Source: Sphingopyxis sp. OAS728 (GTDB lineage Bacteria; Pseudomonadota; Alphaproteobacteria; Sphingomonadales; Sphingomonadaceae). Taken from it: DNA of 64,000 bases. The position numbers were made by a program, and so were the translations under genes. Location of the stretch: contig NZ_JADBDT010000001.1 in NCBI RefSeq assembly GCF_014873485.1, positions 3,100,001 through 3,164,000 on the forward strand. Reading direction: 5' to 3'. Below are positions 1 to 64,000 of the stretch, one piece after another. Below the pieces are notes generated by a model. That model saw nothing but the letters and a program-made list of their open reading frames with translations. It made no database searches and was not told the origin of the DNA. How positions within the stretch are numbered: the stretch's first letter is position 1; each line of letters starts with the position of its first letter.

Positions 1-741
1 GGCGAGCCGGTACCAGGCGAGCGTATTGCGCGCGGGTACGGCGGCCGACCCGTCGACGATCTCGCCGAACGCCGCGGCCCAGCGCCGCGATCCGTCGGCT
101 GCGGTCAATATGGTCAGCGACACGGGTTCGCCGGTGCTGGTGTTGAGGAACAGCTGCGTCTCGCCCTCGCCGGGCAGCGTGCCGGGGACGTGGAAACCGT
201 TGGCGATGCCGGTGATCGCGGGCGGGGCCCCCGGCTTGACGAGTTCGGTCAGCACCGCGCGCAGCTGCGCCTCGGTCGCCGGATCCCAGGGCAATTGCGC
301 ATCGGGCGCGATCAGCCGGATGCTGCCCGTGTTGCTGCTGCCCGCCGTCGCGCCGGCGACGGGGCGGGCGAACAGCAGGACGGGCTGTTTTTTCTTGAGC
401 TTCGGCGGTTTGCCCTTCGCGTCGAGCGGCAGGTCGACGAGATAGGAGATTCGCGCCGCCAGCGGCCCTGCGCCGCGAATCAGGCTTACAACGTCGGACT
501 CGACATAGAATCGGGCATAGCCCGCCGCGACTCCGGGCGCCTGCGCCGGTTTGAGCACCGCGGCCTTATATATACGTGCGTGGAGCGCGATCGGTGCGGC
601 GCTCGCCAGATCGGCGATGTCGGCATAGCTATACGGACTGGCGGCAGGCGCCGGGGTCGGCGCCTGCATCGCCGAAACACTCGGGATTCCAATAGTTAAG
701 GCAAGAATGCCGGCGATGGCAGCCGGGTGGGGGAGGCGCAT
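1..741 (-). CDS. Secreted hypothetical protein, C-terminus outside the window
   Basis: An open frame runs leftward from an ATG at 741 to the window edge with no stop, giving 247 codons. It begins with a signal-peptide-like stretch (MRLPHPAAIAGILALTIGIP, then SVSAMQA), followed by a Pro/Ala-rich spacer and a globular region with phrases such as SYADIADLASAAPIALHARI and a KKKQPVLLFARPV segment. I do not recognise a family with a known function. The product is probably periplasmic or surface-exposed. The + strand frames over this stretch are shadows. The 270-bp gap to tonB holds the divergent promoters of the two genes. Confidence 0.7.
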   Translation of the reverse strand, partial: MRLPHPAAIAGILALTIGIPSVSAMQAPTPAPAASPYSYADIADLASAAPIALHARIYKAAVLKPAQAPGVAAGYARFYVESDVVSLIRGAGPLAARISYLVDLPLDAKGKPPKLKKKQPVLLFARPVAGATAGSSNTGSIRLIAPDAQLPWDPATEAQLRAVLTELVKPGAPPAITGIANGFHVPGTLPGEGETQLFLNTSTGEPVSLTILTAADGSRRWAAAFGEIVDGSAAVPARNTLAWYRLA

Positions 742-1011
742 GATCGATCCACTTTCCGTCATTTATGACACCGGTATCGGCGTTGAAATCCCCATCATGG
801 GACAAGGCACATTAACCGCTGATAAAGGGTTTGCGAATGTGCCGCCACCGCGATAGGACGGGCCGCGAAGCGTCCGGCAAAAACATAACAAGCCGAACGT
901 AGCGCCGTCGGGTCTCGCACAACGCATCGGAAATCATCCGGGCATTTGGCAACCGAACCCGTCGGCAGGGAATTGGTGTCAGGATGATCTAGCAAGGAGC
1001 GTCGTCCCTGA

Positions 1012-1668
1012 ATGGCTTATGGTGATAATGTCGACCCTAAAAATAGGGTAGTGGCGATTGTCTTGGTTGGTCTGCTCACTGCGGTTCTAGGCTATGGCCT
1101 GGTTAACGGCTTGAATATCAGTATCGTCAAGAAACTCGCCGAAAAATTGGATGTGGTGGACGTTGAAGAGCCGCCGCCGCCGGAGGAGCCCCCGCCGCCG
1201 CCGCCGCCAGACAACAAGCTGCCGCCGCCGCCGCCGGTTGTGACGCCGCCGTCGCCGATTCCGCCGCCGGTAACGACCAATACGGTCCAGTCGGTGCCGA
1301 AGGCGCCGCCGACGCCGCCCCCGCCCGTCTATACGCCGCCGGCACCCCCGGCGCCGCCGCCGACGCCCGACCTCAGTGCCGCCGGTACGCCGAAGGGCAA
1401 CCCGGGCCGCTGGGCGACGAACGACGACTATCCGGCCCGTGCGATGCGCGAAGAGCGTGAAGGCACCACCGGGTTCCGCGTCACCTATGGCGCCGATGGC
1501 CGTATCACTTCGTGTGACGTGACCGCGTCGAGCGGCCATGCCGATCTCGATGCCGAAACCTGCAAGCTTATCCAGCGCCGTGGCCGGTTCAACCCGGGCA
1601 AGGATCGCGCGGGTAACCCCGTGGGCGGCACGTACAGCAACCGTATCCGTTGGCAGATCCCGCGCTGA
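1012..1668 (+). CDS. tonB: Energy transducer TonB
   Basis: This 218-residue protein has the TonB layout. A single N-terminal transmembrane helix (about residues 13-32) anchors it in the inner membrane, a Pro-rich periplasm-spanning region runs from about 50 to 125 (PPPPEEPPPPPPP and similar), and the C-terminal TonB domain covers about 130-218 (YPARAMREEREGTTGFRVTY). It passes proton-motive energy from ExbB/ExbD to outer-membrane TonB-dependent receptors, of which this window carries two. An AAGGAG lies 12 bases before the ATG. It is the first gene of a tonB-exbB-exbD-exbD cluster. Confidence 0.93.
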   Translation: MAYGDNVDPKNRVVAIVLVGLLTAVLGYGLVNGLNISIVKKLAEKLDVVDVEEPPPPEEPPPPPPPDNKLPPPPPVVTPPSPIPPPVTTNTVQSVPKAPPTPPPPVYTPPAPPAPPPTPDLSAAGTPKGNPGRWATNDDYPARAMREEREGTTGFRVTYGADGRITSCDVTASSGHADLDAETCKLIQRRGRFNPGKDRAGNPVGGTYSNRIRWQIPR

Positions 1669-1726
1669 TCGCGCGACCGGATCTGTGTTTCGAACTTATC
1701 GAATATTTTGAGAGGGATTTTCCAGT

Positions 1727-2539
1727 ATGTTTAATCTGATCGCAAATGCCGCCGCTGCGGCAGCACCGGCCCACGACGCGGGGCTCAGCCTGATGCCCGC
1801 CGCGATGTGCGTGAAGGAAGAAGGCGCGAGCCCCTACGGTCTCGTTCCCGCGCTGTGCGAAGGCGGCATCGTCTCGCAGGTCACTTTCCTCGTCCTGCTG
1901 ATCATGTTCGTCGGCACGCTCTACATCCTGTTCACCAAGCTGTTCGAACAGAACAAGGTGATGAACCAGGGCAAGGCCGTCGACGCCAACTTCTGGCGCG
2001 CTCCGACGCTCGCCGACGGCGCAGCGAAGCTCGAAAAGAACAGCGCGTACCGCCAGGTCGTCGAAGACGGTCTGCGCGCCAACGAAGAGCATAACAAGCT
2101 GACCGACCCCGTCGAAGCCCATGACTGGATGCACGGCACGCTCGAGCGTTCGCAGAACCACATCAACTCGAAGCTGAACTCGGGCCTCGCGTTCCTCGCG
2201 ACCGTCGGTTCGACCGCTCCGTTCGTCGGTCTGTTCGGTACCGTTATCGGTATTCTTCGCGCTCTCGTGAAGATCGGTGCATCGGGTCAGGCGTCGATCG
2301 ACACCGTCGCCGGTCCGGTCGGTGAAGCTCTGATCATGACCGCCATCGGTCTGATCGTCGCCGTTCCCGCGGTTCTCGCCTTCAACTGGCTCCAGAGCCG
2401 CAACAAGGCGATCGCCCGCCGTCTGTCGACCTTCTCGAACGACGTTCTCGGTTCGATCATGTCGAACGGCCAGGTGAAGCCGGCTTCGATCGGTCCGGCA
2501 AAGGCTGCTGCCCCGGCCGCGGCACCGAAGAAGGCCTAA
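1727..2539 (+). CDS. exbB: MotA/TolQ/ExbB proton channel family protein (ExbB)
   Basis: At 270 residues it has the three-helix ExbB layout: TM1 at about 45-67 (VSQVTFLVLLIMFVGTLYIL), then a cytoplasmic loop, TM2 at about 150-175 (TAPFVGLFGTVIGIL) and TM3 at about 200-225 (IMTAIGLIVAVPAVLAF). The TM2/TM3 sequences are the family signature. With ExbD it forms the proton-driven stator that energises TonB. The N-terminus carries an Ala-rich stretch and the C-terminus an Ala/Pro tail. It starts 58 bp after tonB behind a GAGAGGGA ribosome-binding site. Confidence 0.93.
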   Translation: MFNLIANAAAAAAPAHDAGLSLMPAAMCVKEEGASPYGLVPALCEGGIVSQVTFLVLLIMFVGTLYILFTKLFEQNKVMNQGKAVDANFWRAPTLADGAAKLEKNSAYRQVVEDGLRANEEHNKLTDPVEAHDWMHGTLERSQNHINSKLNSGLAFLATVGSTAPFVGLFGTVIGILRALVKIGASGQASIDTVAGPVGEALIMTAIGLIVAVPAVLAFNWLQSRNKAIARRLSTFSNDVLGSIMSNGQVKPASIGPAKAAAPAAAPKKA

Positions 2540-2549
2540 TCGGTCTTTT

Positions 2550-2588
2550 GGACCCCCGCCTTGTCGCCGTGTGGCGAAAGGCGGGGTC
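2550..2588 (+). other. Intercistronic hairpin between exbB and the first exbD
   Basis: A GC-rich inverted repeat (GGACCCCCGCCTT at 2550-2562, AAGGCGGGGTCC at 2577-2588) sits 10 bp after the exbB stop. No T-run follows, so it is not a standard terminator. It could stabilise the exbB message or dampen read-through, which would suit the higher ExbB than ExbD copy number of Ton complexes. That role is inference. Confidence 0.5.
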
Positions 2589-2666
2589 CGTTGGACGGGG
2601 AAGGCGGGCTCCAGGCACGCCGTCCCGATGTCCGTGACAGAAATTTTGTGACAGGATGCTAATCCT

Positions 2667-3188
2667 ATGGCGATGAGTGTAGGCGACAAGGGGGGCGAAG
2701 ACGCCCCGATGTCCGAAATCAACACGACTCCGCTCGTGGACATCATGCTTGTGTTGCTCATCATCTTCCTCATCACGGTTCCCGTGGTGTTGGAGACGGT
2801 GAACCTGAAGCTGCCCGACGTGGCGTTTGAGGTGACGACGACCAAGCCTGAGAATGTGCTGCTTTCGATCCGTTCGGCTGATACCGACGGCGACGGCGAG
2901 CCCAACCCCGAGAGCACGGCGTGTGAAGTATATTGGGGCCAGACCCCGGTCGATTCGAAGCAGTTGCTGGAACGTGGACAAAAGAAGCTCGAGCAGTTGC
3001 TCGAAGATATCGGCGGTCCGCAGAATATCACCGAGGAAAATTTCCCCGAAGTGCACATCCGCGGCGACGTCAACACGCCGTACCAGTGCATCGGTGGTGT
3101 GATCTACACCATGCAATATGCCGGCTTCCAGAAGATCGGGTTCATTTCGGAACCGGCTCCTGGCTCGGGCACGATGGGCCGCCTGTAA
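2667..3188 (+). CDS. exbD: ExbD/TolR biopolymer transport protein (first copy)
   Basis: This 173-residue ExbD has a short cytoplasmic tail, one transmembrane helix at about 22-45 (PLVDIMLVLLIIFLITVPVV) containing the family's essential Asp at residue 25, and a periplasmic domain. It is about 30 residues longer than the next copy. The extra length includes an acidic insert near residues 70-85 (DTDGDGEPNPES) and two periplasmic Cys/Trp-containing stretches. It should work with ExbB in energising TonB. Paired, non-identical exbD genes after exbB occur in several alphaproteobacteria and xanthomonads. Confidence 0.9.
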   Translation: MAMSVGDKGGEDAPMSEINTTPLVDIMLVLLIIFLITVPVVLETVNLKLPDVAFEVTTTKPENVLLSIRSADTDGDGEPNPESTACEVYWGQTPVDSKQLLERGQKKLEQLLEDIGGPQNITEENFPEVHIRGDVNTPYQCIGGVIYTMQYAGFQKIGFISEPAPGSGTMGRL

Positions 3189-3223
3189 GGGCGCGCTCCG
3201 TTTAGGAACGAAGGAATAATCGC

Positions 3224-3649
3224 ATGTCCATGGCAGTTGGAGATCGGGACGAAAATGAACCGATGATGGACATGAACACGACGCCGTTGATCGACGTCAT
3301 GCTCGTGCTCCTCATCATGTTCATCATCACCATCCCGGTCCAGACCCACGCGGTGAAGATCGACCTGCCGGTTCCGACCGATGCGGCCAGCAACGTCGAC
3401 CCGGAAAAGAACAAGGTGATGATCGATCCCGCCGGGACGATCACCTGGAACGGTTCGCCGGTCGATCTCGCCCAGCTGGCGCAGTATCTGGAACAGACCA
3501 AGGCGCTGCCGGTCGAACCCGAACTGCAGGTCCAGCCCGACCCCTATGCGCGCTATATCGTCGTCGACAATGTCATGGCGGTGATCAAGCGCAGCGGCGT
3601 CGGCAAGCTGGGCTTCGTCGGCAACGAGCAATACGCCCGCGTCTTCTGA
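3224..3649 (+). CDS. exbD: ExbD/TolR biopolymer transport protein (second copy)
   Basis: This 141-residue ExbD paralogue starts 35 bp after the first. Its helix at about 20-43 (PLIDVMLVLLIMFIITIPVQ) carries the conserved Asp at residue 24, and the C-terminal periplasmic domain ends in GKLGFVGNEQYARVF. In other species a second ExbD is needed only for some substrates, so the pair may support different receptors; that is not shown here. It is the last gene of the tonB cluster and is followed by a clear terminator. Confidence 0.9.
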   Translation: MSMAVGDRDENEPMMDMNTTPLIDVMLVLLIMFIITIPVQTHAVKIDLPVPTDAASNVDPEKNKVMIDPAGTITWNGSPVDLAQLAQYLEQTKALPVEPELQVQPDPYARYIVVDNVMAVIKRSGVGKLGFVGNEQYARVF

Positions 3650-3680
3650 TCCTCGATCAGGGCCGTCAGGCAAAAATATG

Positions 3681-3711
3681 GGGCCGCGGAGCAATCCGCG
3701 GCCCTTTTTTT
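3681..3711 (+). terminator. Rho-independent terminator of the tonB-exb cluster
   Basis: A perfect 10-bp stem (GGGCCGCGGA at 3681-3690, TCCGCGGCCC at 3695-3704) with a GCAA loop is followed by seven T residues. It lies 32 bp after the second exbD stop. Confidence 0.93.
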
Positions 3712-3798
3712 GTGCCCTGCCGCGGCCGGCGCCGCGGAGCTCATGACCACCTGCAGACCGTCCGCTCCCGCCCGGAAAATCCGCAAGGCAAACGGCGC

Positions 3799-3829
3799 TT
3801 GACCTTGTAGCCACTTCAACCTTTATGGC
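3799..3829 (+). promoter_or_regulatory. MerR-type promoter with 19-bp spacer before the TonB receptor gene
   Basis: TTGACC (3799-3804) and TATGGC (3824-3829) are 19 bp apart, the overlong spacing typical of MerR-activated promoters. The spacer carries an imperfect dyad (ACCTTGTAG / CTTCAACCT around a CCA centre). The receptor gene it precedes is followed by a gene for a CadR/ZntR-like MerR protein, so that protein is the likely regulator. Which metal is sensed cannot be read from the DNA. Confidence 0.6.
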
Positions 3830-3885
3830 GCTACCGGTTGGCCGCCCGATGCGCGGCCGGAGAATATCCAGCCGGAGATAGCGAA

Positions 3886-5856
3886 GTGAAATCCCCGACC
3901 ATTCTGCTCGTCGCCGCGACCGCAATGACGCCGGGCCCATTGTCCTGGTCGCCCGTTGCTCATGCGCAAGAGCAGCACGAAGACGAGGCCGAGGAAGGCG
4001 AGGAGGACATTGTCGTACAGGCGACCCGCTCGGGGCGCCGCGTGCAGGACGAGGCGATCCGCGTCGAAGTCATCGGCCGCGAGGAAATCGAAGAAAAATT
4101 GCTGATGACGCCGGGCAATGTCTCGATGCTCGTCGCCGAAACGCCTGGCGTGCGCGTGCAGGTCACCTCGCCCGCGCTCGGATCGTCGAACATCCGCATG
4201 CAGGGCATGTCGGGGCGATACACGCAGCTTCTCTCCGACGGCCTGCCGCTCTACGGCGGCCAGCCCTCGTCGATCGGCCTCCTCCAGATTCCGCCGACCG
4301 ACCTCGGCCAGGTCGAGGTGATCAAGGGCTCGGCGTCGGCGCTTTACGGGCCCTCGGCGCTCGGCGGCGTCATCAACCTTGTGTCGCGCCGCCCCAAAGC
4401 CGATGCGGAATCCGAATTGCTGCTCAACGCGACGACCCGCGACGGACAGGATGTCACCGGCTATACATCTGCGCCGCTCGGCGCGAACTGGAGCTATTCG
4501 CTCACCGGCGGCTATCATCGCCAGACGCGCAAGGATCTCGACGATGACGGCTGGATCGACATGCCGGGTTTCGACCGCTGGACGGTCCGGCCGCGCCTTT
4601 TCTGGGAAGGCGATGAGGGCGCCACAGCTCTGATCACCGTTGGGGCGACGGAAGAGGACCGCCGCGGCGGCACGCTCGCTGGCCGCACCGCGCCCGATGG
4701 CCAAGCCTTCCCTTTGACGCAGGACAGCAGTCGCCTCGACGCCGGTCTCGTCGCTGAATTTCCGGTCGAAAATCTCGGCAAGCTTGGCGTGCGCGCATCG
4801 GCGATGACCCAGCGCCATCGCCAGCTCTTCGGCACCAGCGTCGAAACCGACAAGCAGCACACCTTCTTCGCCGAAACCTCGCTCGCCGGGGAAAGCGGGC
4901 CGACGAACTGGCTGGCGGGCGCAGCGTTTCAGGCCGACCTCTACCGCTCGCGCGCCTTCCCGGGCTTCGACTACAGCTATACTGTCCCCGGCCTGTTCGG
5001 ACAGGTCGAACAGGAACTGACTGACGAACTGTTGCTCGCCGGCAGCGCACGCGTCGATTTTCACAGCGACTATGGCACGCGTTTCAGCCCGCGGCTCTCG
5101 GCGCTCTACCGCCCCGGTCCGTGGACGATCCGCGCCTCGCTCGGCAAAGGCTTCTATGCCCCTACGCCTTTCGTCGACGAGATCGAGGCGGCGGGCCTCT
5201 CGCGCCTCGAGCCGATCGGCACACTGAAGGCCGAGACTGCCAAGACCGCCTCGCTCGACTTTGGCTATGCCAAAGGACCGATCGAGGCGAGCTTCACCCT
5301 CTTCGCTTCCGACATCGACAACGCGGTACAATTGCAGGATGTCGACGCTGGCAGCGTTCGCCTCGTCAACGCCGCCGGCACCACGCGAACGCGGGGCGGC
5401 GAACTGATGCTACGCTATCGCTGGCAGGGTTTCTCGATCACCGGCAGCTATGTTTTCGTCGACGCCAGCGAATCCGACCCCGCCGGCACTGGCCGCCGCA
5501 CCACGCCGCGCACCCCGCGCCACGCCGCGGGGCTCGTCGGGATGTGGGAAGAACATGGCAAGGGCCGCATCGGGATCGAGGCCTATTATACCGGCCGCCA
5601 GCAGCTCGACGATAATCCCTATCGCACGCGCAGCCGCCCCTATTTCGAACTTGGAGCGCTCGGCGAAATCGCCCTCGGCAAGATCAGCCTGTTCGTGAAC
5701 GCCGAAAATATCCTGAACATCCGTCAGACCAAATATGACTCGCTGCTGCTGCCGCAACGCGCGCCCGAAGGAAGCTGGACGGTCGATGCCTGGGCGCCGA
5801 CCGACGGCTTCGTCGTAAATGGCGGCATTCGGCTCAAATTCGGCGGTGCGCATTGA
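3886..5856 (+). CDS. TonB-dependent outer-membrane receptor, probably metal-responsive
   Basis: I place the start at the GTG at 3886, because it follows GGAGATAGC and opens a good signal peptide (VKSPTILLVAATAMT, cleaved near AHA-QEQ). A TTG further up has neither. The mature N-terminus is rich in Glu/His/Asp, then comes a TonB-box-like EDIVVQATR, a plug domain (about 45-165, with SGRRVQDEAIRVEVIGREEI and the plug end EVIKGSASALYGPSALGGVI) and a 22-strand-type barrel to the C-terminus. Substrate is unknown. The MerR-type promoter in front and the merR gene behind suggest a metal ion or metal complex as substrate or inducer. Confidence 0.88.
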   Translation: MKSPTILLVAATAMTPGPLSWSPVAHAQEQHEDEAEEGEEDIVVQATRSGRRVQDEAIRVEVIGREEIEEKLLMTPGNVSMLVAETPGVRVQVTSPALGSSNIRMQGMSGRYTQLLSDGLPLYGGQPSSIGLLQIPPTDLGQVEVIKGSASALYGPSALGGVINLVSRRPKADAESELLLNATTRDGQDVTGYTSAPLGANWSYSLTGGYHRQTRKDLDDDGWIDMPGFDRWTVRPRLFWEGDEGATALITVGATEEDRRGGTLAGRTAPDGQAFPLTQDSSRLDAGLVAEFPVENLGKLGVRASAMTQRHRQLFGTSVETDKQHTFFAETSLAGESGPTNWLAGAAFQADLYRSRAFPGFDYSYTVPGLFGQVEQELTDELLLAGSARVDFHSDYGTRFSPRLSALYRPGPWTIRASLGKGFYAPTPFVDEIEAAGLSRLEPIGTLKAETAKTASLDFGYAKGPIEASFTLFASDIDNAVQLQDVDAGSVRLVNAAGTTRTRGGELMLRYRWQGFSITGSYVFVDASESDPAGTGRRTTPRTPRHAAGLVGMWEEHGKGRIGIEAYYTGRQQLDDNPYRTRSRPYFELGALGEIALGKISLFVNAENILNIRQTKYDSLLLPQRAPEGSWTVDAWAPTDGFVVNGGIRLKFGGAH

Positions 5857-5910
5857 GCGCGCTGCTCGACGGAGCTATGCCGGCCTTGCAGAAACTATAG
5901 GGTTGGCATC

Positions 5911-6306
5911 ATGCGCATCGGCGAGCTTGCACGTATCACCCAAACGAAGACGGAAACGATACGCTTTTACGAGAAGGAAGGCCTTCTGCCCGGCGCGACG
6001 CGGACGGCAGCCAATTATCGAACCTATGGCAAGGAGCATGGGCAGCGCCTGTCGTTCATCCGTCGGGCCCGGGACTTGGGCTTTCGCCTCGACGACGTCC
6101 GCGAACTCCTGACGCTTGCCGACGACCGGTCCCGCCCGTGCGGCGCGGTCGACAAGATCACGACGCGCCATCTGGAAGAAATCGATGCGAAGATCGCCGA
6201 TCTCGGCAAGATGCGCGCCGAACTGAATCGTATGCTGACGACCTGTAAGCAAGGCACGATCGAGGATTGCCGGATCATCGAGACACTGGGGCCAGCCTCG
6301 GCCTGA
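5911..6306 (+). CDS. MerR family regulator, CadR/ZntR/PbrR-like
   Basis: This 131-residue protein has the MerR winged HTH (residues 1-70, starting MRIGELARITQTKTETIRFY), a dimerisation helix (about 82-110) and a C-terminal metal-binding loop. Cys77, Cys112 and Cys120 closely match the ligand spacing of CadR (77/112/119) and PbrR, pointing to Cd, Pb or Zn sensing rather than the CueR (Cu) layout. It sits 54 bp after the TonB receptor gene, reads the same way, and probably acts on the 19-bp-spacer promoter at 3799-3829. Confidence 0.85.
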   Translation: MRIGELARITQTKTETIRFYEKEGLLPGATRTAANYRTYGKEHGQRLSFIRRARDLGFRLDDVRELLTLADDRSRPCGAVDKITTRHLEEIDAKIADLGKMRAELNRMLTTCKQGTIEDCRIIETLGPASA

Positions 6307-6480
6307 GTGGGCCGGGACCGGTTGGCTTCTGGAAAGAAAAGCGGATCGAGTCCGCATCGCACTTCAAAACCTACTTATCCCCTTGGAACTGGCGGTGTTT
6401 GCGGGCATCACCGGCGAACCGGGATCGAAACGCGCCGTGACGACGTTCTGATTCCAGTCCGGATCAAAGGGAGCAGCAAG

Positions 6481-7053
6481 ATGACGATGGGTTCGCACCG
6501 CAAATTTATCATGGCGCAAGGGGCCGTCGTGATCGGGGCGCTCGCGCTCGCCGGCTGCGCCGGGATGGGAAAGAAGTCGACGACGACGCTGCCCGCCGCC
6601 GACGCCTATGCCCAGCTTTACGATAACAAGGGCGCCGACCGCGGCCGCGCCGATATCTATCGTGACACCACGGGCCTGCGCATCGAGCTCGTCGCGCGTG
6701 GCTTTGCGCCGGGCACATACGGCATGCATGTCCATGCCGTCGGCCAGTGCAATGCGCCCGATTTCGCGAGCGCGGGTCCGCACTGGAACCCGACCGGCGT
6801 CCAGCACGGCCGCGACAATCCGATGGGGGCGCATCATGGCGACCTGCCCAACCTCGTGATCGAGCCCGACCAGATCGGCCGCGCGACGCTGCGCCTCGTC
6901 GGTTCGCGCTTCGAGGGTGATGGCGGCCTGCTCGACGCAGACGGCGCGGCCTTCGTAATCCATGCCGGGCCCGACGATTACAAGACCGACCCCAGCGGCA
7001 ACAGCGGCGGCCGCGTCGCGTGCGGCGTGATCGTCAAAGAGGGCACGAAGTAA
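6481..7053 (+). CDS. sodC: Cu/Zn superoxide dismutase lipoprotein
   Basis: The start at 6481 follows AAAGGGAGCAGCAAG and gives a 190-residue lipoprotein precursor with lipobox LALAGC (Cys26). The longer frame from 6307 adds a basic, non-signal leader. The SodC fold is evident: Cu ligands in GMHVHAVGQC, bridging and Zn ligands in AGPHWNPTG and GAHHGDLPN, the disulfide Cys pair and the active-site Arg in GGRVACGV. It converts superoxide to peroxide and oxygen in the periplasm. It lies downstream of the MerR/TonB-receptor pair and may share metal-linked control, but no clear operator was seen in the 174-bp gap. Confidence 0.93.
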   Translation: MTMGSHRKFIMAQGAVVIGALALAGCAGMGKKSTTTLPAADAYAQLYDNKGADRGRADIYRDTTGLRIELVARGFAPGTYGMHVHAVGQCNAPDFASAGPHWNPTGVQHGRDNPMGAHHGDLPNLVIEPDQIGRATLRLVGSRFEGDGGLLDADGAAFVIHAGPDDYKTDPSGNSGGRVACGVIVKEGTK

Positions 7054-7145
7054 AACGGTTTCGGCTTCGTCGCTCGCCCAACGCGGGGTGACGGAGCGGC
7101 CTCGAACCTCGATTGAAAGATTTGCGCGGGCGTCTGGCTGAAAGG

Positions 7146-8732
7146 TCAGGCGCCCGCCGCGCGTTCGGCGATCGTCGCTTCGGCCTCCGGCACCGCGCGA
7201 TAGGCGTAAAGCAGCAGGCCGAGCGCGATCGGCGCGACGCCGATCAGCGACAATATGCCGGTGCGCAGGTCGCCGACCGGCTTGCCGTCGACGATCGTGC
7301 CCGCGAGGTCCGAAATCTGCCCGACCATATAGGGGCCGAACGACAGACCGACGAGCGTGGTGCCGAGGAAGAAGGCGGCGGTTGCAGTCCCGCGCATCCG
7401 CGGCAGCACCAGATCCTGCGTCGTTGCCGCGGCGGCGCCGAGCGCGGCGGCGCCGAGCATCCCGGCGAGGAAGTTCATGACGTAAAAGAGCGTCGAATTC
7501 TCGGTCGTGTAGCCGACCCAGATCGGGATGATCGGCGCGACGACGCCGAAGATGATCATCAGGACGCGGCCCGCCGGATTCTTCGCGCGAAGATGATCGG
7601 CGAGCCGCCCGCCGAGGATCACGCCGACGAAACCGGCGACCGCGCCGTTCGCGCCGAGGATGAAGGCGAGTTCCTGCTTGGGCAGGCCGAGCACGATTTC
7701 GGCATAGGGCGCCGACCAGAAGGCGAGCGCATAAGCGGCGAGGCTGACAAGGCCGTAACCCAATGTCGTGCAGATGAACGCCGGGGTGCCCCAGATCAGC
7801 CGGAAGGTCGCGGGATCGTGCGCGCGGAGCGCGCTCGCCCACGAAAAGACCGCATAATAGCCGAGCGCGACCGCGGTCCACTGCGGGAAATTGCCCGTCA
7901 GGCGGATCATCCACCAGGCGAAGGCGGCGATCGCGGCGGCAAAGCCGATATTGATCGCCAGCGCCGCGGGGCCGCGCTTCGCGGCGCCCCACAAGGTCAG
8001 CGGCGGCACGATCATCGACAGATCCTTGCCGAACTCGCGAAAGGGGCTCGGCGCGCTCGGGCTCGCGACGCCGTCCATCGCGCCGCGCACGGGCTCGCGG
8101 AGCCTTGCGACCCAGAGCGCGAGGAGCAGCCCCGGGATGCCGACCGCGAGGAAGGCCGCCTGCCAGCCGACCAGTCCCATCGGTCCGCCGCCGGGATAGG
8201 CCTTGTTCCATGCCTCGACGATCATCGCGCCGATAAACAGCGACACGCCGCCGCCGAGGTAGAGCCCCGACGAATAGATGGCGAGCGCGGTCGCCTTTTG
8301 CCGCTTCGGGAAATAGTCGGAGATCAGCGAGTAAGCGGTCGGGCTCGCGGTCGCCTCGCCGACACCGACGCCCATGCGCGCGAAGGTCAGCGTCAGCTGG
8401 TTATAAGCGAAGCCCGAAGCCGCGGTCATCGCCGACCACAGCGTCAGGCCGATCGACAGCAATTTTACTCGGCTCCAATTATCGGCAAGGCGGCCGAGCG
8501 GGATACCGAACAAGGCATAGAAGACGGCGAAGGCCGCGCCGCCGAGGAACCCCATGTCGCCGTCGGTCAGGCCAAGGTCGGCCTTGATGTCGACTGCAAG
8601 GATGCTGATGATCTGCCGGTCGATGAAATTCAGGATATAGACGACGACGAGCACCGACAGGACGTACCAGCTGTATCCCGTAGCTTTCGGTTCGGACGCC
8701 GCCGGCGCACCGCTCATGTCGTCTTCCGCCAT
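7146..8732 (-). CDS. MFS transporter, spinster-like family
   Basis: This 528-residue carrier shows 12 predicted membrane segments. N-terminal phrases (NFIDRQIISILAVDIKADLG, GIPLGRLADNWSRVKLL, GVGVGEATASPTAYSLISDY) are typical of the spinster/glycerol-phosphate-like MFS group abundant in sphingomonads. A long central loop lies near residues 230-270. Substrate cannot be told from sequence; lipids, aromatic compounds and organic acids are all possible. It starts 107 bp from the divergent phosphatase gene, with a 22-bp palindrome between them. The very long + strand and - strand frames over this gene are shadows. Confidence 0.88.
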   Translation of the reverse strand: MAEDDMSGAPAASEPKATGYSWYVLSVLVVVYILNFIDRQIISILAVDIKADLGLTDGDMGFLGGAAFAVFYALFGIPLGRLADNWSRVKLLSIGLTLWSAMTAASGFAYNQLTLTFARMGVGVGEATASPTAYSLISDYFPKRQKATALAIYSSGLYLGGGVSLFIGAMIVEAWNKAYPGGGPMGLVGWQAAFLAVGIPGLLLALWVARLREPVRGAMDGVASPSAPSPFREFGKDLSMIVPPLTLWGAAKRGPAALAINIGFAAAIAAFAWWMIRLTGNFPQWTAVALGYYAVFSWASALRAHDPATFRLIWGTPAFICTTLGYGLVSLAAYALAFWSAPYAEIVLGLPKQELAFILGANGAVAGFVGVILGGRLADHLRAKNPAGRVLMIIFGVVAPIIPIWVGYTTENSTLFYVMNFLAGMLGAAALGAAAATTQDLVLPRMRGTATAAFFLGTTLVGLSFGPYMVGQISDLAGTIVDGKPVGDLRTGILSLIGVAPIALGLLLYAYRAVPEAEATIAERAAGA

Positions 8733-8798
8733 CTGGCAACCCTCTCCCTGACCCGTTATCTCTTATGCCTCATGGCTAGCAGAGCCGGACCAAGGCGC

Positions 8799-8820
8799 AA
8801 GTTGAAAGTCGGTTCAACTT
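8799..8820. promoter_or_regulatory. Palindromic operator candidate between divergent MFS and phosphatase genes
   Basis: AAGTTGAA (8799-8806) and TTCAACTT (8813-8820) form perfect 8-bp arms around a 6-bp centre (AGTCGG). Size and placement between divergent genes fit a dimeric repressor such as TetR or LacI type, but no cognate regulator gene is adjacent. It ends just before the first possible ATG of the phosphatase gene. Confidence 0.45.
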
Positions 8821-8839
8821 TATGGAGAAGATAGGCGGC

Positions 8840-9331
8840 ATGCGCGACGATCGAACAATTGCGAAGCCCGCGATCCTCTTCCTCTGCCTCGGCAACATCT
8901 GCCGCTCGCCGCTGGCGGAGGGCGCCGCCCGCGCCGCTTTCGCCAAGGCCGGCATCGACGCGACCATCGATTCGGCCGGCACCGGCGACTGGCATATCGG
9001 CCACGCCCCCGATGCCCGCGCACAGGCCGAAGCGCGCCGCCGAGGTGTCGATATTTCGTCGCTGCGTGGCCGCCAACTCCGCCGCAAGGATTTCTACGAT
9101 TTCGACCTGATCCTCGCCGCCGACGCGACGAACCTGCGCGATGCGCGCGCGATCCGCCCGTCCGACGCCACCGCCGAACTCAGGCTGATGCTCGACCTGC
9201 TCCCCGGTCGCCGCGGCGAGGGCGTCACCGACCCCTATTATGGCGCGGACGACGGCTTTGCCGCGACGTGGGACGATGTCGACGCGGTCGCGGCCGCGCT
9301 CGTCGCCGAATTTTCGCCGTCGAGCGGATAA
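8840..9331 (+). CDS. Low-molecular-weight protein-tyrosine phosphatase
   Basis: The P-loop CLGNICRS near the N-terminus (family pattern CX5R-S) holds the nucleophilic Cys and the phosphate-binding Arg. The C-terminal TDPYYGAD supplies the general-acid Asp. Length, about 163 residues, is normal. I chose ATG 8840 because GGAGAAG lies about 12 bases upstream; the ATG at 8822 abuts the palindrome and lacks a binding site. It could act on phosphotyrosine proteins or arsenate-type substrates; the stand-alone setting does not decide. Its 3' end overlaps the convergent thpR frame by 94 bp. Confidence 0.9.
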   Translation: MRDDRTIAKPAILFLCLGNICRSPLAEGAARAAFAKAGIDATIDSAGTGDWHIGHAPDARAQAEARRRGVDISSLRGRQLRRKDFYDFDLILAADATNLRDARAIRPSDATAELRLMLDLLPGRRGEGVTDPYYGADDGFAATWDDVDAVAAALVAEFSPSSG

Positions 9332-9855
9332 CGCGCTACCGGATGATAACGCGAACCGCCATGTCCGAGTTCGCTTTCGTACAGCGTGACATGCCCGAAT
9401 TCGAATGGCGGGCTGGCAAGATCGCTGTTCAGTGCCAGAAAGGGCGCGACCGGGCCCGATCCGCGATTGAGCCGCGCCAGCGTGACATGCGGAATGAAAG
9501 CGCGCGTCTCGGGCAGCACGCCGACGCGCGCGAGCAATTGGTCGACCTTGCGATGGAGCGCCGCCAGCGGCTCGTGCGGCTCGACTCCGGCCCAGACCAT
9601 ATGCGGTCGGCCCTGCCGTTCGAACAGGCCGACCCCCGCGATCCGTGCCGTCACCGCCGGCGCGTATAATGCGCCGAGCGCCGCAGCGATGTCCTCGGCC
9701 ATATGGCGATCGACCTCGCCGATGAAGCGCAAGGTCAGGTGGAGTTGCTCGTCATTCTGCCAGCGTGCGCCCGAAATGCCGTGCATCGCCGCGAGCAACA
9801 GGTTGCGGATCGGGCGCGGCGGGCGCAGCGCGACGAACAGGCGGTGCGTGGACAT
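9238..9855 (-). CDS. thpR: RNA 2',3'-cyclic phosphodiesterase (ThpR/LigT family)
   Basis: A 2H phosphoesterase of about 205 residues. The two HxTx motifs are HLTL (about residue 40) and HVTL (about 125), with RLFVALRPPRPIRNLL at the N-terminus. Known members hydrolyse 2',3'-cyclic phosphate ends of RNA. I took ATG 9855 (MSTHRLF); a start four codons earlier is also possible. The last 30 residues (GENSATSAAATASTSS) are antisense to the phosphatase gene and look unconserved, so the natural stop is unusually late. The 788-residue frame containing it is mostly shadow. Confidence 0.85.
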   Translation of the reverse strand: MSTHRLFVALRPPRPIRNLLLAAMHGISGARWQNDEQLHLTLRFIGEVDRHMAEDIAAALGALYAPAVTARIAGVGLFERQGRPHMVWAGVEPHEPLAALHRKVDQLLARVGVLPETRAFIPHVTLARLNRGSGPVAPFLALNSDLASPPFEFGHVTLYESELGHGGSRYHPVARYPLDGENSATSAAATASTSSHVAAKPSSAP

Positions 9856-9949
9856 GGCGGGCAGCATAGCGACGCTGACCGGAACCGCGATTCCTAACTG
9901 CATGACGAAGCAATCATGTTGCCGGAATATTGCTGATGTCCGGTTTCGC

Positions 9950-9978
9950 TTGAAACAAGAGGACAAACCCCCGATATT
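9950..9978 (+). promoter_or_regulatory. Possible sigma-70-type promoter of the YccA gene
   Basis: TTGAAA (9950-9955) and GATATT (9973-9978) are separated by 17 bp and lie 46 bp before the YccA-family ATG. The -10 element is weak, as is common in alphaproteobacteria. No other element is visible in the 168-bp intergenic gap. Confidence 0.3.
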
Positions 9979-10023
9979 GCACCCTACGGCCGGTATGGGC
10001 TGGCCGGTGATGGAGTAAAGACA

Positions 10024-10752
10024 ATGGCGAATTGGAACGACCCCAATATGGCGGCTTCCGGTTTTGGCGCCGGCGCGAACGCAATGGACCAGGCCGTCGA
10101 TGCCGGCCTGCGGTCGTACATGCTGTCGGTTTACAACTATATGGGCTCGGGCGTGCTGCTGACCGGCATCGTCGCGATGCTGGCTTATAACAGCGGCTTT
10201 ACCGCCTCGCTGATCGGCAGCCCGCTGATGTGGGTGGTGGCGCTCGCACCGCTGGCGTTCGTGCTGGTGCTGAGCTTTGGCATTAACAAGCTCTCGACCG
10301 GTGCCGCCCAGGCTTTGTTCTGGGTCTATGCGGCGGTGATGGGTCTGTCGATGTCGACGATCTTCCTCGCCTTTACGGCGTCGTCGATCGCCACGACCTT
10401 CTTCGCGACCGCCGCGGCCTTCCTCGGCCTCAGCCTTTACGGCTACACGACCAAGAAGGATCTGTCGGGCTTCGGCACTTTCCTGATCATGGGCGTGGTT
10501 GGTATCCTCGTCGCGATGCTGATCAACCTGTTCGTGCAGTCGAGCGCGCTCAGCCTCGCGATCAGCGTGATCGGCGTGCTGCTGTTCGCAGGTCTCACCG
10601 CCTATGACACGCAGAAGATCAAGAGCATGTATTTCTATGTCCGCGGGACCGACTTTGTCGGCAAGTCGGTGATCATGGGCGCGCTGACGCTCTATCTCGA
10701 CTTCGTCAACATGTTCACCTTCCTGCTCAACCTTCTGGGCAGCCGCGACTAA
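10024..10752 (+). CDS. Bax inhibitor-1/YccA family membrane protein
   Basis: This 242-residue, seven-helix inner-membrane protein opens with a soluble 30-residue tail and continues with hydrophobic segments from about residue 38 on. The family C-terminus is present (GLTAYDTQKIK, then ALTLYLDFVNMFTFLLNLLG with its conserved Asp). Family members act as proton/calcium leak channels or modulators of FtsH-type proteolysis; the exact role here is unknown. A GGAG lies 8-10 bases before the ATG and a strong terminator follows, so it is a single-gene transcript. Confidence 0.92.
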   Translation: MANWNDPNMAASGFGAGANAMDQAVDAGLRSYMLSVYNYMGSGVLLTGIVAMLAYNSGFTASLIGSPLMWVVALAPLAFVLVLSFGINKLSTGAAQALFWVYAAVMGLSMSTIFLAFTASSIATTFFATAAAFLGLSLYGYTTKKDLSGFGTFLIMGVVGILVAMLINLFVQSSALSLAISVIGVLLFAGLTAYDTQKIKSMYFYVRGTDFVGKSVIMGALTLYLDFVNMFTFLLNLLGSRD

Positions 10753-10776
10753 GCGGACGGACACGAACGAAAAACG

Positions 10777-10813
10777 GAGCCCGGCGGAGCAATTCGCCGG
10801 GCTCTTTCTTTTT
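10777..10813 (+). terminator. Terminator of the YccA-family gene
   Basis: A perfect 10-bp stem (GAGCCCGGCG at 10777-10786, CGCCGGGCTC at 10795-10804) with an 8-base loop is followed by TTTCTTTTT, 25 bp after the stop codon. Confidence 0.92.
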
Positions 10814-10824
10814 GGGGGATAGGG

Positions 10825-11715
10825 ATGAAGCGGTTTGCGGTGCTGGCGTCGGTTGGTCTGATGCTGACGGTGCCGGCGGCGGGGGAGGGCAAGGACGTCT
10901 GTACCGTCGCGCGGCCTGTCGGCGAGTTGAAGAGCCATGCCGCATCCTTCTTCCCGAAAGCGAGCGATGCCGATCTCGATGCCCTCGCCGCCTGCCTCGG
11001 CGATCCCGATCCAGCAATGCGCGACGATTTTGCCTTCACCCTGTGGTCCGAAGGGCTGCGCGGCAAATATCTGACGCCCGTGCAGATGCGCTACACGCTC
11101 GGCCTGTTGACCAGGATGGTCGCGGCGCCCGACGATGCCGCGGGTTTTCGCCGTCCCTTCGCCGCGCTGACGCTTTCCGAGATCGCGCGCGCCGACCGCG
11201 TCGAGGCGTTTTTGACCGAGGCCGAACTCCACGCACTCACCGAAACGGCCGCAGCTTATCTGCGCGGCGTGCAAGATTATCGCGGTTTCATTGCCGGCGA
11301 GGGCTGGCGGCATGGCGTCGCGCATGGCGCCGATGTGATGCTGCAACTGGCGCTCAATCCGCGCCTGTCGCGCGCCGATGCCGACCTCATCCTCGGCGCC
11401 GTCGCGGCGCAGGTCGCGCCGCCCGGATCGCACGCCTATGTCCATGGCGAGGCGCGGCGGCTCGCGCGGCCCATCCTCTTCCTCGCCAAACGCACCGATA
11501 TCGATGATGCGGCATGGGCGGCGTGGTTTCAGGCGCTTCATCCCGACAACGCGGCGCGTTGGCAGGCGCCCTATACCAGCGAAGCGGGCTTGGCGGCCGT
11601 CCACAACAGCAGCGCATTCGGCGATGCCATCTATGTCGCCGCGAGCGAATCGCAGGATGCGCAGGTCCGGCGGCTCGCGCCGCTCGCCGCCGGATTGTTG
11701 AAGGCGCTGCCCTAG
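10825..11715 (+). CDS. DUF2785 domain protein, secreted
   Basis: This 296-residue protein has a short signal peptide (MKRFAVLASVGLMLTVPAAG). It matches my memory of DUF2785 in the DPDPAMRDDFAFTLWSEGL motif and the GWRHGVAHGADVMLQLALN stretch. Helical, HEAT-like organisation is likely. No function is established for the family. It begins 12 bp after the preceding terminator and ends in a 4-bp convergent overlap with the GST gene, whose stop is at 11712. Confidence 0.8.
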   Translation: MKRFAVLASVGLMLTVPAAGEGKDVCTVARPVGELKSHAASFFPKASDADLDALAACLGDPDPAMRDDFAFTLWSEGLRGKYLTPVQMRYTLGLLTRMVAAPDDAAGFRRPFAALTLSEIARADRVEAFLTEAELHALTETAAAYLRGVQDYRGFIAGEGWRHGVAHGADVMLQLALNPRLSRADADLILGAVAAQVAPPGSHAYVHGEARRLARPILFLAKRTDIDDAAWAAWFQALHPDNAARWQAPYTSEAGLAAVHNSSAFGDAIYVAASESQDAQVRRLAPLAAGLLKALP

Positions 11716-12353
11716 GCGGGCGCGGTTCCCGCCGCCTGCATTTCGGCGATCAGGCCGTTGTCGATCTCCTTGGCGCGCTTGTACGCCGGGCGTTCGCGCA
11801 GTGGCGCGACATAGGCTTCGAACGCCGGGCGCGACGGGATCGTGCCGAATTGCAGCCCCCAGTCGATCTGGCTGCCGACATAGACGTCGGCGGCGCTGAA
11901 GCGGTCGCCCGCGACGAACGCCTTGCCCGCAACCGCGCTTTCGAGCGCGTCGAGCGCGGCGGGGAGCGAACCAAAGCCGGCCATGCGCTGTTGGTCGGCA
12001 TCGGGCTCGACCCCGAAATGTTTGGCGGTGATCGCCTGTTCGACGGGCCCCGAGGTGAAGAAGAGCCAGCGATAATAATCGGCGCGGTCGGCGGGATCGG
12101 GCGCGAGGCCGGCTTCGGGGAAGGCATCAGCGAGATAGGCGCAGATCGCGGCGCATTCGGTGACGGCCTTGCCTTCGTGGACGATGGCAGGGACCTTGCC
12201 CATCGGGTTCACCGCAAGATAGGCGTCGTCCTTCATCGTCGTCCCATAATCGAGGATGCGCGGCTCATAGGGCGCGCCGACCTCTTCGAGCATCCAGCGA
12301 ACGATCTGTCCGCGCGACATCGGGTTGGTATAGAAAATCAGGTCTTCGGCCAT
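11712..12353 (-). CDS. Glutathione S-transferase family protein
   Basis: A 213-residue GST with an N-terminal thioredoxin-fold half (FYTNPMSRGQIVRWMLEEVG, then NPMGKVPAIVHEGKAVTECAAI with the cis-Pro and the Glu/Cys glutathione contact) and a C-terminal helical half (AFVAGDRFSAADVYVGSQI). The start at 12353 is preceded by GGGAGAAG; an in-frame extension to 12434 lacks a site. A Ser in the NPMSRG turn is the likely catalytic residue. Substrate unknown. Confidence 0.9.
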   Translation of the reverse strand: MAEDLIFYTNPMSRGQIVRWMLEEVGAPYEPRILDYGTTMKDDAYLAVNPMGKVPAIVHEGKAVTECAAICAYLADAFPEAGLAPDPADRADYYRWLFFTSGPVEQAITAKHFGVEPDADQQRMAGFGSLPAALDALESAVAGKAFVAGDRFSAADVYVGSQIDWGLQFGTIPSRPAFEAYVAPLRERPAYKRAKEIDNGLIAEMQAAGTAPA

Positions 12354-12456
12354 CGCGCTTCTCCCATATCGATTCGATTCGGGCTGGAACATAACAGGAA
12401 CAATCTTCATGATCCATCGGGCTTGTTTTGTCATCGTTCCGGGCTAAGGCAAAGGC

Positions 12457-13218
12457 ATGAGCGACGAACGCATATGGACCGCCGCCGTGCTGGTGATCGG
12501 CGACGAGATTCTTTCGGGCCGCACGCAGGACAAGAATGTGTCGCAGATCGCGACCTGGCTCGAAGTGCAGGGGATTCGCCTGCGCGAAGTGCGCATCGTC
12601 CCCGATGTTCAGGATGAAATCGTCGATGCGCTGAACGCGATCCGCGCGCGCTATGATTATGTCTTCACCACCGGCGGCATCGGGCCGACGCACGACGACA
12701 TCACGGTCGACGCGGTGGCGAAGGCGCTTGGCGTCGGCGTCGTGATCCATCCGGCGGCGCGCGCGATCCTCGAACGCTATTATACCGCCCGCGGCGCCGA
12801 GCTGACCGAGGCGCGGCTGCGCATGGCGCGCGTTCCCGACGGCGCCGAGTTGATCCCCAACCGCATGTCGGGCGCGCCGGGGATCCGTATCGGCAACCTG
12901 TTCGTGATGGCGGGCGTGCCGCACATCACCGCAGGGATGCTCGACGCACTGACCGGCGAGCTCGAGGGCGGCGCGCCGCTCGTCGCGCATACGATCGGCG
13001 CCTGGGCGCCCGAAAGCGAGATCGCCGACCTGCTGCGGCAGGGCGAGAAGGATTATCCGGGCGTCGCGATCGGCAGCTACCCCTTCTTCCGCGAGGGCAA
13101 GACCGGCGCCAATTTCGTCATCCGTTCGACCGATGGCGAGCAGGTCGCGGCGTGCGTCGCGATGCTCACCGCCGGCTTCGAAGCGCTCGGCTATGCGGTG
13201 ACCGACGGCGGTATCTGA
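12457..13218 (+). CDS. CinA-type molybdopterin-binding domain protein
   Basis: This 253-residue protein corresponds to the N-terminal MoaB/MogA-like (MoCF) domain of CinA, with AAVLVIGDEILSGRTQDKN, FTTGGIGPTHDDITVDAVAK and IPNRMSGAPGIRIGNLFVM in the expected order. The C-terminal nicotinamide-nucleotide amidase domain of full CinA is absent, a common single-domain form. Domain homologues hydrolyse ADP-ribose or bind molybdopterin; this protein's substrate is not known. It is divergent from the GST gene and overlaps the 3' end of the MFS gene by 28 bp. Confidence 0.88.
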   Translation: MSDERIWTAAVLVIGDEILSGRTQDKNVSQIATWLEVQGIRLREVRIVPDVQDEIVDALNAIRARYDYVFTTGGIGPTHDDITVDAVAKALGVGVVIHPAARAILERYYTARGAELTEARLRMARVPDGAELIPNRMSGAPGIRIGNLFVMAGVPHITAGMLDALTGELEGGAPLVAHTIGAWAPESEIADLLRQGEKDYPGVAIGSYPFFREGKTGANFVIRSTDGEQVAACVAMLTAGFEALGYAVTDGGI

Positions 13219-14426
13219 TCGCTCGCCTGCGCGCGGGGCAGGCGGCGGAGCATCAGGATCGCGAGCAGGCCAAATATTGCTGCGACGACAAAAGCCGCGC
13301 CCGGAAAATGCACCGCCGCGCCGTCCGCGGTGAAATAGGCCATCGTTCCGGTGAGCAATAATGGGGCAAAGAGCTGGCCGAGCCCCATCGCCATCGCCGA
13401 AATCCCCTGCACCTCGCCCTGCGTCTCTGCGGTCGCGCGGCGCGACATCATCGCCATCAGCGACGGCTGCACAGGAGCCTGCAAGGCGACGGGAATCAGC
13501 AGTAGGAAGGCGCCGATCGTCGAGGTGGTGAAGGCGTAGCCGACATAAACCGCCACCGCGACGAGGATGCCGAGCGTTGCCGCGTCGCGCTCGCCGAAGC
13601 GCGCGACCGCTGGCCCGACAACGAAAACTTGACCGAGTGCGATCATCACGCCGACCGCGGCGAGGCTTGCGCCGATCATGCCGGGCGTCCAGCCGAGCTG
13701 CGCGATGCAATAGAAGCTCCACGTCATCGGATAGACGAGGCTCGCGATCTGCCAGAGCACGAGCACTCCCGCGACGCCGTCCATGCCGGGCAGGGCACGC
13801 ATCGTCTTCCACGCGCCGAGCGGGTTTGCGCGGCACCAGTCGAACGCGCGGCGGCGATCGGCGGGCAGCGTTTCGGGGAAAATGAAATAGCCGTAGAGCA
13901 TGTTCGCGGCCGCGAGGATGGCGGCGGCGACAAAGGGCGCGCGCGGGCTGATCTCGCCGAGGAAGCCGCCGATTGCTGGCCCGGCGACGAAGCCGATGCC
14001 GAACGCCGCGCCGACGAAGCCGAAATTGCGCGCGCGCTCCTCGGGCGCAGTGATGTCGGCAATTGCGGCCTGCGCCGCCGCATAGCTGCCGCCGAAAATA
14101 CCCGACAACGCCCGCGCGACGAACAGCCAGGGCAAGGTCTCGACAATCGTCAGCAGCGCATAATCGACCGCGAGCCCGCCAAGCGCGAGCAGCAGCACGC
14201 GCCGTCGCCCGAAATGGTCCGACAGATTGCCGAGCACGGGCGAGGCGAGGAAGGTTGCGACTGCCATGACAAGGCCGATCCACGCCCCGACCTCGATCGC
14301 GTGGGGCAGGTCGATCTTGCCGACCTCCATCACGAGCTGCGGCAGCACCGGCATGATGATGCCGAAACCGACCGCATCCATGAAGATGGTCGCGACGATG
14401 AACGGGATGGTACGCCCTGGTGTCAC
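13191..14426 (-). CDS. MFS transporter, TetA-like drug/proton antiporter family
   Basis: A 411-residue, 12-helix carrier with the DHA1 layout: motif A in GNLSDHFGRRRVLLLALG, the TM5 antiporter-like PAIGGFLGEISPRAPF and FIVATIFMDAVGFGIIMPVL at the N-terminus. TetA-like members export tetracyclines or other compounds, but sequence alone does not prove resistance. The likely start is a GTG at 14426 after GGGAAAAAGAA; no suitable in-frame ATG lies close by. Long frames extending upstream are shadows of the transglutaminase gene. Confidence 0.85.
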   Translation of the reverse strand: MTPGRTIPFIVATIFMDAVGFGIIMPVLPQLVMEVGKIDLPHAIEVGAWIGLVMAVATFLASPVLGNLSDHFGRRRVLLLALGGLAVDYALLTIVETLPWLFVARALSGIFGGSYAAAQAAIADITAPEERARNFGFVGAAFGIGFVAGPAIGGFLGEISPRAPFVAAAILAAANMLYGYFIFPETLPADRRRAFDWCRANPLGAWKTMRALPGMDGVAGVLVLWQIASLVYPMTWSFYCIAQLGWTPGMIGASLAAVGVMIALGQVFVVGPAVARFGERDAATLGILVAVAVYVGYAFTTSTIGAFLLLIPVALQAPVQPSLMAMMSRRATAETQGEVQGISAMAMGLGQLFAPLLLTGTMAYFTADGAAVHFPGAAFVVAAIFGLLAILMLRRLPRAQASDQIPPSVTA

Positions 14427-14486
14427 TTGTTCTTTTTCCCAACAGTCATTAGCGGCACCGATCCCCTTGCTATGCGTTGCCGATAG

Positions 14487-15275
14487 ATGAAACTCGAAAT
14501 CTCCGCCTCCCTGAATTACCGCCTGCCCGAACCGGTCGACCTGATGCTCCAGGTCGAGGCGGCGAACGGGCACGGCCAGCGGGTGCTCGATGCCTCGCTC
14601 GACCTCGGTACTCCGGAAAAAGTGTCGCGCGTTCCGACGGCGGACGGAATTTGCGACCCGATCTGGCTTCGCGCCGAAGGCCAGCTTCGTGCCGAATATC
14701 GGGCGCTGGTTGAAATCGAGCGGCCCGCCGTCGATTTCCGTACGTTGGCTGCCGTCCCGCTGCACCGCCTTCCCGCAGCAGCCGTCCCCTATCTGAACGA
14801 GTCGCGCTACTGCCCGTCGAACAAGTTCCACGCCTTCGTCGAGCGGCGCTTCGGCGAGCTCGAGGGCGGCGAGAAGATCGGCCGGATGCGCGACTGGATC
14901 GAAAGCCGTTTCACCTATGTCGCGGGCACCAGCACGTCGGAGACGGGCGCGCTGGACAGTTTTGTCGAGCGCCGCGGTGTGTGCCGCGACTATGCGCATG
15001 TCATGATCGCGCTCGCGCGCTCGGCGCACATCCCCGCGCGCATGGCCAGCGTCTATGCGCTCGGTGTGAAGCCGCAGGATTTCCACGCGGTCGCCGAGGT
15101 CTATCTGGATGGCGACTGGCACATGGTCGACGCGACCGGCATGACGCGTCCGACCGACTGCGCCCGCATCTGCGTCGGCCGCGACGCCGCGGACATCGCC
15201 TTCCTCACGGCTTACCGCGAGATAAGGTTGATCGAGCAATCGGTGAGAGTGGAGCGGGTGAAGGGAATCGAATAA
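14487..15275 (+). CDS. Transglutaminase-like family protein, C-terminus altered by integration
   Basis: At 262 residues it has an N-terminal beta domain and a transglutaminase core with the catalytic Cys in RRGVCRDYAHVMIALARSAH, His in FHAVAEVYLDGDWH and Asp in MVDATG. Relatives act as cysteine proteases or amidases. The last ten codons (RVERVKGIE) lie inside the left att repeat of the adjacent element. Before integration the frame would have read into the tRNA-Gly gene and ended as ...VKGIEPSS, so the insertion trimmed it by three residues. Confidence 0.87.
   Translation: MKLEISASLNYRLPEPVDLMLQVEAANGHGQRVLDASLDLGTPEKVSRVPTADGICDPIWLRAEGQLRAEYRALVEIERPAVDFRTLAAVPLHRLPAAAVPYLNESRYCPSNKFHAFVERRFGELEGGEKIGRMRDWIESRFTYVAGTSTSETGALDSFVERRGVCRDYAHVMIALARSAHIPARMASVYALGVKPQDFHAVAEVYLDGDWHMVDATGMTRPTDCARICVGRDAADIAFLTAYREIRLIEQSVRVERVKGIE
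15250..15272. repeat. Left attachment-site repeat (att core, 23 bp)
   Basis: Direct repeat beginning TGGAGCGGGTGAAGGG and ending ATCGAA, identical to 18947-18969. It encodes the C-terminus of the transglutaminase-like protein. The flanking bases differ on both sides (G/T here, A/C at the other copy), so the identity stops exactly at the repeat. Confidence 0.9.
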
Positions 15276-15866
15276 TCGCGAAAACCGAAGAGAAGCCTAG
15301 ACATTCGGCCCGATGCTAATTTGGAGGCCCCCTGAAAAGCCCCCGTCAGTACTGGACTTAAAAGTCCGGAGGTTCGATTCCGGCCACGGAGTTTGCTGAG
15401 CATCTTCGGCCCGCAACTTCTCCTCTAATCGAAAAGATAACCCAGCGCTCTGAGAAGGCCAACGACAAACGAACCGGCAACTACACAGGTCGCGATCCAA
15501 TATTCGATCGCGAGCGCCCTGTCCCGCCATTTCCTCGCTTGCTTTGCCATATGCCGACCATGACACGGCAAAATATTGTAGGAAACCGCCTTCTCGCTCT
15601 GACGTGCGAAATAGGAATTGGTGCCCGGCCCAGTCCCGAAAGGGAAAGGGAGCCCAGAACCGGGCACCCATCGCGCTAGCCTGACGGCTTGCGGCGAATT
15701 CCATCATTTGGCTTCTGATTCAATATCGCGCGGACGCATGGGTTGGTTGCAGAGGCTAAATAGGAGAACGACCGGATCGCGTGGTGGCGCAAAAATGGCG
15801 CTCCCATTTTTTTTCGGGCTGCGCTAATTTCTAACCACAGAACATCTGCAAACGGGGAGTCGCAGG
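15276..15866. other. Gene-poor left end of the integrated element
   Basis: Apart from the tRNA-like scrap, I see no convincing gene here. A leftward frame ending at 15425 could encode a 41-residue protein (start about 15550, MAKQARKWRDR then one hydrophobic helix, VVAGSFVVGLLRALGYLF), but it has no recognised relatives. A poly-T/T-rich run near 15806-15813 precedes the next gene. Confidence 0.4.
15350..15390 (+). other. tRNA 3'-half-like fragment
   Basis: The stretch contains a 5-bp stem with a short loop (TGGAC-TTAAAA-GTCCG) and then a T-loop consensus (GGTTCGATTCCGG). No acceptor or D-arm partner is found upstream, so it is not a working tRNA. It could be an old attachment site or captured tRNA end. 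A copy of AAAGCCCCCG (15336-15345) just before it recurs inverted at 18799-18808 beside the integrase, as integrase arm sites might. Confidence 0.35.
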
Positions 15867-16202
15867 ATGCTTATCGCTTCAATTCTTTTGGCTGCAATGG
15901 CGCCAGCACCGGCTGGCAATGTCGACGCGACGCGAGCCGCCTTCACGAAATGCCTCCGCGAGCATCTCAAGAAGCAGCTTGAGGCCAAAGTGACGGAGGC
16001 GGAATTTGAACTTTCCGTGAAGTCGGCGTGCGATACAGAGCAATCGGCATTTAAGGCAGCCGTTACGGCGACCAATCGGGCGGGCGGCGATTCGCAAGCC
16101 GATGCCGAGGAAAATGCTCAGATGCAGATCGACGACTATCACGCGAACTTCACGGACAAGTTCAAGGATTACGCATCCACCAATACGATGCCGGGTGAAT
16201 GA
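15867..16202 (+). CDS. Small secreted hypothetical protein
   Basis: This 111-residue frame starts with a signal-peptide-like stretch (MLIASILLAAMAPAPAG), then a charged helical domain with two Cys (KCLREHLKKQLEAK and SACDTEQSAFKAA) and ends MPGE. A GGGGAG precedes the ATG. I recall similar short proteins in sphingomonad accessory regions, without known function. The Cys pair may form a disulfide in the periplasm. Confidence 0.65.
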   Translation: MLIASILLAAMAPAPAGNVDATRAAFTKCLREHLKKQLEAKVTEAEFELSVKSACDTEQSAFKAAVTATNRAGGDSQADAEENAQMQIDDYHANFTDKFKDYASTNTMPGE

Positions 16203-16224
16203 GAGTTTCGGAGGAAACGGCGCG

Positions 16225-16584
16225 TCAGTGACGTATTGCCGGCGCGCCTCCTTCGTCCATTAACAGTAACAGCTCACGAAGCTTAAAGCGCAAGCTGGCG
16301 AGCTCGAGCCCAACAGTAGCCTCGCGCCGCCCGGCGGCGATAAGCAGGTGACGCAAAAGTTCGTCCGAATGTCGCATCAGCGCGAGTAGGTGCGATCCAC
16401 TAGGGGCGTGAGTTCCAGCGAGCCAATGTTTCACGCATCGCTCGCTGGCGCCCGTCCATCGCATCAGCGTTTTAACCCCCCGATGGGTCTCTCCGACTTC
16501 CTCCGTGAGCGCGGCTGAAACCAGTTCAGCGAAGGTGATGTCGGCCTGTCGTTGCGGTAAACTCTTGCCCGTTTTCGGCAACAT
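16225..16584 (-). CDS. Small HTH-like protein of the mobile element
   Basis: This 119-residue protein contains a probable helix-turn-helix around residues 35-70 (GVKTLMRWTGASERCVKHWL, then AGTHAPSGSHLLALMRH), and a C-terminal helical part with Leu repeats. It is divergent from the serine recombinase gene, 110 bp away, and so could control it. No characterised family is recognised. The N-terminal KTGKSLPQRQ leader may be partly outside the true start. Confidence 0.6.
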   Translation of the reverse strand: MLPKTGKSLPQRQADITFAELVSAALTEEVGETHRGVKTLMRWTGASERCVKHWLAGTHAPSGSHLLALMRHSDELLRHLLIAAGRREATVGLELASLRFKLRELLLLMDEGGAPAIRH

Positions 16585-16693
16585 CTTACCTCTCCTCGCC
16601 GTCTATACTCACCCCGCGTTGCGTCATCGACTCGTGGGGATCGCATACGGCCGGACCCTGCGAGCCATCCTCTTTAGATTTGGGGCTGGTGAA

Positions 16694-18265
16694 GTGGCAG
16701 AATGGTCCGATCAGTTCCGAAAAGAAGGCGAAACGCTGTCGCCGACGGTTCGCGCTGCCGAATATGTACGGATGTCGACCGATCACCAGCGTTACTCTAC
16801 CGAGAATCAAGGTGAGGCAATCCGGCGGTACGCTGTGGCGCGCGGAATTGAGATCGTTAGGACCTACGCCGACGCCGGAAAGAGCGGATTGAGTATCGAC
16901 GGCCGGGACGCCCTCAAAAAATTGATAGAGGATGTTCAGGCCGGGACAACCGATTTTACGATGGTTTTGGTCTATGATGTCAGTCGCTGGGGCCGGTTCC
17001 AGGATGCTGACGAGAGCGCCTATTACGAATACATCTGTAAGCGGGCAGGGATCGCCGTCGAATATTGCGCGGAGCAGTTCGACAATGACGGCAGCCCGGT
17101 CTCGACGATCGTAAAGGGCGTCAAGCGCGCCATGGCTGGCGAGTATAGTCGCGAGCTATCGGCGAAGGTTTTCGCCGGTCAAGGTAGGCTAATCGAAAAA
17201 GGGTTCCGCCAAGGCGGCGGCGCGGGTTTCGGGCTTCGGCGGACACTTGTCGACGAACAAGGTCACGTGAAGGCCGTGCTGAGGCGCGGAGAGCACAAAA
17301 GCATTCAAACCGATCGCGTTATTCTCACTCTCGGCCCAAGCGAGGAAGTGGAGGTCGTTCGCGATGTCTATCGGGCCTTCGTTCATGAAGGGCAAAGTGA
17401 GGCGCAAATCGCGGACAGGCTGAATCGCCGCGGAATCCGGACCGACCTCGATCGCCCTTGGACTCGGGGCACGGTTCACCAGGTGCTGATCAACGAGAAA
17501 TATGTCGGCGACAATGTCTGGAACCGACAATCCTTCAAGCTCAAGAAGAAGCGCGTTCGAAACGATCCGGGCATCTGGATCCGGGCGGAGGGCGCCTTTG
17601 ATGCGATCGTCGAGCGCGATTTATTCGAAGCTGCACGATCCATTATCGGGGCGCGCTCATTCCGTCTCAGCGACGAAGAAATGCTAGGCGCACTTCGCGA
17701 TCTTTACGAACGCCGGGGACTACTCTCCGGCCTCATCATCGACGAATCCGACGGGATGGCCTCAAGCAGTGCTTATGGGTCAAGGTTCGGGAGCCTGCTG
17801 CAAGCCTACAGCTTAGTGGGTTATCGGCCAGACCACGACTACCGCTACATTGAGATCAACCGAGCCCTTCGACGTCTGCACCCCGATGTGGTGAAAAATG
17901 TTCTGGAGGGTCTGGTCGAGATGGGCAGTGTCGTCGGCCAAGACGAAAAAGGCGAGCGGCTTCTCGTCAACGGCGAGTTCAGCCTGTCCATAGTCATCGC
18001 CCGTTGCACGTCTACGCCGACGGGATTGCTGCGCTGGAAGCCTCGGTTCGACACCGCCCTTCTCCCGGACATCACGATCGTCGTCCGCATGGACCGGATG
18101 AACCGGAGGCCGCTCGATTATTATCTGTTTCCCCGCATCGATCTCGCGGCGCGACGGCTGCGGCTGGCCGAAGACAATGGACTGGGTCTCGATGCCTATC
18201 GGTTCGAGTGTCTCGATTATCTATACCATATCGCGGCTCCGGTGCCGCTGAGCGAGGTCGCATGA
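16694..18265 (+). CDS. Serine recombinase (resolvase/invertase N-domain plus recombinase domain)
   Basis: I use the GTG at 16694 (after GGGGCTGG), giving about 523 residues; the frame upstream lacks homology. The resolvase catalytic domain shows AAEYVRMSTDHQRYSTENQG with the nucleophilic Ser, then YADAGKSGLSIDGRDAL and SRWGRFQDADESAYYEY. The PF07508-type recombinase domain follows (about 175-300, ADRLNRRGIRTDLDRPWTRG, VHQVLINEKYVGDNVWNRQS). The C-terminus is longer than a simple resolvase and lacks an obvious zinc ribbon. Its codon choice is less GC-biased than flanking genes. The stop overlaps the next ATG (ATGA), a known pairing with RepB-like genes. Confidence 0.87.
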   Translation: MAEWSDQFRKEGETLSPTVRAAEYVRMSTDHQRYSTENQGEAIRRYAVARGIEIVRTYADAGKSGLSIDGRDALKKLIEDVQAGTTDFTMVLVYDVSRWGRFQDADESAYYEYICKRAGIAVEYCAEQFDNDGSPVSTIVKGVKRAMAGEYSRELSAKVFAGQGRLIEKGFRQGGGAGFGLRRTLVDEQGHVKAVLRRGEHKSIQTDRVILTLGPSEEVEVVRDVYRAFVHEGQSEAQIADRLNRRGIRTDLDRPWTRGTVHQVLINEKYVGDNVWNRQSFKLKKKRVRNDPGIWIRAEGAFDAIVERDLFEAARSIIGARSFRLSDEEMLGALRDLYERRGLLSGLIIDESDGMASSSAYGSRFGSLLQAYSLVGYRPDHDYRYIEINRALRRLHPDVVKNVLEGLVEMGSVVGQDEKGERLLVNGEFSLSIVIARCTSTPTGLLRWKPRFDTALLPDITIVVRMDRMNRRPLDYYLFPRIDLAARRLRLAEDNGLGLDAYRFECLDYLYHIAAPVPLSEVA

Positions 18266-18501
18266 GCGACGTTTCACGCGCACAGCATATAGAGATGATC
18301 CCGTTATCACGGATCAATGTTCTCAACCCGCGCGGGCGCAACAAGCGCCAGCACCGAGAAATCGTCGACAATATCGAGGCGATCGGTTTGAAACGCGCAA
18401 AAGCCAGCGATGCTTTTCGAGTGTCGCGGGTGCGACACCTTCCTTCTCGCGCTTCGCTATCAACTCTTCGGCCACCGCCGCGAAGCTATTGCCTGCGCTG
18501 A
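18262..18501 (+). pseudogene. Truncated ParB/RepB-type partition protein gene
   Basis: The first 45 or so codons read as the N-terminus of a RepB/ParB-like protein (MSDVSRAQHIEMIPLSRINV, then NPRGRNKRQHREIVDNIEAI), translationally coupled to the serine recombinase. At about 18396 homology stops and the frame continues through antisense integrase sequence to 18501. The ParB core and C-terminal domains are missing, so the gene is broken by a deletion whose other end lies in the convergent integrase gene. Confidence 0.75.
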
Positions 18502-18781
18502 TGCTCGCAGCGATCCGAGCCTGCCGCTTGGCAGTGTTGGGATCGACGGCATGGGCGAGCTGCTTCTTGGCATCATCTCTTGCCGCTCGCGCTTCGGCGA
18601 GCGTAATCGCAGGATAGGCGCCGAGCGCCAGTTTACGCTCCACTCCATGAAGGCGATATTTGACGCGCCAAAGCTTGCTGCCAATCGGATTGACCAAAAG
18701 ATAAAGGCCGCCCGAATCCGAGACCTTATAGGGCTTATCTCTTGGCTTCGCTTTGCGGATCGCGGTGTCGGTCAGCGCCAT
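18397..18781 (-). pseudogene. Truncated tyrosine integrase (P4/DUF4102 type)
   Basis: From ATG 18781 the frame gives the DUF4102 arm-binding domain (MALTDTAIRKAKPRDKPYKV, DSGGLYLLVNPIGSKLWRVK, LALGAYPAITLAEARA) and the start of the SAM-like core-binding domain (AKREKEGVAPATLEKHRWLL). It then breaks off near 18397. The catalytic domain with the R-H-R-Y residues is absent. Its position, next to the tRNA-Gly 3' end and reading away from it, is the standard place for the integrase of a tRNA-targeted island. Confidence 0.87.
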
Positions 18782-18946
18782 TTGGGGGCCTCGCAAATCG
18801 GGGGCTTTGGAAAGGCCCCCGGATATGCCCCCGAATCATCCAGCTACGTGCGATCATGGGCATTCACCGGAAGCCAGTGAATGCTCAAAAAACAGCGGAT
18901 TTTCAGGTATTTTTCAACCATCAGCGGCTGCGCGTGGGCAGCAAGA

Positions 18947-18969
18947 TGGAGCGGGTGAAGGGAATCGAA
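18947..18969. repeat. Right attachment-site repeat (att core, 23 bp)
   Basis: Identical to 15250-15272. On the minus strand it is the 3' end of tRNA-Gly(CCC), covering the T-stem end, acceptor strand and CCA. This is the copy that keeps the tRNA intact. Confidence 0.9.
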
Positions 18970-19020
18970 CCCTCGTCGTAAGCTTGGGAAGCTTCTGCTC
19001 TACCATTGAGCTACACCCGC
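18947..19020 (-). tRNA. tRNA-Gly (anticodon CCC)
   Basis: Read on the minus strand from 19020, the sequence folds into a full cloverleaf: acceptor GCGGGTG, D-stem GCTC/GAGC, anticodon loop TTCCCAA on stem GAAGC/GCTTA, T-arm AGGGTTCGATTCCCT and encoded CCA. The outermost anticodon-stem pair is a G-A mismatch. The anticodon read as CCC gives glycine. It is the target of the integrated element. Confidence 0.92.
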
Positions 19021-19069
19021 GTGGCCTGCGCGATTGGCACAGGCGCGGGCGGCGGTCAATCTCTTGGCG

Positions 19070-19540
19070 TCAGCGCGCCGATTCGCAGATCGTCTCCATC
19101 GCGACAAAGGTCGATGTGCTCGCGACATGCGGCAGGCTCGATATCTTCTCGCCGAGCACGATGCGATAGCGACGGATGTCGGGGGTACGGACCTTGAGCA
19201 GATAGTCGAAGCTGCTCGCGATCATATGGCATTCCTCGACCTCGGGAATCTGCCGCACCGCATTGTTGAACTGCTTCAACGCTTCCTCGCGTGTGTCCGA
19301 CAGTTTGACCTCGGTGAAGGCGACATGGTCGAGCCCGACCTTGGCGGGATCGACGATCGCGCGAAAACCGGTGATCAGCCCGCTGTCGACAAGGCGCTTC
19401 ACGCGCTGCTGGCACGGCGTTTTCGACAACCCGACCTGTAACGCAAGCTCGGTAAAGGTGATGCGTCCGTCGCGGCCCAGAATCGCGAGGATCTTGCGAT
19501 CGAACTCGTCCAGTTCGACTATCGATGGAGCATTTTTCAT
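19070..19540 (-). CDS. putR: Lrp/AsnC family regulator, probable PutR
   Basis: A 156-residue Lrp-type protein with an N-terminal winged HTH (LDEFDRKILAILGRDGRITF, TELALQVGLSKTPCQQRVKR) and a C-terminal RAM ligand-binding domain (AFTEVKLSDTREEALKQFNN, VEECHMIASSFDYLLKVRTP). Divergent placement 97 bp from putA is the standard arrangement of PutR, which activates proline catabolism when proline is present. The AT-rich interval 19541-19637 is the likely binding region. The assignment rests on context. Confidence 0.88.
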   Translation of the reverse strand: MKNAPSIVELDEFDRKILAILGRDGRITFTELALQVGLSKTPCQQRVKRLVDSGLITGFRAIVDPAKVGLDHVAFTEVKLSDTREEALKQFNNAVRQIPEVEECHMIASSFDYLLKVRTPDIRRYRIVLGEKISSLPHVASTSTFVAMETICESAR

Positions 19541-19637
19541 GCATATCGACTAGGATCGATCCGAAACTTGGTCAATTCATATATGAAACTCGCCAAAACA
19601 AGTCGGATCGACTTCCGGCAATATGGTATCAGGCGCC

Positions 19638-22600
19638 ATGACCCAAAGCCCCGACCGCGCCCCGATCCGCGCCCTCGCCCGCCGCAGCGAATCCGACATC
19701 GTCGCCGAGTTGCGTAGCGCTCTTGCCACCTCTTCGGCCAGCGTCGAAGCCGTAACGCAGCGCGGGCTCGAACTGATCCGCAAGGCGAAGGCAGAAGGCG
19801 AGCGCGAGACGCTCGTCGCGCAGCTGATGAACCGCTATCGCCTGTCGACCGAGGAAGGCGTCGTGCTGATGTGCCTCGCCGAAGCCCTGCTACGTGTCCC
19901 TGACAACGCGACCGCCAATGCGCTGATCCGCGACAAGATCGCCGGACGCCACTGGAAGGATGGCGAGGATGAAGACAGCCCGCTGATCGTTGCGCTGTCG
20001 TCGCGCGGCCTGTCGCTTGGTTCGGCGACGCTGATGCTCGACGCGATGGGCAGCAAGGCGAACCCGCTGACCCTGATCAAGTCGATGGTCCGCCGCTCGG
20101 GCGAACCCGTGATTCGCCAGGCGGCGCTCGCGGCGATGAAGATGCTCGGCCAGCAGTTCGTGATGGGCGAAACGATCGACGCGGCGGTCAAGCGCGCCGA
20201 CAAGGAAAAGTCCGAGCTCGCCAGCTTCGACATGCTCGGCGAGGCCGCGCGCACCGCCGAGGATGCGCAGCGCTATTATGAGAGCTATGCGAACGCGATC
20301 GCGCGGATCGGCAAGGCGGCGAGGCCGGGCGACCCGCACGCCAACCACGGCATTTCGATCAAGCTCTCGGCGCTCCACCCGCGCTACGAATATCTGCAGG
20401 CGGCGCGCGTCCGCGACGAGCTGATCCCGAACGTTATCGAGCTCGCCAAGGCGGCACGCGCGGTGAACATCCCGCTGATGATCGATGCCGAGGAAAGCGA
20501 TCGGCTCGAACCGCATATGGACGTATTCGCGGCGCTGATCGACGCGGGGATCGCCGACAACTGGACCGGGCTCGGCATCGTGATCCAGGCGTATCAGAAG
20601 CGCGCCCCGGCGGTGATCGACTGGCTCGCCAACCGCGCGCGGACGCGCGGGGTCAAGCTGTCGATGCGCCTCGTCAAGGGTGCCTATTGGGATACCGAGA
20701 TCAAGCGTGCGCAAACGATGGGGCTCGGTGACTTCCCGGTGTTCACGGCGAAGTTGCACACCGACCTCAACTACATGCGCTGCGCCCAGCTGCTCCGCGA
20801 TTACCAGGACTGCATCTATCCGGCTTTTGCCAGCCACAATGCGATGACGCTGGCCTTTGTGTCCGAACTGTTCGCGGGCGCCGATTATGAACTGCAGCGG
20901 CTGCACGGCATGGGCGAGGGGGCACATGATGCGCTCGTCGCGCTCTTCCCGCCGCCGCGTCCCGTGCGCGTCTATGCGCCGGTCGGTACCCACCGCGATC
21001 TGCTCGCCTATCTCGTTCGCCGCTTGCTGGAAAATGGCGCGAACTCCAGCTTCGTTCATCAATTCTCGGACCCGGGCGTCACCGCCGAGCAGCTTGCGGT
21101 CGATCCGCGTAGTGTGGCGAGTGCTGCAACCTCGAACATTGCGACGGGTCTTGGCCTTTTCGATCCCGTCCGTCGCAATTCGCGCGGCTATGATCTCGGC
21201 GAGCCGGGCGTGCCCGAAGCGCTGGTTTCGGCGATCGGCGCGGCGCGGCGCGGCGATCTGGTCGCGGCGCCGATCGTAGGCGGCGCGGCGCGCAAGGGCA
21301 AAGCCGAACCGGTACGCAATCCCGCGACGGGCGCCGTCGTCGGGCAGGTGATCGAGGCCGACGCGGCCACCGTTGCCGACGCCGTCGCCGCGGCGACCAA
21401 GGCGCAGGGCGACTGGAGCCTTGCCGGCGGGGCGTTCCGCGCCGAGCGGCTCGAACGCGCTGCCGACTTGCTCGAAGAGCATGATGCGCTCTTCCTCGGC
21501 CTCGCGATCGACGAGGCGGGCAAGACACTCGTCGACGCAATCGCCGAAGTGCGCGAGGCGGTCGATTTCCTGCGCTATTATGCCGCGCAGGCGCGCGCCG
21601 ACTTCACCTATCCCGTCGCGCTCCCGGGTCCGACCGGCGAACGCAATGAGCTGATGCTCGAGGGCAAGGGCGTGTTCGTGTGCATCAGTCCGTGGAACTT
21701 CCCGCTCGCAATCTTCCTGGGTCAGGTGTCGGCGGCGCTCGCCGCGGGCAACAGCGTGCTCGCGAAACCCGCCGAGCAGACCCCGCTGATCGCGCATGCT
21801 GCGGTGGAGTTGTTGCTCGAAGCCGGTATTCCCGGCGATGTCCTCCATTACCTCCCCGGCCGCGGCGAAACCGTCGGCGCGGCGCTGACCAGCCACAAGG
21901 ATATCATCGGCGTCGCCTTCACCGGATCGACCGAGGTCGCGCGGATGATCAACCGCAGCCTCGCGGGCCGCGACGGCCCGATCGCGACGCTGATCGCCGA
22001 AACCGGCGGGGCGAACGCAATGATCGTCGATTCGACCGCGCTGCCCGAACAGGTCGCGCGCGACGCCGTTGCCTCGGCCTTCCAGTCGGCGGGCCAGCGC
22101 TGCTCGGCGCTTCGCCTGCTCTGCGTACAGGAAGATGTCGCCGACACGATGATCGAGATGGTCGCGGGCGCGATGGCCGAGCTCAATGTCGGCGATCCGT
22201 CGATCCTCGCGACCGATGTGGGCCCGATTATCGACGACGAGGCACAGGCGAATATCGCCGCTCATGTCGCCGAAGCGCGCGCCGCGGGCCGCGTCATCGC
22301 CGAAGCGGGCCGCACGGCCCTGCCCGCCGATGGCCATTTCGTCGCGCCGGTCGCGATCCGCCTAGACCATGTTACCGACCTCAAGCGCGAGATCTTCGGG
22401 CCGGTGCTGCACGTCGCAACGTGGAAGGGCGGCGAGCTCGACCAGCTCATCGATGCAATCAACGCCTCGGGTTACGGCCTGACGCTCGGCGTCCACACGC
22501 GGATCGACGGCGTGGCCGCGCATATCGCTGCCCGTGCGCAGGTCGGCAACGTCTATGTCAACCGCAACCAGATCGGCGCGATCGTCGGTTCGCAGCCGTT

Positions 22601-22733
22601 CGGCGGGCGCGGCCTGTCGGGAACCGGTCCCAAGGCCGGCGGTCCGCACTATCTGCACCGCTTTGCCGAAGAAAAGTCGATCTCGACCGATATCACCGCC
22701 GCCGGCGGCAATGCGGCACTGATGGCGGGTTAA
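19638..22733 (+). CDS. putA: Bifunctional proline dehydrogenase / pyrroline-5-carboxylate dehydrogenase
   Basis: About 1031 residues. The FAD-dependent proline dehydrogenase half covers about 125-440 (SIKLSALHPRYEYLQAARV, SMRLVKGAYWDTEIKRAQ, and the substrate Arg pair in YLVRRLLENG). The NAD-dependent aldehyde dehydrogenase half follows from about 510 on, with Glu788 in LIAETGGAN and the nucleophile Cys822 in SAGQRCSALR. It oxidises proline to glutamate by channelling. The ribbon-helix-helix DNA-binding domain of enterobacterial PutA is missing, consistent with control by the divergent Lrp-type gene. ATG 19623 is an alternative start. Confidence 0.94.
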   Translation: MTQSPDRAPIRALARRSESDIVAELRSALATSSASVEAVTQRGLELIRKAKAEGERETLVAQLMNRYRLSTEEGVVLMCLAEALLRVPDNATANALIRDKIAGRHWKDGEDEDSPLIVALSSRGLSLGSATLMLDAMGSKANPLTLIKSMVRRSGEPVIRQAALAAMKMLGQQFVMGETIDAAVKRADKEKSELASFDMLGEAARTAEDAQRYYESYANAIARIGKAARPGDPHANHGISIKLSALHPRYEYLQAARVRDELIPNVIELAKAARAVNIPLMIDAEESDRLEPHMDVFAALIDAGIADNWTGLGIVIQAYQKRAPAVIDWLANRARTRGVKLSMRLVKGAYWDTEIKRAQTMGLGDFPVFTAKLHTDLNYMRCAQLLRDYQDCIYPAFASHNAMTLAFVSELFAGADYELQRLHGMGEGAHDALVALFPPPRPVRVYAPVGTHRDLLAYLVRRLLENGANSSFVHQFSDPGVTAEQLAVDPRSVASAATSNIATGLGLFDPVRRNSRGYDLGEPGVPEALVSAIGAARRGDLVAAPIVGGAARKGKAEPVRNPATGAVVGQVIEADAATVADAVAAATKAQGDWSLAGGAFRAERLERAADLLEEHDALFLGLAIDEAGKTLVDAIAEVREAVDFLRYYAAQARADFTYPVALPGPTGERNELMLEGKGVFVCISPWNFPLAIFLGQVSAALAAGNSVLAKPAEQTPLIAHAAVELLLEAGIPGDVLHYLPGRGETVGAALTSHKDIIGVAFTGSTEVARMINRSLAGRDGPIATLIAETGGANAMIVDSTALPEQVARDAVASAFQSAGQRCSALRLLCVQEDVADTMIEMVAGAMAELNVGDPSILATDVGPIIDDEAQANIAAHVAEARAAGRVIAEAGRTALPADGHFVAPVAIRLDHVTDLKREIFGPVLHVATWKGGELDQLIDAINASGYGLTLGVHTRIDGVAAHIAARAQVGNVYVNRNQIGAIVGSQPFGGRGLSGTGPKAGGPHYLHRFAEEKSISTDITAAGGNAALMAG

Positions 22734-22945
22734 GTTTCTGCGCTGGCTGATGTGGCGTGGCTAAGGCCGGGCACACATCAGCCGGTCAGCTGCGACCACG
22801 AGGCCCGATACAGAGTGGACAACTGTCCCGGGCAAATACGTCCGAAAGCGTCTCGCGGCACTGTGCCGCGGCGACCTTATGTTCTTGGTGCCCCCCACAG
22901 CCCTGACGGCGTACCGCGTCGTCGATCGTGCGCCAATGGGTAATT

Positions 22946-23896
22946 TTACGCACCCGGTACGCCGAGCAGCTGTGCCTGCGCTTTCAACCGCCCGGCAGCC
23001 GCCGGGTTGGCCGCAATTCCGTCCTTCAGCGCCTGCGCTGCCTTCGCCGTTTCGCCCAGCGTCATCCGGCTGCGCATCAGCATGATCCAGCGGTCGACAT
23101 CGGCGGGATTGGCCTTGAGCTTGGCTTCGAGCCCGCTCACCATGCCCTCGATCATCTTGTCCTGCTGGCCCTTGGGGAGCTGCGATGCGGCCTCCATGTC
23201 GGCGCGGCTCGGCCCCGGGATCGCGCGTGCGGCGACGGGCATTTCGTTCGCGGTCAACGGCCGCGCCTGCGTGCTGGCAAGCCGCGCGGCGACGTCGATC
23301 TTGTGAATCTGCCCGACCTGCTCGATCGTGCGGCGGAGGTCGGCCTCCCACGGAGCGCCCTGCGGCGTGTCGGCGAGCAGCGCGAACCAGTCCTCGATCG
23401 CGCCCTTGTGATCGCCGCCGATGTCCTTCTTCACGGCAAGGAAATAGCGTGCGCGCGGATCCTTCGCATCAAGCGCGATCGCCTTGTCGAATGCCGAGAG
23501 CGCGGCCGCCGGCATCGGATCGCTGTCGCTCCCCATCACCCGCGCCTCGCCCAGCGCCGACCAGAGGCCCGCCGATTCGGGCGAAAGCGCGACGGCTTTT
23601 TCATAAGCGGCCGCCGCACCGGCGAAATCGCCCATGTCGAATTTCGCCGCGCCGAGTGCGGTCCAGGCGTCGGCGCTGTTGGGCTCGCGCTTCGTGCGCG
23701 CCTCGAGTTCGGCGAGCGGATCGGACGGCGCCGTGGATGCTTGCGCGGCCGGATCGGCGACGGCAGGGCCGGTATCGCGCCAGATGGCATAGCCGATAGC
23801 GGCCGCCAGCAAGATAAAGGCGGCGATCAGGATCGTGCGGTTCGTGCCTGTCATGCCCCGGCCCGCCGTCTTGTCCATCTCGTTGCTCTCGCTCAT
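22946..23896 (-). CDS. TPR-repeat membrane protein, CcmI/NrfG-like
   Basis: A 316-residue protein starting at 23896 after AAGAGGGGC. A single N-terminal transmembrane helix (about 18-38, ILIAAFILLAAAIGYAIW) is followed by TPR repeats (DAWTALGAAKFDMGDFAGAA, AYEKAVALSPESAGLWSALG). A second, TPR-like C-terminal half ends in KAAQALKDGIAANPAAAG. The layout resembles the periplasmic TPR part of the cytochrome c maturation protein CcmI. No other ccm genes are adjacent, but the c-cytochrome operon begins 1.6 kb away. The 212-bp gap to putA shows only a small GC hairpin (22854-22870). Confidence 0.78.
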   Translation of the reverse strand: MSESNEMDKTAGRGMTGTNRTILIAAFILLAAAIGYAIWRDTGPAVADPAAQASTAPSDPLAELEARTKREPNSADAWTALGAAKFDMGDFAGAAAAYEKAVALSPESAGLWSALGEARVMGSDSDPMPAAALSAFDKAIALDAKDPRARYFLAVKKDIGGDHKGAIEDWFALLADTPQGAPWEADLRRTIEQVGQIHKIDVAARLASTQARPLTANEMPVAARAIPGPSRADMEAASQLPKGQQDKMIEGMVSGLEAKLKANPADVDRWIMLMRSRMTLGETAKAAQALKDGIAANPAAAGRLKAQAQLLGVPGA

Positions 23897-24053
23897 TTTT
23901 GCCCCTCTTGTGCGTGCCGCGAAAAAATGCCGCCTGTGCGCGCTGTCATATTGCCTTTGCTTGGCGATGGTGTAGCCTTTGGCATACAAGGTCGGTCAAC
24001 GATAAAATCGTCAGGGGTCGCACCGGCTTTCCCAGTCATCAGGGGAGGGGTGC

Positions 24054-25409
24054 ATGGCAGTATCGGATCACGTCGACTTTTCGACGTTCATGGAAGGCGT
24101 AAAACGGCGCAACCCGGGGCAGCCCGAGTTCGTCCAGGCGGTGCAGGAGGTGTCGGAAGACATCTTCGATTTCATCGCCGACAAGGAAGAATATCATGCG
24201 CAGCAGATCTTGCGGCGCATCGCCGAACCCGATCGGGTCGTGTCTTTCCGCGTCTGCTGGGAAGACGATAACGGCAACATCCGCGTCCAGCGCGGCTGGC
24301 GTGTCCAGAACAACAATGCCATCGGCCCGTACAAGGGCGGCATCCGCTTCCACCCGAGCGTCACCGAGAGCGTGCTCAAGTTCCTCGCGTTCGAACAGAC
24401 GTTCAAGAACGCGCTGACCGGGCTGCCGATGGGAGGCGGCAAGGGCGGCTCGAACTTCAACCCCAAGGGCAAGAGCGTGCGCGAGATCATGCGCTTCTGC
24501 CAGAGCTTCATGACCGAACTGTACCGCCACATCGGTGCCGACATCGACGTGCCGGCGGGCGACATCGGCGTCGGTGGCCGCGAGATCGGCTTCATGTTCG
24601 GCCAGTACAAGCGCATCACCAACGAGTTCACCGGTGTGCTCACCGGCAAGGGCCTCGAATGGGGCGGCTCGCTGATCCGCACCGAGGCGACGGGTTACGG
24701 CGCGGTCTATTTCCTCGCCAACATGCTCGCGGCGAAAGGGCAGGATCTCGTTGGCAAGACTGCGGTCATTTCGGGATCGGGCAATGTCGCGACGCACGCC
24801 GCAGAGAAGATCGTCCAGCTCGGCGGCAAGGTGCTGACGCTCTCCGATTCGGGGGGCTTCATCCACGATCCCGACGGCATCACGCAGGAAAAGATCGACT
24901 GGGTGAAGACGCATAAGACGCATCGCCGCGGCCGGATCGAGGAATATTGCGACGAGTTCAAGAGCGCGAGTTTCACCGCTGGCAAGACGCCGTGGGGCGT
25001 GAAGTGCGACGTCGCTTTGCCCTGTGCGACGCAGAATGAATTGCTTGGCGACGATGCCAAGGCGCTCGTCGCCAACGGTTGCATCGCGGTCAGCGAGGGC
25101 GCCAACATGCCGACGAACCTTGAGGGCGTGCATGTGTTCAAGGATGCGAAGATCATGTTCGCGCCGGGCAAGGCGGCGAATGCCGGCGGCGTCGCGGTGT
25201 CGGGCCTCGAAATGAGCCAGAACAGCGGGCGCCGCAGCTGGAGCGAAGCCGAATTGCAGCAGATGCTCAAGGACATCATGGACGGCATCCACAAAAGCTG
25301 CCTGACCTATGGCGACCGCGGCGGCGGTTATATCGATTATGTGAAGGGCGCGAACATCGCCGGCTTCAAGAAAGTGGCCGATGCGATGCTGGCATTCGGA
25401 GTGGTGTAA
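24054..25409 (+). CDS. gdhA: NADP-type glutamate dehydrogenase
   Basis: A 451-residue hexameric-type GDH: substrate-binding GLPMGGGKGGSNFNPKGKS with the catalytic-region Lys, PAGDIGVGGREIGFMFGQYK, and the Rossmann motif VISGSGNVATHAAEK. It interconverts 2-oxoglutarate plus ammonia and glutamate; the length and the motif set fit the NADP-dependent assimilatory group. An AGGGGAGGGG lies before the ATG. The next gene, a multiheme cytochrome, starts 49 bp downstream with no terminator between, so read-through is possible. Confidence 0.94.
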   Translation: MAVSDHVDFSTFMEGVKRRNPGQPEFVQAVQEVSEDIFDFIADKEEYHAQQILRRIAEPDRVVSFRVCWEDDNGNIRVQRGWRVQNNNAIGPYKGGIRFHPSVTESVLKFLAFEQTFKNALTGLPMGGGKGGSNFNPKGKSVREIMRFCQSFMTELYRHIGADIDVPAGDIGVGGREIGFMFGQYKRITNEFTGVLTGKGLEWGGSLIRTEATGYGAVYFLANMLAAKGQDLVGKTAVISGSGNVATHAAEKIVQLGGKVLTLSDSGGFIHDPDGITQEKIDWVKTHKTHRRGRIEEYCDEFKSASFTAGKTPWGVKCDVALPCATQNELLGDDAKALVANGCIAVSEGANMPTNLEGVHVFKDAKIMFAPGKAANAGGVAVSGLEMSQNSGRRSWSEAELQQMLKDIMDGIHKSCLTYGDRGGGYIDYVKGANIAGFKKVADAMLAFGVV

Positions 25410-25458
25410 ATCGGCCCAAGGCGTAAAAGCGCCGGGTTGGGGAAAAGGGGTTCTGCGG

Positions 25459-26886
25459 ATGATGACGCACGCTGGAAAGGAGCGCGGCGCTCGGCCATGG
25501 GCGGCGTTTGCTGCCCTGATGCTGCTCGTCCTTGCCATCGCGGCGTTTATCTTCGCTCCCCCCGCCCGCTCGCAGGGCGAAAGCGGCGCGCGCTATACCG
25601 GCGTCGCCTCGTGCGCGGGCTCGACCTGCCACGGCCGGATGGAGGGCGACGGCACCGTCGTACGCCAGGACGAGCTGATGAAATGGCAGGAGCCCTCGAC
25701 CCCGGGCGGCGCGCACAGCCGCGCCTGGGCGGTACTCAACAACAATCGCAGCCAGTTCATCGCGCGCAATCTCGGCATCGGCGATCCGTCGAAGGCGCAG
25801 ATGTGCCTTGGCTGTCACAGCACCGCGGGTACCGCGCACGCGGTTCCGGCCGAGGATGGCGTCGGCTGCGAATCCTGCCACGGCCCCGCGGGCGGCTGGC
25901 TTGCGAGCCACTATGCCGGGGTTGGAACCAACGCCGATCCCGACCGGGAAATGCGCGACAAGCATCTCGCCAACTTGTCGGCAGGGCTGAAGAAGCTCGA
26001 GGATCCGGTCGTGCGCGCCGGGGTGTGCGTCGACTGCCATTTCGGCGCGGCCGCCGACGGCCAGTTCGTCACCCACCGCATCATGGCTGCCGGCCACCCG
26101 CGCATTTCGTTCGAGCTCGATCTCTTCTCGTCGCTGCAGGCGCATCATCAGGAAGACGCCGATTACGGCTGGCGCAAGTTCGGCGCCGCGAACCGCCGCA
26201 CCGACCATGTCCAGATGTGGGCGGTGGGGCAGGCGACGGCGATCGAACGCAGCCTCGCGCTGTTCCAGACGCGGCGCGGGACCGAGGGCATGTTCCCCGA
26301 ATTCTATTTCCTCGATTGCCACAGTTGCCATCGCCGCATCTTCGATCAGGCAAAGCCGGTGCGCACCGGGCTCGACAATCCGGGCCGTAATCTTCCCGAG
26401 GGCATGCCCGCCTATAATGACGAAAATCTGATCATGCTCGCCGCCGCTGCGCGGCTGGCCGCCCCCGCGCTGGCCGACCAACTCGCGGTGCGTACAGCGG
26501 CCTTCCACAAGGCGATGGCGACCGACCGGCAAAGCGCGGTCGCCGCCGCGGCGCAGCTGTCGCAGACCGTCGCGGCGCTCAAGAGCGCGTTCGCGTCGCG
26601 CAGCTTTTCGGGCGCCGACGCCTTCGCGATGGTCGACGCGATCTCGGCCAAGGCGATCAGCGACCGTTACACCGACTATTCGGGGTCGCAGCAGGCGGTG
26701 ATGGGGGTCGACACTTTGCTTAATGCGATGGTGTCGTCGGGGCGCGTAACCGTCGGCGCCGCGGCGGGCATCCGCGGCGACATCGACCGCGCCTATGCCG
26801 CGGTGAAGGACCCCAACGCCTATAAGCCCTCGGAATTCCAGGCGTCATTCGGCAGCGCAGTGCGCGCAATCGGGGCGCTGCGGTAA
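25459..26886 (+). CDS. Multiheme cytochrome c, small member of the electron-conduit operon
   Basis: Start chosen at ATG 25459 (after GGAAAAGGGG), giving 475 residues. A signal anchor lies at about 15-38 (ALMLLVLAIAAFIFAPPARS). Haem motifs: CAGSTCH at 52-58 (a rare CX4CH form), CLGCH 116-120, CESCH 137-141, CVDCH 190-194 and CHSCH 287-291. Additional His residues around 225-260 can serve as distal ligands. It resembles the cytochrome c554-like multihaem group, a periplasmic electron carrier. It is the first gene of the packed operon; only 4 bp separate it from the next. Confidence 0.87.
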   Translation: MMTHAGKERGARPWAAFAALMLLVLAIAAFIFAPPARSQGESGARYTGVASCAGSTCHGRMEGDGTVVRQDELMKWQEPSTPGGAHSRAWAVLNNNRSQFIARNLGIGDPSKAQMCLGCHSTAGTAHAVPAEDGVGCESCHGPAGGWLASHYAGVGTNADPDREMRDKHLANLSAGLKKLEDPVVRAGVCVDCHFGAAADGQFVTHRIMAAGHPRISFELDLFSSLQAHHQEDADYGWRKFGAANRRTDHVQMWAVGQATAIERSLALFQTRRGTEGMFPEFYFLDCHSCHRRIFDQAKPVRTGLDNPGRNLPEGMPAYNDENLIMLAAAARLAAPALADQLAVRTAAFHKAMATDRQSAVAAAAQLSQTVAALKSAFASRSFSGADAFAMVDAISAKAISDRYTDYSGSQQAVMGVDTLLNAMVSSGRVTVGAAAGIRGDIDRAYAAVKDPNAYKPSEFQASFGSAVRAIGALR

Positions 26887-26890
26887 GACC

Positions 26891-28861
26891 ATGCAAAGCA
26901 GAACGCATCTTTTCCGTTCGGCCGCCTTCGCTGCGATGGGCGCCTTGCTGCTCACCTCGTGCGGCGGGGGCGGCGGAGGTGGCGGCACGCCGACGCCGAC
27001 ACCCACGCCGACGCCAACTCCCACGCCAACGACGGTCTACACCCCGCCCGCCGCCGAAGCGCTCACAACCGCCGACGTCGAACGCGTCCTGGCGCAGGCG
27101 ATATCCGAAGCGCAGGCGCGCAGCCTGCCGTCGGTGATCGCGGTGACCGACCGTGTCGGCAACGTGCTCGGCGTCTTCCGCATGAACGGCGCGCGCGCGA
27201 CGGCGACGACCTCGGCCGCACCGAACGGCGTCAATATCGACGCGCAGAATGTGACCTTTCCCGCCGAGGGCGGCGCGATCGCGAAAGCGGTGACCGGCGC
27301 CTACCTGTCGAGCGGCGGCAACGCCTTTTCGACGCGCACCGCGAGCCAGATCGTGCAGGAACATTTCCCGCCCGCGCCGACGACCGTCGGCCTCGAAAGC
27401 GGGCCTCTGTTCGGCGTGCAGTTCAGCCAGTTGCCGTGCAGCGACCTATCGGCGCGTTTCGGGGCGCCGGGCGCGGCGGCGCTGATCGGCCCCAAACGCT
27501 CGCCGCTCGGCCTCGCCGCCGATCCGGGCGGGCTACCGCTCTACAAGAATGGCGTGCTCGTCGGCGGCATCGGCGTGATGGGCGATGGCGTCTATGGCAG
27601 CGATCCGAACATCCTCGACATCGACAATGACCCCGAGGAGTTCATCGCACTAGCGGGTACGCGCGGGTTTGAGGCGCCGAGCACGATCACCGCCGACAAG
27701 ATCACCGTCGACGGGACGTCGCTGCGCTTTTCCGATGCGACCTTTGCGGGCGTGATGTCGAGCGGCGGCGCAAGTTTCGCGAGCCTCAACGGCACCGCGG
27801 GCAATCTCGTCGCCGTCATCGGCTATGCCAATGCCGCGGTCACCGCAGGAATTGCCTATGGTAGCGAAGCTTCGGGCATCCGTGCCTCGACGCCGGCCGA
27901 ATTTTCGAACCGCGACGCGTTCGTCCTCACCGACGGCAGCGGCGCCAACCGTTACCCGCTCCGCGCGGGCACCGACGGCGCGACAAACAGCGCGCCCCTG
28001 ACACAGGCCGAGGCGCGCGCGGTGCTGGAGGAAGCCTTCACGGTGATGAGCCGCGCGCGCGCGCAAATCCGCCGCCCGCTCGACAGCCGCGCGCAGGTGA
28101 CGATCAGCATCGTCGACACGCATGGCGCGGTGCTCGGCATCGTGCGCTCGCCCGACGCGCCGATCTTCGGCACCGACGTGAGTTTGCAAAAGGCGCGCAC
28201 CGCCGCTTTCTTTTCGGGTGCGCAGGCGGGAACCGAACTCAGCGCCAATGCCAGCGCCGATGTTCGCCAGTTCGTCACTGCGACGCGGACATTTTTGAAC
28301 AATCCCGCCGCACTGACCGGCACCATCGCCTTTTCGGATCGCGCGAACGGCAATCTGTCGCGCCCCTATTTTCCCGACGGCGAGGTTGGTCGTCCGCAGG
28401 GTCCGCTGTCGCGCCCGATCGCGCAGTTCAATCCCTTCTCGACCGGGCTGCAATCGGCGCTGATCATCGGCAATCTCGGCGCGCATCTGGGCTTCGTCTC
28501 GGGCGCCAGCCCCACCGACACGCCCGCGCGCTGCACGACCTTGCCCGACGTTGCGGCGGGGCAGAACCGGCTCCAGAACGGCATCCAGATTTTCCCCGGA
28601 TCGGTCCCCATCTATCGCGGCAACCAGCTGGTCGGCGCGATCGGCGTGTCGGGCGACGGCATCGATCAGGACGACATGATCAGCTTCCTCGGCGCACATA
28701 ATGGGGGCGCCCGCGTCGGCGGCATCGGCAATGCGCCAAAGGCGATCCGGTCGGACAATGTCGTCGTCAATGTCGGTGCCGGGGTTCGCCTCCGCTATAT
28801 CAGCTGTCCCTTCGCCCCGTTCCTCGACACGGCGAACCAGAATGTCTGCGACGGGCTATAG
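26891..28861 (+). CDS. Lipoprotein with two GlcG/HbpS-like (DUF336) domains
   Basis: A 656-residue lipoprotein precursor: lipobox LLLTSC (Cys24), a Gly8 run, a (TP)n linker about residues 34-50, then two haem-degrading/haem-binding GlcG-like domains. The first covers about 60-235 (LTTADVERVLAQAISEAQAR, YKNGVLVGGIGVMGDGVYG) and the second about 370-640 (LTQAEARAVLEEAFTVMSRA, YRGNQLVGAIGVSGDGIDQD). GlcG/HbpS proteins bind haem or corrinoid, so this could supply, hold or sense haem for the cytochromes encoded on both sides. Function is inference. Cys residues near 179, 539 and 641-654 are extra features. Confidence 0.77.
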   Translation: MQSRTHLFRSAAFAAMGALLLTSCGGGGGGGGTPTPTPTPTPTPTPTTVYTPPAAEALTTADVERVLAQAISEAQARSLPSVIAVTDRVGNVLGVFRMNGARATATTSAAPNGVNIDAQNVTFPAEGGAIAKAVTGAYLSSGGNAFSTRTASQIVQEHFPPAPTTVGLESGPLFGVQFSQLPCSDLSARFGAPGAAALIGPKRSPLGLAADPGGLPLYKNGVLVGGIGVMGDGVYGSDPNILDIDNDPEEFIALAGTRGFEAPSTITADKITVDGTSLRFSDATFAGVMSSGGASFASLNGTAGNLVAVIGYANAAVTAGIAYGSEASGIRASTPAEFSNRDAFVLTDGSGANRYPLRAGTDGATNSAPLTQAEARAVLEEAFTVMSRARAQIRRPLDSRAQVTISIVDTHGAVLGIVRSPDAPIFGTDVSLQKARTAAFFSGAQAGTELSANASADVRQFVTATRTFLNNPAALTGTIAFSDRANGNLSRPYFPDGEVGRPQGPLSRPIAQFNPFSTGLQSALIIGNLGAHLGFVSGASPTDTPARCTTLPDVAAGQNRLQNGIQIFPGSVPIYRGNQLVGAIGVSGDGIDQDDMISFLGAHNGGARVGGIGNAPKAIRSDNVVVNVGAGVRLRYISCPFAPFLDTANQNVCDGL

Positions 28862-28864
28862 GCG

Positions 28865-30796
28865 ATGATGACGGGGGGCAGCCTTTGGCCGATCATCGCG
28901 ACACTCGCGGCGCAGGGCGCGCCGGGAGCCGATGTCACGCCGCCGCCACCCGCGCCCGAGGGACCGCCGGTCGCCGGCGACGCCGCACCCGCCGAGCAGC
29001 CTGCCGAAGAACTGATCCCGCCCCCGCCGCCGGTCGACTGGCAGGAAATGGTCAAGGACGACCTCGTCACCGACCTCATCGAGGGCCGCCGCCGTCCGGG
29101 CTACCGGCCCGATCTTCCCGACGCGCTTAGCCAGGACAATGTCGGCGCGCTGCGCCCGCCGCCGCCGCAGGCCTTTCCGGGGATGGAGGATCAGCTGCCC
29201 GTTCCCGACCGCTGGCGCCTCATCGAAACATTGGGCGTGGTCAAGGAACGCTGGTTCGATCCCTATCACCAGAACACCTACAAGGGCGACCGCGCGATCG
29301 ACCGCAGCAAGGTCAAATGGCTGCCGATCAAGGGCGACGACTGGTTCTTCGTCGCCAATGCCGTGTCCGACACCGTGTTCGAACCGCGCACCTTCCCGAT
29401 CCCCGTCGGCGTCCAGACGACCGAGCGGCCCGGCAGCCTCGACGTGTTCGGCAAGGATCGCAGCTTCGTCTTTGCGCAGACCTTCATCGCCGGCGCCGCG
29501 CTGATCAAGGGCTCGACCGCGTTCAAGCCGCCCGACCTCGAATATCGCGTCACGCTCGCTTATCAGGCCAATTATGTCGACGTGCCCGAACGGCGCGTGC
29601 TCGACGTGCGCCCGTCGAAGGCGAGCCATCGTTACGACTCGTTCCTCGGCGTGCAGGAGTTGTTCGTCGACAAACATCTTGGCAACACGTCGGACCGCTA
29701 CGATTTTTATTCAGTCCGTGTCGGGATTCAGCCGTTCCAGAGCGATTTCCGTGGTTTCCTGTTCAACGACAGCCAGCTCGGCATCCGCCTGTTCGGCAAC
29801 CGCGACAACAACCGCTTCCAATATAATCTCGCGGCCTTCTGGCGGCTGGAAAAGGACACCAATTCGGGTCTCAACGACATCACCCAGACGCCGCGCAGCG
29901 ACTTCATCTTCACCGGCAATCTCTATCGTCAGGATTTCCCGGTCGTCGGGCTGACCAGCCAGATCAGCGTGACGTACAATATGAACCGCGAAAAGAATGA
30001 CGTGCAGATCGACCATAATGGTTTCCCAGTGCGGCCCGCGCTGCTCGGCGATTTGCGCGGGCGCGAATATGATGTCGTTTATCTCGGTTACAGCGCCGAC
30101 GGGCGGATCGGGCGGTTCAACCTCACCGCGAGTTTCTATGCCGCGCTCGGCGAGGACCGGAACAGCTTCTTCACCAGCAAGAAAGCTGAAATTCGCGCGG
30201 GCTTCGGCGCGGTGGAACTGAGCTACGACCACGACTGGATGCGCTTCCGCCTGTCGGGGCTTTATGCGACCGGCGACGGCGATCCGTATAATAACACCGA
30301 GGGCGGCTTCGACGCGATCTTCGAAAATCCGATCTTCGGCGGCGCCGACACCAGCTACTGGATCCGCCAGACGATTCCCTTCGCGGGCGGCGGGCGCGTC
30401 ATTTCGATCAACGGCCGCAATGGCATTTTGAACTCGCTGCGCTCGTCGAAGGAAGAGGGGCAGTCGAACTTTAACAACCCTGGCACCGTCTTCATCGGCG
30501 CCGGCGCCGATTTCGACCTGACCCCCGAATTCCGCGTCAGCACCAATTTCAACCATCTGTGGTTCGAAAACACCTCCAGCCTGCAGGCGCTGCGCACCGA
30601 AGGGTCGATCCCGAAGGATATCGGTTTCGATCTGTCGGTCGCGACGATCTGGCGTCCGAAAGCGACGCAGAACATCGTCGGACGCCTCAGCGCGGCGGTG
30701 CTGCTTCCCGGCAAGGGCTTCAAGGATCTGTTCGACAACAAGAAGAAGAATGACGCTTACGTATCTATCCTCGCCAACGTGACTTTGAGCTTCTGA
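28865..30796 (+). CDS. Probable outer-membrane beta-barrel of the cytochrome operon
   Basis: A 643-residue protein with a short signal-like N-terminus, a Pro-rich periplasmic leader (about 20-60, including ELIPPPPPVDW), then from about 150 on alternating polar/hydrophobic segments typical of beta-strands (DLEYRVTLAYQANYV, RFNLTASFYAALGEDRNSF, MRFRLSGLYATGDGDPYNN). It ends with the outer-membrane signature Phe (NVTLSF). It is placed between c-cytochrome genes, and its stop overlaps the next start (TGATG), as a porin partner would be. It is not MtrB by any motif I can see; family not recognised. Confidence 0.72.
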   Translation: MMTGGSLWPIIATLAAQGAPGADVTPPPPAPEGPPVAGDAAPAEQPAEELIPPPPPVDWQEMVKDDLVTDLIEGRRRPGYRPDLPDALSQDNVGALRPPPPQAFPGMEDQLPVPDRWRLIETLGVVKERWFDPYHQNTYKGDRAIDRSKVKWLPIKGDDWFFVANAVSDTVFEPRTFPIPVGVQTTERPGSLDVFGKDRSFVFAQTFIAGAALIKGSTAFKPPDLEYRVTLAYQANYVDVPERRVLDVRPSKASHRYDSFLGVQELFVDKHLGNTSDRYDFYSVRVGIQPFQSDFRGFLFNDSQLGIRLFGNRDNNRFQYNLAAFWRLEKDTNSGLNDITQTPRSDFIFTGNLYRQDFPVVGLTSQISVTYNMNREKNDVQIDHNGFPVRPALLGDLRGREYDVVYLGYSADGRIGRFNLTASFYAALGEDRNSFFTSKKAEIRAGFGAVELSYDHDWMRFRLSGLYATGDGDPYNNTEGGFDAIFENPIFGGADTSYWIRQTIPFAGGGRVISINGRNGILNSLRSSKEEGQSNFNNPGTVFIGAGADFDLTPEFRVSTNFNHLWFENTSSLQALRTEGSIPKDIGFDLSVATIWRPKATQNIVGRLSAAVLLPGKGFKDLFDNKKKNDAYVSILANVTLSF

Positions 30797-33700
30797 TGTT
30801 GCTGCGCAAACTCTTCGCCCTGCTCGCTTTCGTCACGATGTGCGCCGCCTTCGGCGCGAGCGTCGTGCGCGCGGCAGAGGAAGAGAAGCCGCTCAAGATC
30901 GAATATCGCTTCACCCCGCCCGCGCCGCGCGAGCAGAGCGACGCCGATGTAAGCGCGAAGTCGGAGGGCTGTTACAGCTGCCACACGCGTACCGACCAGC
31001 CGTCGATGCATGCGACCCCGGCGGTGAAGCTCGGCTGCACCGACTGCCACGGCGGCGACGCGAGCCAGCGCGGCACGCCCAGCCTCGGCTACAAGCATCC
31101 TACGAACAAGGCGGTGATGAAGCTCGCGCACCCGCAGCCGACCTTGCCCGGCGCCTGGCACGACAGCTCGGCGAACCCGCAGCGCAGCTATACCTTGCTC
31201 AACAAGGAATCGCCCGAATTCATCCGTTTCGTGAACCCCAGCGACTATCGCGTCGCGCGCGAAGCATGCGGTGCTTGCCACCTCGAGGTGATCGAGGCGA
31301 CCGAGCGGTCGATGATGTCGACCGGCGCGATGCTGTGGGGCGGCGCGGCGTATAACAACGGCATTGTCCCCTATAAGAATTACATCTTCGGCGAAGCCTA
31401 TACGCGCACCGGCGAACCGGCGTGCATCCTCTCACCCTCGTCGCGGCTGACCGCCGAGGAATATAAGGAAGCGTGCAAGCCGAGCTTCGGTTTCGACAAG
31501 ATATTGACCGACGACGAGAAAAAGCGCGGCGCGCTGGCCAAAATGTATCCGCTGCCGCGCTGGAGCGTGTTGCCGCCGGGCGACGTGTTCCGCGTGTTCG
31601 AGCGCGGCGGGCGCAACATCAACACGCAATTCCCCGAAATCGGCTTGCCGAACCCGACGGGCAGCATCCAGCGGCTCGAGGAACCGGGGCGTCCCGACCT
31701 CAAGCAGTCGAACCGTGGCCCCGGGACGGGGCTGCGCGTCTCGATCCCCGTGCTCAACATCCACAAGACGCGCCTCAACGACCCGCTGTCGTGGTTCATG
31801 GGGACGAACGACCAGCCGGGCGACTATCGCCATTCAGGCTGTTCGGGCTGCCATGTCGTCTACGCCAACGATCGCGAGCCGCGGCACAGCCTGACCTATG
31901 CCAAATATGGCCGTGACGGCGAGACGGCGACGGTCGACCCGACGATCGCGGAGAAGAAGTGGAAACCCGACGGCGGGCATGGCGGCGATAGCCATGGCGC
32001 CGAGGATGGGCATGCCGGTGGCGGCCACGGTGCGCTGATCGACCCCGCCGATCCCGACGTTCCGGCACGCCCCGCATCGCCGGCGCGGGGCGAATCGGGC
32101 CACCCGATCAGCCACGCCTTCACCCGCGCGATCCCGACCTCGCAGTGCATGTCGTGCCACATGCACCAGCCGAATATCTTCCTGAACTCCTACCTCGGCT
32201 ACACGATGTGGGACTATGAATCCGACGCGCCGCAGATGTGGCCGGGGCCGGACAACACCGCGCCGCGCCCCCCGGGGATGAGCGACGAGGAGTATCAGAA
32301 GAAATACAAGCAGCAGCGCTATCCGACCGCCGCCGAGGTGCATCAGGTACTCGAACGCAATCCCGAGGGGGCGGCGACGCGCGGCCTGTGGGCCGACGTC
32401 GAGTTCCTGCGCGACGTCTATGACGTCAACGACAGCAACAAGGACACGCAGTTCGCCGACTATCATGGCCATGGCTGGAACTTCCGCGGCATCTTCAAGC
32501 GCGACCGCAGCGGCAATCTGCTGACCGCCGACGGCAATATGTCGACCTATGGCACCGACACCGCGAACATCATCGATCCGAAAGATCCGGAGAAGTGGCG
32601 CAAGAGCTGCAGCCACTACACCGATCCCAAGGAGCGCGATCTCTGCCTGTCGAGCGCCGATCCGGGCCGGCCGGGGGGCGAAGGCAAGTTCGTGCCGCCG
32701 GGTCTCAACCCCGGCAAGGCGGTCCATATGATGGATATCCATGCGGAAAAGGGCATGCAATGCGCCGACTGCCACTTCGCGCAGGACAGCCATGGCAACG
32801 GCTATATCCAGGGCGAGGTCGCGAACGCGGTCGAGATCAGCTGCAAGGATTGCCACGGCACTGCCGATGCCTTCCCGAACCTGCTCACCTCGAACGTCGC
32901 GGCGCGGCCGCAGGGCAATAATCTTGCGTTGCTGCGCAATCCTGACGGGCGGCGCCGCTTCGAATTCCAGTATAATGACGATGCCGAGGTGATCGGCCTG
33001 ATCCAGCGGTCGATCGTCGATCCGAAACTTGAATGGCAGGTCAGCCTCGTCAAGCAGGCGGTGACCCCGGGGCCGCACTTCAACGCCAAGGCGGCGCGCG
33101 CGAAACTGATGGCGCGCGCGGGCGCCGAGGACGGCAAATATGAATGGGGGCCGGGGGTCGCGAAGGAGGACCGCGCGCACGGCGACGACAAGATGACCTG
33201 CTTCACCTGTCACCTGTCATGGACGACGAGCTGCGGTGGTTGCCATTTGCCGATCGAGGCGAACTGGAAAACCAAGATGCACCATTTCGAGGGTGAGGAG
33301 ACGCGCAACTTCGCGACCTACAACCCGCAGGTCGCGCGCGACGAGATGTTCCAGCTCGGCCGGCACCAGCTCACCAAGCCCGGCGAGCCGGGCCCGAACG
33401 GCGAAGCGCGCGGCATCATCACGCCGGTGCGTTCGACCTCGGCACTCGTGCTGTCGTCGACGAACATCAACCGCGAACGCATCTATGTGCAGCAGCCGCC
33501 GGTGTCTTCGGCGGGCTATTCGAGCCAGGCCTTCGCGCCGCACTTCCCGCACACGGTGCGCCGGTCCGAAACCAAACAGTGCAGCGACTGCCACCTGTCG
33601 GCCGCCGACGATAACAATGCGATCATGGCGCAGCTCAATCTGCTCGGCACCAATTTCGTCAATTTTGTCGGGCTCAACGTCTGGTCGGGTCAGGAAAACA

Positions 33701-35085
33701 GCTTCCAGGCGACGCGCGTAACCGAATGGGACGAACCGCAGGCGGTGATCGGCAGTTATCTCCAGAAATATGCCTATCCCGACTATTGGAAACTGCACGT
33801 CGAACAGAATGGCCGCGAGCTCAAGAATTGGGTGCGCGGCAAGACCTTCGACAAGAAACTATCGGGCGAAACCCACGCGCTCGAAGAATTCGCCAACATC
33901 GTTCAGGGGACGAGCGGCCGCGTGAACTGTCTCCAGCAGCGCGGCGAATATATGTTTGTAGCGGAGGGCAAGGGCGGTTTCCGCGTCTATGACGTTGCCT
34001 CGATCGGCAACAAGGGCTTCTCCGAACGCATCATCCGCGCGCCTTTCTCGGCGCTCGGCCACGATACGCATGTGAAAACGAAGAACGCGACCTGCATGGC
34101 GATCGCGACGACGCAGCCGATCAGCGTGTCGCGCAACGAGAATATCGTGAAGAATTTCCCTGAGAACCACGAACAGGTGATGCACGATATCTATCGCTAT
34201 GCGGTGATCACCGACAGCGTCGAAGGTCTCATCCTCGTCGATATCGATACGCTCGCCGACGGCGAATTCCGCAACAACAAGTTCAAACGCGCGCTGACGT
34301 GGAACGAGGGTAATGTGCTGGCGGGCGCGCGGCACATCACGCTCGCGGGCAGCATGGCCTATATCACCACCGATGCGGGGCTCGTGGTGCTCGACCTCTC
34401 GGCACCGCTCCAGCCCAGGGTCACCGCGCAACTGCCGCTGACCGATGCGCGCGCGAGCGCGGTGCAGTTCCGCTACCTCTGGGTCACCGATGCCGAGGGT
34501 GTGAAGCTGTTCGACGTCACCAATCTGGCGCATCCGGTCGCGGTACCGTCGGGCACGGTTCGGCTGGCCAACGCGCGGAAAATCTATCTCGCGCGCACCT
34601 ATATGTACGTCGCGGCGAAGGCGGACGGCCTCGTGATCGTCGATGTGACGCGCCCCGCGGCACCGATCGTCTGGCCGGGTCTGACCTTTGGCGGAATGCT
34701 CAACGACGCCGAGGATGTCATCGTCGCGTCGACCAATGCGTCGCTGTTCGGTTATGTCGCCGACGGGCGGAACGGCATCAAGGTGCTCCAGCTCACCAGC
34801 CCCGACAATCCGGGCCTCTATGGCTTCTCGCCGAAACCGACCCCCGAACTGATCGCTTGGGCGAAGACGCCGTCACCCGCGCTTGCGCTGTCGAAGGGGC
34901 TCGACCGCGACCGTGCGGTCGACGAAACCGGCGGCCAGATGGCGGTGTTCGGGCGTGTCGGCTCGCGGCCGTTCACCCGGCCCGAAATGGAGAGGCTGTT
35001 CCTGAACAGCAAGGGCGTGGTCTACAAGGTCAGCGACGAGGTCGACCAGAATGCTTGGCGGCCGCCGCTTCTCTACGCGAACTGA
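30796..35085 (+). CDS. Giant decahaem cytochrome c with C-terminal LVIVD-type beta-propeller
   Basis: 1429 residues with a signal peptide (LLRKLFALLAFVTMCAAFGA). Ten CXXCH haem motifs have their first Cys at residues 59, 81, 158, 349, 451, 656, 683, 802, 813 and 929. A His/Gly-rich insert lies near 395-415 (GGHGGDSHGAEDGHAGGGHG). From about 1030 to 1350 the protein is haem-free and contains LVIVD-like repeats (GLVVLDLSAPLQPRV, GLVIVDVTRPAAPIVW, GIKVLQLTSPDNPGLY), a surface beta-propeller. It is coupled to the barrel gene by a TGATG overlap. It may carry electrons to or from an extracellular partner; direction and substrate are unknown. Confidence 0.87.
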   Translation: MLLRKLFALLAFVTMCAAFGASVVRAAEEEKPLKIEYRFTPPAPREQSDADVSAKSEGCYSCHTRTDQPSMHATPAVKLGCTDCHGGDASQRGTPSLGYKHPTNKAVMKLAHPQPTLPGAWHDSSANPQRSYTLLNKESPEFIRFVNPSDYRVAREACGACHLEVIEATERSMMSTGAMLWGGAAYNNGIVPYKNYIFGEAYTRTGEPACILSPSSRLTAEEYKEACKPSFGFDKILTDDEKKRGALAKMYPLPRWSVLPPGDVFRVFERGGRNINTQFPEIGLPNPTGSIQRLEEPGRPDLKQSNRGPGTGLRVSIPVLNIHKTRLNDPLSWFMGTNDQPGDYRHSGCSGCHVVYANDREPRHSLTYAKYGRDGETATVDPTIAEKKWKPDGGHGGDSHGAEDGHAGGGHGALIDPADPDVPARPASPARGESGHPISHAFTRAIPTSQCMSCHMHQPNIFLNSYLGYTMWDYESDAPQMWPGPDNTAPRPPGMSDEEYQKKYKQQRYPTAAEVHQVLERNPEGAATRGLWADVEFLRDVYDVNDSNKDTQFADYHGHGWNFRGIFKRDRSGNLLTADGNMSTYGTDTANIIDPKDPEKWRKSCSHYTDPKERDLCLSSADPGRPGGEGKFVPPGLNPGKAVHMMDIHAEKGMQCADCHFAQDSHGNGYIQGEVANAVEISCKDCHGTADAFPNLLTSNVAARPQGNNLALLRNPDGRRRFEFQYNDDAEVIGLIQRSIVDPKLEWQVSLVKQAVTPGPHFNAKAARAKLMARAGAEDGKYEWGPGVAKEDRAHGDDKMTCFTCHLSWTTSCGGCHLPIEANWKTKMHHFEGEETRNFATYNPQVARDEMFQLGRHQLTKPGEPGPNGEARGIITPVRSTSALVLSSTNINRERIYVQQPPVSSAGYSSQAFAPHFPHTVRRSETKQCSDCHLSAADDNNAIMAQLNLLGTNFVNFVGLNVWSGQENSFQATRVTEWDEPQAVIGSYLQKYAYPDYWKLHVEQNGRELKNWVRGKTFDKKLSGETHALEEFANIVQGTSGRVNCLQQRGEYMFVAEGKGGFRVYDVASIGNKGFSERIIRAPFSALGHDTHVKTKNATCMAIATTQPISVSRNENIVKNFPENHEQVMHDIYRYAVITDSVEGLILVDIDTLADGEFRNNKFKRALTWNEGNVLAGARHITLAGSMAYITTDAGLVVLDLSAPLQPRVTAQLPLTDARASAVQFRYLWVTDAEGVKLFDVTNLAHPVAVPSGTVRLANARKIYLARTYMYVAAKADGLVIVDVTRPAAPIVWPGLTFGGMLNDAEDVIVASTNASLFGYVADGRNGIKVLQLTSPDNPGLYGFSPKPTPELIAWAKTPSPALALSKGLDRDRAVDETGGQMAVFGRVGSRPFTRPEMERLFLNSKGVVYKVSDEVDQNAWRPPLLYAN

Positions 35086-35088
35086 AGC

Positions 35089-37182
35089 CTACTGCCGCTC
35101 GGCCTGCACCACCGTGTCGGATGCGCGCAGCGCCGACAATATACGCATCACATGCTGGACGTCGCGCACCTCGACGACGACGTCATAGGTGTGGAATCCG
35201 CCCTCGCGGTTCGATAGCCGCAAATTGGTGATATTCGCCGAATTGGCGGCGAGGATGCCTGACATTTCGGCGAGCGTGCCGGGTTCGTTTAGGATGACGA
35301 TGCACAGCCGGGCGTTTCCGCCCTCGCTGTCTTCCTGCCAGCGCAGGTCGATCCAGTCGGCGTCGATGCCGTCGGCGAGCCGCGGACAGTCGATGACATG
35401 CACCTCGATCCCCTCGCCCGGTCGCGACAGGCCGACGATGCGGTCACCGGGGACGGGGTGGCAGCAATCGGCAAGCTGATAGGCAACGCCCGGGGTCAGC
35501 CCGGCGATCGACACCGCCGCGCCCTGTACGAGCTTGCCGGGCTTGGTCTTCATTTCGGCGGTGATGCCGGGGACCAGCGCCTCGAGCAGCGCATTGTCGG
35601 TGATCCGCTGCTTGGCGATCGCGACATAGAGCGCCGTGTCGTCATCGAGCTTCAGCCGCGTCAGCGCGGCGGCGCGCGCCTTGTCGCCGACCTTGTTTGG
35701 CAGGCGAAGCGCGATCTCGTCGTACATCTTGCGGCCGAGCGCCGCGAGTTCGACCTTTTCCTTCGACCGCACATGGCGGCGGATCGCGGCGCGTGCCTTG
35801 CCGGTGACCGCAAAGCCCAGCCAGGCCGGCTGCGGCGTCTGCTTGTCGGAGGAGAGGATCTCGACCGTATCGCCATTGTTGAGCTGCGTGCGCAGCGGCA
35901 CGAGCCGCCCGTTGACCTTGGCGCCGACGGTGCGGTCGCCGAGCCCGGTGTGGACGGCGTAAGCGAAATCGACCGGAGTCGCGCCTTTCGGAAGCTGGTG
36001 CAGGCTGCCTTTCGGCGTGAAGGCGAAGATGCGGTCCTGATACATCGCGATGCGCGTGTTTTCGAGGAACTCCTCGGGATCGTGCGTCTGTTCGAGGATT
36101 TCGATGAGGTCGCGGATCCACCCCGCCTGCCCGTCGGGCGCACTGCCGCCCTGCTTGTACGCCCAATGCGCGGCGAGGCCGAACTCGGACTGCTGGTGCA
36201 TACCCAGACTGCGGATCTGGATCTCGATGCGCATATTCTGCTGGTGCATGATCGTCGTGTGCAGCGACTTGTACCCGTTGCGCTTCGGGGTCGAGATATA
36301 ATCCTTGAACCGGCCGGGGACCATCTTCCACTTGCGGTGGAGGATGCCGAGCGCCGCATAGCAATCGGCGTCGGTCGGCGTGATGATGCGAAAGGCGATG
36401 ATGTCGGTCACCTGTTCGAAGCTGACGTGCCGCTCCTGCATCTTGCGCCAGATCGAATAGGGATGCTTTTCGCGCCCCGACACATCGGCCTCGATCCCGT
36501 TCTTCGCGAGCAATTCCTTGAACTCGCGGCTGATGCCGGCGACCTTGTCCTTGCCGCCGGCGGTCAGCTTGGCGAGGCGCCCGGTGATCGTCGCATAGGC
36601 CTCGGGCTCGAGCTCGCTGAACGCGAGTAACTGCATCTCGCGCATATATTCATACATGCCGATCCGCTCGGCGAGCGGCGCATAGATATCCATCGTCTCC
36701 TTGGCGATGCGGCGGCGCTTCTCCGGATTCTTGATGAAGTGCAGCGTGCGCATATTGTGCAGCCGGTCGGCGAGCTTGACGAGCAGCACGCGGATATCGT
36801 CCGACATGGCGAGCAGGAATTTGCGCAGATTCTCGGCCGCGCGTTCATTCTCGGTCTGCGCCTCGATCTTGGAAAGCTTGGTCACGCCATCGACCAGCCG
36901 GCCGACGTCGCTGCCGAACAGCCGCTCGATTTCTTCGGGCGTCGTCAGCGTGTCTTCGAGCGTGTCGTGGAGCAATGCGGTGACGATCGTCTCGCTGTCG
37001 AGGTGAAGATCGGTCAAAATTCCCGCAACCTCGACCGGATGGCTGAAATAGGGGTCGCCCGACGCGCGTTTCTGGCTGCCGTGCTTCTGCACGGTGAACA
37101 CATAGGCGCGATTGAGCAGCGCCTCGTCGACGTCGGGATCATAAGCGCGCACGCGCTCGACAAGTTCATATTGTCTCAGCAT
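35089..37182 (-). CDS. rsh: Bifunctional (p)ppGpp synthetase/hydrolase (RelA/SpoT homologue)
   Basis: From ATG 37182 (MLRQYELVERVRAYDP) about 697 residues. The HD hydrolase domain is intact (YFSHPVEVAGILTDL, TALLHDTLEDT), so is the synthetase (RFKDYISTPKRNGYKSLHTT), followed by TGS (FAFTPKGSLHQLPKGATPVD) and a C-terminal ACT domain. Alphaproteobacteria usually have one such Rsh controlling the stringent response. A frame start at 37191 is a TTG and less likely. It ends 4 bp from the convergent cytochrome gene stop. Confidence 0.94.
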   Translation of the reverse strand: MLRQYELVERVRAYDPDVDEALLNRAYVFTVQKHGSQKRASGDPYFSHPVEVAGILTDLHLDSETIVTALLHDTLEDTLTTPEEIERLFGSDVGRLVDGVTKLSKIEAQTENERAAENLRKFLLAMSDDIRVLLVKLADRLHNMRTLHFIKNPEKRRRIAKETMDIYAPLAERIGMYEYMREMQLLAFSELEPEAYATITGRLAKLTAGGKDKVAGISREFKELLAKNGIEADVSGREKHPYSIWRKMQERHVSFEQVTDIIAFRIITPTDADCYAALGILHRKWKMVPGRFKDYISTPKRNGYKSLHTTIMHQQNMRIEIQIRSLGMHQQSEFGLAAHWAYKQGGSAPDGQAGWIRDLIEILEQTHDPEEFLENTRIAMYQDRIFAFTPKGSLHQLPKGATPVDFAYAVHTGLGDRTVGAKVNGRLVPLRTQLNNGDTVEILSSDKQTPQPAWLGFAVTGKARAAIRRHVRSKEKVELAALGRKMYDEIALRLPNKVGDKARAAALTRLKLDDDTALYVAIAKQRITDNALLEALVPGITAEMKTKPGKLVQGAAVSIAGLTPGVAYQLADCCHPVPGDRIVGLSRPGEGIEVHVIDCPRLADGIDADWIDLRWQEDSEGGNARLCIVILNEPGTLAEMSGILAANSANITNLRLSNREGGFHTYDVVVEVRDVQHVMRILSALRASDTVVQAERQ

Positions 37183-37294
37183 TGCGTCCAATGTCGTTCA
37201 TGCAGGCAATATTGCAATGCGAAATTTGCTTGCGCCGAACCGCGGGCGTTGAGCAACTTTGATAACAACGGTTGGAAGCATCGTTCGCCGAGAA

Positions 37295-37343
37295 AAAACC
37301 GCCGTACTTCACTGGCAAAGCCAAGTGGACGTACGGCGGTTTT
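37295..37343 (-). terminator. Long-stem terminator between the CC_3452-like gene and rsh
   Basis: Thirteen-base arms (AAAACCGCCGTAC at 37295-37307, GTACGGCGGTTTT at 37331-37343) around a 23-base loop, itself partly paired. On the minus strand the stem ends in a T-run, 20 bp after the small gene's stop. It would stop that transcript before rsh. Confidence 0.82.
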
Positions 37344-37363
37344 CGATCGGCGTGAAGGCCGGA

Positions 37364-37699
37364 TTATTTTGCGCCGTTGCAGCGCGCCAGTTCTTCGGCT
37401 TCGAGCGCCTTGCCGCCTGCCGCGAAGCTCGCCACCGGACCCGCCTTTTTGACGAGAGCCGAACACATGACGAGCGGGCGGCTCGTACCCTGACCGGCGG
37501 TGCAGCTGGCGCCCTTGCACGCCCAGACGACGTCGCGCGCGACAAAGCGCGCCTCGGTCGCCGGACTGGCGAGTTCGGCGCGGTAGTAAGCGCCGCCCGC
37601 GGCGGTTGCAGCGCTGGATGTGAAGGCGAGGCCGCCGATCAGTGCGACGCCTGCCAGCGCGAAGGGCTGGGTGAGGGGAGAAAGCTTGAAAATGGGCAT
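37364..37699 (-). CDS. CC_3452-like small secreted protein
   Basis: A 111-residue protein with signal peptide (FALAGVALIGGLAFTSSAAT) and a compact domain carrying three Cys (VVWACKGASCTAGQ, RPLVMCSALV). Start at 37699 follows AGGAGCTCCC. It matches a sphingomonad/Caulobacter family I know as CC_3452-like, function unknown. It is divergent from the HxlR-type regulator gene. Confidence 0.8.
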   Translation of the reverse strand: MPIFKLSPLTQPFALAGVALIGGLAFTSSAATAAGGAYYRAELASPATEARFVARDVVWACKGASCTAGQGTSRPLVMCSALVKKAGPVASFAAGGKALEAEELARCNGAK

Positions 37700-37824
37700 T
37701 GGGAGCTCCTGTTTTTTCGCAACCAATGGGTTGCGAGGCGTTCCCTAGACTTTGAGTTGCGAAATGCAACGGAGGCCTTATATTTTTTTGGCGCATGGGG
37801 TGATTTTACGTTAGGGCATTGGTT

Positions 37825-38346
37825 ATGGGAAAATTACGCGAACTGCTGAACGACATGGATGGGGGCAATTGCGCCCTGCCGCTGGCGCTGGAAGCGATGG
37901 GCGAGCGATGGTCGTTCATGATCCTTCGCGCCGCCTTTAACGGTGTCCATCATTTCGAGGAGTTCCAGCAGGAACTGAACATCGCGCGCAACATCTTGTC
38001 GAACCGGCTGTCGAAGCTGGTCGACCATGGCATCATGGCGCGCGAAGTGATGGCCGAGGATCGCCGCAAGGTGCAATATCAGCTGACCGAAAAGGGCATC
38101 GAACTGCTCCCGGCGATGATCGCGCTGCGCCAATGGGGCGAAAAATGGGGTGCCGGCGTGCCGTCGACCCCGGTGCTTGTCGATGCGCGCGACGAACAGC
38201 CGATCGGCCCGGTAACGCTGACCGCGCACGACGGCCGCGTGATCGGGTATAAGGAATTGCTGTGGAAGCATCGCGCCGAACTCCAGCCGCTCGGCCAGGC
38301 GCGCGTGCGCGGCGAGGGTGCGATGGCGCCGGTCGCCGCCGAATGA
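37825..38346 (+). CDS. HxlR family transcriptional regulator
   Basis: A 173-residue winged-helix protein with the HxlR signature near the N-terminus (NCALPLALEAMGERWSFMIL, then FEEFQQELNIARNILSNRLS and a wing with AEDRRKVQYQLTEKGIELLP). The conserved single Cys is residue 16. HxlR proteins usually sense oxidants or aldehydes through such a Cys. The C-terminal 50 residues are extra. It faces the CC_3452-like gene across a 125-bp promoter region. Target genes are unknown. Confidence 0.87.
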   Translation: MGKLRELLNDMDGGNCALPLALEAMGERWSFMILRAAFNGVHHFEEFQQELNIARNILSNRLSKLVDHGIMAREVMAEDRRKVQYQLTEKGIELLPAMIALRQWGEKWGAGVPSTPVLVDARDEQPIGPVTLTAHDGRVIGYKELLWKHRAELQPLGQARVRGEGAMAPVAAE

Positions 38347-38410
38347 TCGGCCGCGCCGGTTTCCGATATCGCCCGCGCGGCGACTGACCATCGCCATCGC
38401 ACGAGACCCC

Positions 38411-39535
38411 ATGCCGCTTTTCCGACTGTCTTCGCCGGGTCCCTTTTTCGACAACAAGGTCCGGGCCTTCTGGAACCTGCAGATATTGGGCTGGGCCGCC
38501 TGGCTCGGCCTGCGCGGCGTGTCGGGGCTTGCCAATGGTCAGGCCTTCACCTTCCTGATCCCGCAGACGATCTCGGCGATCACAGGTTTCTCGCTGACCC
38601 TTATCCTGTCGGCCTGTTACCGCGCGCTGATCAACCGTCGCCCGCTGTTGATGTGGGGCGTCAGTTTCGGGCTCGCGGGTATCGCGACTGCGCTTTGGGC
38701 CTTTATCGACGCGTGGGTCGCACAGATCCAGAATCCGGCAAGCGAGGCGGGCTTCACCAGCCTGCTGCTCGGCGCGATGTATATCGACGCGACCTCGCTT
38801 GCTGCCTGGTCGGCGCTTTATTTCGCGATCAACTATTTCCTCCAGCTCGAGGAACAGAATGACCGCGTCATCCGGCTCGAGGCGCAGGCGGCGTCGGCGC
38901 AGCTCGCGATGCTGCGTTACCAGCTCAATCCGCATTTCCTGTTCAACACGCTGAACAGCATTTCGACGCTCGTGCTGCTGAAACAGGCCGAGCCCGCGAA
39001 TGCGATGCTGTCGCGGCTGTCGGCGTTCCTCCGCTACACGCTCGCGAACGAGCCGACCGCGCAGGTGACGCTGGCGCAGGAGATCGAGACGCTGAAGCTC
39101 TACCTCGAAATCGAGAAAATGCGCTTCGAGGATCGGCTGCGTCCGCATTTCGCGATCGATCCGGCGGTCGCGCGGGCGCGTTTGCCGTCGCTTTTGCTCC
39201 AGCCGCTCATCGAAAATGCGATAAAATACGCAGTAACGCCGCAGGAAGACGGCGCCGATATCACGCTTTCCGCACAGTTGGCCGGTCAAAATGTTCGGAT
39301 TACCGTGTCCGATACCGGCCCGGGATTGTCAGCCGACCGCACCGACCCCACCACAGGCATTGCAACGGAATCGACCGGCGTGGGTTTAGCCAATATCAGG
39401 GACCGTCTGGCGCAGGCTTTTGGCGACCAGCACCGGTTCGACGTCCAGATGGGCGCTGAGGGCGGTTTCACGGTGGTTATCGAGTTTCCGTTCCAGCCCG
39501 ATGGGCAAATGACGATTGGAACCGAGAGAACATGA
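38411..39535 (+). CDS. LytS-type sensor histidine kinase
   Basis: A 374-residue membrane kinase from ATG 38411: four hydrophobic helices in residues 20-145, a coiled linker, then the His_kinase domain with phospho-acceptor His175 in RYQLNPHFLFNTLNS, and a C-terminal HATPase (LLLQPLIENAIKYAV, TVSDTGPGLS, STGVGLANIRDRLAQ). The type pairs with LytTR regulators, and the next gene overlaps it by 4 bp (ATGA). The signal sensed is unknown. Confidence 0.9.
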   Translation: MPLFRLSSPGPFFDNKVRAFWNLQILGWAAWLGLRGVSGLANGQAFTFLIPQTISAITGFSLTLILSACYRALINRRPLLMWGVSFGLAGIATALWAFIDAWVAQIQNPASEAGFTSLLLGAMYIDATSLAAWSALYFAINYFLQLEEQNDRVIRLEAQAASAQLAMLRYQLNPHFLFNTLNSISTLVLLKQAEPANAMLSRLSAFLRYTLANEPTAQVTLAQEIETLKLYLEIEKMRFEDRLRPHFAIDPAVARARLPSLLLQPLIENAIKYAVTPQEDGADITLSAQLAGQNVRITVSDTGPGLSADRTDPTTGIATESTGVGLANIRDRLAQAFGDQHRFDVQMGAEGGFTVVIEFPFQPDGQMTIGTERT

Positions 39536-40338
39536 CGATCAGAACCATCCTGGTGGATGATGAAAAACTGGCCACCCAAGGCCTGCAACTGCGGCTCGAA
39601 CCGCATGCGGACGTCGAAGTCGTCGACACCGCGCAAAATGGCCGCGAAGCCATCAGAAAGATCAAGACCCACAAACCCGATCTGGTTTTCCTCGATATCC
39701 AGATGCCGGGTTTCGACGGTTTTTCGGTGATTCAGGGATTGATGGAGGTCGAACCGCCGCTGGTGGTGTTCGTCACCGCTTACTCGGATCACGCCATTCG
39801 CGCGTTCGAGGCGCAGGCGGTCGATTATCTGGTGAAACCGGTCGAACCCGAGCGGCTCGCGGATGCACTCGACCGCGTTCGCCAGCGGCTTGCGGAAAAG
39901 CGTGGTGTGGCGGAAGTCGAGCGGCTCAAGACGGTGCTCGCCGAAGTCGCGCCCGAAGCGGTCGAGGATTATGACGCAGAGGTCGCCCCCGATACGCACG
40001 CCGCCGACCGCTATGAAAAGATGATCAACATCAAGGATCGCGGCCAGATCTTCCGCGTCGACGTCGACAGCATCGAACGCATCGACGCCGCCGGCGACTA
40101 TATGTGCATCTATACCGCCGACAACAGCCTGATCCTGCGCGAGACGATGAAGGATCTGGAAAAGCGGCTCGACCCGCGCAACTTCCAGCGCGTCCATCGC
40201 TCGACGATCGTGAACCTCAGCCAAGTGAAGCAGGTCAAGCCGCACACCAATGGCGAATGTTTCCTCGTGCTCGGATCGGGCGCGCAAGTAAAGGTCAGCC
40301 GAAGCTATCGCGACGTTGTCGCGCGCTTCGTGCATTGA
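39532..40338 (+). CDS. LytTR-type response regulator
   Basis: A 268-residue protein: receiver domain about 1-120 with phospho-acceptor Asp55 (LVFLDIQMPGFDGF), acidic pair DD9-10 and Lys at YLVKPVEPERL. An acidic linker leads to a C-terminal LytTR DNA-binding domain (IERIDAAGDYMCIYTADNSL, FQRVHRSTIVNLSQVKQVKP). It forms a two-component pair with the overlapping kinase gene. Target promoters are not recognised. Confidence 0.92.
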   Translation: MTIRTILVDDEKLATQGLQLRLEPHADVEVVDTAQNGREAIRKIKTHKPDLVFLDIQMPGFDGFSVIQGLMEVEPPLVVFVTAYSDHAIRAFEAQAVDYLVKPVEPERLADALDRVRQRLAEKRGVAEVERLKTVLAEVAPEAVEDYDAEVAPDTHAADRYEKMINIKDRGQIFRVDVDSIERIDAAGDYMCIYTADNSLILRETMKDLEKRLDPRNFQRVHRSTIVNLSQVKQVKPHTNGECFLVLGSGAQVKVSRSYRDVVARFVH

Positions 40339-40346
40339 TCTGATGA

Positions 40347-40375
40347 AGGCGCCGGCATCGTCCGGCGCCTTTTTC
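40347..40375 (+). terminator. Terminator of the LytS/LytTR operon
   Basis: Nine-base arms (AGGCGCCGG at 40347-40355, CCGGCGCCT at 40362-40370) and a short loop are followed by TTTTT. It sits between the convergent regulator and ribA stops. Confidence 0.9.
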
Positions 40376-40376
40376 G

Positions 40377-41432
40377 TTAGAGCTGGTGCCCTGTGCGATC
40401 GCGCTTGGTCGCCAGATATTGCTCGTTATATTTGTTCGTCGGCAGCGCGAGTGGAATGCGCTCGACGACTTCGACGCCTTCTTTCTCGAGCCGCGACACC
40501 TTCTCCGGATTGTTTGTCATCAGCCGGATGCGCGGGATATTCAGCAGTTCGAGCATTCGCCCGGCGATCGCAAAATCGCGCGCCTCGACCGGAAAGCCGA
40601 GCCGCAGGTTCGCATCGACCGTGTCATAACCCTGATCCTGCAGCGCGTAGGCGCGCAGCTTGTTGACGAGGCCGATGCCGCGCCCCTCCTGTCGCAGGTA
40701 CAACAGCACGCCCCACGGCGCATCGGCCATGGCGTGCAGCGCCGCATGGAGCTGCGGCCCGCAATCGCATTTGAGGCTGCCGAGGACGTCGCCGGTCAGG
40801 CATTCGCTGTGGAGCCGCACGACGGGCGGATTGCCGTCGCGCTTGCCGATAACGAGCGCGACATGGTCCGATGCTTCTTCGGGGCTCCGGAAGGCGACGA
40901 TCTCTGCAGTTTCGCTGGCTTCGACGGGTAGCCGAGCGCGCGCCGCGATCTCGAGGCGGACGGGATCGAGCAGGGCGGCGACATCGTCGACGCTGCATGC
41001 GGTTTCGGCATCGCCCGCCGCTTCGCGCACAAAAAAGGCGGGGAGCAGGCCCGCGTGGCGGGCCATCGCCATCGCTGTGGCCGCAGCCGTTTCGCCGCCG
41101 GTGGCGATGGTGAGGAAGGGCCCTTTGAGCGGGTTGGCGAGATCGAGCGCGGGATCGGCGATCGCGAGCGCCGCAGCCACGGCGGGCGCAGCATTCGCAA
41201 GGCGCACCGGCCCCGGCGTGGCGGCGACACGCTGGTTGGTGAGTTTGAGCGTCACCGCCCGCTCGCCCGACAGCAGGATGTCGTGGCTGCCAAATTCGGT
41301 CAGCGCGGCATCGCGCGCGCTTTCGACTGCCATCAGGTCGAGCGCGCCGTCGGGGCCTGTCAGGCGGAAGGGCCAGCCGCGCCGCAGCGCATCGATCGCG
41401 CGCGCAGCGTTCCGGGCACCGATATGATTCAA
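40377..41432 (-). CDS. ribA: GTP cyclohydrolase II
   Basis: The C-terminal 200 residues are a complete GTP cyclohydrolase II: zinc ligands in LHSECLTGDVLGSLKCDCGP and the catalytic region YLRQEGRGIGLVNKLRAYAL. It starts riboflavin synthesis from GTP. An N-terminal extension of about 140 residues has a layout like a degenerate partner domain and is usual in sphingomonad RibA. The most plausible start is a TTG at 41432 that overlaps the xthA stop; the long frame to 41606 is xthA shadow. Confidence 0.87.
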   Translation of the reverse strand: MNHIGARNAARAIDALRRGWPFRLTGPDGALDLMAVESARDAALTEFGSHDILLSGERAVTLKLTNQRVAATPGPVRLANAAPAVAAALAIADPALDLANPLKGPFLTIATGGETAAATAMAMARHAGLLPAFFVREAAGDAETACSVDDVAALLDPVRLEIAARARLPVEASETAEIVAFRSPEEASDHVALVIGKRDGNPPVVRLHSECLTGDVLGSLKCDCGPQLHAALHAMADAPWGVLLYLRQEGRGIGLVNKLRAYALQDQGYDTVDANLRLGFPVEARDFAIAGRMLELLNIPRIRLMTNNPEKVSRLEKEGVEVVERIPLALPTNKYNEQYLATKRDRTGHQL

Positions 41433-42223
41433 AAGTCGAACTCGGTGATCAGCGGGATGTGATCCGACGGCCGCTCCCAGCTGCGCGCGGGCTGCACGAT
41501 GCGGTGCGAGACCGCCTTGGCCATCAGGTCGGGGGTCACCCACATATGGTCGAGGCGGCGACCACGGTTCGACGCCTCCCAGTCTTTCGCGCGGTAGCTC
41601 CACCAAGTGTACAGCCGCTCCGGCGCCGGGACGAAGTGGCGCCCGAGGTCAACCCAGTTCGATGCCGCCTGCAGCCGCGCGAGCGTTTCGACCTCGATCG
41701 GCGTGTGGCTGACGACGTCGAGCAGCGCCTTGTGGTTCCACACGTCGCTTTCGAGCGGGGCGACGTTGAAATCGCCGGTGAGCACCGTCGGTGTCCCGTT
41801 CAGCGCGCCCGACCATTCGGTCATGCGGCCGAAGAAATCGAGCTTCTGCCCGAATTTGGGGTTCAGCTCGCGATCGGGGATATCGCCGCCGGCGGGAATA
41901 TAGACATTGTCGAGCCGTACGCCCGACGGCAGCGTCACGCCGACGTGGCGGGCTTCGCCGTTGGCCTGCCAGTCATATTTGCGCACGTCGGTCAGCGGCA
42001 CCTTGCTGACGATCGCCACGCCGTGGTGCATACGCTGGCCGTGGGTGACGATATGCTGATATCCCAGTCGCTTGAACATGTCGGGCGGAAACAGCGTGCA
42101 TTCGACCTTCGTCTCCTGCAGGCAGAGGATGTCGGGGGCTTCTTCGCGCAGGAATTTTTCGACGATGCCGATGCGGGCGCGAACGCTGTTGATGTTCCAC
42201 GAAGCGATGCTGGTGCGAGTCAT
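41429..42223 (-). CDS. xthA: Exodeoxyribonuclease III
   Basis: A 264-residue AP endonuclease/3'-exonuclease: SIASWNINSVRARI, the metal-binding Glu in CLQETKVECTLFPPDMF, VLTGDFNVAP and the C-terminal DHIPLITEFDF. It repairs abasic sites. Its stop overlaps the likely ribA start by a few bases, so the two are co-transcribed. Confidence 0.94.
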   Translation of the reverse strand: MTRTSIASWNINSVRARIGIVEKFLREEAPDILCLQETKVECTLFPPDMFKRLGYQHIVTHGQRMHHGVAIVSKVPLTDVRKYDWQANGEARHVGVTLPSGVRLDNVYIPAGGDIPDRELNPKFGQKLDFFGRMTEWSGALNGTPTVLTGDFNVAPLESDVWNHKALLDVVSHTPIEVETLARLQAASNWVDLGRHFVPAPERLYTWWSYRAKDWEASNRGRRLDHMWVTPDLMAKAVSHRIVQPARSWERPSDHIPLITEFDF

Positions 42224-42281
42224 GCGGTGGCTCTATCGGCGCGGGCGGGGGGGCGCAATGTCCCAAACACCGGACAAATTA

Positions 42282-42314
42282 AACCCCCGTTCCAGGGGCG
42301 GTGGAACGGGGGTT
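42282..42314 (-). terminator. Strong hairpin upstream of xthA
   Basis: Perfect 13-bp arms (AACCCCCGTTCCA at 42282-42294, TGGAACGGGGGTT at 42302-42314). On the minus strand the stem runs into TTTAATTT. It stands well downstream of the lolA terminator, so it may end a separate transcript. Confidence 0.72.
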
Positions 42315-42480
42315 CAAGGTCAGCGTTCGTCACGCTCTTGAATGAAGGTGCCTGGCATTCCGGGTGGGGCAACAGGGGGAAACCCAAATCCGGGGCCGTG
42401 TTGGCGCCTTCGAGAGATGGAATAGACGCTCTTCCCTGTCGCCAAGCTGAACGAAAATTGGCGGTCATGGGCCGATTCTG
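42282..42480 (-). ncRNA. Possible small structured RNA between the lolA and xthA genes
   Basis: Between two terminator hairpins on the minus strand lies a segment without a gene. It can form a 10-bp closing stem (42434-42443 with 42368-42377, one G-U pair) enclosing a partly unpaired 56-base interior, then the 13-bp terminator stem. This is the layout of an independent small RNA, for example 6S-like. No consensus motif proves a family and no promoter is certain; the 5' end given is a guess. Confidence 0.3.
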
Positions 42481-42516
42481 CAGTTCGTCGATGCGTGATG
42501 TCGGTTGGTCTGGAAA

Positions 42517-42550
42517 ATGGCGCTGAATCCATTCGAAGATTCAGCGCCAT
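42517..42550 (-). terminator. Terminator of lolA
   Basis: Perfect 13-bp arms (ATGGCGCTGAATC at 42517-42529, GATTCAGCGCCAT at 42538-42550), 32 bp beyond the lolA stop, followed on the minus strand by TTTTCC. Confidence 0.82.
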
Positions 42551-42581
42551 ATGATTTTGACTTGTTTTGAGGTCGTCGGCG

Positions 42582-43232
42582 TCAGCCGGCGCGGCCGCGC
42601 TGCTTCGGCCGCGGGTCGGTCCATTTGAACGCCGAGTCGGCAACCGCGACGTTGAATTTCTGGTTGGTGAGGTCGATCCGCGTGCGGTTGTTCTGCGAAT
42701 CGAGCGCGACCCAGCCGCGCAGGCGCAGCCCTCCCGGCGCCGAGCCGTCGCGCACGAACACCATCGTGATCGTGCCATATTCGGGACGCTTGGGATCCTT
42801 GACCTCGACGCTCAGCACATCGCCGCTGCCGGTGGGCAGAACCTTGGCATATTTGGTCAGGTCGCGGTCGGGGTCGAGCAGCGCGCCGAGCGGCGAATTT
42901 TTGACCGGCCAGCGCTGAACCTGCCGCACCTCATAATCGATCATGGTGAGCGAGCTGCCGTCGCCGACGATCAGCAGCGGCACGCCCTTCTGGTACTGGA
43001 ACCGGATCTTGCCCGGCCGCTTCAGGGTCAGCTGGCCGCTCAGCCGCTGGCCATTGCGGTCGGTCTGCACGAAGTCGGCGGTCATCGAACTGGTCGCCTT
43101 GAGATGCGACTGCACCGACGCCAGCGTGCTCGACGACTGCGCGACGGCGGGCACGCCGGCTGCAAGGCCTGCAGCGGCGATCGGCGCGAGCGTCCAGGCG
43201 GTGAGGCGGGTCATGTTCGTCTTGAAGATCAT
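42582..43232 (-). CDS. lolA: Outer-membrane lipoprotein carrier protein LolA family
   Basis: A 216-residue periplasmic protein with a signal peptide (about 8-31, LTAWTLAPIAAAGLAAGVPA). The LolA core follows (SVQSHLKATSSMTADFVQTD, GQLTLKRPGKIRFQYQKGVP, TMIDYEVRQVQRWPVKNSPL). It ferries lipoproteins from the LolCDE complex to the outer membrane. It lies just downstream of ftsK, an arrangement common in alphaproteobacteria. Confidence 0.87.
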   Translation of the reverse strand: MIFKTNMTRLTAWTLAPIAAAGLAAGVPAVAQSSSTLASVQSHLKATSSMTADFVQTDRNGQRLSGQLTLKRPGKIRFQYQKGVPLLIVGDGSSLTMIDYEVRQVQRWPVKNSPLGALLDPDRDLTKYAKVLPTGSGDVLSVEVKDPKRPEYGTITMVFVRDGSAPGGLRLRGWVALDSQNNRTRIDLTNQKFNVAVADSAFKWTDPRPKQRGRAG

Positions 43233-43339
43233 CGGACTCTCATCTTTGGATAGGAAAATGGTTCATCGCAGCCGGGCATTGAACCCGCGCTGAACCTCTT
43301 GTCAGACGCTGTTCAAGTCATGATGCGGCCGATGGTTCC

Positions 43340-45652
43340 TCACCGTTGCTGGCCATATTGGTCGGTGAGGACGTCGCGGCGGCCGACATGGTTGGGCGGG
43401 CTGACCAGCCCTTCCTCTTCCATTCGCTCGATCAGGCGCGCCGCGCTGTTGTAGCCGATGCGCAATTGACGCTGGAGCCAGCTGGTCGACGCCTTCTGGC
43501 TTTCGACGACGATCTGGCACGCCTTGGCATACATGCGGTCCTCGGCGCTGTCGCCGCCCGCAGGGGCCCCCTCCATCGCGAAGCCGCCGTCCTCGGGGTC
43601 CTCGGTGACGCTTTCGATATAGTCGGGGCGGCCCTGCCCCTTCCAGTGATCGGCAACCGCGCGCACCTCGTCATCCGAGACGAAGGGCCCGTGGATGCGC
43701 GTGATCTGCTTGCCGCCGGGCACATAGAGCATGTCGCCCTTGCCGAGCAGTTGCTCGGCACCCGCTTCGCCAAGGATCGTCCGGCTGTCGATTTTCGACG
43801 TGACGTTGAAGCTGATGCGCGTCGGCAGGTTCGCCTTGATGACGCCGGTGATGACGTCAACCGACGGGCGCTGCGTCGCAAGGATCAGGTGGATGCCCGC
43901 CGCGCGCGCCTTTTGCGCGAGCCGCTGGATCAGGAATTCGACCTCCTTGCCCGCGGTCATCATCAGGTCGGCGAGCTCGTCGACCACGACGACGATCTGC
44001 GGCAGCGGCGCATAGTCGAGCGTCTCTTCCTCATAGACCGGCTGGCCGGTGTCGGGGTCGTAACCCGTCTGGACCCGCCGCCCGAGCGACTTGCCCTTGG
44101 CAAGCGCGCCGCGAACCTTGTCGTTGTACGACGCCAAGTTGCGCACCGACAGCGACGACATCATCCGGTAGCGGTCCTCCATCTGCTCGACCGCCCATTT
44201 CAGCGCCCGAATCGCCTTCTTGGGTTCGGTCACCACAGGCGCGAGCAGATGCGGGATATCGTCATAGACGCTGAGTTCCAGCATCTTGGGATCGATCATG
44301 ATCATCTTCACCTGGTCGGGGCCAAGGCGATAGAGAAGCGACAGGATCATCGCGTTGAGGCCGACCGACTTACCCGAACCCGTCGTACCCGCGATCAGCA
44401 AATGCGGCATCGGTGCGAGGTCGGCGATCATCGGGTCGCCGCTGATATTCTTGCCGAGGATGATCGGCAGCGCGCCGGTCTGGTCCTGGAACAGCGCGCT
44501 GCCGATAATTTCGTGCAGCACGACCGACTCGCGGTTTGCGTTGGGCAGCTCAATGCCGATCACGGTGCGGCCCGGGATCGGCGCGATGCGGGCGGAAAGC
44601 GCCGACATGTTGCGCGCGATATCGTCGGCGAGGTTCGACACGCGGCTGGCCTTGGTGCCCGGCGCGGGTTCGAGTTCATACATGGTGACGACCGGGCCGG
44701 GGCGAACCGCGGTGACGACGCCCTTGACCTGGAAATCTTCGAGCACCGATTCGAGCAGGCGCGCGTTGCGTTCGAGCCCCGCCTTGTCGATCTGTCCGGT
44801 CGGCCCCGGCGGCGGCGGCGCAAGCAGGTCGATCGATGGCAGCTGGTAATTGGTGAACAGCTCGGTTTGTGGCTTGGGTCGGGGTTTCGAGGGCGCGCTA
44901 CGCTCTGCGGGTTCGGCGATTTCGGGCGGCGCGCGGTCGCTCGGCTCGGCGACCGCACGCGGCCGGACGACGCGCTCCATCAGGTTCGGCGCCTTGGTCT
45001 CGTCATTCGGTACCCGCGCCGGTTCGACAATGCGGCTTCCCTCGGCGGCGGGGAGCTTGAAGCGCGACGCCCAGCCCTTTTCGAGCCGGAGCGCGCGCCA
45101 GGCGAGCCAGAGGCCGAGGACAACGAGCAGCAATATGGTGGCGAAACGGATCAGCGCCGCGGCGGGCTCGCCGGCCTGCGCGAACAGCGGAGCGATCGCA
45201 CCGCCGATCAGCAGCGCGATGATCCCGCCCCAGCCCGCGGGCATCGGGGCGTTGGTCGCGGGCGACCAGAGTTCGGCGCCGAGCCCGACAAGCAGGATAC
45301 CGATAAAGCTGTATGCCAATTGGCGCGGCCAATAGGGCTGCGCCTCGCCGGTCCACAGTCGCCACGCGATGATCCCGAGCAGCGGCAGCAGGAGCGCGAT
45401 GGGGGCGCCGCCGATCGACAGGCCAAGGTCGGCGAACCACGCGCCTGCGCTCCCCATCCAGTTGGCGGCGGTGCCGTGCGCAGCGGTGTTGAGCGCCGCG
45501 TCGGTGCTGTCATAGGTGAGCAGCGCCAGCGTCAGGAACAGGGTAAAAAGTCCGAGCGCCACCGCCGCGGCGATCACGAGCGATCGCGCGATGCTCTGGC
45601 GGAAAACCGTGCGCCAATCGGCCTTTACGGGTGCGGCCTTGCGGCTAGCCAT
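43340..45652 (-). CDS. ftsK: DNA translocase FtsK
   Basis: About 770 residues from ATG 45652. Four N-terminal membrane helices (about 25-190), a Pro-rich linker, the alpha/beta motor with Walker A (IAGTTGSGKSVGLNAM) and Walker B region (VVVDELADLMMTAG), and a C-terminal gamma winged helix (STSWLQRQLRIGYNSAARLI) that reads KOPS. It pumps chromosome ends through the division septum and activates XerCD. The + strand 777-residue frame over this gene is a shadow. Confidence 0.94.
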   Translation of the reverse strand: MASRKAAPVKADWRTVFRQSIARSLVIAAAVALGLFTLFLTLALLTYDSTDAALNTAAHGTAANWMGSAGAWFADLGLSIGGAPIALLLPLLGIIAWRLWTGEAQPYWPRQLAYSFIGILLVGLGAELWSPATNAPMPAGWGGIIALLIGGAIAPLFAQAGEPAAALIRFATILLLVVLGLWLAWRALRLEKGWASRFKLPAAEGSRIVEPARVPNDETKAPNLMERVVRPRAVAEPSDRAPPEIAEPAERSAPSKPRPKPQTELFTNYQLPSIDLLAPPPPGPTGQIDKAGLERNARLLESVLEDFQVKGVVTAVRPGPVVTMYELEPAPGTKASRVSNLADDIARNMSALSARIAPIPGRTVIGIELPNANRESVVLHEIIGSALFQDQTGALPIILGKNISGDPMIADLAPMPHLLIAGTTGSGKSVGLNAMILSLLYRLGPDQVKMIMIDPKMLELSVYDDIPHLLAPVVTEPKKAIRALKWAVEQMEDRYRMMSSLSVRNLASYNDKVRGALAKGKSLGRRVQTGYDPDTGQPVYEEETLDYAPLPQIVVVVDELADLMMTAGKEVEFLIQRLAQKARAAGIHLILATQRPSVDVITGVIKANLPTRISFNVTSKIDSRTILGEAGAEQLLGKGDMLYVPGGKQITRIHGPFVSDDEVRAVADHWKGQGRPDYIESVTEDPEDGGFAMEGAPAGGDSAEDRMYAKACQIVVESQKASTSWLQRQLRIGYNSAARLIERMEEEGLVSPPNHVGRRDVLTDQYGQQR

Positions 45653-45979
45653 GCTCTTTTTCCGGTCCCTGTCAGTTAACCACGGCGATATGCGCATGGG
45701 GCGGACTCGCCGTCAAGCAGCCCTCGGCAGCCCGCTGAAACGCGCCGTCCTTGTTCGGAAGGTCACAAAGGTCACGCTACGTCCCCCTGTCTTCCTCTTT
45801 TCCGCGTGCCCGGACGGGCGACGGATGAAATGGGTCGGACGGATAATGAGGTGGGTCATGGGGCGAGGTTATGGTGCGCGCATAATGTAGGACAGCGGAA
45901 AGTTGCAAATGGGGCGCATGGCGCGAAATCGATCACGCCATGCTTTCCATCCTCTCCGAAAACGCGCTAGGGCGAGGCC
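45653..45979. other. Promoter region between ftsK and the Ubi hydroxylase gene
   Basis: No protein gene recognised in this 327-bp divergent interval. It holds a tandem repeat AAGGTCAC (45759-45766 and 45768-45775). The sequence just before the hydroxylase start (GGGCGAGGCC) supplies a ribosome-binding site. Confidence 0.5.
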
Positions 45980-47221
45980 ATGAGTGAAACGCTGCGCAGC
46001 GATGTCCTGATTTCGGGTGGCGGCCTTGTCGGCCAGACGCTCGCCCTCGCCCTCGCCCACCATGGCCTGTCGGTCCAGATCGTCGATCCCGCCGATCCGG
46101 TGACGACGATCGCGCCGGGCTTCGATGGCCGCGCGTCGGCGATCGCCAGCGCGACCTGGCAGATGTTCGAGGTGCTGGGGCTCGCTGATCGCCTTGCCGA
46201 ACACGGCTGCCCGATCCGCGCCATCAAAGTGGGTGACGGCGTGCCCGACAGCGATCGGGGTGGCGAACTCGATTTCGTAACCGCCGACGGCGATCCGCCG
46301 CTCGGCACGATGGTCGAGAATCGCCAGCTCCGTCTTGCGCTGGCCGCGGGGCTCGCAGAGGCGCCGCTGGTACGGCTGCTAATGCCCGCCGCGGTGGTGT
46401 CGCGCGAGATCGACGCGCATGGCGTCACGCTGACGCTCACCGACGGGACGAAGCTCGCGGCGCCGCTGCTGATTGTTGCCGAAGGGCGCCGTTCGCCGAC
46501 GCGCGACGCTGCGGGGTTCAGCATCGCGAACTGGTCGTACCACCATCACGCGATGATCGGCGCGGTTGCGCATGAAAAGCCGCACGGCAATGTCGCGCAC
46601 GAAATTTTCTATCCGTCGGGACCCTTCGCATTGCTTCCGTTAGTCGACGACGCAGAGGGCCAGCATCGCTCGGCTTTCGTGTGGACTGTCGCGGAAAAGG
46701 ACGGTCCGGGTTTCGCCAAGCTGGGTGAACGCGGCTTTGTCGCCGAATTGCAAAAGCGCGCGGGCGGCGTGCTCGGCGCGATGGAACTGGTCGCGCCGCG
46801 CATGACCTATCCGCTCGGCTTTCATCACAGCGCGTCGATCGTCGCCGACCGCATCGCGCTCGTCGGCGACGCCGCGCACGGCATCCATCCGATCGCGGGG
46901 CAGGGGCTCAACCTTGGCCTGCGTGACGTCGCGGCGCTCACCGAAGTGCTCGTCGAGGGCGCGCGGCTCGGGCTCGACCTTGGCGATGCCGCGCTGCTCG
47001 CGCGCTATCAGCGTTGGCGTGGGCTCGACAATATGATGGTCAGCCTCGCGACCGACGGGCTGACGCGGCTGTTCGGAATTCCCGGGCGCACCGCCGCTGC
47101 GGTCCGCCGCACCGGGCTCGGCGCAGTGCAGCGCATGCCGATGCTCAAACGATTTTTCATGGACGAGGCGCGCGGCGAGGCCGGCGACCTGCCGCGCCTG
47201 CTCGCGGGCGCCGAGATCTAG
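45980..47221 (+). CDS. UbiH/UbiF/COQ6 family FAD-dependent hydroxylase
   Basis: A 413-residue flavoprotein: N-terminal FAD-binding LISGGGLVGQTLALALAHHG, the ubi-type ENRQLRLALAAGLAEAP, and the second FAD motif IALVGDAAHGIHPIAGQGLN with LGLRDV. It catalyses a ring hydroxylation of ubiquinone biosynthesis; which position (C5, C6 or more than one, as UbiL/UbiM-type enzymes do) cannot be told. An 18-bp palindrome overlaps its stop. Confidence 0.9.
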   Translation: MSETLRSDVLISGGGLVGQTLALALAHHGLSVQIVDPADPVTTIAPGFDGRASAIASATWQMFEVLGLADRLAEHGCPIRAIKVGDGVPDSDRGGELDFVTADGDPPLGTMVENRQLRLALAAGLAEAPLVRLLMPAAVVSREIDAHGVTLTLTDGTKLAAPLLIVAEGRRSPTRDAAGFSIANWSYHHHAMIGAVAHEKPHGNVAHEIFYPSGPFALLPLVDDAEGQHRSAFVWTVAEKDGPGFAKLGERGFVAELQKRAGGVLGAMELVAPRMTYPLGFHHSASIVADRIALVGDAAHGIHPIAGQGLNLGLRDVAALTEVLVEGARLGLDLGDAALLARYQRWRGLDNMMVSLATDGLTRLFGIPGRTAAAVRRTGLGAVQRMPMLKRFFMDEARGEAGDLPRLLAGAEI

Positions 47222-47235
47222 GTATTACTACCTAG
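47218..47235. promoter_or_regulatory. 18-bp palindrome before the sigma-like gene
   Basis: CTAGGTATTACTACCTAG is a perfect 7-bp inverted repeat around TTAC, overlapping the stop codon of the Ubi hydroxylase gene and about 82 bp before the sigma-like protein start. It could be the operator of a LuxR/NarL-type regulator, or a weak RNA hairpin. Confidence 0.4.
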
Positions 47236-47317
47236 GGCGTCCGCAGCGCGGCGCTAAGCATCACATCCTATGCCTACCGAGGCGGCAACCATGCCGCAGC
47301 ACGATGGGGACAGGACC

Positions 47318-48019
47318 ATGTCGGTAAAAAGCGACGCGCTCGAACAGGCGGTGACCGATTATATCCAGGCGCGGACCGCGCTCGACGCGGCGCCGGGTGC
47401 GCGAACCCGCGCGGCGGTCGACCGCTCTTTTGCCCGGCTCGCCGCACTCGCGGCGCCGCGCATCCGCTATTTCACGCGCACCTATGGCTTGGCCGATGTC
47501 GCCGACGACGCCGCGCAAGTGTGCGCGATCGCGCTCCACCGGGCGGCCGAACGCTATGATCCGGCGCGCGCGCGCTTCACGACTTATGTGAACTGGCAGC
47601 TGCGCGCCGAACTGCAGGCGCTGCGACACCGCCTCCACGGCGACCAGCGCTGTGCCGGGCGGCGCGACGTCACCGCGATGCTGTCGCTCGATGCCTTGGA
47701 GGAGGGAGACGCCGCCGACTGGCTCGTCGACCCCGCTGCCGAACCCGCGACCGAACGCGGCGCGGCCGACGGTCTCGCCGGCCTTGTCGCCGAGCGGCTG
47801 GTCGCCGAGTGGGCAGCACGCCGCCGCGCCGGACTGGCGCGTGCCTGCCGCGCCGATGACGACGGGATCGAAGCGCGCGTCGCCGCCGAGCGGTCGCTCG
47901 TCCGCGATCAGCTGATGGTAAGCGACGCCGTCGAACGGCTGCGCGAAAGCGACCGCCATATCGTGCGGCGCGCGCTGGCCGATATGGTTCGCAACGCGGG
48001 GCTGAAAAAGCCGCACTGA
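47318..48019 (+). CDS. Sigma-70-like protein with region 2 but no clear region 4
   Basis: About 233 residues. Residues 45-115 resemble sigma region 2 (FTRTYGLADVADDAAQVCAI, RAAERYDPARARFTTYVNWQ, LRAELQALRHRLHGDQR), including the RFTTYVNW core-binding and -10 helix features of RpoH/RpoD-like factors. The C-terminal half is Ala/Arg-rich and I see no proper region 4 HTH; it ends RHIVRRALADMVRNAG. ATG 47318 (after GGGGACAGGACC) is preferred; 47291 and 47270 are in frame. It may be a degenerate or anti-sigma-dependent factor. Confidence 0.7.
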   Translation: MSVKSDALEQAVTDYIQARTALDAAPGARTRAAVDRSFARLAALAAPRIRYFTRTYGLADVADDAAQVCAIALHRAAERYDPARARFTTYVNWQLRAELQALRHRLHGDQRCAGRRDVTAMLSLDALEEGDAADWLVDPAAEPATERGAADGLAGLVAERLVAEWAARRRAGLARACRADDDGIEARVAAERSLVRDQLMVSDAVERLRESDRHIVRRALADMVRNAGLKKPH

Positions 48020-48044
48020 CCAGCTTCCCGGCCTACTGGGCAAC

Positions 48045-48695
48045 CTATTGAAGCGTGGCGCGGCCGTCGTCGCCGTCGAAACGGCCAAAAAATTGCATCA
48101 TCTGGACGACCAGTTCGGCACGCGCGTCGATTGGGCTTGCTTCGAGCAAGGCCTGTTTCGCCGCCGCATCGAAGGGTGCCACCTGCGCGATGCCGTTCAC
48201 CAGCGTGGCGTCATCGAGCTGGCCGACCGAATCCCAGTCGACCACATAGCCCTGCCGCGCCGCAAAGCGCTTGGCCTCGCGTTCGAGGCTCGCGCGTTCG
48301 ATGCTTGCGAGCACAGCATCGTCCTCGGCTTCGAGCTCGATCTCGGCTTCGACCTGCCTGAACGGCGTCGTGACGTCGAGCTCGCGGCGGACGCGAAAAC
48401 GCGCGACGCCTTCGAGGACGAGGTTGAAGCGCCCTTCGTCGAGCGCCTCGACATCGACGATGCGCCCGACGCAGCCGATATCATAGAGCGCCGGCGGCTC
48501 GCGATCTTCTTCGCCGGGAAGCTGGCGCGGCTGGATCATCCCGATCTGCCGGTCGCGCGCCAGCACCTCCTGCACCATCGCCGAATAGCGCGGTTCGAAG
48601 ATATGGAGCGGCAGATGCAGCCCGGGGAACAGCACCGCGCCGGTCAGCGGAAAGATCGCGATCCGCTGGATAGTCAGGGGCGCGGTCTCGCCCAT
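48045..48695 (-). CDS. Lon N-terminal domain (LON substrate-binding) protein
   Basis: A 216-residue stand-alone LON domain: RIAIFPLTGAVLFPGLHLPL, HIFEPRYSAMVQEVLARDRQ, IGCVGRIVDVEALDEGRFNL. No AAA or protease domain is attached. Such proteins are common in alphaproteobacteria next to a thioredoxin/TPR gene, as here, with a TGATG stop-start overlap. Role unknown; substrate selection or chaperone function is likely. Confidence 0.89.
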   Translation of the reverse strand: MGETAPLTIQRIAIFPLTGAVLFPGLHLPLHIFEPRYSAMVQEVLARDRQIGMIQPRQLPGEEDREPPALYDIGCVGRIVDVEALDEGRFNLVLEGVARFRVRRELDVTTPFRQVEAEIELEAEDDAVLASIERASLEREAKRFAARQGYVVDWDSVGQLDDATLVNGIAQVAPFDAAAKQALLEASPIDARAELVVQMMQFFGRFDGDDGRATLQ

Positions 48696-49606
48696 CAGCC
48701 GAACAGGATCAGCGACAGGCGGCGGCGCTGTGCCGCGACCCACGCGTCTTCGAGCCCGACGGCTTCGAACAGCGAAAGCAGCTTGGCGCGCGCGGCGTCC
48801 TCGTTCCATTCGCGGTCCGCCGCGACGATGTGGAGCAGATTGTCGGCCGCCGCATCGCGCTGGCCAGCACCGATCTGGGCGCTGGCCAAATCGAATCGCG
48901 CCTGATGATCGTCGGGGTTCGCGGCGACAGCGGCTTCGAACGCGGCGAGCTCGCCCGCATCGGGGGCGTCGGCGGCGAGCGCGAGCGCGCTTTTCGCCTG
49001 CGCGATTGCGGGGTCTTCGGCGATCTCGGCCGGGATGACGTCGAGCGCGGCCTGCGCGCCTTCCATATCGCCCGCGAGCACGAGCGCACGGATCAGCCCG
49101 CCATGCGCCGCAGCATTGTCGGGCGCGATATCGAGAATCTGCGCAAAGACGCTTGCGGCGCGCGGGCCGTCGCCTTCGGCAAGGACGCTTTCGCCCATTT
49201 CAATGAGCGGTGCGATTTCGACCGCGCGCGCGGTCGCTTCGCTCTCGATCGGAAGCTGCGCGAGCAGCTGGTCGAGAATCGCCTTGAGCTGGCTTTCGGT
49301 GCGCGCGTTGGTCAGGTTCGCGACCGGCTGGCCCTGGAAGATTGCATAGACGGTCGGGATCGACTGGACCTGGAACTGGCCGGCGATGAAGCGATTCGCA
49401 TCGACATCGACCTTGACCAGCACGACGCCCTTGTCGGCATAATCCTCGGCGACCTTTTCGAGCACGGGGCCGAGCTGTTTGCACGGCCCGCACCATTCGG
49501 CCCAGAAATCGAGGATGACGAGGCTGGTCATCGACGGTTCGACGACGTCGCGGCGGAAAGCTTCGACGGCTTCCTTTTCGGTGGGATTCAGACCGAGCGT
49601 GGCCAC
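48695..49606 (-). CDS. Thioredoxin-domain co-chaperone with TPR region (YbbN/CnoX-like)
   Basis: GTG 49606 is the start because AGGAG lies 9 bases upstream; upstream residues are unlike the family. The 303-residue protein has a thioredoxin domain (LVILDFWAEWCGPCKQLGPV, with an intact WCGPC) and a C-terminal TPR-like helical half (about 125-300). CnoX-type proteins hold unfolded clients and pass them to GroEL/DnaK. It is the first gene of a pair with the LON-domain gene. Confidence 0.89.
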   Translation of the reverse strand: MATLGLNPTEKEAVEAFRRDVVEPSMTSLVILDFWAEWCGPCKQLGPVLEKVAEDYADKGVVLVKVDVDANRFIAGQFQVQSIPTVYAIFQGQPVANLTNARTESQLKAILDQLLAQLPIESEATARAVEIAPLIEMGESVLAEGDGPRAASVFAQILDIAPDNAAAHGGLIRALVLAGDMEGAQAALDVIPAEIAEDPAIAQAKSALALAADAPDAGELAAFEAAVAANPDDHQARFDLASAQIGAGQRDAAADNLLHIVAADREWNEDAARAKLLSLFEAVGLEDAWVAAQRRRLSLILFG

Positions 49607-49798
49607 GCAATATTGCTCCTGTTTTGATCTGGCGTCGCTTCCGCACCAGCGGCAGAGACTCTTTCCCCGCTTATGTGGGAATTTCGGGCGATATGCCAAC
49701 CCTTCGGAGAAAATGCACAATCAGGGGTTGCCGAGTCAAAAAGCCGGTGCTAATCGCCCGCCTCACCCGCTGGAACCGACCGGTTTCCAGCCGCCAGA

Positions 49799-49873
49799 GC
49801 GGGCGTAGCTCAGGGGTAGAGCACAACCTTGCCAAGGTTGGGGTCGAGGGTTCGAATCCCTTCGCCCGCTCCA
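49799..49873 (+). tRNA. tRNA-Gly (anticodon GCC)
   Basis: Complete cloverleaf: acceptor GCGGGCG, D-stem GCTC/GAGC, anticodon stem CAACC/GGTTG around TTGCCAA, T-arm AGGGTTCGAATCCCT and encoded CCA. No insertion lies next to it, unlike tRNA-Gly(CCC). Confidence 0.95.
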
Positions 49874-49926
49874 GTTTTCCTCGATATTTTTGCAGTCGGT
49901 CCCCTCAGCGAAGGGGCGCGCACTAT

Positions 49927-50421
49927 CTAGTTGGACGAGAAGTTCAGCGAGACGAGCGCGATGACGAACAGCAGGATCACCGCGGTGAACAAAGCCGTCA
50001 GCGCGGTGAACAAGATCGCGCTGGGCCGCCGCTGTGCATAGAGGCCGTCGCTATCGCGTGCGGTCGCGATGTCGGTACCATCGTCCTCGTCCCCGTCATG
50101 CGGCGCCCTCAGTAGCGCTGCGCTGATCGCGCTCGCGGGGACGGGTGTCAGGAATTCGCACCCGAAAAGCCTGCCGTCGTTCCGAACGACGCGCGCGGGG
50201 GCGGCGCCGAGTTCGGGCAAGACGAGCAGGAAGGTTTCACCGATCGAAAAGGCCGCGTCGGTTTCGATCAGCAGACCGGTTCGCGAAAGATTGCGGATGA
50301 CGACCGCGGATTCGGCGGACGCCGAACGCGCGGCGACATCGAGGCGGAGCGTGCGGCGTTGTGTCCGCCGGCGGTCGACCGTCTCGACCGGATTCGCGAT
50401 ATGGGCCAGCAAGGATCTCAC
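49927..50421 (-). CDS. PilZ-domain membrane protein, c-di-GMP type
   Basis: From GTG 50421 (after GGGAGACA) 164 residues. The PilZ domain (about 15-100) has both c-di-GMP contacts: RxxxR in DRRRTQRRTLRLD and NxSxxG in IRNLSRTGLLIET. A single C-terminal transmembrane helix (about 137-160, ILFTALTALFTAVILLFVIA) anchors it. It probably couples c-di-GMP level to a surface or adhesion process. The neighbouring adhesin-derived fusion gene and LapG-like protease are consistent with that but not proof. Confidence 0.84.
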   Translation of the reverse strand: MRSLLAHIANPVETVDRRRTQRRTLRLDVAARSASAESAVVIRNLSRTGLLIETDAAFSIGETFLLVLPELGAAPARVVRNDGRLFGCEFLTPVPASAISAALLRAPHDGDEDDGTDIATARDSDGLYAQRRPSAILFTALTALFTAVILLFVIALVSLNFSSN

Positions 50422-50424
50422 CAC

Positions 50425-50910
50425 TGTCTCCCTTGGCGAATAGCATCGCCTGCAACCCTTAATATTGGATTGTCGCGGCGAGTTTGCGTGCGTGAAATCG
50501 AGCCGATCCTGGCCTCGCGCGGCGCTGTTCGACTCGGTCCGGGCGGCCGCGCGAATCGAGCCGATTCGCCTCCCGGCCGAGCGCGGCATGCGACGAGCCG
50601 TGTCATTTTATGGATCGAATTGGGACGGAAATCGGCCCGCCTGGCGGCCGTGCGCTTTTGCCAACGTCCGTGTATCTATCTGAATATCAATAACATTATT
50701 GCAAACGCCTTGTCGCTCGCTGCGTGAGCGCCCTGCCCAAATCTCCCGTGCCTAAAAATGTGTTAACGCGCTTGCGGAGTCTCGAGAATCCATGCTTCCT
50801 AATGGGTGGGGAAGGTCCGAGTCGCTCGGACAGTGGGTCGCACTGACATTGGAAGAAATTTTGCTGTGCCGTTTTTGCGGCAGGGCGAGGTGCGTTCGAG
50901 GGAAATTGAC
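50425..50910. other. Upstream region of the adhesin-HlyD fusion gene
   Basis: A 486-bp interval with no convincing gene. An AT-rich patch (about 50683-50706) contains AATATCAATAACATTATTGC, the most likely promoter area. A GAGGGAAA ribosome-binding site precedes the ATG at 50911. A long frame from 50806 upstream of that ATG lacks a binding site. Confidence 0.5.
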
Positions 50911-52194
50911 ATGGATGCTTTCGACAATCCGGCGCGGAATGGCATGACGGGTCCTGAGCGCGACGGCGCATCTAATGAGGCATCGAACCGGGCCGTATCG
51001 GGCGGCGAGTTCCTTGCCGCCGCCGCGAACGTGACGGCTGCCGCGTCGACGATACCGCTGGCGATCCAGGCCATCCTCGTTCCCGACGCAAGCGGACGCA
51101 TCGTCCTGCCCGCGGGCGCATCGATCGACGATATCACGATATCGGGCACCGACCTCGTCATCACTCTGCCGAACGGTCAGGTCTTCGTCATTCCCGGCGG
51201 CGCGGTCGACGTTCCGGCCATCGTCGTCGACGGCGACACAGTGCCGGCGAGCACCGTCGCACAGCTGCTGGAAAATCTGGGCGAGCTGAACCCCGAAGCC
51301 GGGGTTCGCAGCTCGGGTGGCAATTTCGCCGATCCCGAGGGCCCGATCCAGGACGCTTATGCGCTCGGCGACCTGCTGCCCTATACGCAGCTCGCCTTTC
51401 CGCAGCCCGAAGACCGCGAACTTCTGCCGGCGGTTCAGGACGAGGAACCGACGATCGTCATCGTCACCCCCGACCAGCCCGCCGGGATCGCCGCGGCGAC
51501 CGCGAGCGTCAGTGAAGCCGGGCTTCCGGCGCGCGGCAACGAGCCTGCGGGCAGCAACAGCGCCGCGAACAGCGAAACCACGACGGGATCGATCGTCTAT
51601 GACGCCGGCGACGGACTCGATTCGATCACGATCAACGGCACCGCGATCACTGCGGTCGGCCAGGTCATCACCACCCCGCTCGGCCAGCTGACAATCACCA
51701 GCCTGACGCCCGGCAATGTCGGATACAGCTACACACTGACCGACAACACCAATGCGAACAACAATCTGACCGATCCGTTCACCGTCGTCGTCACCGACAA
51801 TGTCAACGCCGGCGAACAGATCATGCAGATCGTGCCCTTGGGCGACAAATTGCTGATCGAAACGCGCGTCACCCCGCGCGACATCGCCTTCATCAAGGTC
51901 GGCGACCCCGCGAACGTCAAGGTCACGGCCTACGACTTCTCGATCTATGGCGGGCTCAACGGCAAGGTCGTGCGCGTGTCGGCCGACAGCATCTATGACG
52001 AGGTCGAACGGCAAGCCTATTTCACCGTCGTCGTCGAAACGACGAACAGCTATCTGACCTCGAACGGCCGCCGGCTGCCGATCACCCCCGGCATGCTATG
52101 CGATGTCGAGATTGTGACCGGCAAGAAATCGGTGCTGAGTTACTTGCTCAAGCCGGTCTTGAAGGTCAGCGGGTCGGCGCTCACCGAACGCTGA
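50911..52194 (+). CDS. In-frame fusion of adhesin N-terminus and HlyD-family C-terminus
   Basis: 427 residues. About 1-296 match the prefix and first repeat of a BapA/LapA-type giant adhesin: retention module (IQAILVPDASGRIVLPAG, TDLVITLPNGQVFVIPGG) and an Ig-like repeat (SITINGTAITAVGQVITTPL) with DPFTVVVTDN. From about residue 298 (VNAGEQIMQIVPLGDKLLIE) to the end (CDVEIVTGKKSVLSYLLKPV) it matches the C-terminal half of an HlyD-type membrane fusion protein for type I secretion. The rest of the adhesin, TolC, the ABC exporter and HlyD's N-terminus are missing. Either a deletion or an assembly error; the fusion cannot be a working adhesin or exporter. Confidence 0.82.
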   Translation: MDAFDNPARNGMTGPERDGASNEASNRAVSGGEFLAAAANVTAAASTIPLAIQAILVPDASGRIVLPAGASIDDITISGTDLVITLPNGQVFVIPGGAVDVPAIVVDGDTVPASTVAQLLENLGELNPEAGVRSSGGNFADPEGPIQDAYALGDLLPYTQLAFPQPEDRELLPAVQDEEPTIVIVTPDQPAGIAAATASVSEAGLPARGNEPAGSNSAANSETTTGSIVYDAGDGLDSITINGTAITAVGQVITTPLGQLTITSLTPGNVGYSYTLTDNTNANNNLTDPFTVVVTDNVNAGEQIMQIVPLGDKLLIETRVTPRDIAFIKVGDPANVKVTAYDFSIYGGLNGKVVRVSADSIYDEVERQAYFTVVVETTNSYLTSNGRRLPITPGMLCDVEIVTGKKSVLSYLLKPVLKVSGSALTER

Positions 52195-53210
52195 TTGTTC
52201 AGCGCGAGCGTGTAGCTTTTCTGCGACGCCGGGATCGCGGCGAGGTTCGGCGACGGCTGCGTGCCGCGATAGGCGTGCACCCAGCGCCGGTTCTCGCTGA
52301 ACGACAGCACCGGCCGCACCGCATTCGCGCGGCTGCCGTCGTAGAGGCGGTCGGTTACATTATCGAGCACGAGCTTCCCGGCATCGGTCTGGACGAGCAG
52401 GAAGGCATGATCGGCGTTCGCCGCGAGATCGCGAAGCAGCACGAGCTTCATACGGTCGGCATCGATACCCGCGGCGCGCAGCATCTGCATCTTGAGGATC
52501 GCGAAATCCTCGCAATCGCCCTTGCCGCGCGCGATCGTCTGTTCGGCGGTCGCCCAGAAATCGCGCTGCCGGTAATTGCGGTCGTCGTTCACATAGGCGA
52601 TCTCGCGGTTCACCCATTGGTTGACGCGCGCGAGCAGGTCCTGCTCGGCAAGGCCCGGCGACGCATTCGCGCTGCGCAGCTTGCTCTGCATCAGCCCTGC
52701 TGGCGCGGCGCGGCGGACATGGTCCCACCGATTGTCGAAGCGCGTGCGCTTGACCGGAATCGCGCGGGTGCCGAGCTCGGCGGTGGGATCATAGTCGGTG
52801 GTTTCGGTGAGCGGGGCGAAGATCGACGGCGCGCCGCAGCTTTCGGGGCGCGCGAAGGAAATCGGGGTGCGGCTCGCGGGTTCGAGCGTGTGGCGAACCG
52901 GGAAAGCGTCGAGGCCTGCGGTCATGGGCACGGCCGCAGGAAGGGGTGCCTCGGCGCCCTGCTGATCGGCCCGGATGCGGTCGAGCGCACTCGGCGCGCC
53001 GCCCAAAATGGCGCGTGAGATGTCGATAGGCGCGGACGGCGCAACGGCCATCGCGGCCGGACATGCCGCCTTGCTGTCCGCCAACGCCTTGACGTTGAGC
53101 AGCTTCGACGAGGCGTGCGCCGCCGACGGCGTCAGCGCCGCGGCGGCGAGGGCGATGGAGACAGGAAGCCATCGCGAATCGCCAGCGACAAGATGGGCAT
53201 GCTTTCTCAT
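52140..53210 (-). CDS. LapG-type transglutaminase-like cysteine protease
   Basis: 356 residues with a signal peptide (VSIALAAAALTPSAAHA) and a long linker. The bacterial transglutaminase-like cysteine protease domain follows, with the triad Cys233 (GKGDCEDFAILK), His268 (ANADHAFLLV) and Asp283 (LVLDNVTDRLY). LapG clips the N-terminal retention module of LapA-type adhesins when c-di-GMP is low. Its genetic neighbour is the truncated adhesin, so its natural target is lost or elsewhere. Its 3' end overlaps the fusion gene by 55 bp. A LapD receptor is not seen in the window. Confidence 0.88.
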   Translation of the reverse strand: MRKHAHLVAGDSRWLPVSIALAAAALTPSAAHASSKLLNVKALADSKAACPAAMAVAPSAPIDISRAILGGAPSALDRIRADQQGAEAPLPAAVPMTAGLDAFPVRHTLEPASRTPISFARPESCGAPSIFAPLTETTDYDPTAELGTRAIPVKRTRFDNRWDHVRRAAPAGLMQSKLRSANASPGLAEQDLLARVNQWVNREIAYVNDDRNYRQRDFWATAEQTIARGKGDCEDFAILKMQMLRAAGIDADRMKLVLLRDLAANADHAFLLVQTDAGKLVLDNVTDRLYDGSRANAVRPVLSFSENRRWVHAYRGTQPSPNLAAIPASQKSYTLALNNQRSVSADPLTFKTGLSK

Positions 53211-53296
53211 GCCACCCGATTTGACGCGGCGGCGTGAGGATATGCTTCATGACGATAGTAAACGCGCCGTTGAGCATGTTTTCGGCGAGGGCGGGA

Positions 53297-53818
53297 TCAG
53301 GCGTCCGATTTGAGCGTAAGAGGGAGCCCGGCGGTGAGCAGCACCACCTCGCGTACCGTCGCCGCTACCGACTGGTTGAGCTGGCCCGCGGCGTCGCGGA
53401 ACGCCCGCGCCAGCGCATTGTCGGGGACGATGCCGAGGCCGACTTCGTTCGCGACGAGGATCAGCGTGCCCTCGAACCGGGCGATCGCGTCGCAGAGCTG
53501 GCGGCCCGCGCGCGCGATATCGGCGTCGGCGAGGAGCAGGTTTGAGACCCATAGCGTGAGGCAATCGACCAGCACGACAGCTTCGCGGCCGCTTAGCGCG
53601 TCGATCGCGTCTGGCAGCTCTCGCGGCGCTTCGACGGTCGTCCAGCGCGGATCGCGGTCCGCCCGATGACGCGCGATCCGCTCACGCATTTCGTCGTCGA
53701 AGGCTTCGGCGGTTGCGACGAAAACCGGATTGCCGCCCGCGGCTTCGGCGCGCGCCTGCGCATAGCGACTCTTGCCCGATCGCGCGCCGCCGAGCACGAA
53801 CAGCGACGATCCGCTCAT
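53297..53818 (-). CDS. cobU: Adenosylcobinamide kinase / cobinamide-phosphate guanylyltransferase
   Basis: A 173-residue CobU/CobP: Walker A ([17 protein letters not shown]), the guanylylated-His region ([15 protein letters not shown]) and [32 protein letters not shown]. It activates cobinamide to GDP-cobinamide for attachment of the lower ligand. Last gene of the cobalamin operon, overlapping cobQ by 4 bp. Confidence 0.94.
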
Positions 53819-55272
53819 GCGCTGATCCCCGCGATCCGCAGCATCGCGTCGATATCGGCATGCGCCGCAAACTCGCCCGCAATGTCGTCGAGCGCGGCAT
53901 CGACATCGGCGACATAGTCGCGGCCGTTGCCCGCGACGCCGATCCGCGCAAGCAATGCCTGCCGCAGTTCGGGCGACGCGAACAGGCCGTGCAGATAGGA
54001 GCCGATCACATTGCCTGCGGCATTGACCGCACCATCGCGGGCAGCGCCTTCCATTATGGCAAAGGGCCGTTCGGTGCCGGGACCATGCGTTTCGCCCATG
54101 TGCATCTCATACCCTTCGACCGGCGCGCCAAGCGCTGTCCCTTCCACCTGACGGAGCACCTTGGCGGGCGAGAGTATCGTCTCGACATCGAGCAGGCCGA
54201 GCCCCTCGACCGCGGCCGGCGCGCCCTCGATCCCCAGCGGGTCGGCGATACGCTTGCCCAGCATCTGGTATCCGCCGCACAGCCCGACGATCAGCCCGCC
54301 GCGCCGGTGATGCGCCTTGATATCGATGTCCCAGCCCTCGGCGCGCAGCGCGGCGAGGTCGGCGATCGTCGCCTTCGATCCGGGTAGCACGATGATCCCT
54401 GCCTCGGCGGGGATCGGGCGGCCCGGCGGCACCATGACGATCTCGACCCCGGGCTCGAGCTTGAGCGGGTCGAGGTCGTCGAAGTTCGAGATGCGCGGAA
54501 GGATCGGGCAGGCGATCATCCGCCGGCCCTCGCGTGGATCGGCAGGGCGTTCGAGGATCACCGCATCCTCGCTCGGCAGGCGCGATGCGGCGCTCAGCCA
54601 GGGGATGACGCCGAAACCCGGCCAGCCGCTGCGCTTTTCGATCTCGCGATAGCCATCCTCGAACAGCGCCGGGTCGCCGCGAAACTTGTTGATCAGGAAG
54701 CCGCGGATCATCGCCGCATCTTCGGGATCGATCACCGCGCGCGTCCCGACCAGCGACGCGATCACCCCGCCGCGATCGATATCGCCGATCAAGACCACGG
54801 GGACATCGGCGGCGCGCGCAAAGCCCATATTGGCGATGTCGCCCGCGCGCAGGTTGATCTCGGCGGGCGATCCGGCGCCCTCGACGACGACGATATCGGC
54901 GGCGGCGCGAAGGCGATCGTAACTTTCGAGCACTTCGGCCATAAGCGCGCCGCGCGCTTCGCGAAAATTGCCGCTGCCGAGCGTGCCGCGCACGCGGCCG
55001 TGGACGATGAGTTGCGAAGTACGGTCGGCCTGCGGCTTCAGCAGCACCGGATTCATGTCGCTGTGCGGCTCGACACGGCACGCGATCGCTTGCAGCGCCT
55101 GCGCGCGCCCGATCTCGCCGCCGTCGATCGTGACCGCGGCATTGTTCGACATATTCTGCGGTTTGAAGGGCAGCACGCGAAGCCCGCGATTGCTGAACGC
55201 GCGGCAGAGGCCGGCGACGAGCACCGACTTGCCGACGTCCGAACCGGTGCCCTGCAGCATCAGCGCAGCCAT
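53815..55272 (-). CDS. cobQ: Cobyric acid synthase
   Basis: 485 residues from ATG 55272. N-terminal ATP-dependent synthetase ([38 protein letters not shown]) and C-terminal class I glutamine amidotransferase with the catalytic Cys in [13 protein letters not shown]. It amidates the corrin ring. In salvage it can act on imported cobyrinate forms. It overlaps cbiB by 13 bp. Confidence 0.94.
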
Positions 55273-56198
55273 GCGGCGCCTCCCGCGATCAGCCACAGCA
55301 GCAAGCACGCGCGCAGATAGATGGCGAGCGCGCGGTCGATTGCGTCGCCGCACGCGTCGCTCACCCCGTCGCCGATCCATGGTTTGTCGTGCATCACGCT
55401 GTCATAGGCGATCGGGCCCGCGAGCCGAAGCCCCAGCGCGCCGGCCATCGCCGCCTCGGGCCAGCCGGCATTGGGTGAGGCATGTTTGCGCGCATCGCGC
55501 CACAGGATGCGCCACCCGGCGCCGCCCGCGACACACAGCAACAGGCCCGATAGCCGTGCGGGAATCCAGTTGGCGAGATCGTCGGCGCGTGCCGCCGCCC
55601 AGCCAAAGGCGCGCCAGCGCTCCTCGCGGTGGCCGATCAGGCTGTCGGCGGTGTTCACGGCTTTATACGCCCATACCCCCGGCAGGCCGAGCAGGATCAG
55701 CCAGAACAACGGCGCGACGACGCCGTCGCAGAAACTCTCGGCGAGGCTTTCAATCGCGGCGCGGGCGACGCCGGCCTCATCGAGCGCGGCGGTGTCGCGG
55801 CCGACGATCATGCCGACCGCGCTTTGGGCGCCCGTGAGGTCGCGCGCATCGATCCGCTCGCCGACCGCGCGCACATGATCGAACAGGATGCGCTGCGCCA
55901 GAGCGGGCCAGGCGAGGATGGCCACGGCGACCCAGCCCCACGCGCCGAATGATGCGAGCAACAGATGCTGGAGCGCCCAGCCGGGGCCGGCGGCGAGGAT
56001 GAACAGCAAGAGCAGGGTCAGGACGCCCAGAGCACGCCGCGCGGCGAAGCTATATTCGGAGCGGTTCCACGCCACTTCACGGCCCTCGATGATCCGCGCG
56101 AACAGCCCGACCGGGTGGCCGATGCGGCGATAGAGCGCGCGCGGCCAGCCGAACGCCGCGTCGAGCGCCAGGGCGGTGAGCGCGACCGGCTCAGCCAT
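55260..56198 (-). CDS. cbiB: Adenosylcobinamide-phosphate synthase
   Basis: A 312-residue membrane protein of the CbiB/CobD family: [60 protein letters not shown] and WGLP-type helices. It attaches the aminopropanol arm to cobyric acid. The start ATG 56198 overlaps the end of the next-upstream gene (8 bp). Confidence 0.93.
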
Positions 56199-57165
56199 CG
56201 GCGAGCGCTGCTTCGAGCCGCGCGCGCGCATCGGCATCGGCGGGCAGGCCGATCCGGAGCCAGCGGGGTTGGTCGGCGAAAGGCCGGGTCAGGATCGCGC
56301 GCCGCGCGAGCCGTTCGAACAGCGCCTGCGCATCGTCGACCTCGATCAGGCGAAAGAGCGGGCAGTCGCCCGTTGGCCGAAAGCCTTGGCGCGCCAGCAG
56401 GGCGTCGAGCGCGGCGGCTTCGGCGGGCAGGCGGCGCCGTGTCGTGGCGATCCAGTCGCGGTCGGCGTAGGCGGCGGTGCCAATCGCAATCGCCGCGGCC
56501 GATAGCGGCCATGCGCCGAGCCGCTCGCGCAGCGCCGCGACGATAGGCTGCGGGGCAATGACGAAGCCGAGCCGGACACCCGCGAGCCCGAAAAATTTGC
56601 CGAAGGAGCGAAAGACGATCAGCCTTGCGTCGTCATCGACCGACGTCGCGACACTTGCCGCCGGATCGACATCGGCGAAGGCCTCGTCGACCAGCAGCCA
56701 GTCATCCGGCCCGCGCGCGTCCAGCAGCGCCTGCATGGCATCGGCGCCGATTGCATGGCCGTCAGGATTGTTGGGATTGGCGAGGATCAGCGTGCCGTCA
56801 TGGCGCCGTGCTGCTTCGCGGTCGATGGGCATGCTTTCCGCGAGCATTTCGCCATGCGTGCGATAGCTTGGCGCGATATGCCGTGCGGGACGGCTCACCA
56901 GCGTCCCGGTGAGCCGCAAGCCGATCTCGCTGCCCGGCACCGCGCAGACATGGCGTGGATCGACGCCGAAAAAGGATGCGGCGACGGCTTCGAGTTGTGT
57001 CAGTGCTTCGGGATCGGGCAGGCGCTGCCAGTCGACCGGGATGTCGGCTGTGCCCGGCCAGACGTGCGGGTTGATCCCGGTCGACAGGTCGATCCAGTCG
57101 CTGTCGCCGAAATGACGTCTCGCCGCCTCGATCCCGCCGCCATGCCAGGTCCAACGTGCGCTCAT
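56191..57165 (-). CDS. cobD: Threonine-phosphate decarboxylase, cobalamin pathway
   Basis: 324 residues of a PLP fold-type I enzyme: WIDLSTGINPHVWPG, ILANPNNPDGHAIG, DEAFADV and the PLP-Lys motif RSFGKFFGLAGVRLGF. It makes the aminopropanol phosphate that CbiB joins to the ring (called CobC in some alphaproteobacteria). Start ATG 57165 overlaps the cobS stop by 4 bp. Confidence 0.9.
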   Translation of the reverse strand: MSARWTWHGGGIEAARRHFGDSDWIDLSTGINPHVWPGTADIPVDWQRLPDPEALTQLEAVAASFFGVDPRHVCAVPGSEIGLRLTGTLVSRPARHIAPSYRTHGEMLAESMPIDREAARRHDGTLILANPNNPDGHAIGADAMQALLDARGPDDWLLVDEAFADVDPAASVATSVDDDARLIVFRSFGKFFGLAGVRLGFVIAPQPIVAALRERLGAWPLSAAAIAIGTAAYADRDWIATTRRRLPAEAAALDALLARQGFRPTGDCPLFRLIEVDDAQALFERLARRAILTRPFADQPRWLRIGLPADADARARLEAALADG

Positions 57166-57881
57166 GCCAGATGCGCCCACAACAGCGCGGCGGCGAGCAG
57201 CAGGCTTTCGCCGAGTTCGATTCCGGCGCCATGCCCGTCGCCTGAAATTCCGCCGATGTTGCGCAGCAACCACCAGCCCCAGAGAAGGAAGGCCATTGGT
57301 GCAACGAGCAGCGAAGGTGAGAGCCACGCCGCGGCGACGAGAGCTAACGCCCATAGGACGAAGTCGACCGGCCGCACGGCATTGCGAAACCGCGATCCGA
57401 GCCCGGCGTGGAGGTCGGGCAGCGCGCGCGACCAGACGAGCGGGCCGATCCGCGCCGCGAACGGGACCAGCGCGATGGCGGGAAAGGCTTGGATGGTGAG
57501 CAATGCGTGGAGCAGGACGAGCTTGGCGAGCAGTTGCAGGGCGATGGCCACAACCGCGAAGCTGCCGACATGCGGGTCGCCGAGGACAGCGATCATGCGC
57601 TCGCGATCCTTGTGTGCCGCACCGCTGGCATCGGCGATATCGCCGAGTCCGTCGAGATGCAGCGCGCCGGTGACCGCGACCCAGACGATGAGCGCGCAGA
57701 GGGCCCCCGTCCACGGATCGATTTGCGTGCCGGCCCAGCCGGCGCCGGTGACGAGCGCGCCGACGATCAACCCGACCGCAGGAAACCAGCGCATCGATGC
57801 TGCGAATTCGTCGCTCGAAACCGCGATCCGCGGCGTCGGCAGCCGCGTCAGGAACTGGATCGCGACGATCAGCCCCTTCAC
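57162..57881 (-). CDS. cobS: Adenosylcobinamide-GDP ribazoletransferase (cobalamin synthase)
   Basis: About 239 residues from GTG 57881 (VKGLIVAIQFLTRLPTPRI). Integral membrane enzyme with the family Asp motif LDGLGDIADASGAAHKD and ERMIAVLGDPHVGSFAV. It joins GDP-cobinamide to alpha-ribazole. The GTGA overlap with the phosphatase gene confirms the start. Confidence 0.92.
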   Translation of the reverse strand: MKGLIVAIQFLTRLPTPRIAVSSDEFAASMRWFPAVGLIVGALVTGAGWAGTQIDPWTGALCALIVWVAVTGALHLDGLGDIADASGAAHKDRERMIAVLGDPHVGSFAVVAIALQLLAKLVLLHALLTIQAFPAIALVPFAARIGPLVWSRALPDLHAGLGSRFRNAVRPVDFVLWALALVAAAWLSPSLLVAPMAFLLWGWWLLRNIGGISGDGHGAGIELGESLLLAAALLWAHLA

Positions 57882-58447
57882 GGAGTGAGTCCCGCAATCT
57901 GCGCGCTGGGCTGCTCGCCCGGCCAGACGCGAAGCGAGAGCCGCGCGGCATAGGGCAGGTCGAACGCCCAGAGCTGGCGCTGGTCGAAACCGCAAAGCAC
58001 ATGGAGCGCCGCGCGCATCGCGCCGCCGTGGGTCACGACGAGGGTAGGGATCGGCGCAAGATCGCCTATCGCGGCGGAGACGCGTGCGACGAGCGACGAC
58101 CAGCGTTCGCCGCCGGGCGGCGGGTTGGCGTCGGGGTCGTCCCAGAAGCGGCCGAAGGCGTCCCGGTCGACGGCGCTGCTCGGCTGGCCATCCCAGTCGC
58201 CGAAATCGAGTTCGCGCCAGCGCGGGTCAATCGCGAGCGCTAGGCCCGTCGCTGCGCCGATCGCTTCGGCTGCTTCGCGGCTCCGGCGAAGGTTGGACGC
58301 GATCAGGCGTTCGATGCCGAGGTCCCGGGCTTGCGCTGTGCAGGCGGCAATACCATCGACCGTCGGCATCCCATCGGTGCGGCCCATCAGCAGTCCCGGC
58401 GTTTCGGGCGCGCCATGGCGCAGCAGATGGAGCGCAAAGGCGGTCAC
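57878..58447 (-). CDS. Histidine phosphatase family protein, probable alpha-ribazole phosphatase
   Basis: 189 residues from GTG 58447. RHG catalytic motif (FALHLLRHGAPETPGLLMGR), second catalytic His in LVVTHGGAMRAAL, and SNLRRSREAAEAIG. Placed between cobT and cobS it should dephosphorylate alpha-ribazole-5'-phosphate or cobalamin-5'-phosphate (the CobC step). The start overlaps the cobT stop (GTGA). Confidence 0.9.
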   Translation of the reverse strand: MTAFALHLLRHGAPETPGLLMGRTDGMPTVDGIAACTAQARDLGIERLIASNLRRSREAAEAIGAATGLALAIDPRWRELDFGDWDGQPSSAVDRDAFGRFWDDPDANPPPGGERWSSLVARVSAAIGDLAPIPTLVVTHGGAMRAALHVLCGFDQRQLWAFDLPYAARLSLRVWPGEQPSAQIAGLTP

Positions 58448-59460
58448 AGCGATGCCGAGACCTCGGCCTCGGCAAAGGTTGCCATCCGGTCGTGCGCCGC
58501 GAGAGCGCTGCGGATGATATTCGCCGCGACCGCCGCCCCGCTGCCTTCGCCGAGCCGCATGTCCAGCGCCAGCAACGGATGGAGGCCGAGCAGGTCGAGC
58601 AGGCGCCGGTGCCCCGGTTCGGCCGAGCAATGGCCCGCGATGCAATGCGCGGTGATCGCGGCATTGCCGGCCGCGAGCGGGGCGATCGCCGAAGTGCAGA
58701 TGAACCCGTCGAGCAGCACGGGCACGCCGAGTTGGCGCGCGCGCAGGATGGCGCCCGCAATCGCCGCAATCTCGCGCCCGCCGACGCGGCGCAGCGTCTC
58801 GAACGCCGAGCGCGGCGCGTCGGCGTGGAACGCGATGGCTTGATTGACGACCGCGGTCTTGCGCGCGACGCCATGGCCGTCGACCCCGGTGCCGGGGCCG
58901 ACCCATTCGGCCGCATCGCCGCCCAGACTGCGCGCGCAGAGCGCGGCGGCGGCGGTCGAATTGCCGATCCCCATTTCGCCGAGGACGATCAGGTCGAGGT
59001 CGGCGTCGACCGCCGCCGCGCCGCGGTTGAGCGCGTCCAGACATTCGGCTTCGCTCATCGCCGGGGCGATGGTGAAATCGGCGGTCGGGCGGTCGAGATC
59101 GAGCGAGACGACCGCGAGTTCGAGCCCCGCCGCGCCCGACAAGGCGTTGATCGCCGCGCCGCCATTCGCGAAATTGCCGACCATCTGCGCGGTGACGCTC
59201 GGCGGAAAGGCGCTGACGCCATGGACGGTGACGCCATGGTTGCCGGCGAAGATGGCGGCGCGCGCGTGGGCGACCTGCGGCCGCGCCCTGCCCTGCCACC
59301 CGGCGAAGAAGATCGCGAGGTCTTCGAGCCGACCGAGCGAACCCGCGGGTTTGGTCAGTTCGCCCTGCCGCACCCGTGCATCGGCTTCGGCATCGCGGTC
59401 AGGCCCACGCAGGTTGGCGAGCGCGGCCTCGAAGGCCTGAACGGAAGCAAAGCTGGTCAT
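58444..59460 (-). CDS. cobT: Nicotinate-nucleotide-dimethylbenzimidazole phosphoribosyltransferase
   Basis: 338 residues from ATG 59460. Family motifs: TKPAGSLGRLEDLAIFFAGW, FAGNHGVTVHGVSAFPPSVT, VLGEMGIGNSTAAAAL and the catalytic Glu in DMRLGEGSGAAVA. It activates the lower-ligand base to its ribotide. It overlaps DUF1636 by 4 bp. The long + strand frame over it is shadow. Confidence 0.94.
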   Translation of the reverse strand: MTSFASVQAFEAALANLRGPDRDAEADARVRQGELTKPAGSLGRLEDLAIFFAGWQGRARPQVAHARAAIFAGNHGVTVHGVSAFPPSVTAQMVGNFANGGAAINALSGAAGLELAVVSLDLDRPTADFTIAPAMSEAECLDALNRGAAAVDADLDLIVLGEMGIGNSTAAAALCARSLGGDAAEWVGPGTGVDGHGVARKTAVVNQAIAFHADAPRSAFETLRRVGGREIAAIAGAILRARQLGVPVLLDGFICTSAIAPLAAGNAAITAHCIAGHCSAEPGHRRLLDLLGLHPLLALDMRLGEGSGAAVAANIIRSALAAHDRMATFAEAEVSASL

Positions 59461-59864
59461 TCGGCGACAAATCCTGGCGGGGGTGTGCGGGTGATGAAAT
59501 GGCCTTTGACGCCTTCGGGCCAAAGCGAATAGGGGACGCGGCCATGCTCGCTCGCGGCATAATGGACCGCATAGTCGAGGATGGCGCGCGCCGATTCGGC
59601 GTCGCCTTGAAAGCGGCCGAGGACGTAGCCGACCTTGTCGGGCGCGCGCAGGTGGACGGTACAATGATCCGCGCATGCGAAGAGGCACGCCATTTCCTGG
59701 ACCGCGATGGAGGCATAGTGCGGCTCATCTTCCTGGAGGCGTTTCAATGCCTCGACGAGCCGCGCGCCGCCACGCACGCCCGACGCGTCGTCCCGGGACT
59801 CGCGGCTGTGGCGGCAGGTGTTGCACACCACCACCGCCGGACCCGGATCGACGCGCGTGAGCAT
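59457..59864 (-). CDS. DUF1636 Cys-rich protein of the cobalamin operon
   Basis: 135 residues. Four Cys in two pairs (VVVCNTCRHSRESRD, then MACLFACADHCTVHLRAPDK with a fifth Cys) suggest a metal site or a thin-ferredoxin-like [2Fe-2S] site. The family, DUF1636, is known to occur with cobalamin genes but has no proven function. Its TGATG overlap with the upstream membrane-protein gene and 4-bp overlap with cobT make it part of the operon. Confidence 0.8.
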   Translation of the reverse strand: MLTRVDPGPAVVVCNTCRHSRESRDDASGVRGGARLVEALKRLQEDEPHYASIAVQEMACLFACADHCTVHLRAPDKVGYVLGRFQGDAESARAILDYAVHYAASEHGRVPYSLWPEGVKGHFITRTPPPGFVAE

Positions 59865-60409
59865 CAGGCCGCCGTTGCCGGTTGCTGCGGTGCGGGAACA
59901 CCTGCCGCGACGAGCACGCGATAGAGGACATAAAGCCCGATCAGGATCGCGCCGTTGCGCACGAACTGCTCGGCGAGCAGATCGGGCGCCATTGCGGTGT
60001 GCAGCCCGCCGAGGACGAGCGCGAAGGCGAGGATGATGCCCTTGAACGCCGTGAACCCGGCGGCATAGGCGAGGCTCAGCCGCGCCGCGACCGTGCGGTA
60101 ATCGAGCGCCTGCAACGCCGCATAGCCTGCGAGCGCCGAACCGACCGCCGCCGTGCCGAGCCCGACGCCCCACGCCAGTGTGCTTCCGTCGCGCGGATAG
60201 CCAAGCAGGAAGAAGCCGACGAACTGGCTCGCTGCCCACGCCAGCAGCATCAGCGCGAGGCCGTCGCGGCGGCGCATATGCACCGCCGCGAGCGCCGCAA
60301 GCGACGGAAAGGGCGTTGCGCAACCGAGCGCGAGCGTCGTTACAGTGCTCGCGGCCGTCAGCAGCGAGACCCACAGCGTCGAGGCGCCCCGATCCGACAG
60401 CACGGCCAT
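59864..60409 (-). CDS. Cobalamin-operon membrane protein of unknown family
   Basis: 181 residues, five or six hydrophobic helices (ALMLLAWAASQFVGFFLLGY, GVGLGTAAVGSALAGYAALQ, FTAFKGIILAFALVLGGLHT). It is squeezed between btuB and DUF1636 with TGATG overlaps on both sides, so it must be made with them. A transport role for cobalt, cobinamide or a lower-ligand base is a natural guess; no family was recognised, though CbtA-like proteins are one candidate. Confidence 0.7.
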   Translation of the reverse strand: MAVLSDRGASTLWVSLLTAASTVTTLALGCATPFPSLAALAAVHMRRRDGLALMLLAWAASQFVGFFLLGYPRDGSTLAWGVGLGTAAVGSALAGYAALQALDYRTVAARLSLAYAAGFTAFKGIILAFALVLGGLHTAMAPDLLAEQFVRNGAILIGLYVLYRVLVAAGVPAPQQPATAA

Positions 60410-62367
60410 CAGAAACGGCCCCTTATGCCGGCATAGATGCTGCGACCGAGCGAGCCATAGCGGAACGCGGTCATATATTGCTCGTCGAAGATGTTCTCGG
60501 CGCGTGCGAACAGCTTGACCTCGTCCGACAGCGCATATTCGGCGCGCAGGTCGACGAGCGTATAATCGTCGAGCCGTTGTGCGTTGCTGGCATTGTCATA
60601 GCTCTTGCCCGACCAGCGGACTGCTGCGCCGAGTTCGAGCCCGAAATCGAAGCCATAGCTCGCCGAGGCGTTGGCCGTTTGACGCGGCCGGCGCGGCAGC
60701 CATTTGCCGAAATTGGCGGTGCCTTCGGAGCGATCCTCGGCGACGATCCAGCTGTAATTGCCGTCGAGCTTCAATCCGCCGAGGGCCAGCGCCGCGGTCG
60801 CCTCGACGCCATGCGCCTCGCTGCGCGCGACGTTCGAATAATAGCCGAAACGGCGCGTCGTCGGGTCACCCGGCACGAAACACATCGGGTTGGTCGTCGT
60901 CGACGAACAGCTGTTGTAGATGATCTGGTTCGTCGTCGTGCGGTCGAACCAGGTCGCGCCGACCATCAGCTTGTTGTCGAACAGATGCTGCTCGACGCCG
61001 GCTTCCCAGCCGTGCGCTTCCTCGGGGTCGAGCCCGATATTCCCATATTCGCTGAACTGTTGATAAAGCGACGGCGCCTTGAAGCCTTCGCCATAGCTTG
61101 CGCGCAGCACCGTGCCGGTCGAAAGGCGCCATACGCCGCCCGCAGCGAACAAGGTCTGCCCGCCAAAGCTGTCATGATCGTCGTAACGGACGCCGCCGTT
61201 CAGCGTCAGCCCGTCGAGCGGTTCGACGCTGAGCTGGCCATAAACGCTGGTGATCTCGGCCTTGCCGCGCGCGAATGCCGGGACCGGGGTTGCCAGCGAC
61301 GCTGCGGGCGAGCGGCTGCGGAAATCGGACCGTTCATTCTCGACCCCGAAGATCGCGGTGATGCGGTCGGTAAAATCGAAGCTGCCCTGATATTCCCAGC
61401 GCTGGTTCTTGCCGTCGGCCTCGAAGCTTTGCGGACGCGCGCGGTCAGGATTGAAATTGTCGCGGTTCGTGTCTGTGTAAGCGTAAGCGATACGGTTGCG
61501 GAAGCGGCCACCCACGAGGTCGACATTGAGCCCGGCGTAACCGACGAACTCCTTGTTGAGGCCATAATCGTTGCTGTCGACGTTGAAGCCGTCGAATTCG
61601 ACCCGGCCGCTCGAATAATAGCCCCGCACATCGACGCTGACATTGTCGGCGAGCGCGAGTTCGGCGCGGCCGGAGAGATTGGTGTTGCGATAGCCGTCAC
61701 GCTCGACCCCGCCGAACGCCTTGGCGTGCGACGAAATACCGTCGGTGGTGAAGCGCTGGCCGCCGATGCGCCAGCTCAGCGGGCCCGTGCGGCCGCCGAC
61801 CGCGGCGCGCGCGCTGACGGTCTGGCGCGATCCCGCTTCGAGGTCGAAACTGCCTTCGAGCGCTTTTTCGGGCGAGGCGGTGACGACGTTGACGACGCCG
61901 CCGATCGCCTGGCTGCCCCACAGGATCGACTGTGGTCCGCGCAGCACTTCGATCCGCGAAATGTCGCCGGCGAGCAAATTGGTGAAGTTGAAGCCGCCGC
62001 CGGTCGACGACGGATCGTTGAGCTTCACCCCGTCGATCACGACGACGCTATGGTCCGATTCGGCGCCGCGAATGCGGAGCGAAGTCGACGTGCCGTAACC
62101 GCCGTTGCGCGAGATGCTGATGCCCGGCGTGCGGAGCAGCAATTCGGTGACGCCGATATCCTGCGCGCGGTCGATCGCTTCTTTGTCGATCACGGCGATC
62201 GACGACGGCACTTCGTCGAGTGTCAGCGGCGCGCGCGTTGCGGTGACGATGATGCTGTCGCCGTCGGCGGCGACGGCATGCGCCGTGCCCGCGTCCTCGG
62301 CAAACGCGGCAGAGGAGGCCGCAACGGCGGCAAGGCAGATCGAACTTCGGAAAACAAATTTGAACAT
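60409..62367 (-). CDS. btuB: TonB-dependent cobalamin receptor BtuB
   Basis: About 652 residues from ATG 62367. Signal peptide (FRSSICLAAVAASSAAFAED), TonB box region (DSIIVTATRAPLTLDEVPSS), plug (about 35-155, IRGAESDHSVVVIDGVKLND, IEVLRGPQSILWGSQAIGGV) and a barrel ending in the outer-membrane signature Phe (YAGIRGRF). First gene of the operon and preceded by a cobalamin riboswitch, which makes the substrate assignment firm. It needs the TonB system encoded at 1012-3649 or another copy. Confidence 0.93.
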   Translation of the reverse strand: MFKFVFRSSICLAAVAASSAAFAEDAGTAHAVAADGDSIIVTATRAPLTLDEVPSSIAVIDKEAIDRAQDIGVTELLLRTPGISISRNGGYGTSTSLRIRGAESDHSVVVIDGVKLNDPSSTGGGFNFTNLLAGDISRIEVLRGPQSILWGSQAIGGVVNVVTASPEKALEGSFDLEAGSRQTVSARAAVGGRTGPLSWRIGGQRFTTDGISSHAKAFGGVERDGYRNTNLSGRAELALADNVSVDVRGYYSSGRVEFDGFNVDSNDYGLNKEFVGYAGLNVDLVGGRFRNRIAYAYTDTNRDNFNPDRARPQSFEADGKNQRWEYQGSFDFTDRITAIFGVENERSDFRSRSPAASLATPVPAFARGKAEITSVYGQLSVEPLDGLTLNGGVRYDDHDSFGGQTLFAAGGVWRLSTGTVLRASYGEGFKAPSLYQQFSEYGNIGLDPEEAHGWEAGVEQHLFDNKLMVGATWFDRTTTNQIIYNSCSSTTTNPMCFVPGDPTTRRFGYYSNVARSEAHGVEATAALALGGLKLDGNYSWIVAEDRSEGTANFGKWLPRRPRQTANASASYGFDFGLELGAAVRWSGKSYDNASNAQRLDDYTLVDLRAEYALSDEVKLFARAENIFDEQYMTAFRYGSLGRSIYAGIRGRF

Positions 62368-62523
62368 TGGGTACCCCATCGACGAGGCCGCCCACACGCG
62401 TGGGATCGATGGGTTGTCCGGGGACGCACGACATCGAGCCCGCGCGCGAACGCGGCCAAACCTGTCGTCATGCGGGTTCACCCCCGTCCGCCCGGCACAC
62501 CCTGTCCGGTCGAAAGACGACGG

Positions 62524-62695
62524 CGACGGGCAGGTCTCCTGGCTTGCGGGTCAGCGCCGGTCGGCCGCCTTCTCGGGACCGGAATCCCAATGGCAAGTGG
62601 CCGATGGCTCGCCGCGTACAGTTGCAGGGGCAGCCGGGGTTTTCCCGTTCCCTCTTAGTCTCCGTTGCCGGGGAACCTGTCGCTTGCCGCGGCCG
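62524..62695 (-). promoter_or_regulatory. Cobalamin (adenosylcobalamin) riboswitch
   Basis: On the minus strand the 5' region upstream of btuB contains the classic elements in order: AGGTTCCCCGG, AAGAGGGAACGGG, GCTGCCCCTGCAACTGTA and the B12 box GCCAGGAGACCTGCC (62543-62529). It should shut off the salvage/uptake operon when adenosylcobalamin is plentiful. The expression platform lies between 62524 and btuB; no single terminator stem was picked out. Confidence 0.93.
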
Positions 62696-62747
62696 TTAGC
62701 CCCATTTTGCGGCTGCGGTCAATTGCTGCGATGCAGCGGTGGACCGA

Positions 62748-64000
62748 TCAGAACAGCCCTGGCAGCTCGCGCTGGGCGGCGCTCGGCTGGTCGGGGACCA
62801 GCATTTCGGGTTTGGCGGACATGGGCGCGCCGCGGCGCTGCGCCGACGCGCCGGCGCTGGCATCGGCGATCCGCGTCGTGCAGGCCCTGCCGGCGAGGAA
62901 GTCGATCGCGGCGCTGACCGACGCTTCGCGCGCGTCGCCGAGCGGAAGCGTCAGATCGTCGCTCGCGGCGCAGCTGTTCGCGATCTTCGGCGCCAAGCCG
63001 TCATAATAATCGCCCGCGCCGGTCGCGTTGACCGTCGCGAATGCGACCACGCGCATGCGGTCGTCGCATTCGGCCTTGTCGAGCGCGATCTGGCCGACGG
63101 GCTTGCCATAGGTGTTGCTGCCGACCAGCGTCATATTGGTGCCGAGGTAGGGCAGCATCGAATTGATCACGAGTTCGCTCGCCGATGCGGTCGAAGCGGT
63201 GCCGATGAAGGCGATGCGCGTCGGCGCGATCGACTGCGCGCTGGGCGCGAATCGATGTTCTTCATTCTCTCCCGATTTGGTGGCGCGAAAACGGGTCTGC
63301 GAGAAAATTTGCCCGGCGCGATTGGCCCCCATCAGGTCGCCCATCAAATTGGCGGTCGAAACAAGGCCGCCGCCATTATAGCGGAAATCGACGATGATAT
63401 CGGTCACCCCGCGCGCGCCGAAATCGGCAAAGGCCGCCTTCAGCTGGTCGTCCGCCGACGCGATGAAGGTGCGCAGGTTGAGATAGCCATAGCTGCGCCC
63501 GCCCTCGGTGATGATCTTCGCGCCATAGCGATCGGAAATCGGGTCGAGCGAATAGTCCGCCTTCGCCACCGTGACGTCGCGGGTGCCGGCGGCATCGGTG
63601 ATGCGTAGCACGCGGCTGACCCCCGGGTCGTTCGGGCCGAGCGCATTGGTGATGCCCGCGGTGCCTTCGGCATTCACGATGCTGGCGACCGTGCGCAGGT
63701 TGCTGCTGTTGGTGCCAATCGCGACGATCGCCGTGCCGCGGTCGATCCCCGCGGCAAAGGCCGGTGCGCCTTCATAGGCCTCGGCAATAAGCACGCGCTG
63801 GTTTACCGCGTCATAGGTCATCCGGACCCCGAAACCGGCACTCGATCCATTCGAAAAGAAGGCGTTTTCTTCGGCGATCGACGTGATGTAGGTGAAGAAG
63901 CGGTCCTTGTTCAGCGCGCGCGCCGGCGCGACCAGCGCATCGATATAGGATTGGACATTGTTATGGGCGGCGGGATTGACGCTCGCGACGTCGCCGGGGA
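62748..64000 (-). CDS. S41 (C-terminal processing) peptidase, N-terminus outside the window
   Basis: The frame is open from the right edge to a stop at 62748 (about 416 codons). It shows a PDZ domain (VLIAEAYEGAPAFAAGIDRG) and the S41 core (GYLNLRTFIASADDQLKAAF, DFRYNGGGLVSTANLMGDLM) with the nucleophilic Ser in IGTASTASASELVINSM, then the Lys-bearing NTYGKPVGQIAL. A Cys pair occurs near the C-terminus (DKAECDDRMR, ANSCAASDD). Probably a periplasmic or surface protease. ATG 63821 is internal, not the start. Confidence 0.87.
   Translation of the reverse strand, partial: PGDVASVNPAAHNNVQSYIDALVAPARALNKDRFFTYITSIAEENAFFSNGSSAGFGVRMTYDAVNQRVLIAEAYEGAPAFAAGIDRGTAIVAIGTNSSNLRTVASIVNAEGTAGITNALGPNDPGVSRVLRITDAAGTRDVTVAKADYSLDPISDRYGAKIITEGGRSYGYLNLRTFIASADDQLKAAFADFGARGVTDIIVDFRYNGGGLVSTANLMGDLMGANRAGQIFSQTRFRATKSGENEEHRFAPSAQSIAPTRIAFIGTASTASASELVINSMLPYLGTNMTLVGSNTYGKPVGQIALDKAECDDRMRVVAFATVNATGAGDYYDGLAPKIANSCAASDDLTLPLGDAREASVSAAIDFLAGRACTTRIADASAGASAQRRGAPMSAKPEMLVPDQPSAAQRELPGLF

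Follow-up and report, generated by a model that had tools for sequence, protein, structure and literature searches.

We propose, with a probability of roughly 0.58, that a four-gene operon in a 64,000-nucleotide stretch of DNA from Sphingopyxis sp. OAS728 (the whole of which is called the window here) provides the outer-membrane half of an electron conduit that spans the cell envelope and has seven components, this being the most economical reading of the operon. What looks new is that the operon A-B-C-D would be half of a larger system, the inner-membrane half of which is encoded elsewhere in the same genome. The system appears to be widespread and little described. Genes, domains, the conservation of haem motifs and histidines, the predicted barrel of C, the predicted propeller of D and the genomic co-occurrence were computed directly.

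Results

A conserved four-gene operon

The operon consists of four forward-strand open reading frames, A to D (25459..35085, Table 1), and the gaps that an earlier note had given for them from the sequence alone, 4 nt between A and B, 3 nt between B and C and -1 nt between C and D, were confirmed from the coordinates and junctions. Gene A starts at 25459 or 25462, and an upstream in-frame ATG at 25381 falls inside the preceding gene. The cluster is real and not a product of chance, since the numbers of haem motifs are invariant in distinct complete relatives (the set of four CXXCH and one CX4CH identical in 67/67 for A; ten CXXCH in the window copy and in 89/89 for D), and since the B-C-D order and strand are kept in 26 of 30 class loci, the other four being interrupted by contig ends. 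For the motif counts, incomplete reading frames at contig ends were excluded beforehand and identical copies were removed, which is what distinct means here; the rows of the alignments used for histidine and cysteine conservation keep identical copies, and many of the relatives' proteins at the loci were read from a start codon chosen by script. Promoter and terminator scans of the operon stayed at chance level, and repeats within it were unremarkable.

Table 1. Features of the operon, in window positions
Feature	Position	Strand	Basis
A, exported pentahaem cytochrome c, c554-like, 475 aa	25459..26886	+	4 CXXCH + 1 CX4CH
B, lipoprotein with repeated HbpS/GlcG-like domains, without haem motif, 656 aa	26891..28861	+	Pfam and lipobox
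C, predicted 18-strand outer-membrane beta-barrel, AlgE-like fold, 643 aa	28865..30796	+	structure model
D, decahaem cytochrome c, exported, LVIVD beta-propeller at the C-terminus, 1429 aa	30796..35085	+	10 CXXCH, Pfam, model
D, region spanning all ten CXXCH, residues 59-933	30970..33594	+	motif positions
D, propeller part, probably seven-bladed, approximate	33742..34908	+	model residues 756-1144 mapped via conserved Cys 1045 and 1100

Products of the operon

The identities suggested in the earlier note, namely a five-haem A, an HbpS/GlcG-like lipoprotein B, a C ending in Phe and a decahaem D with a propeller, are all borne out by motifs, Pfam and structure models. Cytochrome A matches the Pfam family Cytochrome_C554 (E 3.4e-9), has a signal sequence read by eye (hydrophobic stretch 10-38), and carries, next to its five motif histidines, exactly five other invariant histidines (71 rows). 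Lipoprotein B shares its HbpS-like domain with the haem-degrading HbpS (PF03928, E 1.4e-23, four stretches), and its nearest solved structure by sequence is 6bws (EfgA, GlcG type, E 3.4e-7). Its lipobox is LTSC, and a lipobox was detected in only 36 of 83 relatives. Cysteines 183, 548, 639 and 653 are invariant in the 90 rows of B, and no histidine is conserved at 90% or more in them, which argues against a conserved histidine haem ligand.

The product of C, which is without cysteine and ends in Phe, models as an outer-membrane beta-barrel of 18 strands, not as a soluble protein, so that the barrel-like character ascribed to it earlier holds in the model. A conserved N-terminal stretch precedes the barrel. 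The model was built from 28 of 30 complete C rows, leaving out L032 and L040, and its best structural match is AlgE; the 50 rows of structural matches listed include AlgE and OprD-type porins, and MtrB-type chains are absent among these listed matches, beyond which other folds are possible. Searched at E up to 1, C matched no Pfam or NCBIfam family, a profile miss that leaves room for very distant kin, no relative was found among solved structures by sequence profile, and 28 relatives of C searched against families gave only Alginate_exp (four) and one weak match. C is annotated as hypothetical in every named record of it that was examined.

Cytochrome D matches LVIVD (PF08309, 7.2e-12) and Cytochrome_C7 (4e-6) in Pfam, and it resembles the LVIVD repeat proteins in these repeats and in the modelled propeller. 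Besides the motif histidines, 13 histidines are invariant (97 rows), so that ten distal haem ligands are available. AlphaFold2 applied to a relative's shortened D gave a model that contains the propeller (pLDDT 74.5, pTM 0.80; 58 of 97 rows used for the model and 21 of 25 for the scan); the structural matches listed for it are taken up by the propeller, with the haem-bearing part hardly represented, and a sequence profile found no relative of D among solved structures. The signal sequence of D is ordinary by eye, and there is no lipobox. As a cytochrome of the ExtM selenite/tellurite operon type (NCBIfam NF040943), D was rejected, the match being local around the haem motifs (E 3.6e-19) with 68.5 bits for a cut-off of 800.

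Inner-membrane partner genes

Three inner-membrane genes, coding for a flavoprotein oxidoreductase, a cytochrome b and a decahaem cytochrome that is anchored in the membrane and FHA-like at its N-terminus, lie side by side in the same genome at C1:3,874,284-3,879,545. In the window's own genus the two halves of the conduit sit 739 kb apart, a distance that we counted against the conduit.

The flavoprotein, an oxidoreductase of the NAD(P)H/FAD type, has two domains for cyclic-nucleotide binding; along the chain of the Sphingopyxis copy the matches are, in order, YpdA-type, PKG/PKA-regulatory-type and formate-hydrogenlyase-ferredoxin-type. Its gene is adjacent to that of the cytochrome b, and the protein matches PF13247 (E 8e-10). 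Sixteen cysteines, enough for four 4Fe-4S clusters, lie within the C-terminal 190 residues of this copy and of 74/74 relatives. The strict cyclic-nucleotide pattern is present twice in the Sphingopyxis protein; of the 74 relatives, 3 have it twice, 48 have a single copy and 23 lack it, so that cyclic-nucleotide binding may not be general.

The cytochrome b carries HX13H twice in 66/66 distinct relatives, both WX3HX13H motifs in 65/66 and SGXXG or TGXXG in 66/66 (W99-H103-H117, SG140-144 and W267-H271-H285 in the Sphingopyxis protein; 19 of 22 alignment rows used), and all its Pfam matches are under the cut-off (Ni_hydr_CYTB 5.3e-4 and 0.0098, Ferric_reduct 0.032). The decahaem cytochrome has ten CXXCH in 77/77 distinct relatives. 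The assignment of its N-terminus to FHA is weak: the Sphingopyxis protein reaches 15.5 bits for a Pfam cut-off of 20.7, and that of the relative L048 gave no FHA match at E 0.1.

Linkage and distribution across genomes

With its haem counts unchanged, the B-C-D unit turns up again in alpha-, beta- and gammaproteobacteria, and the co-occurrence across families that had been named earlier as a check was found. Among 36 uncut loci (D flanked by 8.5 kb or more on each side), kept from the best 80 of 586 as ranked by a non-sphingomonad D and so biased to its kin, all seven genes are present in 24, six in 11 and only B-C-D in one, and the three inner-membrane genes are found in 35; B is absent from one uncut locus (L109). 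At least 586 of 595 matching stretches encode a relative of D, and the genes of the proposed conduit probably occur in hundreds of species. In a sample of 385 genomes of the class, the loci of which have 8 records in common with those of the contig search, 29 carry D, and all of these are among the 36 that carry the flavoprotein. Of the seven flavoprotein genomes without D, which weigh against the conduit, three have in its place a different multihaem cytochrome and a different, haem-free exported protein of 524-535 aa, which may be the porin; the cytochromes at these loci have 4, 5 and 10 CXXCH. A search of the Sphingopyxis genome for a second outer module with the 5-haem cytochrome P0122, run without a control, gave no match.

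GspE-like genes lie within the fetched stretch at 15 of 114 loci (12 after removal of three repeats), and Pfam T2SSE, T2SSF and T2SSG were confirmed on examples; in the Sphingopyxis genome, GspD lies at a distance of 20.8 kb from the three inner-membrane genes. On the other side, GspG was found at only five distinct loci, and type IV pili too make use of GspE-like proteins. CcmB is present, and the raw whole-genome count of CXXCH was uninformative (112/107 versus 85/77 in controls). A Ser/Thr kinase beside the gammaproteobacterial PP2C was considered and rejected, the kinase motif occurring in only one locus, which is not a PP2C locus.

These results bear on a reading without any extracellular conduit, wherein C would be a dedicated solute channel, for import or export, and D would receive electrons from the inner-membrane module and serve in the periplasm as an oxidoreductase or an electron store. 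Although C shares its fold with the alginate exporter and with OprD-type solute channels, and although D has an ordinary signal sequence by eye, no lipobox and three invariant histidines beyond the need for distal ligands, the modular swap in three of the seven D-less flavoprotein genomes is easier to reconcile with a conduit than with a single substrate, and type II secretion genes stand in the neighbourhood; we regard this reading as quite improbable.

Discussion

Relation to known systems

The proposed conduit resembles MtrCAB, MtoAB and PioAB in the general idea of a barrel and multihaem cytochromes across the outer membrane, but differs from them in having no family match over the cut-off, an AlgE-like barrel and another inner-membrane entry. 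The earlier note's statement that the components lack Mtr motifs was upheld, none of the four products exceeding the cut-off of an Mtr model: A scored 13.8 bits with TIGR03508 (MtrA/DmsE type, cut-off 192.2) and 13.9 bits with TIGR03507 (OmcA/MtrC, cut-off 209.3), neither of which is listed for D. With the MtrC/MtrF domain PF22113 (cut-off 30), D scored 12.9 bits and the FHA-like cytochrome 28.4 bits, the nearest value; NCBIfam searches covered the operon products, and the FHA-like cytochrome was compared with Pfam alone. Membership of MtrCAB/PioAB was therefore rejected. That a canonical complex of this kind has drifted past recognition would agree with the barrel and multihaem cytochromes combined in one operon and with the near match of the unlinked FHA-like cytochrome, but no Mtr, DmsE or OmcA model was passed, C matches AlgE best, and the entry is made up of a flavoprotein and a cytochrome b instead of a CymA-type quinol oxidase, so that we consider it extremely unlikely.

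The fold of C is like that of the alginate exporter AlgE, with an identity of only 13-14% over the structural alignment; unlike AlgE, C is a neighbour of D, as found in 78 of the 80 loci that ranked best among 586 and were chosen by D. The cytochrome b is like the transmembrane domain of ferric reductases and NADPH oxidases (NOX) in carrying HX13H on two helices, but here it is a separate small protein with weak Pfam matches.

The closest described relative is PCC4, a hypothetical porin-cytochrome cluster (He et al., 2017, PMC5566968); by description and gene content, as far as the main text of that paper goes, the inner-membrane gene set appears to be shared and the outer-membrane module to be another. 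The PCC4 inner-membrane protein is described as carrying WX3HX13H twice beside an SGXXG motif, its multihaem cytochromes with 4, 10 and 5 motifs beside a porin, and its subgroup II with an Fe-S protein of the pfam13247 type (PMC5566968). The likeness extends to the two WX3HX13H and SGXXG (or TGXXG) of the cytochrome b, in the Sphingopyxis protein and its relatives, to the 4 CXXCH of A (plus a CX4CH) and the 10 of the FHA-like cytochrome, and to the pfam13247-type Fe-S part of the flavoprotein beside the cytochrome b. In contrast, B, the AlgE-like C and the decahaem-propeller D stand in place of the 5-haem cytochrome and porin, and the window operon has no counterpart of the PCC4 cytochrome with 5 motifs. 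In BLAST comparisons, P0121, the porin candidate at the PCC4-like locus L163, showed no significant similarity to C (best E 0.91), nor the 5-haem cytochrome of L163 to D (best E 0.025). The link of the D-less loci with PCC4 rests on gene content, since a protein search with P0122 returned no names connecting it with the organisms of the published PCC4 loci, Hyphomicrobium and Zetaproteobacteria among them. None of the terms LVIVD, alginate, cyclic nucleotide, forkhead and Sphingo occurs in the main text of PMC5566968, and a literature search, in which subscription journals were thinly covered, returned no paper that we recognised as describing this gene combination.

Proposed conduit and direction of electron flow

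We infer that the seven components form a single chain leading outward to an external acceptor, together with its gating and a crossing of the outer membrane. First, NAD(P)H would reduce the flavin of the cytoplasmic oxidoreductase, from which electrons would pass to its four 4Fe-4S clusters and then across the inner membrane via the two b haems of the cytochrome b. The b haems could then deliver them to the membrane-anchored periplasmic decahaem cytochrome, with its cytoplasmic FHA-like domain, and this to the pentahaem A and further to the decahaem D, which, together with barrel C and lipoprotein B, would act at the outer membrane and might meet the external acceptor through its propeller. 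From the cytoplasm, the flow may be gated by the FHA-like domain and by the pair of cyclic-nucleotide domains. The outer membrane could be crossed either by export of D through a type II secretion system, or by contact of D and A through or beside C. MtrB has 26 strands. The narrower 18-strand C counts against the conduit, as it leaves no known crossing route for electrons, and an AlgE-like barrel of this size gives no support for an MtrAB-style plug. The analogy with outer-membrane conduits drawn in the earlier note stands as to the barrel, the co-occurrence and the economy of the reading, but not as to the operon being the system, since it is only half of it, with partners elsewhere.

Outward flow is more likely than inward. 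Outward ferric reductases and NOX are laid out in this way, with an NAD(P)H flavoprotein next to a cytochrome b that has two HX13H. The named isolates that carry the locus, among them Steroidobacter, Parahaliea, Duganella, Limnobacter and Pseudoteredinibacter, are not known to be metal oxidisers. Run inward, the same conduit would have D take electrons from an external donor (Fe(II), Mn(II), a mineral or an electrode), with the cytochrome b passing them to the quinone pool and the flavoprotein making NAD(P)H. This would accord with PCC4, which, with the same inner-membrane gene set, occurs in iron oxidisers and is modelled inward with electrons to quinone (PMC5566968), and with one relative being a Haliea bin titled Biocath (L101). 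However, the resemblance to outward ferric reductases and NOX, for which a motif comparison is also drawn in the main text of PMC5566968, and the habits of the named isolates speak against it, and we think inward flow unlikely.

If the outward conduit is right, one may go further, tentatively and with more doubt than confidence, to suggest that mostly aerobic proteobacteria vent cytoplasmic NAD(P)H electrons to the outside without the quinone pool, switched by cyclic nucleotides and FHA-read phosphorylation, with an outer module, B-C-D or PCC4-type, exchangeable on a constant inner-membrane engine.

Many carriers of these genes, Sphingopyxis for example, are ordinary aerobes. If the proposal is right, extracellular electron exchange would not be confined to metal respirers, and a conserved conduit of fixed haem count would exist in alpha-, beta- and gammaproteobacteria, with 29 carriers among 385 sampled genomes of one class, and would have a regulated cytoplasmic entry and an exchangeable outer module.

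The four-gene operon and its surroundings

The ORF coordinates bear out the four-gene porin-cytochrome operon and the gene contents described in the earlier note (see the table): junctions of 4, 3 and -1 nt join A, an exported cytochrome c with five haem motifs, B, an HbpS/GlcG-like lipoprotein with a lipobox and HbpS-like domains, C, a predicted AlgE-like 18-strand barrel ending in Phe, and D, a ten-haem cytochrome with an LVIVD propeller. The genes flanking the operon look unrelated to it. Elsewhere in the window, the GC content falls (0.578 at 16-18 kb) along a stretch with a recombinase-like ORF and an integrase-like fragment beside a tRNA-Gly, apparently the remains of an island.

Coordinates of the features discussed (window positions unless a locus or contig is named)
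Feature	Position	Strand	Remark
A	25459-26886	+	ORF; 4 CXXCH and 1 CX4CH
B	26891-28861	+	ORF
C	28865-30796	+	ORF; without Cys
Conserved stretch of C	29100-29330		residues about 78-150
D	30796-35085	+	ORF; 10 CXXCH
Glutamate-type dehydrogenase	ends 25409		upstream flank; named by eye
RelA/SpoT-like	35089-37191	-	downstream flank; named by eye
Lower-GC stretch	15700-19020
Recombinase-like ORF	16505-18265		named by eye
Integrase-like N-terminal fragment	18323-18796		adjoins tRNA-Gly; named by eye
tRNA-Gly	18947-19020
Inner-membrane operon, own genome	C1:3,874,284-3,879,545		three genes
G244 flavoprotein	C1:115,973-118,387
G244 D	123,291-127,388
Protein ahead of B, example	L047:12915-13367
PP2C-type phosphatase, example	L141:7869-8822		near conduit cluster
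PCC4-like sets (A, 5-haem cytochrome, haem-free exported protein), same engine	L159:14419-19165; L160:1347-6309; L163:1347-6461

The predicted barrel of C lends no support to an MtrAB-like plug. Immediately preceding the barrel lies a strongly conserved N-terminal stretch (consensus PVPDRWRLxExLGVxxxWWDPYNQNTLKGDRP), which is poorly predicted in the model of C and could possibly be a plug or docking segment. The lipobox of B was seen in 36/83 relatives. B has no conserved His and is therefore not an obvious haem carrier.

The inner-membrane partner genes

The earlier observation of the operon was sound, but it captured only half of a larger system. Clustering of neighbours at the class loci revealed three further frequent genes, here termed the engine, encoding a flavoprotein of ~800 aa, a cytochrome b-like membrane protein of ~290 aa, and an FHA-like cytochrome of ~580 aa with one membrane helix and ten CXXCH. 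In the flavoprotein, an NAD(P)H/FAD oxidoreductase domain is combined with a pair of cyclic-nucleotide-binding domains and with 4Fe-4S domains. In the own copy, these modules follow one another along a single chain, and their nearest matches are, in that order, YpdA-type reductases, kinase regulatory domains and a formate hydrogenlyase subunit; the strict cyclic-nucleotide pattern occurs twice in this copy and is absent from 23/74 relatives. The FHA assignment of the FHA-like cytochrome's N-terminus is weak, being below the Pfam cut-off in the own copy (15.5 vs 20.7 bits), and the L048 protein had no FHA match in Pfam at E 0.1. A hydrophobic segment precedes the haems of this cytochrome in 74/77 relatives.

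In the own genome, the three genes lie side by side 739 kb away from the window operon. The two halves are unlinked in the window's genus, another genome of which (L075) has the four genes but none of the inner-membrane genes within the fetched 20 kb. Two further genera of the family (L031, G244) carry both sets only a few kb apart.

Linkage, co-occurrence and conservation

The predicted conduit cluster is common in proteobacteria. Around C, in 30 loci from 28 other alphaproteobacterial genomes, B-C-D were adjacent in the same order in 26, the other four being cut by contig ends, and A was recognisable in 17. A genome scan with a D alignment gave at least 595 matching stretches, 586 of which encode a D relative, and the best 80 of 586 loci were kept. 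D was complete in 72 of these 80, from 35 Gamma-, 19 Alpha- and 14 Betaproteobacteria, two Pseudomonadota without class, one Vicinamibacteria and one bin titled Marinimicrobia. Among the 36 uncut loci (at least 8.5 kb either side of D), 24 held all seven genes, 11 held six and one held B-C-D alone; the commonest order (13/36) was flavoprotein, cytochrome b, FHA-like cytochrome, B, C, D, A. A protein of ~150 aa without a Pfam match stands directly ahead of B in 12 of the best 80 of 586 loci.

In one draw of 385 class genomes, C was found in 30 (G307 marginally, E 8.7e-4 over 47 residues), D in 29 and the flavoprotein in 36, and all 29 genomes with D, the own included, carry C and the flavoprotein. 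A separate phylum draw yielded C in 6/299, three already counted (own, G145, G244), and within the own family C is patchy (4 with, at least 9 without).

Motif counts are fixed among distinct complete relatives: 4 CXXCH and one CX4CH in A (67/67), ten CXXCH in D (89/89) and in the FHA-like cytochrome (77/77), HX13H twice in cytochrome b (66/66), and 16 C-terminal Cys in the flavoprotein (74/74). The D tree groups by class, yet requires 7 changes against a minimum of 3, which may reflect occasional transfer or bins with a wrong label.

Secretion genes and possible phospho-control neighbours

The fetched stretches of 12 distinct loci contain GspE-like genes, five of them also GspG, and in the own genome GspD lies 20.8 kb off the inner-membrane operon. 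With these neighbours it is plausible that D leaves the cell by type II secretion, the route taken by Shewanella surface cytochromes. A PP2C-type phosphatase gene occurs in 12/92 clustered loci, all 12 among the best 80 of 586, and could possibly indicate phospho-control through the FHA-like domain in part of the group only. A separate FHA-looking protein cluster was seen in 9 loci.

Comparison with PCC4 and the proposed electron path

Judged by its genes, the window system is a new version of the kind of hypothetical conduit represented by PCC4. He et al. (2017; PMC5566968), who named this hypothetical cluster, describe a porin together with periplasmic cytochromes that have 4, 5 and 10 haem sites. 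They liken its inner-membrane protein, which carries WX3HX13H twice as well as SGXXG, to ferric reductase/NOX; one subgroup also has a pfam13247 Fe-S protein. The inner-membrane set reported here shows the features described for that part of PCC4.

Seven class genomes carry the flavoprotein without D, and each locus was inspected. In three of them (L159, L160 and L163), the same inner-membrane genes and A are accompanied by genes for a cytochrome with 5 CXXCH (604-641 aa) and for a haem-free protein (524-535 aa). The latter had no Pfam match in any of the three and ends in Phe in L163. These three loci fit the PCC4 list if the haem-free protein is the porin. L158 and L162 have the inner-membrane genes and A, with no outer module within the 20 kb; the contig of L157 ends inside a B gene, and L161 has the flavoprotein alone. 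The 5-haem cytochrome is resembled by 2695 of the 7995 scored database proteins. BLAST detected no significant similarity between C and the L163 candidate porin (best E 0.91) or between D and the L163 5-haem cytochrome (best E 0.025). Therefore, the window system appears to share the engine of PCC4, whereas its outer module differs, consisting of B, the AlgE-like C and the decahaem-propeller D; no account of this combination was recognised in the literature searched.

Electrons could pass from the flavoprotein through cytochrome b and the FHA-like cytochrome to A and D. Several results weigh against this reading: the patchy occurrence of the strict cyclic-nucleotide pattern and of B's lipobox, the lack of a conserved His in B, a barrel in C that does not back an MtrAB-like plug, the sub-threshold FHA match and the separation of the two halves in the window's genus. 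The published PCC4 model runs inward (PMC5566968), and the same direction is an alternative here. Outward flow is favoured, both by the arrangement of an NAD(P)H-type flavoprotein with a cytochrome b and by the lifestyle of the named isolates, which are mostly aerobic organotrophs.
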